From contig JAQUYE010000013.1 in the NCBI GenBank assembly GCA_028691965.1, forward strand, positions 1 to 47,250: a stretch of DNA of 47,250 bases, written 5' to 3'. The notes beneath the pieces are model-generated. The model ran no database searches and was not told the origin of the DNA. It worked only from the letters and a program-made list of their open reading frames with translations. Origin of the DNA: Paludibacter sp. GTDB taxonomy: Bacteria; Bacteroidota; Bacteroidia; Bacteroidales; Paludibacteraceae. Both the position numbers and the translations under genes were made by a program. Below are positions 1-47,250 of the stretch, one piece after another; position 1 is the stretch's first letter, and the number at the start of each line of letters is the position of its first letter.

Positions 1-1749
1 TACGAAAAAAACACAGGTGGTCCTTTATTACTGAAACAGTATATTCGTCGCAATTGGGATGATATTTACGAGAGAGGTATTGTAAATCCGGCTCAACTAC
101 ACTCATTACTGACAGCAAATACGGTTCGAATTAACTGCATAACCCCCGACAAAGTAATCCATTCACGAAACGTGTCGGATCTTTACACTCCCAAGACGGC
201 TTACGAAGCGCTTACAGAGAAGATTCCTTTCGCTATCGGCAACTACAACCTTCACCTTTATCTGGTGGAAAACCTTCAGTTCGATAGTATAATCAACGAT
301 TTATCCCGGAAGGAAATGTTGAAGAACCTTTCGCTCACATCGGGAATGGTTCAGGCAGGGGAGCGAATAATTGACCGCGGCGAAATAGTTACCGAAGAAG
401 CATACCGGATTTTAAATTCGATGAAAATGGAGTACGACCAGAAAAAAGAAACTTCTTTTGAACGTTCGTACCTGGTTACCCTTGGTGAGATTGTGCTGAT
501 TACCGGATTGATTCTTTTATTTTTCCTTTATCTATACCTCTTCCGGCCACGTATTTTCAATAACCTGAATCATCTCGTATTTATTAACTTGCTGATTCTT
601 ATACTGGTGGCTATGGCATCGATAGTTATCCAGCATAGCTCAGTAACTTACTCAGTTATTCCTTTCGCATTATTACCGGTTATTATACGTGTATTTTTTG
701 ATTCCCGAACTGCCTTGTTTGCACATATAATAACAATGATGATTATTTCATTGATTGTCGACAATGCTTTTCAGTTTCTGATAATTCAGATTGCTATTGG
801 TATGACAGCTGTTTCGAGTCTTAGTGATATGACTCAGCGCTCACAGCTTGCACATACTGCCTTCTTTATATTTCTTACCTACGCGTTGGTTTTCTTGTCA
901 CTCGAACTGGTAAGAGAAGGTGATATTACTCGTATCCACTATTCTGCTTTAATTTATTTTGCCATCAGTAGTGGATTCCTGCTCATTGCTTACCTGCTGA
1001 TTTATATATTCGAAAAGATGTTCGGACTTATTTCAGCTGTAACCTTGCTCGAACTCACCAATATTAACAGCGATCTAATGATGCAGTTTGCTGAAAAAGC
1101 TCCGGGCACATTTCAACACACCCTCCAGGTATCCAATCTGGCCACTGAAGCTGCCAAAAAGATCGGGGCCAACAGTTTGCTGGTGCGTACCGGTGCATTA
1201 TATCATGATATCGGCAAGATGAAACATCCGGAGTTCTTTATTGAGAATCAACTGGGTGGACCTAACCCGCTTAGCACGATGGACTTCGAACAGGCTGCTA
1301 AGGTAATCATCGGGCATGTTCACGATGGGATGGAAATTGCAAAGAAAGAACATCTGCCCGATCAGATCATCCACTTTATACGTACTCATCATGGGTTGAG
1401 TAAAACACGTTACTTCTATAATGCGTTTATCAATGCCAATCCGGATAGTACGCCGAATGATGCTGTTTACACCTACCCGGGACCACTACCCGACACTAAA
1501 GAAACAGCTATCCTAATGATGGCTGATGCAGTGGAAGCTCGTGCACGCAGTCTGAAAGTATATACCGAAGACAGCATCAACGACTGTGTGGAAAGCATGA
1601 TCAATAGCCAGATAGCTGATGGGCAATTTAAAGAAGCACCTATCAGCTTCAGGGATGTAGAAACGGTGAAGGCTATTTTTAAGGAAAAGATAATGAACAT
1701 GTATCATACCCGTATCGCCTATCCGGAAGTCAACAAAAAAGTGTTGTAA
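1..1749 (+). CDS. 7TM-HD family phosphohydrolase, PgpH-like (5' partial)
   Basis: The reading frame is open from base 1, so the gene enters from the left edge and the GTG at 172 is not a real start. The visible 582 codons hold several hydrophobic helices (roughly residues 160-335), then a cytoplasmic HD domain with the metal-binding signature: His near 370 (FQHTLQ), HD in YHDIGK near 402, GHVHDG near 438 and a His pair (RTHHG) near 462. Family knowledge: 7TM-HD proteins of the PgpH group hydrolyse cyclic di-AMP. Substrate specificity is inferred, not visible. Full-length relatives are about 680-700 aa, so roughly 100 N-terminal residues lie outside the window. The next gene follows after 48 bp. 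Confidence 0.85.
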   Translation, partial: YEKNTGGPLLLKQYIRRNWDDIYERGIVNPAQLHSLLTANTVRINCITPDKVIHSRNVSDLYTPKTAYEALTEKIPFAIGNYNLHLYLVENLQFDSIINDLSRKEMLKNLSLTSGMVQAGERIIDRGEIVTEEAYRILNSMKMEYDQKKETSFERSYLVTLGEIVLITGLILLFFLYLYLFRPRIFNNLNHLVFINLLILILVAMASIVIQHSSVTYSVIPFALLPVIIRVFFDSRTALFAHIITMMIISLIVDNAFQFLIIQIAIGMTAVSSLSDMTQRSQLAHTAFFIFLTYALVFLSLELVREGDITRIHYSALIYFAISSGFLLIAYLLIYIFEKMFGLISAVTLLELTNINSDLMMQFAEKAPGTFQHTLQVSNLATEAAKKIGANSLLVRTGALYHDIGKMKHPEFFIENQLGGPNPLSTMDFEQAAKVIIGHVHDGMEIAKKEHLPDQIIHFIRTHHGLSKTRYFYNAFINANPDSTPNDAVYTYPGPLPDTKETAILMMADAVEARARSLKVYTEDSINDCVESMINSQIADGQFKEAPISFRDVETVKAIFKEKIMNMYHTRIAYPEVNKKVL

Positions 1750-1797
1750 GCTACCTGGATAGCAAATTGAGTAGTGTGCACCTGAATCAGTTGCCGT

Positions 1798-3213
1798 ATG
1801 TTAACCTTTATAATTTCTATTGCCGTATTGATACTTGGCTATCTGGTGTATGGCCGGATAGCTGAGAAAGTGTTCGGGATGGATAATAACCATCGTACAC
1901 CAGCTATTGCCAATCCCGATGGAGTTGACTTTGTTCCGCTTCCCTGGTGGAAAGTATTTCTGATTCAGTTTTTAAACATAGCCGGACTTGGTCCTATTTT
2001 CGGAGCTGTAATGGGGATTATGTTCGGACAAGCAGCTTTTTTGTGGATCGTACTGGGGACTATCTTTGCCGGCGGAGTTCACGATTATATGTCAGGAATG
2101 ATGTCGGTGAGAATGAATGGTGCCAGTCAGCCTGAGCTGGTGGGAAGCCAGTTGGGATTGGGAGTAAAGCAGTTTATGCGTTTTTTTTCGCTGTTCCTGA
2201 TGGTGCTGGTGGGTGCTGTATTTGTTTCAGGACCTGCCGATCTGCTGGCCGGGCTTACCCCCGAAGCCATGACATCCACCTGGTGGGCTGTTATTGTTTT
2301 TGCTTACTATATTTTGGCAACCTTACTCCCTATTGATAAAATAATCGGCAAAATATATCCGGTTTTTGGATTCGCATTGCTTTTTATGGCCGTTGGTATT
2401 ATGGTAGCCATTTTTGTAAACAATGCTCCCATACCAGAGATTACGGAAGGAATCGGTACTATGCATCAGAAAAACCTGCCGGTTTTCCCAATTATGTTTG
2501 TATCCATTGCCTGCGGAGCCATATCCGGTTTTCATGCTACTCAATCTCCCCTGATGGCCCGGTGTATTCAAAACGAACGCTATGGCCGGCGGATATTCTA
2601 TGGAAGCATGGTGGCCGAAGGCATTGTAGCCCTGATCTGGGCTGCTGCTGCCTCCAGCTTTTTTGGTTCAATAGAAGGACTTCAGCAATTTGTGGCCGAA
2701 CTGGCACCCAACGTTAACAAACCAGCCGTAGTAGTCGATACCATTTCGCGAAACTGGTTGGGTCAGTTGGGAGGTATGCTTGCATTGCTCGGAGTTATCG
2801 CAGCTCCCCTTACCTCGGGCGACACAGCACTTCGTTCGGCACGACTGATTGTTGCCGATTTCATGAAACTGGAGCAGAAACCAATGAAAAACAGATTATT
2901 AATTTCTATTCCATTATTTCTGATTACATTTCTCCTTCTTCAATTGGATTTTGACATTTTATGGAGGTATTTCGCCTGGTTTAATCAAACCCTGGCTGTA
3001 TTTACTCTTTGGGCCATCACTGTATATCTTTACAAACAAAAGCGGTTCTACTTTTTCAGTCTGGTTCCGGCTATATGGATGACGGCAGTAACTTCAACCT
3101 ATATACTTATTGCCCCCGAAGGATTACAGTTGTCAAGTAGAATTGCCTATCCTGGCGGAGTTTTTATCACCCTGGCAGCTACAGGATTTTTTTTATTGAA
3201 AAAAAGTCAATGA
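1798..3213 (+). CDS. cstA: CstA-family carbon starvation / pyruvate-peptide carrier
   Basis: A 471-aa polytopic inner-membrane protein with about 12 hydrophobic segments. It carries CstA-family features: the N-terminal VYGRIAEKVFG region, the GPIFGAVMG stretch near residue 65, GGVHDYMSGMMSVR near 90, and ATQSPLMARC near 250. Family members take up pyruvate or peptides during carbon limitation; which substrate is used here cannot be told. It is shorter than E. coli CstA (about 700 aa) but matches the compact form seen in many anaerobes. It follows the HD phosphohydrolase by 48 bp in the same direction, and I see no TAnnTTTG promoter in the gap, so cotranscription is plausible. Confidence 0.85.
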   Translation: MLTFIISIAVLILGYLVYGRIAEKVFGMDNNHRTPAIANPDGVDFVPLPWWKVFLIQFLNIAGLGPIFGAVMGIMFGQAAFLWIVLGTIFAGGVHDYMSGMMSVRMNGASQPELVGSQLGLGVKQFMRFFSLFLMVLVGAVFVSGPADLLAGLTPEAMTSTWWAVIVFAYYILATLLPIDKIIGKIYPVFGFALLFMAVGIMVAIFVNNAPIPEITEGIGTMHQKNLPVFPIMFVSIACGAISGFHATQSPLMARCIQNERYGRRIFYGSMVAEGIVALIWAAAASSFFGSIEGLQQFVAELAPNVNKPAVVVDTISRNWLGQLGGMLALLGVIAAPLTSGDTALRSARLIVADFMKLEQKPMKNRLLISIPLFLITFLLLQLDFDILWRYFAWFNQTLAVFTLWAITVYLYKQKRFYFFSLVPAIWMTAVTSTYILIAPEGLQLSSRIAYPGGVFITLAATGFFLLKKSQ

Positions 3214-3364
3214 GAAACTCCAACTAGATAAATGATTTCAAATATTCGTAGATATTATTGATTACCAACTTGCTCAAATGAATCCTTACAATAGATTTCG
3301 ATTGTCAGAATGTTAATTAAACCTAATATTTATTGACATCTAATGCTCAGAACTACTAATCGAT

Positions 3365-3387
3365 TATTTTTGTAAGCGAATACTTAC
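3365..3387 (+). promoter_or_regulatory. tetR promoter -7 box with overlapping TetR operator A
   Basis: The Bacteroidetes -7 box TATTTTTG lies at 3365-3372. No exact TTG lies at the usual distance; ATG at 3343-3345 is one mismatch away, 19 nt upstream. The box runs directly into the inverted repeat GTAAG-CGAATA-CTTAC (3372-3387), placed to block transcription start. The same motif recurs at 4017-4034 before the transporter gene with symmetrical base changes, which supports a shared operator for the TetR protein encoded at 3399. Autoregulation is inferred. Confidence 0.7.
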
Positions 3388-3398
3388 TTACATGATAA

Positions 3399-3977
3399 AT
3401 GGAACTTAAAACACGTCAAATAGAGATTGTAGAGGCTGCTGGTCGCTTATTAACACAAAAAGGCATAAACGGGCTTACTATTAAAAACCTGGCGAAGGAA
3501 ATGCATTTTTCCGAAAGTGCCATTTACCGGCATTTCGAAAGTAAAGAGGAAATTATTATTGCCTTACTCCGTTACCTGGCCGATACAATAGATCATCGAT
3601 TGCGCTCTATGTCTCTCAGCGGAAAGACGGATGTTGATTTGAAAAATCTGTTCGATGAGCAGTTTCTGTTTTTTAGTGAACATCATCATTTTGTAGTTGC
3701 TGTTTTTTCGGATGGTTTAATGGAGGAAAGTGTGTCAATCAACAAAGCAATTGAATCCCTGATAGGTATTATGACCCGGCAGTTGACAGCTATAGTATCC
3801 GAAGGACAAAAAACAGGACAAATTCGTGACGATATGGCTACCGAACATCTTATTCAAATTATATTAGGAACCTATAAATTACAAATGTTTAAATGGCGTC
3901 TGGCTGTTTTCACTTTCAATTTACCAGCCGAAGGTTCGCAACTTATCGACACCATTTTACGATTAATAAAAAAATAA
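3399..3977 (+). CDS. TetR/AcrR-family transcriptional regulator
   Basis: A 192-aa protein. Residues 5-50 form a typical TetR DNA-binding domain: the recognition region reads LTIKNLAKEMHFSESAIYRHFESKEEI, with the family signature Y-R-H-F-x-S-K-E. The remaining residues form the helical ligand/dimer domain, which is variable and gives no ligand clue. The ATG at 3399 is preceded by an operator-like palindrome and a -7 box at 3365. The export genes starting at 4026 follow after 48 bp and carry a matching palindrome, so the protein probably represses both itself and the exporter. The inducing ligand is unknown. Confidence 0.9.
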   Translation: MELKTRQIEIVEAAGRLLTQKGINGLTIKNLAKEMHFSESAIYRHFESKEEIIIALLRYLADTIDHRLRSMSLSGKTDVDLKNLFDEQFLFFSEHHHFVVAVFSDGLMEESVSINKAIESLIGIMTRQLTAIVSEGQKTGQIRDDMATEHLIQIILGTYKLQMFKWRLAVFTFNLPAEGSQLIDTILRLIKK

Positions 3978-4014
3978 AAGACAACGAGAATAACGATCTA
4001 TTTTTTTAATCACA

Positions 4015-4036
4015 AAAGTGAGTGAATGCTCACTTT
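4015..4036 (+). promoter_or_regulatory. TetR operator B overlapping the start of the RND exporter gene
   Basis: A perfect inverted repeat with 8-bp arms, AAAGTGAG-N6-CTCACTTT. Its core GTGAG-TGAATG-CTCAC matches operator A (GTAAG-CGAATA-CTTAC); the third base pair differs in both arms in a way that keeps the symmetry. It overlaps the ATG at 4026. A weak -7-like run TATTTTTT lies at 3999-4006. The placement suggests roadblock or initiation repression of the exporter. Confidence 0.7.
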
Positions 4037-6377
4037 CATCATCAAATTACTAATGAAACTAACAGTCAAAAAACTAACCACGTATTCATGGATTACCTTA
4101 CTTATTCTGGTAGCCGGGAGTATTTATTTTGTTCGGGAAATGAAGAACAATGCCTATATGGAAACCGATTTGGACGAGTATATGCCGGCCCAACATCCTG
4201 CTTTTGTTTTTAGTGAACAGGCAGAGGAATGGTTTTCAATCAAAGATGGTATTCTTATCGCTATTGAAAACAAATCGGGAGTTTTTAACCCCGAAACACT
4301 GGAAAAAATAAAGGATATTTCTTCTAAACTGCAAGAAATGAGTCAGTTTGAAGAAAACGACATCATGTCGCTGTATACCGCGGACAATATTCTGGGAACA
4401 GAAGATGGAATGGATGTGCAGCCATTTTACGAAGAGGTTCCTGTGCAGCCGGGAGAGTTGGATAGTTTGCGGCGAAGTGTTGAATCGAACGACATGGTTC
4501 ATGGGCGACTTGTTTCGGAAGACGGAACAGTGGCGTTAATTGCTGCCAGTATGAAAGATGATGTGTTTGATGAAGCTTTTCATGCCGAAATATTGAAATT
4601 TGCTAAGTCGTACAACGGCGATGGTGATCAGGTGTATGTTGCCGGTCGCCCAATCGTAGAAGGGACGATGGGAATGCTGGGCCCCGAGGATATGAAACGA
4701 ATGGTACCGTTGGTGGTGTTGGTGATAACGCTGGTACTCTTTATCTTATTACGCAGTTTCCGGGCCACCCTTTTCACCTTGCTCAGTGTGGTGGTAAGTA
4801 CCATCTGGGCATTTGGACTGATGGCAGCGACGGGAGTGCCGATTTACTCGGTGGCTACCATGATGCCGGTAATGTTGATTGCCATTGGAGTGGCTTACGG
4901 AATTTATTTCTACAATCATTTAAATCAATACCGGTTATCGCGCCCTCAGGCTACCGATTCCGAAGCCGTGGTACATGCTGTTAAGTTGCTTTGGAAACCA
5001 CTTTCGATGGCTGCATTTACCACTATCATCGGGTTTATATCGCTGGTCACCTCGCAGGTATATCCTATAAAGTATTTTGGTTTATTTACTGCTTTTGGAA
5101 TTTTGGTTGCCTGGATGCTTGCATTGGTGTTTTTGCCTTCGTCGATTCTGATTTTTGGTAGCCGGAAACGTAAAATACGGGTGCACGATGATAAACCGAC
5201 CTATACTCTTCTCAATAAAATAACCGATAAATTGCTGATTACTAAAAAGATTAGCTTTACAGTATTGGTTGTGGTGATTGCATTATCCTTGTGGGGCCTG
5301 CAAAAAGTATGGATCAATTCGAGCTTTCTGGATAAGTTTGAACCGGATAGTGAAATAGTGAAAACCGATCAGTTTGTAAATTCAAAATTCGGAGGCACCT
5401 CTACCTTAAACGTGATTATAGAGTCGGACGAAGCAGATGCATTTAAACAACCCGAGAATCTGCGACTGGTGGACGAAATGCAGGAAGCTACCGAGGAACT
5501 GGCTAAGGTTGGGAATTCATTTTCGCTCACCGACTATATCAAACGGATGAATAAGGTGATGAATTCGGATGAGGAGGCTTTTTATACCATCCCCGAAAGT
5601 TCGGATATGGTAGCTCAATACCTCTTGCTTTACGAAATGTCGGGCGATCCGGAAAACCTGGTGAAGGTGGTGAATTATGATTACAACAAATTAAATATCA
5701 CTTTCCAGTTGAAAGGCGACGATTCAAAAACCATTAACGAAGCCATTGCCGTCATCGAATCATATACCGACCGGTTCAACGAGCTGGGCCTGACTATGAA
5801 GTATGCCGGATCGGGATATAAATCGCTGGTGTTTTCCGATTTGATTCTTGAGGGACAGTTGTGGAGTATCGCCTTATCACTTGGCATGGTATTCTTACTA
5901 CTTGCTTTGATGTTCAAGAGTTTAAAAGCGGGCATCATCGGAAGTATTCCAATTGTAATTACAGCCCTGATTAGTTTCGGAGTGATGGGTCTGGCCGATA
6001 TTGCATTAAGTACCACCACAGCTTTACTTACCAGTATTGCCATCGGGATTGGGGTCGATTACGCCATTCACTTTTTGCAAACCTATCAGGTTTATTTCAA
6101 AAAGACCAATTCGCGTCACGAGGCCATTCATGCTACCATGCACCACACCGGTACTGCCATCCTGAGTAATGCGGTGGTTGTAATTGCTGGTTTCCTGGTG
6201 ATGTTGTTTTCGGTATTTCCGCCCAACAGGATGCTGGGTCTACTCGTGTCGATGAATATGTTTACCAGTTTGGTAGGTACTCTTTCGATTATGATGATTC
6301 TGGTGTATGTTTCACAATTATTTAAAAACAAAAAAAGCAATAACAATTCAATTTCAACAAACAATGAAAACAATTAA
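4026..6377 (+). CDS. RND/MMPL-family exporter
   Basis: A 783-aa inner-membrane protein with the duplicated RND layout: one N-terminal helix (about residues 18-36), a large periplasmic loop, helices 2-6 (about 220-375), a second periplasmic loop, and helices 8-12 (about 620-770). The charged helix-4 motifs occur twice, as IGVAYGIYFYNHL near 287 and IGIGVDYAIHFLQ near 673. That is the MMPL/SSD-type layout used for lipids and hydrophobic compounds, without the adaptor protein of tripartite pumps. Start 4026 lies inside the operator; an in-frame ATG at 4053 (MKLTVKK) is an equally good start. The 3' end overlaps the LolA-like gene by 14 bp, showing one operon. Confidence 0.85.
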   Translation: MLTFIIKLLMKLTVKKLTTYSWITLLILVAGSIYFVREMKNNAYMETDLDEYMPAQHPAFVFSEQAEEWFSIKDGILIAIENKSGVFNPETLEKIKDISSKLQEMSQFEENDIMSLYTADNILGTEDGMDVQPFYEEVPVQPGELDSLRRSVESNDMVHGRLVSEDGTVALIAASMKDDVFDEAFHAEILKFAKSYNGDGDQVYVAGRPIVEGTMGMLGPEDMKRMVPLVVLVITLVLFILLRSFRATLFTLLSVVVSTIWAFGLMAATGVPIYSVATMMPVMLIAIGVAYGIYFYNHLNQYRLSRPQATDSEAVVHAVKLLWKPLSMAAFTTIIGFISLVTSQVYPIKYFGLFTAFGILVAWMLALVFLPSSILIFGSRKRKIRVHDDKPTYTLLNKITDKLLITKKISFTVLVVVIALSLWGLQKVWINSSFLDKFEPDSEIVKTDQFVNSKFGGTSTLNVIIESDEADAFKQPENLRLVDEMQEATEELAKVGNSFSLTDYIKRMNKVMNSDEEAFYTIPESSDMVAQYLLLYEMSGDPENLVKVVNYDYNKLNITFQLKGDDSKTINEAIAVIESYTDRFNELGLTMKYAGSGYKSLVFSDLILEGQLWSIALSLGMVFLLLALMFKSLKAGIIGSIPIVITALISFGVMGLADIALSTTTALLTSIAIGIGVDYAIHFLQTYQVYFKKTNSRHEAIHATMHHTGTAILSNAVVVIAGFLVMLFSVFPPNRMLGLLVSMNMFTSLVGTLSIMMILVYVSQLFKNKKSNNNSISTNNENN

Positions 6378-7140
6378 ATTTTTAGGACTGACAGTATTAC
6401 TGTCGATGATGAGCACCGGGGTGATATTGGCTCAGAAAACGGGCTTACAGGTTATGCAAACGGTTTACAATTTACCTTCGGGTGAAGATACACAGGCTGA
6501 GCTTTCGATGGTACTCACCAACAAACAAGGTGAAAAAAGGGTTCGCCAGTTAAAGCAGTATATTTCCGAAACGGGCGGAGTTGAAAAAAAAATCATGTAT
6601 TTTGTATCGCCGGCCGATGTAAAAGGCACTTCGTTTATGAACTGGAGTTATAGTACAGGCAAGGAAGATGATCAGTGGATATACCTCCCTGCATTGAAAC
6701 GCACGAAACGAATTTCGAGTGGCAGTAAAGGTGATTATTTTATGGGATCCGATTTTACTTACGACGATTTGGGCGATCGTCATCCCGATCAGGATACTCA
6801 TAAATTGGTACGTGAAGAAACAGTAGCCGGGAAGGCCTGTTATGTGGTTGAAAGTAAACCCAAAACATCGGGACATATGTATTCTAAAACCATTACCTGG
6901 GTTATGAAAGACAACTTCATAGGGCTGAAACGCGAATTTTACGATCCAAACGGGAAGTTGCTGAAAACGCTTTTGGTGAAGAATTATCAAAAAATAAGCG
7001 GCATTTGGGTAATTCTGGAAACAGAGATGAAGAATGTGCAGAAAAATCATTCGACAACCATTACTTTACGCAATGTAAAGGTAAATCAGGGTGTTCCTGC
7101 TTCCAAATTTACTGAACGTAGTATGACCATGGGCAGCTAA
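6364..7140 (+). CDS. Outer-membrane lipoprotein-sorting protein (LolA-like)
   Basis: A 258-aa protein from the ATG at 6364, inside the end of the exporter gene. That start gives a clean signal peptide (MKTIKFLGL...GVILAQ, cleavage near residue 23), whereas upstream in-frame codons would bury it. The mature part has the features of the LolA-like 'outer membrane lipoprotein-sorting' family that accompanies MMPL exporters, including MNWSYSTGKEDDQWIYLPALKRTKRI and the SDFTYDDLGDR motif near residue 125. The likely role is a periplasmic beta-barrel-like carrier that moves a hydrophobic cargo from the MMPL pump to the outer membrane. The cargo is unknown. Sits 14 bp before the barrel gene. Confidence 0.8.
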   Translation: MKTIKFLGLTVLLSMMSTGVILAQKTGLQVMQTVYNLPSGEDTQAELSMVLTNKQGEKRVRQLKQYISETGGVEKKIMYFVSPADVKGTSFMNWSYSTGKEDDQWIYLPALKRTKRISSGSKGDYFMGSDFTYDDLGDRHPDQDTHKLVREETVAGKACYVVESKPKTSGHMYSKTITWVMKDNFIGLKREFYDPNGKLLKTLLVKNYQKISGIWVILETEMKNVQKNHSTTITLRNVKVNQGVPASKFTERSMTMGS

Positions 7141-7154
7141 AAAATTATTAATGT

Positions 7155-8393
7155 ATGAAACGATTACTAAGTTATCTTCTTTTAGGATTAGTGGTATCCG
7201 GCATGCTGTCGGCACAGAACAATCAGTTGGACATCTCGGGTTATGTGCGGAATTATACAGGGTTACTAACGAGCGATATGGATCAGTTTTCGATTGTTCA
7301 AAATACGCTGAATCTGAATTTGGAACTCAGGGGAGAAAAAACCGGATTAAAGGTAAATCCCTATCTGTATCAGTATTTTGATCAAGCACCCGAGCTTGGG
7401 TTACGGGAAATATACCTGGATTATTACACCGACAAACTCGATGTTCGTATTGGTAAACAGCAGATTATCTGGGGTAAAGCCGAAGGAGTTTTTATTACTG
7501 ATATTATCTCCCCCAAAGATTTAAGTGAATTTTTACTACGCGATTTTGAAGAAATCAGGTCGGGTGTGACGGCAGTAAAATTAAATTATCACACCGGAAT
7601 TCACACACTCGAAGGCGTGTGGGTGCCGGTATTTACCCCCACTATCATGCCTGCAAGTGGTTCCATCTGGGCACCCTCCTTAAACTTCCCGATTCCGCCG
7701 GTGTGGGATTATTCAACCGCCAACAAGGCGTTTTCGGTGAGCAATAGCGAGGCGTTTTTAAGGTATTCACTTATGGCATCGGCCTTTGATTTGGAGCTGG
7801 TAGGAGGTTCGTTTCTATACGACGATCCGGCCATGCACCTTACCCGACAAGTCGATCCGGTTACCAAACAGCTAAAAGGTTTAACCGTTCGTCCCGATTA
7901 TCACCGGGTGAATATGGCCGGAGGGAGTTTCAGTTTGCCACTGGGCGACCTGGTGGTTCGCGGCGAAGGTGCATATTACGATGGCAGGTATTTTCAGACA
8001 ACAGCACCGACCTCGCCCGACGCTACCCTCGAAAAGAATTACCTGCATTATATGGCCGGAGTGGATTATACTTTGGCAGGCATCAAACTAAGTGCACAGT
8101 TTATACAGGAACGTATACTCGACTATGAAACAGGAATTCAGAACGAAGTAGTAGAAACAACGATGACCTTTCTCGCTAAAAAGGATTTTTTCAGAGAAAA
8201 ACTATGGCTCGAATTATTTGCTTATGTAGGTTTGAACAACGAAGATGCGCTGATTCGCCCCAAGTTGAGCTATTCAATAGCCGATGGAATGGAACTTCAG
8301 GCCGGTGCAAATATCTTCACCGGAATTGCAGGACGGTTCGGACAATATGATTCCAACGACATGGTATTCATGAAATTAAAATATAGTTTTTAG
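7155..8393 (+). CDS. Predicted outer-membrane beta-barrel protein of the export operon
   Basis: A 412-aa protein with a signal peptide (MKRLLSYLLLGL...MLSAQ, about 20 residues). The mature part has repeated amphipathic strands rich in Tyr, Phe and Gly and ends in the aromatic KLKYSF typical of outer-membrane barrels. The order MMPL exporter, LolA-like protein, barrel resembles proteobacterial sets with a DUF1302-type barrel; I assign that resemblance from context and strand pattern, not from an alignment. It is probably the outer-membrane partner of the system. It ends the operon; an imperfect hairpin lies at 8420-8488 before the convergent metY. Confidence 0.7.
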   Translation: MKRLLSYLLLGLVVSGMLSAQNNQLDISGYVRNYTGLLTSDMDQFSIVQNTLNLNLELRGEKTGLKVNPYLYQYFDQAPELGLREIYLDYYTDKLDVRIGKQQIIWGKAEGVFITDIISPKDLSEFLLRDFEEIRSGVTAVKLNYHTGIHTLEGVWVPVFTPTIMPASGSIWAPSLNFPIPPVWDYSTANKAFSVSNSEAFLRYSLMASAFDLELVGGSFLYDDPAMHLTRQVDPVTKQLKGLTVRPDYHRVNMAGGSFSLPLGDLVVRGEGAYYDGRYFQTTAPTSPDATLEKNYLHYMAGVDYTLAGIKLSAQFIQERILDYETGIQNEVVETTMTFLAKKDFFREKLWLELFAYVGLNNEDALIRPKLSYSIADGMELQAGANIFTGIAGRFGQYDSNDMVFMKLKYSF

Positions 8394-8419
8394 GTAAAAA
8401 ACTATCGGTCAAGAAATAG

Positions 8420-8488
8420 TATCAGCACTCTTCAATTTTCAGTGTTTTAAATTCGGTTCAGAACATCAGAAAACGGAAAGTGCTGATA
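8420..8488. repeat. Long inverted repeat between convergent genes
   Basis: TATCAGCACT at 8420-8429 and its exact complement AGTGCTGATA at 8479-8488 enclose about 49 nt. The bases just inside can extend the stem only imperfectly. It lies between the 3' ends of the barrel gene and metY. It could act as a two-way transcription stop, but it lacks a clear T-run directly after the stem. Confidence 0.5.
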
Positions 8489-8555
8489 ATTTTATATTTA
8501 ATTGAATTGAATATCGTCTTTTCAACAGTACCCATTCTTCATTTTTCAATCCACG

Positions 8556-9854
<1,299 letters not shown>

Positions 9855-9870
9855 TTATATAATGTAGTTA

Positions 9871-10818
9871 TTAAAGAGGATATTCATCAAAAGCATATAA
9901 AAGAGTCGACAGGTAACGCTCGCCGGTATCGGGCAGCAGCACAACAATATTCTTCCCTTTGTTTTCGGGACGCAAGGCAAGCTGAGTAGCAGCATAGGCA
10001 GCAGCACCACTTGAAATCCCTACAAGCATTCCTTCTTCACGGCTCAGCTGACGAGCAGTAAGGATAGCCTGATCGTTGGTTACCTGAAAAACTTCATCGA
10101 CTACTTCCGGATTAAAGTTTTTCGGAATAAATCCGGCACCAATTCCCTGAATCTTGTGCGGACCGGGATTTCCTCCCGAAAGAACAGGAGAATCAGTAGG
10201 TTCAACAGCTACTATCTGCACAGCAGGATTGTGTCCTTTCAAAGCAGCTCCTACTCCGCTAATAGTACCACCAGTACCCACACCACCGACAAAGATATCC
10301 ACTTTGCCATCGGTATCGTTCCATATTTCTTCTCCGGTAGTATCGCGATGTACGGCCACATTGGCAGGGTTCTCAAATTGCTGGGGGATAAAGGCAGCCT
10401 TACTTTCGGCAGCAATAGCCTGAGCACGGGCAATGGCACCTTTCATACCTTCAGCTCCGGGAGTCAATACAATGTTCGCACCTAATGCTTTCAACAGATT
10501 GCGACGTTCAACACTCATCGTTTCAGGCATAGTCAACGTAAGTTGATACCCCTTGATAGCCGCCACAAAGGCAAGACCTATTCCTGTATTACCACTGGTA
10601 GGTTCAACGATCTCCACTCCTTGTTTCAGGATACCTTTCGATTCAGCATCTTCAATCATCGACAAGGCGATACGTTCTTTCACACAACCAAGTGGATTAA
10701 ATGATTCCATCTTTACGAGAACAGTTGCTTCCAGCTTACGCTTCTGAGCATAATTAGATAGTTGAACTAAGGGAGTATTTCCTACAAGCTCGGTAAGGTT
10801 TTTTGCTATTCGTGCCAT
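9871..10818 (-). CDS. cysK: Cysteine synthase A (O-acetylserine sulfhydrylase)
   Basis: A 315-aa fold-type II PLP enzyme. The PLP lysine is in [11 protein letters not shown] near residue 46. The substrate loop is [13 protein letters not shown] near 91, and the phosphate-binding glycine loop is [12 protein letters not shown] near 177. It converts O-acetylserine and sulfide to cysteine. The Pro-Leu-Gly-Cys form of the lysine motif (instead of Pro-Gly-Gly-Ser) is a sequence variant worth noting but the key residues are kept. It is the first gene of the cysK-metY operon and has its own promoter at 10849-10879. Confidence 0.92.
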
Positions 10819-10848
10819 ATTATAAATGTGAGTTAATGATTACTGATG

Positions 10849-10879
10849 CAAAAGTACAGCAGTTTTCATCAACTCACAA
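10849..10879 (-). promoter_or_regulatory. cysK-metY promoter
   Basis: On the minus strand TTG (10879-10877) is followed after 20 nt by TACTTTTG (10856-10849), the Bacteroidetes promoter pattern, about 30 nt before the cysK ATG. No riboswitch-like fold is seen in the short leader. Confidence 0.75.
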
Positions 10880-10929
10880 TAATATCAGAGAGGTATTTAT
10901 ATACCCTGTTTATGGTATTTATCAGCCTA

Positions 10930-13152
10930 TCAGAAGTTCAGGGTAATCGTTGCCAGCACGTTAGTACCTGCCTGAGGAAAATAACGCAAATCATTTTCAC
11001 GCTTGCCTGCCAGGTAATAGGAATACCAAACATAACCATTCGAGACGTAGCTTTCGTTGAACAGATTATTTACGACCATTTGCAGATCGATCGATTTCAT
11101 CTTTGGCAGTTTAAAGGAGTAAGCGGCCGACAAATTACTAAGGAAGTAAGCGGGTAACGAGCGTTCATCCGAACCGGTATTGTCGATAAATTGTTTCCCC
11201 ACATAATGCGACATAAGCGACAATTCAACTTCCCTTACTTTAACCGTAAACCGATTATTGGCCACCACCGATGGTGAATAGGCAATCGTTGTAGTACCAA
11301 TTTCGTTGCTTTGGGAATCAATCCAGTTCCAGTCGGCATCGTACACATCAACATCATGCTCTGTAAAATTATTAATTTTATTCTGACTCAGCGTCACACT
11401 TCCATCCCATTGAAACCAGGGTGTCGGTTTCCAGGCAAGCATCAGCTCTATACCCCTGCGATAACTATCCGGTATATTTGTGGTTAAGGCTTCACCAATC
11501 TCACTCATTTTACCGGTCAGAATTAACTGATTACGATACTTCATCCAATACAGGTTTGCACCTGCACTAAGGGTTGATGACTGATACCGGTAACCGATTT
11601 CGGTATCGTAGAGTGTTTCGTGAGTGGGACGTTCGTTCGGGCCGGCCTCAGTGTAGTTATTTCGATTCGGCTCACGGTTAGCAATTGAATAAGAGCCATA
11701 CAGGTCATGTCCTTTATTCATCCGGTAGGTAAGTCCCACCTTCGGATTAAAGAAATGGAAAGGATGAACCTGATCAACGCTACGCATTACCCCTTCATCT
11801 TCGTTGAACTTGTCGTCGGTACCTGCGAGCGCATGACGTATATAACGATATTGGGCATCTGCATTTACGTATAGTGACGGGAGTACTTCGGCTGTTATTT
11901 TGGCAAACACGTTGGCATCGTCTTTAATCCCGTTATTCCGGTACCAATCCTTACCGATATCGAGCCCCGAAGCATTCCGTGCCCATATCACTTTTCCAAA
12001 ATGATCACCTGAGTAACGATTGGCGGCACCACCCAGACTTGTACTCAGCCATGAACCGGTGTAATTAAGCGACCATGTTAAACCCACAAAATGATTATCA
12101 AGCCATTTCTGTCGTATCAGGTCCGTTTCTTCCAATGCAGTTCCATTAACCACGGGAGCTGTCAGTCCGTATTCAGCATACTCACGGTCTTGCTTGTATT
12201 CCTCATAAAACCCCTTACCACGTGTGTAGTGAGCTGCCACATTCAGATTTAACGACCGGCTAAGCGCTTGCATCCAGTGTAACTGATAATGATTCTGGGT
12301 ATAGTTATCTGTCTGGTTGTCGTAATATTGCATCATACCCTGATCATCAAAATACACTCCCAGCTCGTTGAAGGTTCTATTGGTAGCCATACTATCAGCA
12401 CTTACACCGTTCCAGGCCTGATAGGTCTTTTCATTACCTCCGAAGGTTATAAACTTCAGGGTTGATTTCTCACCATAATAACCACCGGTGAAGTACCATG
12501 ACTTCATATCCACCGATGCCCTGTCGATATAGCCATCAGAGCGAACATTCGACAATCGCATATCAAAGGCCCACTGATTATTAATTAACCCCGTACCTGC
12601 TTTGAGCATATTTTTGTTGGTATTAAACGAACCCAGGGTGGTTGACACTACAGCGTAAGGCTGATGCTGCAGTTGCTCAGTCTGCATATTAATGCTAGCC
12701 CCGAAAGCAGCTGCACCATTGGTCGACGTACCGACTCCCCGTTGTACCTGCACTGATGAAAGTGAGGAAGCAAAGTCGGGCATGTTAACAAAAAACACGG
12801 TGTGCGACTCTGCATCATTCAACGGGATTCCATTTACTGTGATATTTACCCGGTTTGCATCTGTACCACGAATTCGAAAACCGGTATAGCCAATGCCGGT
12901 ACCCGTTTCGGAAGTAGCAACAAAAGAAGGAGATAGCGCCAGCAGAAATGGAATATCCTGACCGGAATTACGCTTTTTTAATTCAGCAGCTGCAATAGTA
13001 GTATACGACACAGCCGACTTTTCATTCGCACGAATGGAAGTAACTGTTAGTTCTTCCAGTTCTACATGCATCGAATCGCGCTTTGAGTTGGTTTGTGCCG
13101 GCAAGACAGCACTTATGCCCGCAAGGAGCAATAAAAAACAATTTTTTCTCAT
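10930..13152 (-). CDS. TonB-dependent outer-membrane receptor, probably for thiamine
   Basis: A 740-aa protein from the ATG at 13152; the GTG one codon upstream is in frame but less likely. A signal peptide (MRKNCFLLLLAGISAVLPAQ) is followed by a TonB-box/plug domain (about residues 30-160, with SVQVQRGVGTSTNGAAAFG near 135), then a 22-stranded-type barrel ending in LATITLNF. No N-terminal carboxypeptidase-like SusC extension is present, so this is a small-cofactor type receptor. The TPP riboswitch directly upstream (13213-13298) predicts thiamine or a precursor as substrate; Bacteroidetes TonB receptors under TPP control have been proposed to import thiamine. It is monocistronic, because cysK has its own promoter. 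Confidence 0.9.
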   Translation of the reverse strand: MRKNCFLLLLAGISAVLPAQTNSKRDSMHVELEELTVTSIRANEKSAVSYTTIAAAELKKRNSGQDIPFLLALSPSFVATSETGTGIGYTGFRIRGTDANRVNITVNGIPLNDAESHTVFFVNMPDFASSLSSVQVQRGVGTSTNGAAAFGASINMQTEQLQHQPYAVVSTTLGSFNTNKNMLKAGTGLINNQWAFDMRLSNVRSDGYIDRASVDMKSWYFTGGYYGEKSTLKFITFGGNEKTYQAWNGVSADSMATNRTFNELGVYFDDQGMMQYYDNQTDNYTQNHYQLHWMQALSRSLNLNVAAHYTRGKGFYEEYKQDREYAEYGLTAPVVNGTALEETDLIRQKWLDNHFVGLTWSLNYTGSWLSTSLGGAANRYSGDHFGKVIWARNASGLDIGKDWYRNNGIKDDANVFAKITAEVLPSLYVNADAQYRYIRHALAGTDDKFNEDEGVMRSVDQVHPFHFFNPKVGLTYRMNKGHDLYGSYSIANREPNRNNYTEAGPNERPTHETLYDTEIGYRYQSSTLSAGANLYWMKYRNQLILTGKMSEIGEALTTNIPDSYRRGIELMLAWKPTPWFQWDGSVTLSQNKINNFTEHDVDVYDADWNWIDSQSNEIGTTTIAYSPSVVANNRFTVKVREVELSLMSHYVGKQFIDNTGSDERSLPAYFLSNLSAAYSFKLPKMKSIDLQMVVNNLFNESYVSNGYVWYSYYLAGKRENDLRYFPQAGTNVLATITLNF

Positions 13153-13212
13153 CACAAATTGATTAAAAATGAATTAATAATTTATTATGAGAGTCCAAAA
13201 AATATACGGAGA

Positions 13213-13298
13213 TTACTTCTTCCCTCGGCAGCATTACCTGTCCAGGTTCAAAGGGTATGATCTCAGCCCGTAATTATTAGGCACCCCCGATTTTCAGA
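13213..13298 (-). promoter_or_regulatory. TPP riboswitch (THI element)
   Basis: Read on the minus strand, the leader contains the conserved THI-box blocks in order: GGGGGTGCC, GGGCTGAGATCATACCC (CTGAGA at 13266-13261), GAACCTGGACAGG, then TAATGCTGCCGAGGGAAG. Order and spacing match the TPP aptamer. It lies 60 nt upstream of the receptor ATG at 13152. I see no intrinsic terminator between aptamer and gene, so control at translation is more likely. The outer boundaries are approximate, because the P1 stem is not obvious. Confidence 0.93.
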
Positions 13299-13336
13299 AC
13301 ATGAAGGAATGATATAAGTTGTTCGGAAAACCGCTG

Positions 13337-13366
13337 CAAAGGTAGGTATTATTTTTAAATGCACAA
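13337..13366 (-). promoter_or_regulatory. Promoter of the TPP-controlled receptor
   Basis: Minus strand: TTG (13366-13364), 19 nt, TACCTTTG (13344-13337). The predicted transcript start near 13330 lies about 30 nt before the aptamer, as expected for a riboswitch leader. Confidence 0.75.
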
Positions 13367-13406
13367 TTATGGTCATCATTTTAACACAATAACTGCTCCT
13401 TTAGAA

Positions 13407-13436
13407 TTGGAAATGTAAGTTATTTACTTATTTTTG
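13407..13436 (+). promoter_or_regulatory. Promoter of the exported unknown protein gene
   Basis: TTG at 13407-13409, 19 nt, TATTTTTG at 13429-13436, about 29 nt before the ATG at 13465. It is back to back with the receptor promoter on the other strand. Confidence 0.7.
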
Positions 13437-13464
13437 CGGAAAAATAGTAATACATATTAAAGTA

Positions 13465-14514
13465 ATGTTTCAGAAGTATTTCCTTTTACTAAGTTTCCTG
13501 TTACTGAACCTAACTCTCAATGCTCAGCTTACCGCACCGGCCGACACCTTAACCGGGGATACATTAGCAGCCAACTTTGAAGCCCCTGAGGACAGCAGTG
13601 AGACACATGAAATAACACTGTTTCTGATGCCTACCATGCTCCCGCTTGACTGGAGTAGTCCGTCAGCATTGTATAAAAGTATGTTACAAACTTACCTGAA
13701 AACAATCGGACTTAAAGACAACTATCTGCTCGGTCATCTGGCAGTGCGACTCAACACACCGCTTCTCGACAAACCCTTATTCACTGCACAGTCGTCGCTT
13801 AAATGGCAGGAACGCATTGATATGGTATTGAAACAACGCGTGGGATTCGGGATTTTAGGTGCTGCACTTCAAGGCAGGATTGAACCTTCGGAAGAAATAC
13901 AACACAAGTTGCAGGTTTACAAAAACAGGAATAAACTTAGCTACATCACCTACCGTGTGAATCGTACTGCAATGAAACGGATGCTTATGTTTTACGAACA
14001 GTATCAACAAAAAATTACAGATGACTATGCAGCGAGTGATTTCTATGGAGGTGCTTTCTGGCCCCGTTACCACAACGAAGGTGCAGGATGTTCTGCTTTT
14101 GGATTTGCATTGTTGGATGTTGCCGGAGTATTACCTGAAGAAGCCAGCGACTGGAAAGTGGAGGTAAAAATCCCCATGAATATTATCGGAGGAAAATTCA
14201 ACAAGGGCAAAAAAATCAGGAACAGGACCATTCGGCGGACTACCAGCTGGTATACAGGAAGCGGAGCTAAGAATGTAGATTATGCTGACTACTTTGTTTG
14301 GGATCCTTCTATCATGTACAATTGGGTACGCGATTTACATAGCCATCAGGATTCGGCAGTCTACCGATTAACTGAATACGACGGCATCCCCGGTCTGTAT
14401 AAAGATGTACGCGACATACAAGTAGACCTCAAAAGTCCTATTTTTATACAGCGCCCCGACTCAAACATCTTCATAAATCATTACTATCAACGATTAAATT
14501 TGCAAAAAAACTAA
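13465..14514 (+). CDS. Exported protein of unknown function
   Basis: A 349-aa protein I do not recognise. It starts with a signal peptide (MFQKYFLLLSFLLLNLTLNAQ, cleavage near 20-21), so it is periplasmic or outer-membrane associated. An acidic linker (EAPEDSSETHE) precedes a globular part. A notable stretch is FWPRYHNEGAGCSAFGFALLDVAG (about residues 194-217), with a lone Cys in a small-residue context and a nearby His, which could be the active site of a papain-like (NlpC/DUF4105-type) hydrolase; this is a guess from local pattern only. It is a single gene with its own promoter, between the thiamine receptor and the leucine operon, and neither neighbour explains it. Confidence 0.75.
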   Translation: MFQKYFLLLSFLLLNLTLNAQLTAPADTLTGDTLAANFEAPEDSSETHEITLFLMPTMLPLDWSSPSALYKSMLQTYLKTIGLKDNYLLGHLAVRLNTPLLDKPLFTAQSSLKWQERIDMVLKQRVGFGILGAALQGRIEPSEEIQHKLQVYKNRNKLSYITYRVNRTAMKRMLMFYEQYQQKITDDYAASDFYGGAFWPRYHNEGAGCSAFGFALLDVAGVLPEEASDWKVEVKIPMNIIGGKFNKGKKIRNRTIRRTTSWYTGSGAKNVDYADYFVWDPSIMYNWVRDLHSHQDSAVYRLTEYDGIPGLYKDVRDIQVDLKSPIFIQRPDSNIFINHYYQRLNLQKN

Positions 14515-14532
14515 TAATTTCATACTTAACTC

Positions 14533-14562
14533 TTGTTTTTATTGAAATTTGATGTATCTTTG
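14533..14562 (+). promoter_or_regulatory. Leucine operon promoter
   Basis: TTG at 14533-14535, 19 nt, TATCTTTG at 14555-14562. The inferred start near 14568 gives a leader of about 170 nt that includes the leader peptide and attenuator. Confidence 0.8.
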
Positions 14563-14584
14563 CCGCATATTATTATAAAGTGTA

Positions 14585-14647
14585 ATGCAACCAGTATTTA
14601 TACATACTCTACTCCTCGGTATTCTAATTCTTTTACATAGAAAGTAA
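14585..14647 (+). CDS. Leucine operon leader peptide
   Basis: A 20-codon ORF beginning about 17 nt after the inferred transcript start. Its core HTLLLGILILL contains six Leu codons using four different triplets (CTA, CTC, TTA, CTT), plus three Ile and one Val. Such density of the operon's end products is the hallmark of a leader peptide for ribosome-mediated attenuation. The stop codon overlaps the 5' arm of the antiterminator (14647-14654), so a ribosome that finishes the peptide would cover that arm, while one stalled at the Leu run would leave it free. Confidence 0.85.
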   Translation: MQPVFIHTLLLGILILLHRK

Positions 14648-14720
14648 GAGTGAGTTCGGTATGCATATAAGTTATTAGATATTCAAAACCTTTCTCACTC
14701 TAAGTGGGGAAGGTTTTTTT
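14647..14720 (+). terminator. Leucine operon attenuator (antiterminator / terminator)
   Basis: The terminator is a 14-bp stem, AAAACCTTTCTCAC (14685-14698) with GTGGGGAAGGTTTT (14704-14717), loop TCTAA, with the T-run reaching 14720. The competing antiterminator pairs AGAGTGAG (14647-14654) with CTCACTCT (14694-14701), which removes the upper half of the terminator 5' arm. leuA begins 20 nt after the T-run. The geometry fits classical attenuation: charged leucyl-tRNA leads to termination, starvation to read-through. Confidence 0.87.
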
Positions 14721-14740
14721 CTTTAAAAAACACAAGGATT

Positions 14741-16234
14741 ATGGACAGACTTTTTATTTTTGACACAACATTACGCGACGGCGAACAAGTCCCGGGTTGT
14801 CAGCTCAACACCGTTGAAAAGATTCAAGTGGCAAAAGCACTGGAGCAACTTGGCGTCGATGTGATTGAAGCCGGATTCCCGATTTCAAGTCCGGGCGACT
14901 TTAACTCTGTAGTAGAGATTTCGAAGGCTGTTACCTGGCCTACAATCTGCGCACTTACAAGGGGAGTTCAGAAAGATATTGAAGTAGCTGCCCAGGCACT
15001 ACAGTTTGCCAAGCACAAACGTATTCATACAGGTATAGGCACATCCGATTATCACATTAAATATAAGTTCAACTCCAACCAGGAAGAAATTCTTGAACGG
15101 GCTGTAGCTGCTGTTAAGTATGCCAAATCGTTTGTGGAGGATGTTGAGTTTTATTGTGAAGATGCAGGCCGCACCGACAATATTTACCTGGCACGTGTTG
15201 TGGAAGCTGTTATAAAAGCCGGAGCCACTGTAGTAAATATCCCTGACACTACCGGATATTGCTTACCGCATGTATATGGTGAAAAGATTAAATTCCTGAT
15301 GGAAAATGTAAAGGGGGTACACAACGCCATTCTATCCACTCATTGCCATAATGATTTGGGGATGGCAACTGCCAACACTATGGCCGGTGTTCTCAATGGA
15401 GCCCGTCAGGTGGAAGTTACCATCAACGGTATCGGCGAACGTGCCGGCAACACCTCACTCGAGGAAGTTGCCATGATACTGAAGTGCCATAAAGACCTTC
15501 AGATTGACACTCAAATCAATACCCATAGGATTTACAGTACCAGTCGCTTGGTTTCCAACCTGATGAACATGCCGGTTCAACCTAACAAAGCAATTGTAGG
15601 TCGTAATGCATTTGCACATTCATCGGGCATCCACCAGGATGGAGTACTGAAGAATCGCGAAAGCTATGAGATAATGGACCCAACCGATGTGGGTATCGAC
15701 AAGAACTCAATTGTGTTGACTGCCCGTAGTGGGCGTGCCGCATTAAAACACCGGATGAGCGTGTTAGGTGTTGACATCGATGGAACAAAGCTGGATGCTA
15801 TCTATGAGGAGTTCCTGAAACTGGCTGATCGCAAAAAAGATATAAATGATGACGATGTATTAATGCTGGCAGGAAAGGAACGGGCTTCCCACGAACGCAT
15901 CAAGCTCGAATACCTTCAGGTAACATCCGGAGTAGGTTTACGCCCGGTAGCCAGTCTGGGTATTCAGATAGCCGGAGAGCAGTTTGAAGCTGCAGCATCC
16001 GGTAATGGTCCGGTAGATGCTGCCATCAATGCACTTAAAAAGATTATCAACCGTAAAATGACTCTTCAGGAATTCACCATTCAGGCTATCAACCGTGGAA
16101 GTGATGATATGGGAAAGGTTCACATGCAGGTTGAACACCAGGGAATTGTATACTATGGATTTGGTGCCAATACTGATATTATAGCAGCTTCGGTTGAAGC
16201 ATATATCAATGCAATCAACCAATTCATTAAATAA
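14741..16234 (+). CDS. leuA: 2-isopropylmalate synthase
   Basis: A 497-aa enzyme condensing acetyl-CoA with 2-ketoisovalerate, first step of leucine synthesis. The TIM-barrel domain opens with [13 protein letters not shown] (residues 7-19), holds the metal site [12 protein letters not shown] near 205, and the GIHQDG motif near 295. The C-terminal part (about 370-497) is the LeuA allosteric domain that binds leucine, with [27 protein letters not shown]. An AAGGA ribosome-binding sequence precedes the ATG. It is the first structural gene of leuACD-synthase-leuB and is controlled by the upstream attenuator. Confidence 0.93.
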
Positions 16235-16267
16235 TTGTTTAAGTAAAGAAGTAAAACCAACAAACAT

Positions 16268-17662
16268 ATGAGTAAAACGCTTTTTGACAAAATCTGGGAT
16301 GCCCATGCAGTATCCTCAGTAGAAAACGGACCCACCCAATTGTATATCGATCGTCACTTCTGTCACGAAGTGACCAGTCCGCAAGCATTCAACGGTCTGC
16401 GTGCCCGTGGCCTGAAGGTGTTTCGTCCGGAACTTACAACGATGACGGCCGACCATAACACACCTACCATCGACCAGGATCAGCCTGTTAAAGACCCGAT
16501 ATCACGTAACCAGCTGGATCAGTTTGCTAAGAATGCAGCTGAATTCAATATGCCTATTTTCTATCCCCTGGGACATGCAAAGAATGGGGTTGTACATATT
16601 ATCGGTCCTGAAAACGGGTTTACACAACCGGGTATGACCATCGTTTGTGGCGACAGCCATACATCTACCCACGGTGCATTCGGAACCATTGCGTTTGGAA
16701 TCGGAACTTCGGAGGTGGAGATGGTGTTAGCTACACAGTGTATCCTTCAAACACGTCCTAAAACCATGCGCATTACCTACAACGGAAAACTCGGTAAGGG
16801 AGTCATGGCCAAGGATCTTGCACTCTTTACAATTGCGCAGCTGACAACCGGAGGAGCAACCGGCTACTTTGTGGAATATGCAGGCGAAGCCATTCGCTCA
16901 ATGAGCATGGAAGAGCGCATGACAGTTTGTAATCTTTCTATTGAAATGGGTGCCCGCGGAGGTATGATAGCCCCCGATGAAACCACCTTCAGTTATGTAA
17001 AAGGACGCGAGTTTGCTCCTAAAGGAGAAGAATGGGATCGCAAACTGGCACATTGGAAAACACTTGTATCCGATGAGGGGGCTGTGTTCGACAAGGAACT
17101 TGTCTTTGATGCAGCCGACATACAGCCTATGATTACCTACGGCACCAATCCCGGCATGGGAATGGGAATCCGGGAGTCTATTCCGACCATGGACCAGGTG
17201 GATGAAGCGGGAAGGATATCCTTCAGGAAATCACTCGACTATATGGGTTTCACAGCCGGAGAACAATTACTGGGCAAATCAATCGACTATGTTTTTCTGG
17301 GAAGTTGTACAAACGGTCGCATCGAAGACTTCCGTATATTTGCCAACTATATTAAAGGAAAGAAAAAAGCCGACAATGTAACAGCCTGGTTAGTTCCCGG
17401 TAGCTGGGGAGTTGAAAAGCAAATACGTGAAGAAGGTTTACTCGACATTCTTACTGAAGCCGGCTTCAAGCTTCGTCAACCCGGCTGCTCTGCCTGCCTG
17501 GCAATGAACGATGACAAGGTTCCTGCCGGAAAGTATGCCGTATCGACCTCGAACCGTAACTTTGAAGGACGTCAGGGACCCGGAGCCCGTACAATCCTGG
17601 CCGGACCACTGGTTGCCGCAGCAGCAGCTGTTACCGGACGCATTACCGATCCCCGCGAGTAG
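16268..17662 (+). CDS. leuC: 3-isopropylmalate dehydratase large subunit
   Basis: A 464-aa aconitase-family subunit. The 4Fe-4S ligands are in [13 protein letters not shown] near 347 and in [11 protein letters not shown] near 407 (C-x2-C). The substrate region [13 protein letters not shown] is near 130. With LeuD it isomerises 2- to 3-isopropylmalate. Length is normal for the bacterial LeuC. It starts 33 bp after leuA and leads into leuD after 31 bp, so it is within the operon. Confidence 0.94.
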
Positions 17663-17693
17663 TATTCACCTTACAAACGAACACGATTACGTT

Positions 17694-18284
17694 ATGAACA
17701 AATTTGAAAAACTAACTTCAACGGTTGTCCCACTTCCTATTGAAAATGTGGATACCGACCAGATTATACCTGCCCGTTTCCTTAAAGCCACCAACAAAGA
17801 TGGATTTGGCGACAACCTCTTTGCCGACTGGCGCTATGAGAAAGACGGAACTCCGAAAAAAGACTTTGTACTTAATAACCCCACCTATTCAGGTAGCATT
17901 CTGGTAGGAGGGAAAAATTTTGGCTCCGGCTCCAGTCGCGAACATGCTGCATGGGCTATCGACGGCTACGGTTTTAAAGTTGTGGTGTCGAGCTTCTTTG
18001 CCGATATATTTCAAAATAACGCTCTCAACAATGGGGTATTACCAGTTGTTGTTAGTCCTGAGTTTCTGGCTGAAATATTTGCAGCAGTAACTACTGATCC
18101 GTCTACAACACTGACTGTCGATTTGGACAGCCAAACTATTACCAATAACGCCACCGGCAAAAGCGAGTCGTTTTCCATCAACCCTTACAAAAAGGAATGC
18201 CTGTTGAAAGGGATGGACGATATCGATTATCTGCTAAGCAAAAAAGAACAGGTTTTACAGTACGAAGCCAAACGTACTATTTAA
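17694..18284 (+). CDS. leuD: 3-isopropylmalate dehydratase small subunit
   Basis: A 196-aa swivel-domain subunit. The frame is open further upstream, inside leuC, but the ATG at 17694 gives the conserved LeuD N-terminus ([31 protein letters not shown]) and normal length. The motif [17 protein letters not shown] near residue 74 is diagnostic. It completes the isopropylmalate isomerase with LeuC. The next gene begins 3 bp after its stop. Confidence 0.94.
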
Positions 18285-18287
18285 TTC

Positions 18288-19826
18288 ATGGCTATGATAG
18301 AGATAATGGACACTACCCTGCGCGACGGGGAACAGACATCAGGTGTAGCCTTTGCTACACCTGAGAAGCTGAGTATAGCACGGCTATTACTCGAGGAGCT
18401 GTGTGTGGACAGAATCGAGATCGCCTCAGCCAGGGTATCGGAAGGTGAGTACGACTCAGTAAAGAAAGTAGTGCGCTGGGCACGTGACAATGGGCATATT
18501 CATAAAATAGAGGTGCTTGGCTTTGTCGACAACCGCACTTCTCTTCAATGGATAGAGAATGCTGGTTGCAAAGTTATTAACCTCTTATGTAAGGGATCAG
18601 AAAACCATTGTCGGCACCAACTGCGCAAAACTCCTCAGGAACACCTGGATGACATTCGCCGCGAGATTGGCTATGCCAACGAAATGGGAATAGACGTAAA
18701 CATTTACCTCGAAGACTGGTCGAACGGTATGCGAAATTCTCCGGAGTATGTATACTTTATGGTAGATCAGTTACAGCATGAGAAACTGAAGCGTATCATG
18801 TTGCCCGACACCCTTGGTATTTTAAATCCGGGCGAAACGCTAAGGTTCTGCACTCAAATGATTGAGCGATACCCCACCATACACTTTGACTTCCACGCTC
18901 ACAACGATTACGACTTTGCGGTGGCCAATGTATACGAAGCAGTGAAAGCCGGTATACAGGGAGTACATGTTACCATTAACGGGCTGGGTGAAAGAGCAGG
19001 TAATGCTCCGCTCTCCAGTGTAGTAGCGGTTTTAAAAGATCACAACAAACGTTCAACCAACGTTCAGGAAAGCAAGATTAACTCGGTAAGCCGATTGGTA
19101 GAAACCTATTCAGGAATTCGTATTCCTGCCAATAAACCGGTAATTGGCGATAATGTATTTACGCAGGTTGCCGGCATTCATGCCGACGGAGACAACAAAC
19201 ACAATCTCTATTACAACGATTTACTGCCCGAACGTTTTGGAAGGGAACGGGTATATGCCCTGGGGAAAACCTCCGGAAAGGCAAACATCCTTAAAAACCT
19301 GCAGCAACTCGGCATTGAACTCGATGCCGAAATGATGGCTCTGGTTACTAAAAAGGTGATCGAGTTAGGTGATCGTCGTGAAATGGTAACCATCGACGAG
19401 TTACCTTATATAGTTGCTGATGTGGTAAACAGTGCCACCGACCAGCACCTTATTAAGGTAGTTAATTATAGTCTGTCGGTTACCAATGGCCTTCGACCTA
19501 TGGCCAGTGTTAAACTGGATATTCGCGGAGAGGAATTTGAGCAGTCGGCATCCGGCGACGGGCAGTTTAATGCCATCTCCAAAGCAATGTATAAGATATT
19601 CAAAAAACTGGGCAAGCCAACGCCCGAATTACTCGACTATGAAGTAGTGATTCCTCCGGGTGGTAAAACCGATGCCATCGTTCAAACTATTATTACCTGG
19701 CAGTTTGAAGGCAAATCGTTCCGGACACGTGGACTCGATGGCGACCAGACTGTAGCGGCTATTAAAGCTACAGAAAAGATGCTGAATATAATTGAAAGCG
19801 GAGAGATACCGGGAAAACAATGTTAG
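18288..19826 (+). CDS. Second alpha-isopropylmalate/citramalate synthase family enzyme
   Basis: A 512-aa member of the LeuA/CimA/homocitrate synthase family: [16 protein letters not shown] near residue 7, FHAHNDYDFAVANVYEA near 205, NGLGERAGNAPL near 232 and a C-terminal LeuA-type dimerisation/regulatory domain (RPMASVKLDIRGEEFEQSASGDGQFNA near 405). It is clearly diverged from the leuA product 3.5 kb upstream. The most likely role is (R)-citramalate synthase, making 2-ketobutyrate precursors for isoleucine; LeuC, LeuD and LeuB are known to process citramalate in that route. A second isopropylmalate synthase is the main alternative. The gene lies 3 bp after leuD. Confidence 0.8.
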   Translation: MAMIEIMDTTLRDGEQTSGVAFATPEKLSIARLLLEELCVDRIEIASARVSEGEYDSVKKVVRWARDNGHIHKIEVLGFVDNRTSLQWIENAGCKVINLLCKGSENHCRHQLRKTPQEHLDDIRREIGYANEMGIDVNIYLEDWSNGMRNSPEYVYFMVDQLQHEKLKRIMLPDTLGILNPGETLRFCTQMIERYPTIHFDFHAHNDYDFAVANVYEAVKAGIQGVHVTINGLGERAGNAPLSSVVAVLKDHNKRSTNVQESKINSVSRLVETYSGIRIPANKPVIGDNVFTQVAGIHADGDNKHNLYYNDLLPERFGRERVYALGKTSGKANILKNLQQLGIELDAEMMALVTKKVIELGDRREMVTIDELPYIVADVVNSATDQHLIKVVNYSLSVTNGLRPMASVKLDIRGEEFEQSASGDGQFNAISKAMYKIFKKLGKPTPELLDYEVVIPPGGKTDAIVQTIITWQFEGKSFRTRGLDGDQTVAAIKATEKMLNIIESGEIPGKQC

Positions 19827-19867
19827 ACAATTGTTAATTGTAAGATAAGAAGTAATACAATATATAT

Positions 19868-20947
19868 ATGAGTAAGAAATTAAATATTGCTGTGTTGGCA
19901 GGCGACGGAATTGGTCCCGAAATTGTGAAACAAGCCCTGGATGTAACTAAGGCTGTTTGTGAGAAATTTGGTCATACCCTTTCTTATGAAGAAGGGATTA
20001 CCGGTGCCTGTGCTATTGATGCAGTGGGCGATCCCTACCCGGCCGCCACTCACGAACTTTGCATGCGTTCGGACGCTGTCCTCTTCGGAGCTATCGGTGA
20101 TCCGAAATACGACAACAATCCATCTGCAAAAGTACGCCCCGAGCAAGGGTTGTTAAGAATGCGTAAACAACTTGGTTTATATGCTAATATCCGCCCGGTT
20201 ACTACTTTTCCGTCGTTGATTCACAAATCACCTTTACGCGCCGACCTGGTTGAAGGTGCCGACTTTATGTGCATCCGCGAATTAACCGGCGGCATGTATT
20301 TCGGCCGCCCGCAAGGACGTTCGGAAGATGGAAACACGGCTTACGACACCTGTGTATATACCCGTGAAGAGGTAGAACGCATCATGCACCTGGCTTATAA
20401 ATATGCCGGACAACGCCGCAAAAAGGTAACTATGGTCGATAAGGCAAACGTACTGGCTTCCAGCCGCCTGTGGCGTCAGGTTACTCAGGAAATTGCTCCG
20501 CAGTATCCTGATATCGAAACAGAGTATATGTTTGTTGATAATGCAGCAATGCGTATCATCCAATGGCCTAAAAGCTTTGATGTATTGGTAACAGAAAACC
20601 TGTTCGGCGATATCCTTACCGACGAAGCCTCAGTTATTACAGGCTCACTTGGCATGCTCCCTTCTGCTTCAATCGGAATACACACTTCAGTATTCGAACC
20701 CATTCACGGATCGTACCCACAAGCGGCAGGTAAGAATATTGCGAACCCACTGGCTACTATCCTGTCGGCAGCCCTCATGTTTGAATACGCCTTTACAATG
20801 ATGGAAGAAGGAGCATTGATACGTGAGGCCGTAGCAGCAAGCATGGATGCAGGTGTTGTAACCGAAGATATTGCAAGTGGAAACAAAGCACATAGCACAA
20901 CAGAAGTTGGAGAATGGATAGTAAACTACATCCGTTCAAAAGCCTGA
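19868..20947 (+). CDS. leuB: 3-isopropylmalate dehydrogenase
   Basis: A 359-aa beta-decarboxylating dehydrogenase (isocitrate/isopropylmalate family). It shows [10 protein letters not shown] near residue 11, the substrate Arg loop [21 protein letters not shown] near 90, [10 protein letters not shown] near 138, and the metal-binding Asp region [26 protein letters not shown] near 240. It oxidises 3-isopropylmalate to 2-ketoisocaproate. Last gene of the operon; its last 12 bp overlap the 3' end of the convergent pabC-like gene. Confidence 0.94.
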
Positions 20948-21535
20948 AATAGCTGAAACCGGCAGTTCAAGTTCTCCAAAGCCGATCATGGCATTAAAAA
21001 GGCGTATTCGTTGAAACTGAACTAAGTCATCTGCCTTTATGTCGGCCGGTTCAATCTGACCATGATCTACTAAATAAGCCCGACGGGTTCCGTACAACAG
21101 CGGAATCCGCGGGCTTAACCATTTCTTACCGTCGAATAAAGCTATGTTGGCATAGGAACTATCGGTGAGGAGTCCGTCGCGAACCATCAACACATCATCA
21201 CATAATCCCCGCTTACTGAAAGCCCGGTCGATGTAGTCACGTTCGGCAGCTTTATAGTCCATCGGCTCGTGGTCAATCCCAACCAGTTGCAGGGAAGACA
21301 CGTTACGCATTCTGTACTCCTGAAATTCCATTATACCCGGCTCAACACCATATTCAAGTCGCAGTTTATACAATCCTGTGCCCGGCCCGTCAACCGACTG
21401 TAACAATTCTTTCAGCATAAAGGGCTGTTTATCCGGGAACAGAACACGAAAAGCCTCTTCCACCCTTTTCTGGTGATAGATTAATCGTTCTGCCTTTCCA
21501 TCCCGCCAGGCTATGGCTTCAATACATGGGTACAT
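20936..21535 (-). CDS. pabC: Aminotransferase class IV, probable 4-amino-4-deoxychorismate lyase
   Basis: A 199-aa compact member of the class IV PLP enzymes. The lysine of [14 protein letters not shown] (about residue 97) fits the PLP-binding position, and [29 protein letters not shown] (about 127-155) is the family's cofactor/substrate region. The protein is shorter than E. coli PabC (269 aa), because the N-terminal domain is reduced, as is common in Bacteroidetes. It makes p-aminobenzoate for folate from aminodeoxychorismate. The start overlaps the end of pabB by 17 bp, showing translational coupling. Confidence 0.82.
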
Positions 21536-22511
21536 AGATTTTCTGTATTAATTCCTGATATTCCAATTCCATTTCACTCCTAAAGGTAATCCCTCCGCCA
21601 CTTTTAAAGGACAACCCCTCACTACCTTGTTCTACATAACGTATCATTACCGCTGTATCGAGAACCATCCCATCGAAATAGCCGCAGATACCGGTATAAA
21701 ACCCACGGTCGTACTCTTCCACTTCACTTATAATCTCCAGTGTTCGGGCTTTAGGCGCCCCACTCACCGAGCCCGCAGGCAGCAGGGCAAACAAGATATC
21801 ACCGAGTCGCTCTCTGTAATCGGAGGGCAATGTACCCTGAATTTCCGAACTCACTTGCAATAATTCGCCACTATGCGTACGAATACGATCAATATAACGA
21901 TACCGGTTCAGCTGAACATCAGTAGCCACCATACTAAGGTCGTTTCTCAACAGGTCAACGATAGTCGCATGTTCAGCCTTCTCCTTTTCATCTGCCAGAA
22001 TGCGTTCAGCGGCGTTCTCCAACGAGGCATCTATGGTACCCTTCATCGGAAATGTACGGATAATACCGTCATCAATCTTCACGAAGCATTCGGGAGAAAA
22101 GCAAACAAAAGAATTCTTAACCCATACCTTATAGGGAGCCACAGCCAAATCAAACAACTCTTCAATACTGTGAGATGTGTGAATTCCGGCAGGTTGTGTA
22201 AGGTTGATCAGAAAAGTATCGCCCCGTCGGATTGAGCTCATCACCCGTTGAAAACGATGCGAGTACGTAAGTTTGTCAACCGGAACTGCTTGCCAATCAG
22301 TAAGCTCAGGCTGTAATCCCGAATTAACCCGTGAAGAATGAAAAGCCACTTTAAGCCACCGGGTATCCAGATCATCTTCAGGGATACAATATCCTGCAGT
22401 AGCATCAAAACGAATCAACACAAAAAAAGGAATGCCTTTTCGTGAGAACTCGTTTATCGTATGCTGCACCTGTTCACGAGTGAGAAGTGGATAGGGGAAA
22501 AATTCAGTCAT
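21519..22511 (-). CDS. pabB: Aminodeoxychorismate synthase component I
   Basis: A 330-aa chorismate-binding enzyme with the conserved signatures INLTQPAG near residue 100, SPECFVKI, MKGTID near 150, EHATIVDLLRNDLS near 180 and LPAGSVSGAPKARTLEIISEVE near 245. It lacks the long N-terminal half of anthranilate synthase I, and the coupled pabC next to it supports a role in p-aminobenzoate rather than tryptophan synthesis. No glutamine amidotransferase (PabA) gene is adjacent, so that subunit must come from elsewhere or be shared with TrpG. A minus-strand -7 box TATTTTTG lies at 22538-22531. Confidence 0.9.
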   Translation of the reverse strand: MTEFFPYPLLTREQVQHTINEFSRKGIPFFVLIRFDATAGYCIPEDDLDTRWLKVAFHSSRVNSGLQPELTDWQAVPVDKLTYSHRFQRVMSSIRRGDTFLINLTQPAGIHTSHSIEELFDLAVAPYKVWVKNSFVCFSPECFVKIDDGIIRTFPMKGTIDASLENAAERILADEKEKAEHATIVDLLRNDLSMVATDVQLNRYRYIDRIRTHSGELLQVSSEIQGTLPSDYRERLGDILFALLPAGSVSGAPKARTLEIISEVEEYDRGFYTGICGYFDGMVLDTAVMIRYVEQGSEGLSFKSGGGITFRSEMELEYQELIQKIYVPMY

Positions 22512-22611
22512 ATTGGAATATAAAAAACCACAAAAATACAGATTTTATTGAGTCCTTTGGTATATCTACTGAAATTTGACATTTAGAATTGTATGAAGAG
22601 TAATTTTTATC

Positions 22612-22642
22612 TATTTTTGAACCGTTCAAATAGAATAGTCAA
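22612..22642 (+). promoter_or_regulatory. Promoter with inverted repeat before the kinase pair
   Basis: The -7 box TATTTTTG ends at about 22619 and runs into the inverted repeat TTGAAC-C-GTTCAA (about 22617-22629), which would lie around the transcript start. The binding factor is unknown; its position suggests negative control. Confidence 0.45.
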
Positions 22643-22677
22643 TCGATAGTAATATCGTCGTAAACACTAAAAACCGG

Positions 22678-23766
22678 ATGTCGGAAGAAGAATTACCAAA
22701 TCAAAACCTCGAACTGGAAAGTTTCTTTACTATTGCATTGGATCTGTTAAGCATCTCCGGCAAAGACGGCTACTTTATAAAGGTAAGTCGTGAATGGGAG
22801 AAGGTTTTCGGATACGAAGAACACGAAATATGCTCCCGCCCTTTTACTGATTTTATTCATCCTGATGATGTCGAAGCCACCCTTCGGGCAACGCAGGCTC
22901 TACAAGGGAAAAAAGAAATATTTCATTTTGTAAACCGATACCGCACCAAACAGGGTGAGTATCGTTACTTAGAATGGAATAGTGCTCCGGATGGCGAATT
23001 CATTTATTCTGCAGCACGCGATATTACCGATAGGGTAAATCTTCAGCAATCACTCGAACAAAGTCTGAGGCACGAGCAGGAATTGAATGATATGAAGAAC
23101 CGTTTCATTGCGATGGTTTCGCATGAATTACGCACTCCTCTGTCTTCAATTATGATGTCGACCGAAAATCTACGTTCCTATAGGGATCGGATGAGTTCGG
23201 AGCAAATCGATGCAAAATTAATAAGTATTCAATCCCAGATTTCACATCTGATCAACCTGCTCAACGACGTTTTACAAACTTCACGATTACAACAAGGGAA
23301 GTTGAATCCACGAAAAGAAAAAGTGGATCTTATCGCTATGTGTAAATCAGTTATTCAGGATTTTCTAATCGATGAACGGCTCTCAGGCAGAATTGAATTT
23401 ACATCTGATACAGAAGAACGACGGGTTGCCGGCGAACCGCAACTTCTCCGCCTGGTATTCTACAATCTGATTGCCAATGCTATCAAATATTCTCAACCCA
23501 ACCCTAAGGTGATGGTGCAAGTTACAGGCGATCACCAACAGGCACAACTACGTATTAGCGACAACGGCATAGGTATTCCGGAAGCTGATCATAAAAAACT
23601 CTTTCAGCCCTTTTACAGGGCATCCAATACGCGCAAAATTGATGGGAACGGACTTGGACTTAACATTGTTCAGGAAATCGTTCATCTCCACCAGGGAACC
23701 ATTTATTTTGAATCAGAACTCAATAAAGGGACTACATTTACAGTAAAGTTCCCACTTATTAACTAG
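22678..23766 (+). CDS. PAS-domain sensor histidine kinase, soluble
   Basis: A 362-aa protein without a signal peptide or membrane segment. A PAS/PAC module occupies about residues 12-125 (FFTIALDLLSISGKDGYFIKVSREWEKVFGY, then HPDDVE and YRYLEWNSAP). A HisKA dimerisation helix follows, with the phospho-acceptor His in MVSHELRTPLSS near 149. The HATPase domain (about 240-360) has the N box NLIANAIKYS, G1 DNGIGIP and G2 GNGLGLNIV. It therefore senses a cytoplasmic signal or cofactor. It is followed 13 bp later by a receiver-kinase protein, its probable partner. Confidence 0.9.
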   Translation: MSEEELPNQNLELESFFTIALDLLSISGKDGYFIKVSREWEKVFGYEEHEICSRPFTDFIHPDDVEATLRATQALQGKKEIFHFVNRYRTKQGEYRYLEWNSAPDGEFIYSAARDITDRVNLQQSLEQSLRHEQELNDMKNRFIAMVSHELRTPLSSIMMSTENLRSYRDRMSSEQIDAKLISIQSQISHLINLLNDVLQTSRLQQGKLNPRKEKVDLIAMCKSVIQDFLIDERLSGRIEFTSDTEERRVAGEPQLLRLVFYNLIANAIKYSQPNPKVMVQVTGDHQQAQLRISDNGIGIPEADHKKLFQPFYRASNTRKIDGNGLGLNIVQEIVHLHQGTIYFESELNKGTTFTVKFPLIN

Positions 23767-23779
23767 TTGAATAAAAAAG

Positions 23780-24859
23780 ATGAAGCATACGATACTCGTA
23801 ATAGAAGATGAAAATTCAATCCGCAACGACCTGACGGAAATTCTCTTGTTCGAAGGATATACTGTCCTTTCGGCCGACAATGGCGCAACCGGACTTCAGT
23901 TGGCTATTGAACAACTGCCCGACCTCATACTCAGCGATGTTATGATGCCTGAAATGGATGGGTATGAATTATTATCGGCCCTGAGTGAAAACCCTCTGAC
24001 CCGTTTGATACCTGTCATCCTTGTTTCTGCCATGGCTGAAACTGAAAACTGGAGGGCCGGCATGAACAAGGGAGCTGCCGACTATCTTATAAAACCTTTT
24101 ACCCGGAATCAATTGCTGGATGCTATTCATTCGCGGCTCCAACAGCTTGAATTTGTAAACGAACAACGGCAAGCCGACTTACAGGAATTACGGCTGCAAC
24201 TTATTCAATACCTTCCCCACGAATTAAACACACCCCTTAATGGTATCATTGGTATTGGTCAGATTTTAAAAGACTATCCCGAGTCTTTATCTCAAAGTGA
24301 AATCGCCGATTTTGGATCCAGTATTTACGAGAGCGGCATGCGACTACACCGGTTAATTCAGAATTACCTTATGTATTCCGAACTGATAGTGCGTCACGAT
24401 ACAGTTACCACCTCAGCCCCTCTTGAAAACCCGTGTGACTTGTGTCAGAGTATTTTAATGAGTCTGGCAATGAAATACAACCGATCGGCCGATACAACAC
24501 TCACTATTGAACCTTGTAATGCAATTATTGGTTTCAGAGAGTTCTCGAAAGTCGCAGAAGAGTTAATAGATAATGCTTTCAAATTTTCCAAACCGGAGAC
24601 TCCCATCTCGGTACGATGCGAATGCCACGAAAACAAATTCAGAATGCAGATTGAAGATCAGGGAATGGGGATGACCCAGGAACAGATTCAACGTATCGGA
24701 GCTTATGTCCAGTTTAACCGAAATCAGCAGGAGCAACAAGGATCGGGCATGGGACTGAGTATAGCTAAAATGATTGTGGCGATGTACGGTGGCGAATTTA
24801 CAATTGAAAGCGAGCCCGACAAAGGCACAGTGGTCACTGTTGAGTTGCTCGTTCCCTGA
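23780..24859 (+). CDS. Receiver-histidine kinase hybrid (REC-HisKA-HATPase)
   Basis: A 359-aa protein with the receiver first: acidic pocket VIEDEN near residue 7, phospho-acceptor Asp in LSDVMMPEMDGYE near 53, and conserved Lys in YLIKPF near 104. A kinase core follows, with His in YLPHELNTPLNGI near 147, N box ELIDNAFKFS near 258, G1 EDQGMGM and G2 QGSGMGLSIAKM. There is no DNA-binding or other output domain. The likely flow is PAS-kinase to this receiver to this kinase, then to an unlinked response regulator. It is cotranscribed with the preceding kinase. Confidence 0.9.
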   Translation: MKHTILVIEDENSIRNDLTEILLFEGYTVLSADNGATGLQLAIEQLPDLILSDVMMPEMDGYELLSALSENPLTRLIPVILVSAMAETENWRAGMNKGAADYLIKPFTRNQLLDAIHSRLQQLEFVNEQRQADLQELRLQLIQYLPHELNTPLNGIIGIGQILKDYPESLSQSEIADFGSSIYESGMRLHRLIQNYLMYSELIVRHDTVTTSAPLENPCDLCQSILMSLAMKYNRSADTTLTIEPCNAIIGFREFSKVAEELIDNAFKFSKPETPISVRCECHENKFRMQIEDQGMGMTQEQIQRIGAYVQFNRNQQEQQGSGMGLSIAKMIVAMYGGEFTIESEPDKGTVVTVELLVP

Positions 24860-24870
24860 AAATTAATTTG

Positions 24871-24878
24871 TACCTTTG
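24871..24878 (+). promoter_or_regulatory. -7 box before the threonylcarbamoyl-AMP synthase gene
   Basis: TACCTTTG, about 24 nt before the ATG at 24902. The nearest TTG (24845-24847) is 23 nt upstream, slightly longer than usual. Confidence 0.55.
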
Positions 24879-24901
24879 CGGCTGTTTTACTAATCAAGTT
24901 G

Positions 24902-25855
24902 ATGATGTCACTATCGCCGGATATACTCCATGCTGCTCACCTGCTCCGTGAAGGAAAAGTAGTAGCCTTTCCCACTGAAACAGTGTACGGACTCGGAGCA
25001 AATGCTCTTGATCCTATGGCTGTTGCCCGAATTTTCGAACTCAAAGAACGACCAAGCTTTGATCCTCTGATCGTGCATATTGCCGATATACGTGAAATTG
25101 GCAGGATAACAACCAGCAACGATCATCGTGTACAGCAACTAGCCGCACGTTTCTGGCCGGGCCCACTCACTATCATTCTGCCTAAAAGTGATCTGATTCC
25201 TGATATAGTAACTTCAGGACTTTCGACTGTTGGTATTCGTATGCCTGCTAATCCTATTGCCCGCGAACTAATTCGCGAAGCCGGATGTCCGGTAGCTGCT
25301 CCAAGTGCCAATAAATTTGGTCAGCTAAGTCCTACTCTTGCCAGTCATGTTGCCAAACAACTACCTGATGTTGACTATATACTCGATGGTGGCCAGTCAG
25401 CAGTCGGTATCGAATCAACTATAATTTCGCTTAACGACCAGGGCTTTGAAATACTACGTCACGGCGTGATTACCAAAGAAGAAATTGAACAACTAATCCC
25501 CTATTACGCCTTACCAGTCGAAGAAAAGACAAATATTGTAAGTCCCGGCATGTTAAAGTCACACTACAGCCCCGAAAAACCCCTGTACATTATTGGTTCC
25601 GATTATACAGCTCCTGCCGACCGGTCGCGCGTCGGACTGCTCAGTTACCGGGGAGATGATATCAGCGGATATGCTCAGGTTGAAACACTAAGCTCTACCG
25701 GCGATTTGAAAACCTGTGCTGTAAACCTGTTTGCTGCCATTCATCGACTTGAAGAATCGGACGTCGACTTTATTGTAGCCGAACCTGTACCGGAACAAGG
25801 TATTGGTATTGCTGTAATGGACAAACTCCGCAAAGCGGCTTATCGCTACCTATAG
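24902..25855 (+). CDS. Threonylcarbamoyl-AMP synthase (Sua5 type)
   Basis: A 317-aa protein from the ATG at 24902; a second ATG follows directly, and the preceding TTG is not needed. Residues 5-200 are the YrdC/Sua5 domain, with KVVAFPTETVYGLGANAL near 20, the KERPSFDPLIVHI region near 48, and PVAAPSANKFGQLSPT near 130. The C-terminal Sua5 domain (about 215-317) makes it the long Sua5 form rather than short TsaC. It forms threonylcarbamoyl-AMP for the t6A37 modification of ANN-decoding tRNAs. It has its own -7 box, so it need not depend on the kinase operon. Confidence 0.92.
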   Translation: MMSLSPDILHAAHLLREGKVVAFPTETVYGLGANALDPMAVARIFELKERPSFDPLIVHIADIREIGRITTSNDHRVQQLAARFWPGPLTIILPKSDLIPDIVTSGLSTVGIRMPANPIARELIREAGCPVAAPSANKFGQLSPTLASHVAKQLPDVDYILDGGQSAVGIESTIISLNDQGFEILRHGVITKEEIEQLIPYYALPVEEKTNIVSPGMLKSHYSPEKPLYIIGSDYTAPADRSRVGLLSYRGDDISGYAQVETLSSTGDLKTCAVNLFAAIHRLEESDVDFIVAEPVPEQGIGIAVMDKLRKAAYRYL

Positions 25856-25898
25856 ATACAATCAAACCTGTTGTTCAACCTTTTCGTATACATCGATT

Positions 25899-26609
25899 AT
25901 GAAAGCTATCCTGTTTTTGTTACTTTTCTCACTACCTCTTTATTCTTCTCATAAAGTCTACCTGATACATGGCTATGCCGGACTCGGCCTGGAGATGCAA
26001 AAAATAAAGAATAAACTGGATGACGCAGGTTATACAGCCGAAATCTTTACTTATCCGAGTCTGCGACAGGATGTCGATACTGCTGCCGTTGGCTTGTGTG
26101 CCAAAATCGAAGCCGATTCCCCCGATACCGTTTACTTTGTTACCCATTCGATGGGAGCATTGGTAGCACGATCCGTGTATCGCCATATGTCGCCGGATAA
26201 AAAACAACTCTTCATCCATCGCATTGTGATGATAGCACCTCCTAACAAAGGAACACCCGTAGCTGATTTTTTTGTTCAATCGAAATTAGCCCGCTTTCTG
26301 GGTGGTCCTAATCTACCCAACCTGACCACCGATCCGGAAGAGGGAGCTATGAGCTATCCGATACCGGATGCAGAAACCGGAATTATCATCGGTGTTCGTG
26401 GAGGTCGAAATGGCTACAACCTACTGCTCGACGATGATAACGACGGATTGATTATTCCGGAAGATGCCTTGCTTGGCAATGAGAAAGACCTTATCTTTAT
26501 TAAAGCAACTCATACAGGAATCCTCCTGAAATCCAGCACAAGCCATTACATCATTAGTTTTCTCAACACGGGTATTTTTTCCGGCAAAAGACTAAAACGC
26601 AGACCATAA
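25899..26609 (+). CDS. Lipase/esterase-like alpha/beta hydrolase
   Basis: A 236-aa protein. Its N-terminal hydrophobic stretch (MKAILFLLLFSLPLYSS) looks like a signal peptide. The oxyanion region VYLIHGYAGLG is near residue 25 and the nucleophile elbow VTHSMGALVAR has its Ser near 84, followed by VMIAPPNKGTPVADFF, a pattern typical of PGAP1/triacylglycerol-lipase-like hydrolases. A later Asp/His pair (DDDNDG near 186, THTGILLKS near 207) can complete the triad. The substrate is unknown. It lies 43 bp after the Sua5 gene, and no promoter is evident. Confidence 0.8.
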   Translation: MKAILFLLLFSLPLYSSHKVYLIHGYAGLGLEMQKIKNKLDDAGYTAEIFTYPSLRQDVDTAAVGLCAKIEADSPDTVYFVTHSMGALVARSVYRHMSPDKKQLFIHRIVMIAPPNKGTPVADFFVQSKLARFLGGPNLPNLTTDPEEGAMSYPIPDAETGIIIGVRGGRNGYNLLLDDDNDGLIIPEDALLGNEKDLIFIKATHTGILLKSSTSHYIISFLNTGIFSGKRLKRRP

Positions 26610-26641
26610 TCTATAACAATACGTTAAAAGATAGTCAGTAT

Positions 26642-26680
26642 TTGGATGATAAGCACATATGCTATATCTTTGTGGCATAT
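26642..26680 (+). promoter_or_regulatory. Hemerythrin-gene promoter with spanning inverted repeat
   Basis: TTG at 26642-26644, 20 nt, TATCTTTG at 26665-26672. The inverted repeat ATATGC-N12-GCATAT (26657-26662 and 26675-26680) brackets the -7 box, as expected for a repressor site. The cognate protein is unknown. Confidence 0.6.
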
Positions 26681-26697
26681 AACTAACGCTAACCAAT

Positions 26698-27246
26698 ATG
26701 ACAACAGCATCACAAAACTTAATTGAAGATCACGTACATATACTACGTCTTACCGACATCATGGTAACCATGGCCGAAGAACAGTCGAAGGAAATTGCCC
26801 ACTTCGAACTGGTAGTTGAATTAATACAGAAATTCGCTGATGGTCTGCACCATGCCAAGGAAGAAGATCACTTCTTCCCCCGCATGAGCAACTATGGATA
26901 TTCACCCTCACAGGGTCCGGTAGCAGTAATGTTAGGTGAGCACGTACAAGGGCGACAGCACGTTGCCGGAATGATTGCAGGCATTGAAGAGTACAAAAAT
27001 GGAAATAAAGACGGGCTATTTGCGATCTATGAACACCTGAGTGGTTATGCCTATTTGCTTCAGAATCATATATCCAAAGAAAACAATGTACTATTCAGAA
27101 TGGCAGATCAGGCATTTTCGGATGAAGACCAGCAGGAACTGGTACAGCAATTCACTGCAATTGAAGCTGCATACGACAAAGATTTTAATCGCGAAAATGC
27201 TATTTTCAAGATTAATCAACTGGCGGCTCTCTACCTCGAAGATTAA
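26698..27246 (+). CDS. Hemerythrin-domain protein
   Basis: A 182-aa four-helix protein with the di-iron ligand pattern of hemerythrin-like domains: EDHVHILRLTD near residue 11, HHAKEEDHFF near 51, EHVQGRQHV near 82, and QNHISKENNVLF near 123 (H-x4-E type). It binds O2 or NO at a non-heme di-iron site; bacterial relatives serve in NO or oxygen sensing and in Fe-S repair. It has its own promoter with an inverted repeat and lies next to the nitrite/NO respiration block, so a role in nitrosative stress is the favoured inference. Confidence 0.88.
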   Translation: MTTASQNLIEDHVHILRLTDIMVTMAEEQSKEIAHFELVVELIQKFADGLHHAKEEDHFFPRMSNYGYSPSQGPVAVMLGEHVQGRQHVAGMIAGIEEYKNGNKDGLFAIYEHLSGYAYLLQNHISKENNVLFRMADQAFSDEDQQELVQQFTAIEAAYDKDFNRENAIFKINQLAALYLED

Positions 27247-27253
27247 CAGATTG

Positions 27254-28108
27254 TTATTCGTTGGAATAAACGTGAATACTTCCCTGAGCAGCGGGTAAGT
27301 AGTTTACTCCTTTCCAGGTAATCATTAATAACACGAAAGAGAAGATCACTATCCAGAGTGTTAATCGATGGATTTTAGTTTCACGAAGTCGTAAATGAAT
27401 AAAGATAAGGTAACCTGCGGCAGTAATAAAAGCCCAGGTTTCCTTTGGATCCCAGCTCCAGTAATGGCCCCAGGCTTCTTTGGCCCATACTGCACCTAAA
27501 AGCAGTCCCACCATGAGCAATCCGAACCCAATATACACCACATTATCCAGCAACCGAACCAATGATCGGTCGGCAAGGTCCTTCTGGTATAACAGGATAA
27601 TAGCTGCAATCGTAGCAGCACTCAGAAAGGCATACGACAAAATATAGGATATAACATGGGGTACAAACCAGATACTCTGCAAGGCCGGCATTAAATCTTT
27701 AGACTGTATTTCGGGTTTGGCAATATTGATAATAATAAATACTGAAGCCACTACCAGACTGAAGCTTAAGATCCAGTGATGCTTCCATTTCAGATACATT
27801 ACCAATCCGATTGCCGAGAGGAAAAACGTATACCACAGACGTGTCTCTCCCATTGTTCGCATCGGTGGTCGTTCCATGCTTATCCACATAAGAGCTATAA
27901 AGACTCCGAAAACAGCGACACCTGCCAATGTCAGCCAGGCACTCAGCACTGAAAACTGCTTATCGGTCAGCACTTTTACGCTTCCGTCGCCGTTACTACC
28001 TGAAACAGCAGCAGACTTCTTTTTGCGACCATACAACACCAGTACGGAAGCTGCCCATAGCACCATTGCGGGCAATGCAAAATACAGAAAACTATCCCAG
28101 GTGATCAT
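27254..28108 (-). CDS. ccsA: Cytochrome c biogenesis protein CcsA (heme handling)
   Basis: A 284-aa membrane protein with about eight helices and the tryptophan-rich heme-binding motif WGHYWSWDPKETWAF near residue 210, the signature of CcmC/CcmF/CcsA proteins. Conserved His residues (FVPHVISYILSY near 148 and IHLRLRETKIHR near 238) are candidate heme ligands. With ResB it forms the System II synthase that attaches heme to apocytochromes c. It overlaps the end of resB by 17 bp and sits downstream of nrfHA, whose products need nine c-type hemes. Confidence 0.9.
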   Translation of the reverse strand: MITWDSFLYFALPAMVLWAASVLVLYGRKKKSAAVSGSNGDGSVKVLTDKQFSVLSAWLTLAGVAVFGVFIALMWISMERPPMRTMGETRLWYTFFLSAIGLVMYLKWKHHWILSFSLVVASVFIIINIAKPEIQSKDLMPALQSIWFVPHVISYILSYAFLSAATIAAIILLYQKDLADRSLVRLLDNVVYIGFGLLMVGLLLGAVWAKEAWGHYWSWDPKETWAFITAAGYLIFIHLRLRETKIHRLTLWIVIFSFVLLMITWKGVNYLPAAQGSIHVYSNE

Positions 28109-29372
28109 CCTTTTTTAATTTAGCTTTTTTATTACCTTCCCAGATCAGCAGCACCGAACCCGCAATAAACATCCACAGACCAATATATACCCAGGGTAAC
28201 CAGGGGTCGTATACTAACTCGAAACTACTGGTGGTCGAAGCCTTACCCAGGTCCGAATCGTAACTATACTGATAAACGTACCAGTTCTCCACCTGTAGAG
28301 GTTTGTTCACTTCAATCAGAGCAGGGATAGTCTTTTCCGACTGCGTATACACGATTACATCGGAGCGGTAGAGCTTCGGTTCCGGACGAGTCATTACCAG
28401 ATTCAGGTGGTCATTCAGTTCGATGGTCATGTAAAGCTGTGCAAAATTCCCTCCACACACCCAGGCTGTACGTTCAAATCCGACAGCAGGATTGCTCACT
28501 TTAACCAGTACAGCGGGACAAGAACCAGGCATGGGAACATGGCGATAGGTACTGTCGCTGTTTCGTACAGCTTCGTGAATATAATCAACCACCTCCAGTT
28601 TCCAGTCAACGATACTGCCCGTAGTCTTAACGGTATCGATTTGCCACATTTGTGGTTTACCTGCAGGAATAGCCTCACCGCTCTGTTTATCGATAATAGC
28701 CAGCTTCGGGATATACTCCTCCATGTAAAAATCCTTCAGATGAATTGCCAGCGGAAGCTCAAGCATATCCCCCTGATCACTGAACACACGCCATTCTGTC
28801 TGCCCCTCAGTCACATGCATTACATAGCGACGCAAATCGGCAGCTCCGATACCGGCAGCAATCAACAGGATCAGTAAACCTAAATGATTCAGGTAAAAAG
28901 CATAATCGCGCCAACGAAAAGCTAAAAGCCGCCGTGCCGTTACCATACTAAGATTCAACACCAGTACAGCATATAACAATACAAAAGGCCATGAACGGGT
29001 AACCGTGTCGAATCCAAGAGGAGAATGCGCATGGCTGTGTCCCTCACCATGCTGCGGCACCAATCCCATAATCAGTGTAAAGAAAAGAACCCCCGCTATA
29101 ATCGTTACACTCATTGGAACTCCCGAGAACCAACCAAAAAAAGAAGACCGGTGACGGATAACCATGAGACCGGTCAGAACCAGCACTAAAAGCAGTGCGA
29201 TTAAACCGACCGGAAATTCAAGTATCATAAAATTGAAATTCCCGGTCGTAAGTTGAAGCAGTATACCTACAAGAGAAAGCCCGCCCACAAAGGCGAAGCT
29301 TTCTTTGTAACCCCATGGAGCCTGCCACCAAGCCCGTTTTTTTGTATCATCCATTCTTGTTTCCCCCGACAT
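28092..29372 (-). CDS. resB: Cytochrome c biogenesis protein ResB
   Basis: A 426-aa protein. Several N-terminal helices are followed by a large periplasmic domain (about residues 200-375), then a final helix near 390-410 and a Lys-rich C-terminus, which is the ResB/Ccs1 layout. The stretch FYLNHLGLLILLIAAGIGAADLRRYVMHVTEG near 160-190 is typical for the family. It forms System II heme ligation machinery with CcsA. The gene starts 25 bp after the nrfA stop, so maturation and substrate genes are expressed together. Confidence 0.85.
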   Translation of the reverse strand: MSGETRMDDTKKRAWWQAPWGYKESFAFVGGLSLVGILLQLTTGNFNFMILEFPVGLIALLLVLVLTGLMVIRHRSSFFGWFSGVPMSVTIIAGVLFFTLIMGLVPQHGEGHSHAHSPLGFDTVTRSWPFVLLYAVLVLNLSMVTARRLLAFRWRDYAFYLNHLGLLILLIAAGIGAADLRRYVMHVTEGQTEWRVFSDQGDMLELPLAIHLKDFYMEEYIPKLAIIDKQSGEAIPAGKPQMWQIDTVKTTGSIVDWKLEVVDYIHEAVRNSDSTYRHVPMPGSCPAVLVKVSNPAVGFERTAWVCGGNFAQLYMTIELNDHLNLVMTRPEPKLYRSDVIVYTQSEKTIPALIEVNKPLQVENWYVYQYSYDSDLGKASTTSSFELVYDPWLPWVYIGLWMFIAGSVLLIWEGNKKAKLKKDDHLG

Positions 29373-29397
29373 TGTTAGCGATGGCTGGCTCGTTTGT

Positions 29398-30906
29398 TTA
29401 TAGTTTTTGTGAAGTTAATTTACCTCTCTCTTCAGCATTTTTTATCCATTGAGGAATGACTTCGTTGATGAATTTTTGTTTCTTTTCAGTCAGCGTATTC
29501 ATATCCAGTCCAATATATTCCTGCGCTTTTGCTTTGGTAGTAATATCCGGCATCTGCACACCGGATGGATTCACGTTAAGAGCAAAAAGGATGGACTGTA
29601 AAGCCTGATTGGCCTGATGTGCTTTATCGAGACTGTGAGCCAGAATTCGTTGAGATTCTACAGGAGCATGGAAGGTAGCACCATGACTAGCTACTACAAA
29701 GTCCCATCTCCATTGAGCCTGACGAATCAGATTAAGAGCCTCTTTCATCTGTGCCTCAGTTGCACCGTTATCCCAAGCATTTTTAGCATACACATGCGCT
29801 TTTGTAATTTCCTTTTCTACGCGATCACGGATTTCCAGTGCTTTATCCTGGTATTCGTATACGTAGTTACGCAGGTTTTCTTCGCTGTCGCGATGACAAG
29901 TCTGACAGGTATTCTCAATATTCCGGAGAGGACTTGAAATCTGGTGATCGCTGTACTTAATACCACCATCCACTTTGTAAGGCATGTGACAATCGGCACA
30001 GGAAAGACCGCGTTGTGCGTGAGGACCGGTCATAAACAACTCGTAGTCGGGATGTTGAGCTTTCAACATCGGAGCCTTACTCAACTTGTGTACCCAATCA
30101 ACATGACCAACCTCATCGTAGTAAGCCTCGATAGCCTCTACACTCGAACCACCATCCCATGGAAATGTAAGGTACTTATCATCGCCCTTGAAGTAATATT
30201 CAACGTGGCATTGTGCACAAGCCAGTGAGCGCATTTCCTGAGCAGTAGCTTCCGTTACACTCTTTCCCTGACGTTCAAATGCTTCTATCAAACCGGGACG
30301 GGAAATATTCAACGCCATCGTTTTGTGGTCATGACAATCAGCACATCCTATAGGATTTACAATTTCATGGCCTAAGGATGACCATTTGCCCTTGTAGAAT
30401 TCAGTGATACCAATTTCATGCATCATGCGTGGCACATCCGGACTTTTACAACTCCAGCAGGTACCCGGTTGCAGATTTTCTTCTTCAGTGAAGGGTGATC
30501 CTGTACGGAGTGTATTGCGCACGTCGGCTACAGCATGCATATGTCCGCGCGGAGCTTTGTAATCCATGGCAAAAGCATAGCCGGCCCACATCACCACCAT
30601 TTCAGGGCGCTGTTCAAGCACATCGTCTTCCATATTACCCATGTGCTTACTTTTGAAGTCCATGTCGGCTGTTTTCTTCCAGGTTTGGTACTCGCGTGGA
30701 TAGTTAACTCCCCACATATCACTCCGGGCTTCCAGTTCTTTTATTTCCACCTTACGGTTATTATATACACTGGCTATTTCGGCCCTACGCTCCGTGATGG
30801 ATGCAGCTAACATACCGATTAAAAAAACCACAAGCATGATCGAGAAGAACAGGATCCATCCCCATGCGGGTTTACGGCTGATAAAGTCGGATAATTTGTG
30901 CAACAT
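29398..30906 (-). CDS. nrfA: Ammonia-forming cytochrome c nitrite reductase
   Basis: A 502-aa pentaheme enzyme reducing nitrite to ammonium with six electrons. It has an N-terminal signal/anchor helix (about residues 16-36). The catalytic heme site has the Lys variant CWSCK near 149, diagnostic of NrfA, and four standard CxxCH sites follow: CADCH near 188, CAQCH near 230, CADCH near 304, CQTCH near 334. Length is normal. It lies 62 bp after nrfH, its quinol dehydrogenase partner, and upstream of resB-ccsA. Confidence 0.96.
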   Translation of the reverse strand: MLHKLSDFISRKPAWGWILFFSIMLVVFLIGMLAASITERRAEIASVYNNRKVEIKELEARSDMWGVNYPREYQTWKKTADMDFKSKHMGNMEDDVLEQRPEMVVMWAGYAFAMDYKAPRGHMHAVADVRNTLRTGSPFTEEENLQPGTCWSCKSPDVPRMMHEIGITEFYKGKWSSLGHEIVNPIGCADCHDHKTMALNISRPGLIEAFERQGKSVTEATAQEMRSLACAQCHVEYYFKGDDKYLTFPWDGGSSVEAIEAYYDEVGHVDWVHKLSKAPMLKAQHPDYELFMTGPHAQRGLSCADCHMPYKVDGGIKYSDHQISSPLRNIENTCQTCHRDSEENLRNYVYEYQDKALEIRDRVEKEITKAHVYAKNAWDNGATEAQMKEALNLIRQAQWRWDFVVASHGATFHAPVESQRILAHSLDKAHQANQALQSILFALNVNPSGVQMPDITTKAKAQEYIGLDMNTLTEKKQKFINEVIPQWIKNAEERGKLTSQKL

Positions 30907-30968
30907 AGTAGTATAATTGTTAATTATTAGTTGTTAATTGTTAGTTCTGCCCATAAAGGTAAATTTTT

Positions 30969-31553
30969 TTATTTCATGGCATTTTTAAGCCATGTGGGAA
31001 TGGGTGATTCGGGCAAAGGAGTTACAATGGCATTAGGAGTAGAAGCAATATTACTCTGTTTGCCATGGGCCACCGTCGTGTGACAATCCCAGCAGGCCTT
31101 TCCTTTTCCTTCACGTGCTTCGGTAAAACTCATCATCCCTGTTTTCACAAATTCGTTGTTGAGCTGGGTATGGCAACGAATACAGTTTTCCATCACCACA
31201 TTCGAGCTTGCTTTACGCGCCCGGATGGCCAGTGGCTCAGCACGCATGGTAAACACAGCTGAGTGCAGGAGTCCGTCCATTGCTTTAAAGTAGTACTTAC
31301 TGATTACACTGTTCTGAGGCACATGACAGTCGTTGCAGGTAGTCCATTTAGCATGCGAATTATGAAACCAGGACTGGTAGTATGGAGTCATGATATGACA
31401 GTTAACACAGGCAGCAGGATCATCACCGAGGTAGACATGAGCCTTCGACATGTATATAATGTATACACCCAGGCCGGCGATTAATCCTCCAAAAATGACC
31501 AAAGGAGCTATAAAGCGCCTAGGCAGGGAGAAGAAGTTGGGTTTGTTTCTCAT
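30969..31553 (-). CDS. nrfH: NrfH tetraheme quinol dehydrogenase subunit
   Basis: A 194-aa NapC/NrfH-family protein from the ATG at 31553; the frame is open upstream to 31664, but that part would precede the promoter (-7 box 31612-31605). One membrane anchor (about residues 16-36) is followed by four heme sites: CVNCH near 48, CNDCH near 73, CIRCH near 123 and CWDCH near 153. The first reads CxxCHxM, the Met-ligand form typical of NrfH. It passes electrons from menaquinol to NrfA. First gene of nrfHA-resB-ccsA. Confidence 0.95.
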   Translation of the reverse strand: MRNKPNFFSLPRRFIAPLVIFGGLIAGLGVYIIYMSKAHVYLGDDPAACVNCHIMTPYYQSWFHNSHAKWTTCNDCHVPQNSVISKYYFKAMDGLLHSAVFTMRAEPLAIRARKASSNVVMENCIRCHTQLNNEFVKTGMMSFTEAREGKGKACWDCHTTVAHGKQSNIASTPNAIVTPLPESPIPTWLKNAMK

Positions 31554-31604
31554 CGGATCAGTTTTTATGGTCAAGACAAGAGTTTCTATCAAAAGAATTC
31601 GGAA

Positions 31605-31636
31605 CAAATATAGAAAATAATCAGTAATAACAACAA
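31605..31636 (-). promoter_or_regulatory. nrfHA promoter
   Basis: Minus strand -7 box TATATTTG (31612-31605), with TTG at 31636-31634 (21 nt) or 31633-31631 (18 nt). The FNR-like palindrome at 31652-31663 is centred close to 58 nt upstream of the expected start, a usual place for an activator. Confidence 0.65.
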
Positions 31637-31651
31637 AAATTCGGGCAAATG

Positions 31652-31681
31652 TGATAAATATCAAATATTTCTTTAAATTTG
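31652..31681 (+). promoter_or_regulatory. FNR-like box, overlapping inverted repeat and rrf2 -7 box
   Basis: TGAT-AAAT-ATCA at 31652-31663 matches the Crp/Fnr-family pattern TTGAT-N4-ATCAA at nine of ten positions. It overlaps a second inverted repeat, AAATAT-CAA-ATATTT (31656-31670), that could be a site for the Rrf2 protein. The rrf2 -7 box TAAATTTG follows at 31674-31681. One short stretch could thus activate nrfH and repress rrf2. Binding factors are inferred. Confidence 0.6.
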
Positions 31682-31713
31682 CAGCCGATATACTACTTTT
31701 TCATGGGATATTT

Positions 31714-32127
31714 ATGAAGTTAACCAACACATCCGAGTACGCATTGCGAATATTGACCTACATGGCCAAGGATCCCGGGCAGCTCTACACTGCAAAGTCC
31801 CTGATTGAAAAACTGAAGATATCCGACAAGTACCTGCGTCGTTTAATGACCACCCTCAGCAAAGAAGGATTTATCTATAGCATCCAGGGACGTGATGGTG
31901 GTTATAGTTTCAAAAAACAACCCAACGAAATTTTTTTGGCTGATGTCGTAAATGCAGTAGAAGGTATGGACACCTATGCCGGTTGCGTTTTGGGATTCGA
32001 GGAATGTTCCTGCGAAAACCCCTGCGTTATGCATTCTACCTGGGTAAAGGTGCGCGAAGAATTTATGAGCGTATTCACCGGCAAAACACTTTCCGACCTC
32101 GATTTTGAATTAGCTAAACGCTATTAA
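31714..32127 (+). CDS. Rrf2-family Fe-S transcriptional regulator (NsrR/IscR-like)
   Basis: A 137-aa protein from the ATG at 31714; an upstream extension would cover the promoter. It opens with MKLTNTSEYALRILTYMA, and the winged helix carries TAKSLIEKLKISDKYLRRLMTTLSKEGFIYS (about residues 24-54), both typical of Rrf2. A Cys cluster CVLGFEECSCENPC (about 90-103) supplies Fe-S ligands. In NsrR such a cluster reacts with nitric oxide; the location between nrfHA and a nitric oxide reductase supports NO sensing here. IscR-like iron-sulfur sensing is the alternative. Confidence 0.88.
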   Translation: MKLTNTSEYALRILTYMAKDPGQLYTAKSLIEKLKISDKYLRRLMTTLSKEGFIYSIQGRDGGYSFKKQPNEIFLADVVNAVEGMDTYAGCVLGFEECSCENPCVMHSTWVKVREEFMSVFTGKTLSDLDFELAKRY

Positions 32128-32135
32128 TTTTTTTA

Positions 32136-32157
32136 AGTATATATACTACATATATGT
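32136..32157 (+). promoter_or_regulatory. Tandem palindromes upstream of the nitric oxide reductase
   Basis: AGTATATATACT (32136-32147) and ACATATATGT (32148-32157) are adjacent perfect palindromes in the rrf2-norB gap. TATATGTG (32151-32158) is one mismatch from the -7 consensus and is followed by TGGCA, as at the hemerythrin promoter. They may be a regulator site, but short AT palindromes also arise by chance. Confidence 0.4.
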
Positions 32158-32231
32158 GGCAAATACTATACAGAGTTATATAATCAATTAATTAAGTGCT
32201 TTTAACAACAAATCAATCATTTCTAATCAGT

Positions 32232-34457
32232 ATGAAACAATCTTTATTAGACAAGTTCATGAGCCGGAAAGGGTTATTTACCTCTTTCTGGATAATCGCA
32301 TTGATTATGGTGTCAATGCTAATTTACTATACGGCCAACCTGCAAAAGGAGGTTCCTCCGATTCCGCAGGAAGTAGTTTCGGCCAGTGGTGAAGTACTCT
32401 ACACCTACGACGATGTGGTCGAGGGGAAAGGATATTTCCAGCAATTTGACCTCACCGACTGGGGGTCGCTGCTGGGTATGGGCGCCTATATCGGTCCGGA
32501 TTTTTCGACCGACCTGCTGCATTACCGTGCTGAATACCTGTATGATTATTACGGACAGGAACTATTCGGGAAAAACAACGCGGAATTAACTGATATCGAA
32601 CGTGGATCAGTAAAAGAACGGGTAAAAGAAGATTTCAGAAATGAAACCAGTTTACGGGAAGATAAAACCGTGTATACCGAGGCTTCAGCTGCAGCTTATA
32701 AAGCAAATGTAGAATACATAGTTGATCTTCTTATTAAGGGTGATCCTGAACGTGGTTTCCGGGGAGGCATTATCCGACCCGAAGAAGCGGTTAAGATTGC
32801 TGCCTTCTTCGATTGGTCGCAACTTGTTGCTTCATCGCTACGCCCTGGCACCGAGCGAACCTGGTCCAACAACTGGCCTGCTGAGCCTTTAATTGATCAG
32901 GACCTCACTTTCTACTCCCATAAGGTGTCACTCTGGGAGTTCCTGATTCTTTGGGTAGCAACCATTATAGTGGTATTCCTGTCGTACGAATACCTTTTCA
33001 AAAAGGAAGAAAATGAAAAACTGGAAGAACCTTTGAAGGTCACCTCAATCTTCCCTTCTCAGAAGAAACTACTCAAATACATTCCTATCGTAGCTGCGCT
33101 GATGGTTGTTCAAATGTTTATGGGTGGATACCTTGCTCACCTATACACCGACCCTACGAGCGACTTTATAGTATCTCAGGAACTTCTTCCTTTTAATGTT
33201 ATCCGTTCAATGCATACACAGATTGCTATTCTCTGGGTTGCTGTAGGCTGGCTGGTAGGAGGATTGTTGATTGCACCCTGGGTTGCCAATCGCGATCATA
33301 AGTATCCTTGGTTAGTCAATGTACTCTGGATTGCTTTGCTGGTAGTCGCAATTGGTAGTATTATTGGTATGTACATGGGAGCAACCGGACAAATGCGCGA
33401 CACCTGGTTCTGGTTAGGTAACGAAGGACGTGAATTACTGAATCTTGGTCGGGTGTGGGATATCGGTCTGGTAGTCGGAATGGTATTCTGGTTCTTGCTG
33501 ATTGTATCACTAATTCGTAAAGCTGCCACCAACAACCCGATTGTTAGTACCATTATCTGGTCGGCATTTGCCATTGCAACACTCTATATGGCAGGCATGA
33601 TGCCGATCCATAAAATCATGCCTAATTATACAGTCGACGATTATTACCGTTGGTGGGTAATTCACCTTTGGGTGGAATTAACCTTCGAGTTGTTTGCTGC
33701 CGGAGTAATTGCCTTCTTTACGGTGTCGCTGGGTTTAATCACCCACAAGACTGCTGTTCGTGTAATGTTCTTCGAACTTTTCCTGATCTCACTTAGTGGT
33801 ACGCTTGGAGTAGGACACCATTACTTCTGGCAGGGACTCGACGAGTACTGGATTGCAATTGGGGGTATCTTCTCTGCTTTGGAACCGCTTCCTTTAGCAT
33901 TAATGATAATCGAAGCCTGGAAAAATCAGCGCGAGAAACTCTATGCCGGCGAACGCTTTGACTACAGTGTACCGTTCCTCTGGATCGGAGGTTCTGCAAT
34001 TATGAACTTTATCGGAGCCGGATTCTTTGGCATGGTAATCAACACTCCTACCATTAACTATTATGCACATGCCACTTACCTGATTATGCCTCACGGACAT
34101 ATTGCGCTGCTGGGAGCATTCGGGTATATTGCCATTGCTTTCCTTTACATGACTTCCCGCACCAACGCACTGGCCAACAACCTGGTCTGGAGCGACAAAC
34201 TGAGTCGTATCGGTTTCTGGGTACTGACTGCCGGTGCACTCCTCTATGCAATTCCTACTTATATTATAGGTATTCATCAGGCAGAAGTCGCCATGGAATC
34301 GGGTTATTTCGCAGCCCGCCTGCGCGAAACTGTTGATGTTATGAAAGGCTGGATGTGGGCGCGTACTGTTCCGGATGGAATGATGATACTTGGTGGATTA
34401 ATAATTTTCTGGGACTTAACTCAAAAAACCTTTTTTGCAAAAAAAATAAATGCGTAA
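32232..34457 (+). CDS. norB: Quinol-dependent nitric oxide reductase (qNOR)
   Basis: A 741-aa heme-copper-oxidase-family protein from the ATG at 32232; a GTG 36 bp upstream is in frame but less likely. After one helix (about residues 18-36) comes a 200-residue periplasmic domain (GEVLYTYDDVVEGKGYFQQFDLTDWGSLLG) that fuses the NorC-like part to NorB, the qNOR form taking electrons directly from quinol. The NorB core follows with His residues for heme b, heme b3 and FeB, e.g. MHTQIAILW near 328, GVGHHYFWQG near 530 and MPHGHIALLG near 620. It reduces two NO to N2O. The last 8 bp overlap the PepSY gene. Confidence 0.92.
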   Translation: MKQSLLDKFMSRKGLFTSFWIIALIMVSMLIYYTANLQKEVPPIPQEVVSASGEVLYTYDDVVEGKGYFQQFDLTDWGSLLGMGAYIGPDFSTDLLHYRAEYLYDYYGQELFGKNNAELTDIERGSVKERVKEDFRNETSLREDKTVYTEASAAAYKANVEYIVDLLIKGDPERGFRGGIIRPEEAVKIAAFFDWSQLVASSLRPGTERTWSNNWPAEPLIDQDLTFYSHKVSLWEFLILWVATIIVVFLSYEYLFKKEENEKLEEPLKVTSIFPSQKKLLKYIPIVAALMVVQMFMGGYLAHLYTDPTSDFIVSQELLPFNVIRSMHTQIAILWVAVGWLVGGLLIAPWVANRDHKYPWLVNVLWIALLVVAIGSIIGMYMGATGQMRDTWFWLGNEGRELLNLGRVWDIGLVVGMVFWFLLIVSLIRKAATNNPIVSTIIWSAFAIATLYMAGMMPIHKIMPNYTVDDYYRWWVIHLWVELTFELFAAGVIAFFTVSLGLITHKTAVRVMFFELFLISLSGTLGVGHHYFWQGLDEYWIAIGGIFSALEPLPLALMIIEAWKNQREKLYAGERFDYSVPFLWIGGSAIMNFIGAGFFGMVINTPTINYYAHATYLIMPHGHIALLGAFGYIAIAFLYMTSRTNALANNLVWSDKLSRIGFWVLTAGALLYAIPTYIIGIHQAEVAMESGYFAARLRETVDVMKGWMWARTVPDGMMILGGLIIFWDLTQKTFFAKKINA

Positions 34458-35964
34458 GTTCCTCTTAAAATATCACCGATGGGCGGGATTGATCCTGGCG
34501 ATCTTCTTTATTTTGTTTTCTATCTCAGGAATCATTATGAATCATCGTCAGACTTTCTCGCCCTTCAGTGTTGACCGAAAATTTCTTCCCGATGAGTATA
34601 GTTATCGTGACTGGAACCTTGCCGCTGTAAGAGGCACGGAGAAAATAAGCAATGACAGCATACTCCTTTATGGCAATGTCGGTATATGGCTAACTGATAG
34701 CGCTTTTAGTCATTTTACTGACTTCAACCAGGGTTTCCCTGCCGGTATTGATCAGCGAAAAACGTTTAAGGTGAGTCGTACCCGCGATGGACGAATCCTT
34801 GCAGGCACGCTGTTTGGTTTGTATGAATTTGCTCCGGCCTCCATGCAATGGGATCAAATTGAACTACCGGTGCATGAGAAAAATGTAGTGGATATGCTGG
34901 TTAAGGGCGACAGTTTGTTCGTCATGACCCGCTCACACCTGCTGTTCTCTGACAACAACCAACAATTTGAAGTGGTCGAACTACCCGCCCCTGCCGGCTA
35001 CGAGAATAAGGTAGGACTCTTTAAAACCCTCTGGGTAATTCACAGCGGGGAAATTTACGGACAAGCCGGTAAATTACTGGTCGATCTGGTTGCTGTTGTA
35101 TTTATTTTCCTTTCAGTTGGAGGAGCCTGGATGTACATCGGCAAAAAGAAACTAAAAAGAAACAAGTTACAGTCGGGCGAACGCAAAAAGATTAAAAAGC
35201 ACTTCCAATGGCATTTTCGCTGGCACAAAAAGATAGGATGGGCCATGGCAGTGCTGCTATTTATTACTACCCTCACAGGTATATTCCTTCGCCCCCCTCT
35301 GCTTATTGCTATTGCCAATGCTAAGGTAGGCAAACTACCACATACCGAACTCGATACACCAAATCCCTGGTACGACTTGTTGCGACGTATCATTTACCTG
35401 CCGGAACACGATCGTTTTGTAATCTCAACTTCGGAGTATTTTTATTACTCCGACGATGAATTCGGAAGTTTACAACGCTTCGCATCACAACCACCCGCCA
35501 GCGTAATGGGAGTTACCGTGCTCGACGACATGGGTAACAACACCCTGTGCGTTGGATCGTTTAACGGACTTTTTGCCTGGAATTTTAAAAGTGGCGAAGT
35601 ATGGGATTTGATCGACAAAAAACCTTATCATGCCCCGACTTCTGTTGGTTCGCCCATTGGTAATCATAAGATTTCAGGATTTACCCTGCATTTTGGCAAC
35701 TATCCTGTGGTGTTCGACTATGATAAGGGCAGTCGGAGTCCGTTTAATAAAGAAGAGTACCCTTCCATGCCGGTAGAGCTGATTGAAAAGTCGCCCCTTT
35801 CACTCTGGAACTTCTCACAGGAGATTCACACAGGACGGATGTACCAGTTTATGCTGGGACCGTTCTACATCCTTATTGTTCCCCTGGTTGGTTTAGCCGG
35901 AATCGGATTACTCATCAGCGGACTTTACAGGTGGTGGAAACACCGGAAAAAACAGAAACACTAA
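34450..35964 (+). CDS. PepSY-associated membrane protein coupled to qNOR
   Basis: A 504-aa protein of the PepSY/PepSY_TM type. It opens with RKYHRWAGLILAIFF-like sequence (LLKYHRWAGLILAIFFILFSISG), has a periplasmic domain (about residues 40-200), a second helix near 205-225, a HWHFRWHKKIGWAMAVLLF block near 255, another periplasmic domain, and a final helix near 470-495. The His residues flanking the helices could bind heme, as in related flavocytochrome-type reductases, but this is inference. The ATG lies within the last codons of norB (8-bp overlap), so the two are translated together. A weak hairpin at 35967-35981 may end the operon. Confidence 0.82.
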   Translation: MRKFLLKYHRWAGLILAIFFILFSISGIIMNHRQTFSPFSVDRKFLPDEYSYRDWNLAAVRGTEKISNDSILLYGNVGIWLTDSAFSHFTDFNQGFPAGIDQRKTFKVSRTRDGRILAGTLFGLYEFAPASMQWDQIELPVHEKNVVDMLVKGDSLFVMTRSHLLFSDNNQQFEVVELPAPAGYENKVGLFKTLWVIHSGEIYGQAGKLLVDLVAVVFIFLSVGGAWMYIGKKKLKRNKLQSGERKKIKKHFQWHFRWHKKIGWAMAVLLFITTLTGIFLRPPLLIAIANAKVGKLPHTELDTPNPWYDLLRRIIYLPEHDRFVISTSEYFYYSDDEFGSLQRFASQPPASVMGVTVLDDMGNNTLCVGSFNGLFAWNFKSGEVWDLIDKKPYHAPTSVGSPIGNHKISGFTLHFGNYPVVFDYDKGSRSPFNKEEYPSMPVELIEKSPLSLWNFSQEIHTGRMYQFMLGPFYILIVPLVGLAGIGLLISGLYRWWKHRKKQKH

Positions 35965-35966
35965 AG

Positions 35967-35981
35967 AAAAGCTAGTCTTTT
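35967..35981 (+). terminator. Possible weak terminator after the qNOR operon
   Basis: AAAAG-CTAGT-CTTTT directly after the PepSY stop codon, a 5-bp stem with T residues in the 3' arm. It is weak, with no further T-run. Confidence 0.3.
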
Positions 35982-36075
35982 ATGTGCATTTTAGTATTTA
36001 TATTCACGCTTTACTCATTTTCGCGCAATTCAAATTAAAAATTCAGGAAATCACTAAATTAATTAGTAAATAATT

Positions 36076-36105
36076 TTGATATACTGCACAGTTTATATAT
36101 CTTTG
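36076..36105 (+). promoter_or_regulatory. Promoter of the orphan small RNA candidate
   Basis: TTG at 36076-36078, 19 nt, TATCTTTG at 36098-36105: an exact Bacteroidetes promoter with no protein gene within 400 bp downstream. Confidence 0.75.
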
Positions 36106-36109
36106 TGCT

Positions 36110-36193
36110 GTGTGTTCATAGCACACAAATTTTCATAGTTAAGGTTTAGGTTAAAATGTGCAATGGGGGGCTGTGAAGTCGCCCATTGTTTTT
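36110..36193 (+). ncRNA. Candidate small RNA of unknown family
   Basis: The stretch between a strong promoter (36076-36105) and a strong intrinsic terminator (36161-36193) gives a transcript of about 80-85 nt. Near its 5' end TGTGTG-TTCATAG-CACACA forms a 6-bp hairpin. The middle is AU-rich and single-stranded in appearance, and the terminator hairpin has a G-rich 5' arm. It holds no convincing ORF (the only ATG gives six codons). I cannot assign it to a known RNA family. An attenuator leader is less likely, because the next gene has its own promoter about 300 bp further on. Confidence 0.6.
36161..36193 (+). terminator. Intrinsic terminator of the small RNA candidate
   Basis: CAATGGG (36161-36167) pairs with CCCATTG (36182-36188), with further partial pairing inside (GGC/GTC), followed by TTTTT (36189-36193). 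Confidence 0.8.
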
Positions 36194-36490
36194 AAATATA
36201 CCCCTATACTACTCACCACCGGACAACGAATGATCCTCGACGAGTAATTTATTGCATGTTTAGTAAATATATATTCAACTTATCCTCCAATAAGCTGATA
36301 GTCATTCAATTCTCTACTACTCTTATTAGCTCATTTGAAAGCTACACGTTTAATTACTTGCTGTTTTGTTGCACAACTAATCAAACTGGCTGATAAACAA
36401 CCATGAATAAGCTGTTGTATAACATTATATAATATCGATAAAGTGACAAAACATATCAATTTTATGAAAGTTTGTAGTCGAAATCACAAT
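36194..36490. other. AT-rich intergenic stretch without a recognisable gene
   Basis: About 300 bp between the small RNA terminator and the fucosidase promoter. The reading frame of the fucosidase extends back to 36443, but the promoter lies inside that extension. The nonamer AATAAGCTG occurs twice in this stretch. I see no tRNA, repeat array or mobile-element end. Confidence 0.6.
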
Positions 36491-36498
36491 TATCTTTG
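36491..36498 (+). promoter_or_regulatory. -7 box of the fucosidase gene
   Basis: TATCTTTG, 16 nt before the ATG at 36515. It decides the start: upstream in-frame Met codons (36443, 36464) would not be in the transcript. Confidence 0.65.
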
Positions 36499-36514
36499 TA
36501 CAAAAAAACTTACC

Positions 36515-38110
36515 ATGCCTACAGCACAATTCGCCAGAAAACAGTTGATTTTACTTTTAGCAGCAATTTATATTTCCAACTTTTGTAAAGCTCAAGTAGA
36601 ACCAATGCATACCGGGAGCTACGACTCTACCTGGAAATCGCTTAGCCAATATTCGAGTGCACCTGAATGGTTTCAAGATGCTAAATTCGGCATCTGGGCA
36701 CATTGGGGTCCGCAATGTGTACCTGAACAAGGCGACTGGTACGCTCGATTCATGTACTACAAGGGTACATCACAGAATAAATTTCACGAATCCACTTATG
36801 GTAGTCCCTCCACATATGGATTTAAAGAGGTTATTAATAGTTGGAATGCTGCTAAGTGGAATCCGGATTCGTTGGTTCAATTATATAAAAACGCTGGTGC
36901 TGAATATTTCTTTGCAATGGCTAATCACCATGACAACCTGGATATGTACAACAGTAGATACCAATCCTGGAATACAACTAAAGTAGGCCCAAAAAAGGAC
37001 ATAATTGCCGGTTGGGCTTCCGCTGCAAAGAAATACGGATTGCCTTTTGGCGTAAGCGTTCATGCATCACATGCATGGACATGGCTTGAGCCTTCTCAGG
37101 ATTATGATGGCAATCTGACGGAAGCCGATGGTAAAGGAACATGGTGGGAAGGCCTGGACCCCCAGGAATTATACGCTCAACGCCATGATCGGAGTGTTGG
37201 TAGTTCGAACTCAGGCACTATCCATTCTCAGTGGGATTGGATAAACGGAGCTTCACTTCCCGATGAGAACTACCTAACAAAATTCTATAACCGAACAATT
37301 GATTTGATTAACACCTACCATCCTGATTTACTATATTTTGACGATTCCGCACTCCCCTTTTACAAAATCAGCAATCTGGGCTTGAAAATTGCCGCTCATA
37401 TGTATAACAAAAGCATATCCGAGAATAAGGGACTGAATAAAGCGGTAATTTTTGGTAAAATGCTAACTGAAGAGCAAAAAGAAAGTTTGGTTTGGGATGT
37501 CGAACGAGGTATTCCCGACCGACCACAACAAAAATATTGGCAAACATGTACCTGTATCGGCGACTGGCATTATAATCGTTCGGTATATGACAATAACAGG
37601 TATAAGTCGGCTGCAACAGTTATACGTATGTTGATAGATATAGTGAGCAAAAACGGAAATCTCTTACTTAGCATTCCAATTCGTGGTGACGGTAGTATCG
37701 ATGAAAAGGAACTCGCAATAATACAGGACATTACTACCTGGATGGATATAAACAAGGAAAGTATTCACGGCACCAGGGCATGGCATACTTTCGGCGAAGG
37801 ACCAACAGCTGAGGCTGTTAATCCTATCTCAGCTCAGGGTTTCAACGAGGGAATATCCTATACTGCAAACGACATAAGGTATGTGACTAAAAAGAATGCT
37901 GTATACGCAAGTTTTATGGGATGGCCGGAAACAAAAACAATAAATCTCAAATCATTTAGCACAAAACGCACAACCTCCGTGAAACGGGTTACACTTCTTG
38001 GACATGGTGAATTAGGCTTTTCACAAACCGATCAAGGACTTTTACTTAGGTTCCCCGAAACTCCCCTTTCAACCGCCTCAATTGCTTCAGTTGTAAAAAT
38101 AGAACTGTAG
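36515..38110 (+). CDS. Alpha-L-fucosidase (GH29)
   Basis: A 531-aa secreted glycoside hydrolase from the ATG at 36515, with a signal peptide (MPTAQFARKQLILLLAAIYI...CKAQ). GH29 features: FGIWAHWGPQCVPEQGDWYARFMY near residue 60, AMANHHDNLDMYNSRYQSWN near 135, and the nucleophile region DLLYFDDSALPF with the Asp near 276. A C-terminal beta-sandwich-like part follows about residue 430. It releases L-fucose from glycans. No SusC/SusD pair or other CAZyme gene is adjacent, so it is not in a polysaccharide utilisation locus within this window. Its surroundings are AT-rich. Confidence 0.9.
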   Translation: MPTAQFARKQLILLLAAIYISNFCKAQVEPMHTGSYDSTWKSLSQYSSAPEWFQDAKFGIWAHWGPQCVPEQGDWYARFMYYKGTSQNKFHESTYGSPSTYGFKEVINSWNAAKWNPDSLVQLYKNAGAEYFFAMANHHDNLDMYNSRYQSWNTTKVGPKKDIIAGWASAAKKYGLPFGVSVHASHAWTWLEPSQDYDGNLTEADGKGTWWEGLDPQELYAQRHDRSVGSSNSGTIHSQWDWINGASLPDENYLTKFYNRTIDLINTYHPDLLYFDDSALPFYKISNLGLKIAAHMYNKSISENKGLNKAVIFGKMLTEEQKESLVWDVERGIPDRPQQKYWQTCTCIGDWHYNRSVYDNNRYKSAATVIRMLIDIVSKNGNLLLSIPIRGDGSIDEKELAIIQDITTWMDINKESIHGTRAWHTFGEGPTAEAVNPISAQGFNEGISYTANDIRYVTKKNAVYASFMGWPETKTINLKSFSTKRTTSVKRVTLLGHGELGFSQTDQGLLLRFPETPLSTASIASVVKIEL

Positions 38111-38227
38111 GGCGGATACATTCGCAATGCAGAAATACTGCTATTAAATCACCAGCCTGAGAGCAATGAACTACTGCCACCGAAACAGTGTTATATTGCA
38201 GTGTATTAATCCTTAAAAACAAATAAA

Positions 38228-38479
38228 ATGGAAATTATCGGAACTCTTATTATCGGTGGTATTGCCGGCTGGCTGGGAAGTTTGATTTACAAAGGCAGTG
38301 GTCTTGGTATCTTTTGGAATATTATTGTGGGTATAATCGGCAGCTCTGTTGGCTTCTGGCTGTTAGGCAAACTGGGAATCAGTCTGGGCACAGGATGGAT
38401 CGGTGCAATTCTGACAGGAGCTATAGGCGCTATCATCATTTTATTCTTGTTCAACCTGATAGTCAGGAAACGTAAATAA
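38228..38479 (+). CDS. GlsB/YeaQ/YmgE-family (transglycosylase-associated) membrane protein
   Basis: An 83-aa protein with three hydrophobic segments separated by Gly-rich turns (GGIAGWLGSLIYKGSGLG, NIIVGIIGSSVGFWLLG, GAILTGAIGAIIILFLFNLI) and a basic tail RKRK. This matches the small stress-associated family known as transglycosylase-associated or GlsB/YeaQ/YmgE. Molecular function is unknown. It stands alone and is followed directly by a terminator. Confidence 0.88.
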   Translation: MEIIGTLIIGGIAGWLGSLIYKGSGLGIFWNIIVGIIGSSVGFWLLGKLGISLGTGWIGAILTGAIGAIIILFLFNLIVRKRK

Positions 38480-38499
38480 AAAGGCAAATTACCCTTTTT
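38478..38499 (+). terminator. Terminator after the GlsB-like gene
   Basis: AAAAAGG - 8-nt loop - CCTTTTT, a perfect 7-bp stem ending in T residues and overlapping the stop codon. Confidence 0.65.
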
Positions 38500-38521
38500 A
38501 CTCAACGGGATGGAACTTTCA

Positions 38522-38544
38522 CGGGTAACTAATTCAGTTACCCG
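38522..38544. terminator. Hairpin at the 3' end of ovoA
   Basis: CGGGTAACT - AATTC - AGTTACCCG, a perfect 9-bp stem covering the ovoA stop codon, between two convergent genes. There is no T-run directly after it on either strand, so it may act as an RNA 3'-end stabiliser rather than an intrinsic terminator. Confidence 0.45.
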
Positions 38545-40652
38545 CGGTATTTCCAACTTGTTACTTCACAAGTGCGTACGATCATTTTCCTTGAACTGAT
38601 ACGTTCGTAACGATAGATATCCACCGGCTTATCTTCCTGTATGAAATGGGGGGATAGCAATGCAGCGATTCCTTCGGAGGAAGTTACGGGTTCACCATCC
38701 TGCTTGAAACCTCCCGGGCGACAGTCACTCTCAACGTTTTGAGCTTCCCAATTATAATCAGATGCTATTACCAGCCACCCTCCGGGGTTTAACCGGGTAT
38801 GTATCTGACTAAGAAACTTCACGGGACAACTAATTTCTTCGAGAACATTAGGTAATATAATAAGGTCATATCCCTTGTATATCGGTTTCAGATTATTGGC
38901 ATTGTCCTGCATGAATTTTATCCGCTCACAGCCTTCTCCAAGACTGGTATTAGTTAGTACAACTTCACGGTAAAACACAAGGTCGTTCTCATCCTTTACG
39001 ATATACCGCATAAATCCCCGCTCCTGCAGCTGGATAGGCAGACGGATAAAACGTGCTGAAAAATCAATTGCTGTCAGCTCTTTTACATAAGGAGCAAGTT
39101 CAAAGGCAAGACGACCGGTATCAGCATTCAAATCAAGCACCTTCATGTCGGATAACTTACTTCCGAATTTCTCGATAATCTGCCTTGCCAACACAGCAGA
39201 ATAGTTGGCAGGAGTTGTATCACCCCATTGATTCTCGCAGGAAACACTCACCTCGGGATCAGTTTCGTAGGGATCGGCATGTAATTCAAGTGCCTGTTCC
39301 GATTGCACCAAACGGAATCCTGCATGCTGGTAAAAGTGACGCCGAAAAGCATAGCGTGCATGGAAGGTTGCTTCGTTGCCTGTCGAAATCCACGACCCTC
39401 CTTTGATGAGGTTATGCTTTCCATCAAAAGTAGGTGTTGAAAAGTCGTCGTACAAAGGATGCACCTTAAATCCGGGATATCCGGTAATCGGTGTTTCGGT
39501 CCATTGCCACACATTACCCTGCACATCGTAAAAGTCGCCCTGACGGAACCGGTTCACCGGACAAGGAGATGCAAAGTGTTCCAGGTTTATATTTCCGGGC
39601 GCTGTTTCCCATTCGGGCTGATCTTCTTTGAGTGACAATTCGGCCAGGCGATACCACTCGGCCTCGGTTGGAAGACGAAAGGTCTTGCCCGTCTTCTCCG
39701 TTTTCCAGTTGCAAAAAGCCTTAGCCTCCAGGTAATTTACTTCTGCAGGCCAGTTCCATGGCATTTCAATTTCCTCAGCCACTAAGCGTAAACGATAGCC
39801 CCTATCATCTTTCCGCCAGAAAAGCGGCATACCCAGCTTCCGGTAACTGTTCCAGTTCCAACCTTCGGGCGTCCAGTACTTTTCTTTCTCATACCCTCCG
39901 TCTTCTACAAAAGCAAGGAATTCATGATTCGACACCAACATCTGAGAGGCTTTAAAGTCAGCCACCTTCACCTTTAACGCACCATATTCGTTGTCCCATC
40001 CATAATACGAATGATCGGCAGGTTTACCCAACTGCAACACAGCTCCTTTAACCGGCACCATCGGATTATCAGGAGCAGCTCCGCGATCAGGACAAATAGT
40101 CCCGAAACGCCCTGCTACAACCTCATCCAGTGGAAGTTGACGAATTAACACAGAAGACGTTTCAAGATGAATGCGCTCGTGCTCGATGCCCATCATAACT
40201 ATCCAGAACGGACTTTCACTGTCGATTGGTAAAGTCAGTACAGTTTCGTCGATTACTTTCAGGATAACATTTTTGGCTTTATCACGGTACTCGCGAACGG
40301 CCGACACCTCCGGCCAGCTATAATGGTTATTATCCAGATCATCCCAACTCATTTCATCCACCCCGATAGCAAAAATCGATTCGAACGAAGGATTGATCCG
40401 CTCACGAATCATCCCGGCCAGGTAGAATTTGTTAATATAAAAAACAGCAGTATGACCCAGGTAAAAAAGGATAATATGGCGAAGGGGATCTCCCCGATGA
40501 TAAAACACAGCATCAGAAGCTAACTGGGTGTAAAGTTTTTCGTCAATTGCCCAGGTTTTAAGGAAATAATCACGCACCTCCTGCTTCGTTGTAACGGGAT
40601 TGCCGGAACGCAGATTAACGGTTCTGGTAACTAAATCGTTCAGATTCTTCAT
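38538..40652 (-). CDS. ovoA: 5-histidylcysteine sulfoxide synthase / mercaptohistidine methyltransferase
   Basis: A 704-aa ovothiol biosynthesis enzyme. The ATG at 40652 is chosen because a -7 box lies at 40680-40673; the frame is open 28 codons further but would precede the transcript. The N-terminal DinB-like part (about residues 1-185) contains the iron-binding block GIEHERIHLETS near 155. An FGE-sulfatase domain follows (about 190-460, with PTEAEWYRLAEL, NVWQWTETP, GGSWISTGNEATFHARYAFRRHFYQHAGFR). The C-terminal methyltransferase (about 490-704) has DMKVLDLNADTGRLAFEL. OvoA uses O2 and non-heme iron to join cysteine and histidine; the fused methyltransferase completes ovothiol. Confidence 0.9.
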   Translation of the reverse strand: MKNLNDLVTRTVNLRSGNPVTTKQEVRDYFLKTWAIDEKLYTQLASDAVFYHRGDPLRHIILFYLGHTAVFYINKFYLAGMIRERINPSFESIFAIGVDEMSWDDLDNNHYSWPEVSAVREYRDKAKNVILKVIDETVLTLPIDSESPFWIVMMGIEHERIHLETSSVLIRQLPLDEVVAGRFGTICPDRGAAPDNPMVPVKGAVLQLGKPADHSYYGWDNEYGALKVKVADFKASQMLVSNHEFLAFVEDGGYEKEKYWTPEGWNWNSYRKLGMPLFWRKDDRGYRLRLVAEEIEMPWNWPAEVNYLEAKAFCNWKTEKTGKTFRLPTEAEWYRLAELSLKEDQPEWETAPGNINLEHFASPCPVNRFRQGDFYDVQGNVWQWTETPITGYPGFKVHPLYDDFSTPTFDGKHNLIKGGSWISTGNEATFHARYAFRRHFYQHAGFRLVQSEQALELHADPYETDPEVSVSCENQWGDTTPANYSAVLARQIIEKFGSKLSDMKVLDLNADTGRLAFELAPYVKELTAIDFSARFIRLPIQLQERGFMRYIVKDENDLVFYREVVLTNTSLGEGCERIKFMQDNANNLKPIYKGYDLIILPNVLEEISCPVKFLSQIHTRLNPGGWLVIASDYNWEAQNVESDCRPGGFKQDGEPVTSSEGIAALLSPHFIQEDKPVDIYRYERISSRKMIVRTCEVTSWKYRG

Positions 40653-40672
40653 CTCAGTTAATTTATTTACAG

Positions 40673-40702
40673 CAAAGATACTTAAAAGGCATAAAAACAC
40701 AA
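40673..40702 (-). promoter_or_regulatory. ovoA promoter
   Basis: Minus strand TTG (40702-40700), 19 nt, TATCTTTG (40680-40673), about 21 nt before the ATG at 40652. It begins right after the tRNA terminator. Confidence 0.75.
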
Positions 40703-40730
40703 CAAACCGATTCTTAAAAGAACCGGTTTG
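40703..40730 (-). terminator. Terminator of tRNA-Ser
   Basis: CAAACCG and CGGTTTG form the outer stem and TTCT/AGAA the inner stem, with one mismatch between them. On the minus strand the hairpin is followed by TTGTGTTTTT, 19 nt after the tRNA 3' end. Confidence 0.65.
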
Positions 40731-40749
40731 TTGCATAATCAGTACTCAG

Positions 40750-40836
<87 letters not shown>

Positions 40837-40853
40837 TTTTGCCTAAGCGGGTG

Positions 40854-40883
40854 CAAATATAGAAAAGAAATTTCGATTTCCAA
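40854..40883 (-). promoter_or_regulatory. tRNA-Ser promoter
   Basis: Minus strand TTG (40883-40881), 19 nt, TATATTTG (40861-40854), 17 nt before the mature tRNA 5' end. Confidence 0.7.
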
Positions 40884-40962
40884 AACCTGATTGTAGAATT
40901 AATTTAAAAACTTATGTGTAATTTTGCACCCTCTTTCAAAACACTCTTAATGTCTGTAATAT

Positions 40963-42012
40963 ATGGCTGAGAAAGCTGGTAAAGGCCACAAGGCTTTCCG
41001 TATAGTAACTACGTTGTTAATTGTGCTTGTTGCAGTCGTAATGAGCATTCTTTATATTTTTGTGGCACCCAATGTTCGCACTGCGGAAGCAGATCAGAAA
41101 CACTATCTCTACATCCACGAGAAGGATAACTTTGAAGATGTGCTGGAGCACCTGCGTGAGGGTGATGCGATGGTTAACACCGGTACTTTTTCGCTTGCTG
41201 CCAGGTTGATCAGGTACGACAAAAGAGTTCGTCCGGGAAAGTACCTGCTCGCTGATGGCATGTCAAATCTGACCCTGATTCGAAAACTTCGCAACGGAGC
41301 TCAGGAGCCGGTTAAACTGGTCATTAACAACATTCGCACACGCGAGCAGCTTGCAGCGTTGGTATCGCGTGAATTAATGACCGATTCGGCAAGTTTCATC
41401 AATATGCTGAACAATGATACGGTAATGACCGGATATGGGTTAACGACAGCTACTGCCGTAACCTTATTTATACCTAACACTTACGAGTTATACTGGAATA
41501 CGGATGCCGGAGAATTTATGGATCGGATGAAAAAGGAATACAATCGTTTCTGGACGACAGAGCGAATAGCCAAAGCCTCTGCCATTCCGATGACTGCGGC
41601 TGAAGTAATGACACTGGCTTCCATCATCGAGGAAGAAACCAACAAACGACATGAATACCCCGTTATTGCCGGTCTGTATATCAACCGGTTAAAAATAGGT
41701 ATGCCCCTGCAGGCTTGTCCAACTATCCGCTTCGCATTAAATGATTACACCATAAAACGCGTTTTGTTTGGACATCTTAAAACCGAGTCGCCCTACAACA
41801 CCTATAAGTATAAAGGATTGCCCCCCGGACCCATCCGGCTACCCTCGATTGTATGTATCGATGCAGTGTTAAATCACGAAAAGCACGACTTTTTGTTTAT
41901 GACTGCCAAGGAAAGCCTGAATGGAGAGCATAATTTTGCAAAGACAGGCGAAGAGCATATGCGTAATGCCCGTAACTACCAGAAAGCACTCGACGAAAGA
42001 GGTATCCGTTAA
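40963..42012 (+). CDS. mltG: Endolytic murein transglycosylase MltG
   Basis: A 349-aa YceG-like protein. It has one membrane helix (about residues 12-34), a LysM-like subdomain (about 45-130), and the catalytic block AAEVMTLASIIEEETNKRHEYPVIAGLYINRL with the essential Glu near 222, then MPLQACPTIRFAL and SPYNTYKYKGLPPGPIRLPS near 270-290. It cleaves nascent glycan strands at the inner membrane and sets their length. A -7 box TAATTTTG lies at 40919-40926. Its stop codon directly abuts the stop codon of the convergent murB. Confidence 0.94.
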   Translation: MAEKAGKGHKAFRIVTTLLIVLVAVVMSILYIFVAPNVRTAEADQKHYLYIHEKDNFEDVLEHLREGDAMVNTGTFSLAARLIRYDKRVRPGKYLLADGMSNLTLIRKLRNGAQEPVKLVINNIRTREQLAALVSRELMTDSASFINMLNNDTVMTGYGLTTATAVTLFIPNTYELYWNTDAGEFMDRMKKEYNRFWTTERIAKASAIPMTAAEVMTLASIIEEETNKRHEYPVIAGLYINRLKIGMPLQACPTIRFALNDYTIKRVLFGHLKTESPYNTYKYKGLPPGPIRLPSIVCIDAVLNHEKHDFLFMTAKESLNGEHNFAKTGEEHMRNARNYQKALDERGIR

Positions 42013-43023
42013 TTAGCCAATATAATTTACTTCGGGAACCAAAGATATATCGAACTGGTTGGCAACTGTAGTCTGGATGGCAGCAGCCAGCTCTGCAATT
42101 TCTTTTCCGGTAGCTCCTCCCTGATTGACCAGCACCAGGGGTTGTTGTTCGTATACTCCGGCTTTGCCCATCGACTTTCCTTTCCATCCACATTGATCGA
42201 TCAGCCATGCTGCGGGTATTTTTACCTGCTGATTGTCGGCCGGATAATTAGGGATAGCCGGGAATACTTTCTGCAACTTCTCAAGCTTAGATGCCGACAC
42301 CAGGGGATTCATGAAAAAACTACCCGCATTACCCAGCACTTCGGGATCAGGTAACTTAGCCGTTCTTATTTCGATAATGGTACGACGAATGGTGGCCAGA
42401 TCAACTTCACCCCGTTTCAACACTTCTTCTTCAAGGTGGGGATATTTAAAACAGGGCCGGGGCTGACGTGAAAGTCGCAGGCGGACTGACAGTATGGCAA
42501 ACTGATTGCGGGCAGATGTTTTAAATATACTTTTACGATATCCGTAACCACAATCTTCTACCGACAAACTAATCTCCTGCCCGGTCGACAGATCAAGAAC
42601 CTTAACCGATTCCAATACATCACACAATTCAACGCCATAGGCACCAATATTCTGTACGGCGGCGGCTCCTGCCTCACCGGGAATAAGCGAAAGGTTTTCG
42701 ATGCCCCACCAACCGTTGCGAACACAATGTTCGACCAACTCATCCCATAGTACTCCCGAACCCACCTCGAGCATTACGGATGATTTGTCATGTCCGATTA
42801 ACTTGACAGCACGCATTGCTGAATGCAAAACAACACCTTCGAAATCGGTAATAAACAGCAGATTACTCCCCCTTCCTATCAACATTGAAGGTGAATTTCT
42901 GTACAAATCAGTACCAACAATCTCCCGCAACTCATCAGCAGATGAATATTCGGCAAACCAACGTGCATAACAATCGATGCCGAAGGTATTCAGATTTTTC
43001 AATGAGTAGTTTTCGTTTAGCAT
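42013..43023 (-). CDS. murB: UDP-N-acetylenolpyruvoylglucosamine reductase
   Basis: A 336-aa FAD enzyme reducing UDP-GlcNAc-enolpyruvate to UDP-MurNAc. FAD-binding features are NLNTFGIDCYARWFAEY at the start, IGRGSNLL near 49 and IPGEAGAAAVQNIGAYGVE near 113. The catalytic Ser is in NAGSFFMNPLVS near 228, and AAWLIDQCGWKGKSMG is near 273. Length and the YGYRKSIFK segment near 160 fit the E. coli type I MurB. It is 16 bp downstream of lptB on the same strand. Confidence 0.95.
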   Translation of the reverse strand: MLNENYSLKNLNTFGIDCYARWFAEYSSADELREIVGTDLYRNSPSMLIGRGSNLLFITDFEGVVLHSAMRAVKLIGHDKSSVMLEVGSGVLWDELVEHCVRNGWWGIENLSLIPGEAGAAAVQNIGAYGVELCDVLESVKVLDLSTGQEISLSVEDCGYGYRKSIFKTSARNQFAILSVRLRLSRQPRPCFKYPHLEEEVLKRGEVDLATIRRTIIEIRTAKLPDPEVLGNAGSFFMNPLVSASKLEKLQKVFPAIPNYPADNQQVKIPAAWLIDQCGWKGKSMGKAGVYEQQPLVLVNQGGATGKEIAELAAAIQTTVANQFDISLVPEVNYIG

Positions 43024-43039
43024 AGGTCAGCAACAACTA

Positions 43040-43795
43040 TCAAATTCGGGTTTTACGTTTCAGTTCAAAGTCACGTCCGAGGTACTTCTCACGTACAATA
43101 GGATCAGCAGCGAGCTCTTCCGACGAACCTTTAAAGAGGATTCGTCCTTCAAAAAGCAGGTAAGAGCGGTCGGTAATACTCAGGGTTTCATCCACATTAT
43201 GGTCGGTAATTAAAATCCCTATATTTTTTTCCTTCAGGCGCCACACGATATCCTGAATGTCCTGTACCGCAATCGGATCGACTCCGGCAAAGGGCTCGTC
43301 GAGCATAATAAAATTGGGCTCTATGGCCAGACAGCGGGCAATTTCAGTACGTCGTCGTTCACCTCCCGATAGGCGGTCGCCAATATTGTGACGCACATGC
43401 TCAAGATTAAACTCAGCAATAAGCGTTTCGAGTACTTCCTTTTGGCGGTCCCTGCTGAAATCAGTCATCTCAAGCACAGAGCGGATATTATCCTCTACCG
43501 ACATTTTACGAAAGACAGAAGCTTCCTGTGCCAGGTATCCGATACCACTTTGAGCCCGTTTATAAACCGGGTACTTGGTAATATCCACGTCGTTCAGGTA
43601 AATCCTGCCCGAGTTGGGAGTAACCAATCCGGTAGTCATATAAAAAGTAGTAGTCTTCCCGGCACCATTAGGTCCCAGCAGTCCGACGATCTCTCCCTGT
43701 CTGACTTCGATGGAAACATCGTTCACCACCATACGCTTACCGTACTTTTTATACAAGTTCTCAGTACGTAAAACCATCTTTTCCTCGTCCATCAT
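43040..43795 (-). CDS. lptB: LPS export ABC transporter ATP-binding protein
   Basis: A 251-aa ATPase from the ATG at 43795 (a second ATG is adjacent); 19 further in-frame codons upstream overlap the preceding gene and are unlikely. Walker A is GPNGAGKTT near residue 41, the signature is [14 protein letters not shown] near 141, and Walker B with catalytic Glu is [13 protein letters not shown] near 161. The [19 protein letters not shown] stretch is typical of LptB. It powers LPS transport from the inner membrane with LptF/G/C. The start lies 8 bp after the stop of the carbonic-anhydrase-like gene. Confidence 0.93.
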
Positions 43796-43802
43796 CCCTT
43801 TC

Positions 43803-44336
43803 TTATTCCTGATTTGTTGATTCTTGTGTATACCAGGAAGCGTACATCGCATAGTTGTGCGCTATCTTCCGGTTCATCTCATGTGTTTTCTCTGGCTCTA
43901 CATCTTTGATGTACTTTGCAGGCACTCCCGCCCATAAGGTAAAGGGCGGAATTTTTGTATTACTTAGCACCAGTGCACCTGCAGCCACAATAGCACCCTC
44001 GCCTACCTCGGCATAATCGAGCAGTGTGGCTCCCATCCCGATCAGGGCATAATCATCTATTTTAGCACCATGCACGGTGACGTTATGTCCGATCGATACG
44101 TAATTGCCAATCTCTACCACCGACTTCTCATAGAGGGTATGAAGCACACTCCCATCCTGGATATTAACATGATTGCCAATTCGGATGGCGTTTACATCGC
44201 CACGTAATACAGCATTAAACCACACGCTGCAGCCCTCACCAAGCACTATATCTCCCACCAGAGTGGCATTCTCGGCAAGATAGCAATTTTTTCCTATTAC
44301 CGGAGTGAATCCCCAGACTGATTTAATCAATGCCAT
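43803..44336 (-). CDS. Gamma-carbonic-anhydrase-like hexapeptide protein
   Basis: A 177-aa left-handed beta-helix protein of the YrdA/CaiE gamma-class family, made of hexapeptide repeats (about residues 10-140). Metal-ligand candidates are the His residues of [10 protein letters not shown] near 65, [10 protein letters not shown] near 86 and the second His of the same stretch near 91. Many such proteins bind zinc without proven carbonic anhydrase activity, so the function is left open. It lies 6 bp after kdsB in a minus-strand envelope-gene series. Confidence 0.9.
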
Positions 44337-44342
44337 TAGTTT

Positions 44343-45089
44343 CTACTTTAATTTTAACAGGTCATCCGGTGTATCAACACCCACTGTTCGTTCTGTTGTG
44401 ATCCCACACCGGATTGTATATCCATTTTCAAGCCAACGAAGCTGTTCGAGCGACTCTGCTTTCTCGAGCGAAGATTGAGGAAGTGAGACTACGGCTTTAA
44501 GCACTTCCGGACGAAAGGCGTAAATTCCTATATGGGTGTAAAAATCATTCTTCTCAAGATATTCTTCTTCAGGAACTGCTCTTAGAAACGGAATTACCGA
44601 GCGCGAAAACAATAATGCTTCACTACGTTGATTCATTACCACTTTTACGTGATTGGGATTTCTAAGAAAACCGACTCCTTCTTCGGGGGTGATTTTTCTC
44701 ACCAGAGTAGCGATAGCCACTTCTGCAGCATCAAAACAATCAACCAACAACTGAACCTGAGAGGGATGAATATAGGGTTCATCTCCCTGAATATTAACTA
44801 CTACATCATACCCGCTCTCTAGTAAGGTAAAAGCTTCGTAACAACGATCGGTACCGCTCGGATGATCCGGACGAGTCATCACTACCTTCCCGCCAAAGGC
44901 AATCACTGCATTATAAATTCGCTCATCATCGGTAGCAACTACTACTGCATCGAGAACGGGTGCAACCTGTTCGTAAACACGTTGAATCATGGGTTTGCCA
45001 TCAATAAGCACCAATGGTTTTCCCGGGAAACGGGTAGATGCATAACGCGCCGGAATAATCCCGGCTACTCTTAACTTCTCCATTTCCAT
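44343..45089 (-). CDS. kdsB: 3-deoxy-manno-octulosonate cytidylyltransferase
   Basis: A 248-aa nucleotidyltransferase activating Kdo for lipid A core synthesis. Diagnostic residues are GIIPARYASTRFPGKPLVLIDGKPMIQRVYEQ near the start, VVATDDERI near 50, RPDHPSGTDRCYEA near 75 and VVNIQGDEPYIHPSQV near 97. The first 19 bp overlap the end of the DUF4105 gene; the Met two codons later (45083) is an alternative start. It confirms an LPS-bearing Gram-negative. Confidence 0.95.
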   Translation of the reverse strand: MEMEKLRVAGIIPARYASTRFPGKPLVLIDGKPMIQRVYEQVAPVLDAVVVATDDERIYNAVIAFGGKVVMTRPDHPSGTDRCYEAFTLLESGYDVVVNIQGDEPYIHPSQVQLLVDCFDAAEVAIATLVRKITPEEGVGFLRNPNHVKVVMNQRSEALLFSRSVIPFLRAVPEEEYLEKNDFYTHIGIYAFRPEVLKAVVSLPQSSLEKAESLEQLRWLENGYTIRCGITTERTVGVDTPDDLLKLK

Positions 45090-46297
45090 TTACGGTTTGA
45101 GGTATCGACATGACGCCTTATCAGTCGGCGCAACCGTCGTGTGGTACGCAGTATAAGCAACAACAGTACCGGCAAAATGGCAAGTGGTACCAGTTGAACC
45201 TCCAGACTAATTACCAGTGCAGCTGTAAGGAGCAAGACCAGGTTCACGATATGATAAAACAGCAGGAACTTACGTGCAGAACGAATCCAGATTAAAACTG
45301 CGGGAATAAAGTTGAGGGGATTCAACCACAGTAAATTCCAGTTATCACCCACCAGGGGATGTACTGAAAAAAAACTCAACAGGAAAATAATACTTCCTGC
45401 CAGAGCAGTTATACTATAAAGAATTGTATCAAAGCTTTTCGATTGCCATCTGCGTTTGTGAGGAAGCAGGCTTAGCAGAATCCCTGCAACCAGCCATAAT
45501 AAGGTAAAAAACAGGGGATGTAACCACCAGGGAGTAGTAGTAACCAATTTAGCATAAGGACCAGTTATCATCCTCATTTCTGACACTAACTTGCGATTCC
45601 CCGATTCACTTCCGTCGGGACTTATCTGCGCTTTTTGCAGATCATTCCTCAGCAATTCAGGCAGAAACGAAGCTCCACCCTGATTGACTGGCTGATCTGC
45701 CTGTGCTCCGAACACTATATTTATACCCAGACTCAACCAGGCATCGTTCCCAACATAATGATGAATTAGTTCCCGATAGGTTTCCGATGAATAACCGGAT
45801 TCATAGCTTAACACTCCCTGAAGCGCCTCTTCGAGAATCACCTTCGGACGGGTAGCACAGTTATCGAACACAAAATTATAGCGGTACATCCTGTTTTGGG
45901 GAAGATAGTTGATGTTCAACAAATCGATCAGCTGCTTTTTTTCGGTCGCAGTAAGATTAAGTACCTGCTCCCATACCACCGATTCTCTTTCCTTGTATTC
46001 TTCAAGAAAATATTCGGTAGGATAAACACCTAACAAGTAATCTGTTTCTCCTCTTAAAAACTTCCAATAGAAATTTTCAGTGCGAAAATCAAAGATCCCG
46101 TAATTGTATGCCATATCACGTCCCTGATTATCTTTTATCCTCAGGGCGGTATGTCCGAAACGTGCATATACAGCTTCTCCAGGCTCACAGGTTAGCAAAC
46201 TAACCTCAACTGAATCACCAAATTGGAGAGCCTGCGCAGTCACCGGCAGTGATGCGGCAACTAACAATACGATAATCAGATGGGTAAATCCTTTCAT
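45071..46297 (-). CDS. DUF4105 (Lnb N-terminal-like) envelope protein
   Basis: A 408-aa protein from the ATG at 46297; the frame continues to 46321 but the -7 box at 46326-46319 would lie inside it. A signal peptide (MKGFTHLIIVLLVAASLPVTAQA) is followed by the papain-like DUF4105 domain (about residues 25-220), with the His in ARFGHTALRIKD near 45 and the Cys in FVFDNCATRPKVI near 142. About four to five helices (about 280-395) follow, and the C-terminus is Arg-rich. The domain is proposed to be a periplasmic cysteine peptidase or amidase; its substrate is not known. Confidence 0.85.
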   Translation of the reverse strand: MKGFTHLIIVLLVAASLPVTAQALQFGDSVEVSLLTCEPGEAVYARFGHTALRIKDNQGRDMAYNYGIFDFRTENFYWKFLRGETDYLLGVYPTEYFLEEYKERESVVWEQVLNLTATEKKQLIDLLNINYLPQNRMYRYNFVFDNCATRPKVILEEALQGVLSYESGYSSETYRELIHHYVGNDAWLSLGINIVFGAQADQPVNQGGASFLPELLRNDLQKAQISPDGSESGNRKLVSEMRMITGPYAKLVTTTPWWLHPLFFTLLWLVAGILLSLLPHKRRWQSKSFDTILYSITALAGSIIFLLSFFSVHPLVGDNWNLLWLNPLNFIPAVLIWIRSARKFLLFYHIVNLVLLLTAALVISLEVQLVPLAILPVLLLLILRTTRRLRRLIRRHVDTSNRKWKWRS

Positions 46298-46318
46298 GCA
46301 ATTTCCTGAAAATTCAGG

Positions 46319-46326
46319 CAAATGTA
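46319..46326 (-). promoter_or_regulatory. -7 box of the DUF4105-kdsB-lptB-murB gene series
   Basis: Minus strand TACATTTG (46326-46319). It is directly followed by the palindrome CCTGAAAATTCAGG (46306-46319), which would lie around the transcript start. Confidence 0.5.
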
Positions 46327-46346
46327 ATAATTTTGCAGCAATAATA

Positions 46347-46388
46347 TTGTATTTAACAAAAAACTACTAAATTTGTGCTGTAAAACAG
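46347..46388 (+). promoter_or_regulatory. Promoter of the Crp/Fnr-type regulator gene
   Basis: TTG at 46347-46349, 18 nt, TAAATTTG at 46368-46375. A small inverted repeat CTGT-AAA-ACAG (46378-46388) follows near the expected start and could be an autoregulatory site. Confidence 0.55.
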
Positions 46389-46416
46389 TGTTATCAAACA
46401 TATTTCCCTTGAATTC

Positions 46417-47118
46417 ATGGCTAAAAAGATGACAACTTCGCACCGATCTCTTGACGAAATAATGACGGTTTGGGATGTACTAACTCCCGACGAAAGACAA
46501 TTTTTGCGCTCCAACTACACAGTGCATCATTTCAACAAAAATGATATGATTCAGATTGAGGGCGACATTCCGACCCACATGATGATTTTAGAGTCGGGTA
46601 AGGCAAAGGTTTACAAGGAAGGAGTGGGAAGTCGGGCTCAGATCATCCGCATGCTGAAACCCGGTGAGCATTTCGGGTATCGCGCCATCATAGCCAACGA
46701 AACCTACAACACGAATGTATCAGCATTCGAAGCCTCTACCGTCTTCATGATCAAAGGAGATATATTTCTATCTATACTAAGAAACAACAATGCCTTTTGT
46801 TACCGCTTTCTCGAAGAATTGGCCAGCGATTTGGCTGCATCTGATGCAAGAACTGTCAATCTGACACAAAAGCATATCCGTGGAAGATTGGCAGAGGCTT
46901 TGTTGATGCTCAAGAAAAGTTATGGACTGGAAGAAGACGGCGCTACTATCAGCATCTACCTTTCACGTGAAGATCTGGCAAACTTATCCAATATGACTAC
47001 CTCGAATGCTATTCGCACGCTTTCGAATTTCGTAAACGAGCATGTAATTGCCATGGACGGACGTAAATTAAAGATAATTGATGAAGAGCAACTGATCCGG
47101 ATCAGCAAAATGGGCTAA
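46417..47118 (+). CDS. Crp/Fnr-family transcriptional regulator
   Basis: A 233-aa protein. Residues 25-140 are a cyclic-nucleotide-binding-type beta-roll (QIEGDIPTHMMILESGKAKVYKEG, then LKPGEHFGYRAIIANE). The helix-turn-helix is near 185-210 (LSREDLANLSNMTTSNAIRTLSNF). The N-terminal Cys cluster of FNR is absent, so direct Fe-S oxygen sensing is unlikely. The effector is unknown. Whether it reads the FNR-like box at 31652 cannot be told. The next gene starts 9 bp downstream. Confidence 0.92.
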   Translation: MAKKMTTSHRSLDEIMTVWDVLTPDERQFLRSNYTVHHFNKNDMIQIEGDIPTHMMILESGKAKVYKEGVGSRAQIIRMLKPGEHFGYRAIIANETYNTNVSAFEASTVFMIKGDIFLSILRNNNAFCYRFLEELASDLAASDARTVNLTQKHIRGRLAEALLMLKKSYGLEEDGATISIYLSREDLANLSNMTTSNAIRTLSNFVNEHVIAMDGRKLKIIDEEQLIRISKMG

Positions 47119-47127
47119 CCAACACAA

Positions 47128-47250
47128 ATGACACAAAATCAGATTGAACAGACATCAGCAAAAGCAATTGAATTCGCTTTAGGCGGACAATTAAAGGAGG
47201 CAATCGACACAACCCGCTTACTTGCCGATGAGCTGCAATGGGAGATCGGA
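47128..47250 (+). CDS. Unidentified protein, N-terminal fragment cut by the window end
   Basis: The ATG at 47128 opens a frame that remains open to the last base, 41 codons. The sequence (MTQNQIEQTSAKAIEFALGGQ...) is helical, polar and without a signal peptide; the repeating Ala/Leu spacing resembles a helical-repeat protein, but too little is visible for a call. It is probably cotranscribed with the Crp/Fnr gene. Confidence 0.6.
   Translation, partial: MTQNQIEQTSAKAIEFALGGQLKEAIDTTRLLADELQWEIG

Follow-up and report, generated by a model that had tools for sequence, protein, structure and literature searches.

Does the short region ahead of leuA in this Paludibacter genome control the leucine operon through a translating ribosome, and if so, which amino acids would it sense? 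The operon lies on the forward strand of the window, by which we mean the whole 47,250-nucleotide stretch of DNA that was analysed. It comprises leuA (2-isopropylmalate synthase, the first structural gene; 14741–16234; NF002086, 738 bits, above the cut-off), leuC (16268–17662), leuD (17688–18284), a citramalate-synthase-like gene (18288–19826; best family NF042433, 657 bits, below the curated cut-off of 950) and leuB (19868–20947). The original prediction had placed a leucine-responsive transcription attenuator in front of these genes.

Inspection of the region upstream of leuA revealed, on the same strand, the parts that had been proposed: firstly, a promoter (14533–14562; TTG at 14533–14535, a 19-nt spacer and TATCTTTG at 14555–14562) of the Bacteroidetes −33/−7 type; secondly, a 20-codon leader ORF (14585–14647; MQPVFIHTLLLGILILLHRK; stop codon TAA at 14645–14647) with six Leu, three Ile and one Val codon, among them the putative control codons CTA CTC CTC GGT ATT CTA ATT CTT TTA (LLLGILILL; 14609–14635); thirdly, the 5' arm of an antiterminator (region 2, 14647–14660; AGAGUGAG at 14647–14654 and GGU at 14658–14660), which begins 11 nt after the control-codon run and whose first base is the last base of the leader stop codon; fourthly, an intrinsic terminator (14685–14717; −17.6 kcal/mol) with a 3-nt loop and a stem that on recount has 15 bp instead of the 14 first given. 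The terminator's T-run, visible in the sequence at 14714–14720, stops 20 nt short of the leuA start codon. In the antiterminator (−14.4 kcal/mol in the window), 14647–14654 pairs with 14694–14701 over 8 bp and GGU with ACC at 14688–14690; these partners (region 3) form the 5' part of the terminator and are common to both structures. The leader codons can also pair with the antiterminator-arm region in a possible protector hairpin, 1:2 (14603–14663; −16.4 kcal/mol). No Shine-Dalgarno sequence was evident by eye for the leader.

The competing structures were then evaluated by folding. All 200 of 200 shuffles fold worse than the leader RNA of the window (z −3.13), and the antiterminator helix has a p of 0.009 against 1000 shuffles of region 2. 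In nascent RNA extending to 14704, with a ribosome placed in the Leu run, the free downstream RNA folds as the antiterminator; with the ribosome at the stop codon, the antiterminator is absent; and it also forms in nascent RNA without a ribosome. Folding of the complete RNA without a ribosome favours the 1:2 hairpin and the terminator. Because the complete RNA energetically favours the terminator in every state that was folded, the switch would have to be kinetic, as in the classical model.

These features suggest a mechanism in which transcription would begin some 15 nt upstream of the leader ORF's ATG. When leucine or isoleucine is scarce, a ribosome would stall in the LLLGILILL run with its leading edge just short of the arm at 14647–14654, and the freed arm would pair with 14694–14701, reinforced by the GGU/ACC pairing, before the 3' half of the terminator is transcribed; RNA polymerase would then continue into leuACD, the synthase gene and leuB. 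When both are plentiful, the ribosome would reach the stop codon and cover the arm, the 15-bp terminator would form, and transcription would end at about 14720.

We assembled LeuA relatives from two sources: contigs with record titles (the best 80 of a longer list) and 295 sampled genomes of the order Bacteroidales, 140 of which gave a match; of these 140 we examined the window's own and 89 others (29 loci and 60 fetched upstream stretches). After three loci with short upstream sequence and two duplicates had been dropped, 165 distinct loci were tested with a joint rule that calls for an ATG-initiated ORF of 14–34 amino acids with at least six Leu, Ile or Val among nine consecutive residues and at least three Leu, and for a terminator whose stem has at least 8 bp and starts no more than 75 nt from the end of the ORF. 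The leuA upstream region fits this rule in 105 of the 165 (59/77 from contigs, 45/87 from genomes, and the window itself), as compared to 0/165 reverse complements and 3/3280 dinucleotide shuffles, and the rule recovers E. coli leuL. Among 470 tiles of 400 nt covering both strands of the window, only those over the leader site fit; among 4002 flank tiles there were 20 matches, 11 of which are leaders of ten leuA loci and nine of which lie elsewhere (a background of ~0.2%). In 91 of 104 leader loci the leader ATG is preceded by a promoter motif, TTG-N17–23-TAnnTTTG, against 0.34 expected from shuffles. The proposed check, conservation of the short ORF and stems in related Bacteroidales, thus came out in favour of the prediction.

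The remaining 60 leuA loci fail the rule, which speaks against the reading. A relaxed rule finds a candidate leader in four. In 14 of the 60, as compared to 1 of the 105 leader loci, an upstream frame on the same strand ends no more than 60 nt from leuA, so that leuA in those 14 is probably internal to a longer operon.

Differences among leaders of close relatives (15 distinct sequences, picked by closeness, so that the pairs are not independent) fall at the first, second and third codon positions 296, 268 and 614 times, with 389 synonymous and 445 nonsynonymous changes. Another version of this test, giving 862 synonymous and 210 nonsynonymous changes, was discarded as circular, its sequences having been picked by amino-acid motif.

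To follow the two stems across relatives, we used an alignment of 47 of 74 loci, 13 of 87 having been dropped earlier by a hand-picked list and 27 rows of the 74 on visual inspection, because they were near-duplicates or difficult to align, a selection that favours good fit. In this alignment 91.1% of cells are paired in the terminator, where 4 of 11 pairs show two-sided changes, and 95.7% in the antiterminator, where 6 of 9 do. An earlier pair count over 87 of 94 loci (seven had no CC anchor) leans towards pairing, the register chosen being the best-pairing one. None of 500 shuffles attains the covariation score of either stem, and both stems exceed all slid versions. Simple counts separate less sharply: 24 of 500 shuffles have at least as many terminator pairs with two-sided changes, and 160 of 500 at least as many further pair types in the antiterminator.

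Since the arm often lies inside the ORF, region 2 was widened into the ORF. With the search limited to sequence downstream of the stop codon, 28 of 94 loci have an antiterminator at p ≤ 0.05; with the widened region, 63 of 94 do, as do 68 of all 105, 37 not being significant singly. Across all 105 loci, pairing of region 2 is stronger with the region 3 of the same locus than with a swapped partner (19.95 vs 15.79, p 6e-18), a p value that is optimistic given the non-independence of related loci; region 2 had been widened after the data were seen, and this control applies the same widened region to both sides. The protector hairpin 1:2, strong in the window, is near chance across relatives in one test (mean z 0.05), while a second gives mean z 0.40 (p 0.001), with p ≤ 0.05 in 11 of 105 loci.

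Where the arm lies relative to the leader ORF differs among the 68 loci whose arm is significant. Between codon run and arm the median distance is 12 nt (IQR 11–13; 10–13 nt in 52 of 68), measured from the last pair of adjacent Leu, Ile or Val codons; codons beyond the arm's start are disregarded, so that the spread is somewhat narrowed. Counted from the end of the stop codon, the arm starts at a median of −9 (IQR −22 to −3, range −27 to +2): it is at the stop (−6 to +3) in 30 loci, well inside the ORF (at least 18 nt before the end of the stop codon) in 30, and between these in eight. In Paludibacter-type leaders the arm begins at or just after the stop codon; in Bacteroides-type leaders it lies inside the ORF and encodes Gly-Ser-Glu or similar. 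All of these positions are roughly within the cover of a ribosome at the stop codon. By these measurements, the conserved feature is the codon-to-arm spacing and not an arm that starts at the stop codon; that part of the original prediction describes the window correctly but does not extend to relatives as a conserved trait.

Which amino acids are sensed is a separate question. One reading, which we consider unlikely, retains the same attenuator and lets Leu codons alone matter, the Ile codons being incidental. The six Leu codons of the Paludibacter leader speak for it, as does the enrichment of CTA, a codon that is rare in leuA: it accounts for 134 of the 405 Leu codons counted over 80 leaders, against 49 of 2653 in leuA of the same loci. 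Against it, residues of the 105 leuA leaders are 21.8% Leu and 20.1% Ile, with 1.7% Val, and the operon includes the citramalate-synthase-like gene. LeuCD and LeuB also act in the citramalate route to isoleucine. A search of this 89%-complete genome with one threonine ammonia-lyase family model, TIGR02079, gave just three sub-threshold matches; NCBIfam assigns two of them to trpB and cysK, and the third is trpB-like by eye. Judging from gene content, the leu operon may be the cell's entry into isoleucine as well as leucine, with LeuCDB and the citramalate-synthase-like gene as the isoleucine route. Since Ile is about as frequent as Leu in the leaders and such a gene sits in the operon, the sensor is probably one of both amino acids: the signal would be charged tRNA-Leu and, probably, charged tRNA-Ile, and we rate isoleucine's part in sensing as likely. 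The attenuator of the original prediction is therefore retained, but not its restriction to leucine.

We next asked whether similar leaders precede other operons, using a covariance model built from the leuA leader and terminator. In this genome the leuA site scores highest (5e-15), followed by a site before ilvD (6.7e-4). The latter (G000:C37:3442–3568, locus L205) has a Val/Leu/Ile-rich leader, MATNFFNSILVLVVELLVINQG, with a promoter, an arm (p 0.028) and a terminator. Two further leaders of the same genome, both on the minus strand, precede a prephenate dehydratase gene, pheA (L292, on G000:C122; Phe/Tyr-rich MNMNRFFTYFYFYFYFSR, arm p 0.001, terminator), and trpB (L293:2270–2700, on G000:C88; TIGR00263; three adjacent Trp codons in MNMIVRSLNNNWWWHLQNRFCE, terminator). 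A leader of this kind was looked for before hisG of this genome and not found. Another match of the model, C58:962–1077 (E 0.038), was judged to be a chance terminator.

Across 198 genomes of the order, the model found 96 matches in 63 genomes: 37 lie no more than 400 nt from leuA and partly recover the model's own training set, 41 precede ilvD, and 18 are at other places. The ilvD assignments were made from N-terminal sequences, with two proteins (L205 and L264) checked against NCBIfam. At least three Val codons occur in 29 of 37 ilvD leaders vs 0 of 105 leuA leaders; the 37 were hand-picked from the 41 sites, and adding the other four (L221, L230, L253, L259) gives 31 of 41, counted by eye. 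For four leaderless leuA loci (G117, G038, G106, G143), the model matches ~5.3–5.5 kb upstream of leuA, before ilvD. The 18 other matches include ilvB and ilvE types, named by eye, several apparent chance terminators, and a leader, MRKFLFTYTNFYYFWFFKQKRGLYV, before a prephenate dehydratase gene (213 bits, just below the cut-off of 219). A leader MRLFTLHHHHHYCMPSGMGLMF precedes a hisG-like gene (named by eye; no family at 1e-60), and an Asn-rich one, MFILNNFNLLINNNPFER, an asparagine synthase B gene (L247).

At four sites (L265, L266, L268 and L241), two Ile-rich leaders with terminators stand in tandem as apparent double attenuators; the downstream gene is ilvE at L265, where it was checked, and ilv-type by eye at the others. 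At three more (L219, L245, L246), an arm and a terminator precede glutamate synthase large subunit genes, an identity checked for one of the three, and the leader ORF has no obvious codon run.

In a sample of the phylum, the model gave matches in 34 of 296 genomes, 31 of them outside the order, some of which look like chance terminators. The matched leaders include one with WAWFW before trpE and a Thr/Ile leader before an aspartate kinase-homoserine dehydrogenase type gene. Outside this Paludibacter genome, operon-matched codons before thrA-type, hisG and asparagine synthase genes are single examples.

These codon choices bear on a second reading, in which the region is a T-box, a riboswitch or a protein-binding leader and the ORF is incidental. 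Rfam offers it weak sub-threshold matches to PyrR (26.9 bits, gathering 54) and BTnc231 (19.5 bits, gathering 80.4), both with E 0.057; no Rfam family reaches its gathering score here, however, and neither T-box nor Leu_leader, the enterobacterial family, is among the ten matches at E ≤ 5 to 14520–14760. Moreover, the codon run differs from operon to operon (Val before ilvD, Phe/Tyr before pheA, Trp before trpB), in keeping with the ribosome as reader, and we consider this explanation very improbable. Because no family matches at gathering, the element is likely to be unannotated in genomes of a major gut order.

The sub-threshold BTnc231 match covers 14626–14717 of the window. The idea that BTnc231, a B. 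thetaiotaomicron sRNA in Rfam, is a terminated leuA leader was not supported: the family matched 0 of 20 loci at gathering, 16 of which are Bacteroides-type leuA loci.

Two other readings are less probable still. That the stem is the ordinary terminator of the upstream gene (13465–14514) beside a chance ORF is suggested by that gene's strand and by its end 170 nt before the stem, but a promoter of conserved arrangement lies between them, and relatives show both conservation and covariation of the ORF, arm and terminator, leaving it hardly credible. Equally hard to credit is that the leader chiefly boosts leuA translation through reinitiation by ribosomes that finish it, as proposed for leader genes in PMC4833913, which reports a peak of them 11–14 bp before genes in Bacteroidetes, for here 93 nt separate the leader stop from leuA, a distance that ranges from 72 to 323 nt over the 105 loci, with the terminator between.

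Together, the parts and their conservation, the two covarying stems, the codon-to-arm spacing and the match of codons to operon, all of them read from sequence, argue strongly that the leader is a ribosome-mediated transcription attenuator before leuACD, the synthase gene and leuB, and we hold this reading with high confidence; a start site ahead of the leader, its translation, stalling and read-through in the cell would follow from it. The enterobacterial-type logic invoked by the original prediction is likewise supported.

More broadly, we think it somewhat more probable than its opposite that Bacteroidota run a phylum-wide set of operon-matched leader-peptide attenuators on one RNA design, in which ~12 nt from codons to arm would be constant and the stop codon free to fall before, in or after the arm. 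At the same strength, the pairings of this set would be Leu/Ile with leuA, Val with ilvD, Phe/Tyr with pheA, Trp with trp, Thr/Ile with thrA, His with hisG and Asn with asnB. If such a set exists, ribosomes of this phylum must keep close behind RNA polymerase, and the attenuators would provide a natural assay for coupling. Being open to mutation, the leuA leader itself would serve to read out transcription-translation coupling in bacteria that initiate translation without Shine-Dalgarno sequences; it would also explain, in a way that can be tested, how Bacteroidales adjust their synthesis of branched-chain amino acids.

Leader-peptide attenuation has mostly been described in Proteobacteria and Actinobacteria. 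For Bacteroidetes/Chlorobi, Vitreschak et al. in 2004 reportedly predicted some attenuators. The authors of a 2010 survey state that they knew of no case demonstrated outside Proteobacteria and Actinobacteria before their own Firmicutes case, the atypical ermC leader apart (PMC2965389). The original prediction called attenuation less documented in Bacteroidetes; it is not undescribed there: a section of a study on Flavobacterium psychrophilum reports strong clues for it (PMC9723704). In B. thetaiotaomicron, 5' regions carry ORFs 'reminiscent of leader peptides', in the words of one passage of PMC7366714, and mRNAs without Shine-Dalgarno sequences are described for the phylum in portions of PMC6847099 and PMC3155529. 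We found no description of a Bacteroidales leuA leader in the literature searched; an earlier prediction of this leader is possible.

How does this leader compare with known systems? E. coli leuL-leuABCD likewise has a Leu-rich leader ORF and a terminator before leuA, and its control is by a stalled ribosome; the Paludibacter leader differs in being rich in both Leu and Ile, in its Bacteroidetes-type promoter, in having no Shine-Dalgarno sequence that is evident by eye and in a 1:2 protector that is weak across relatives. The enterobacterial thrL and ilvL attenuators have mixed codons, so that more than one amino acid is read by one leader; the leader described here resembles them in that more than one amino acid of a shared pathway would be read by one leader, and differs in its operon (leuACD, the citramalate-synthase-like gene and leuB). 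The F. psychrophilum elements are closer in phylogeny, being from the same phylum and, in the section concerned, combining amino-acid biosynthesis operons with structured 5' regions; the conserved elements of that section include pheA and hisG, and leuA is absent from it (PMC9723704). The actinobacterial LEU element is likewise, in the portion of its description that bears on this, a conserved RNA with a leader peptide before leuA, but the effects of Leu-codon mutations there misfit classical attenuation and a pseudoknot has been proposed (PMC1262725), whereas in the Bacteroidales leuA leaders terminator and antiterminator both covary. The kind of regulation is thus known, and the Bacteroidales leuA leader is well supported as a further member.
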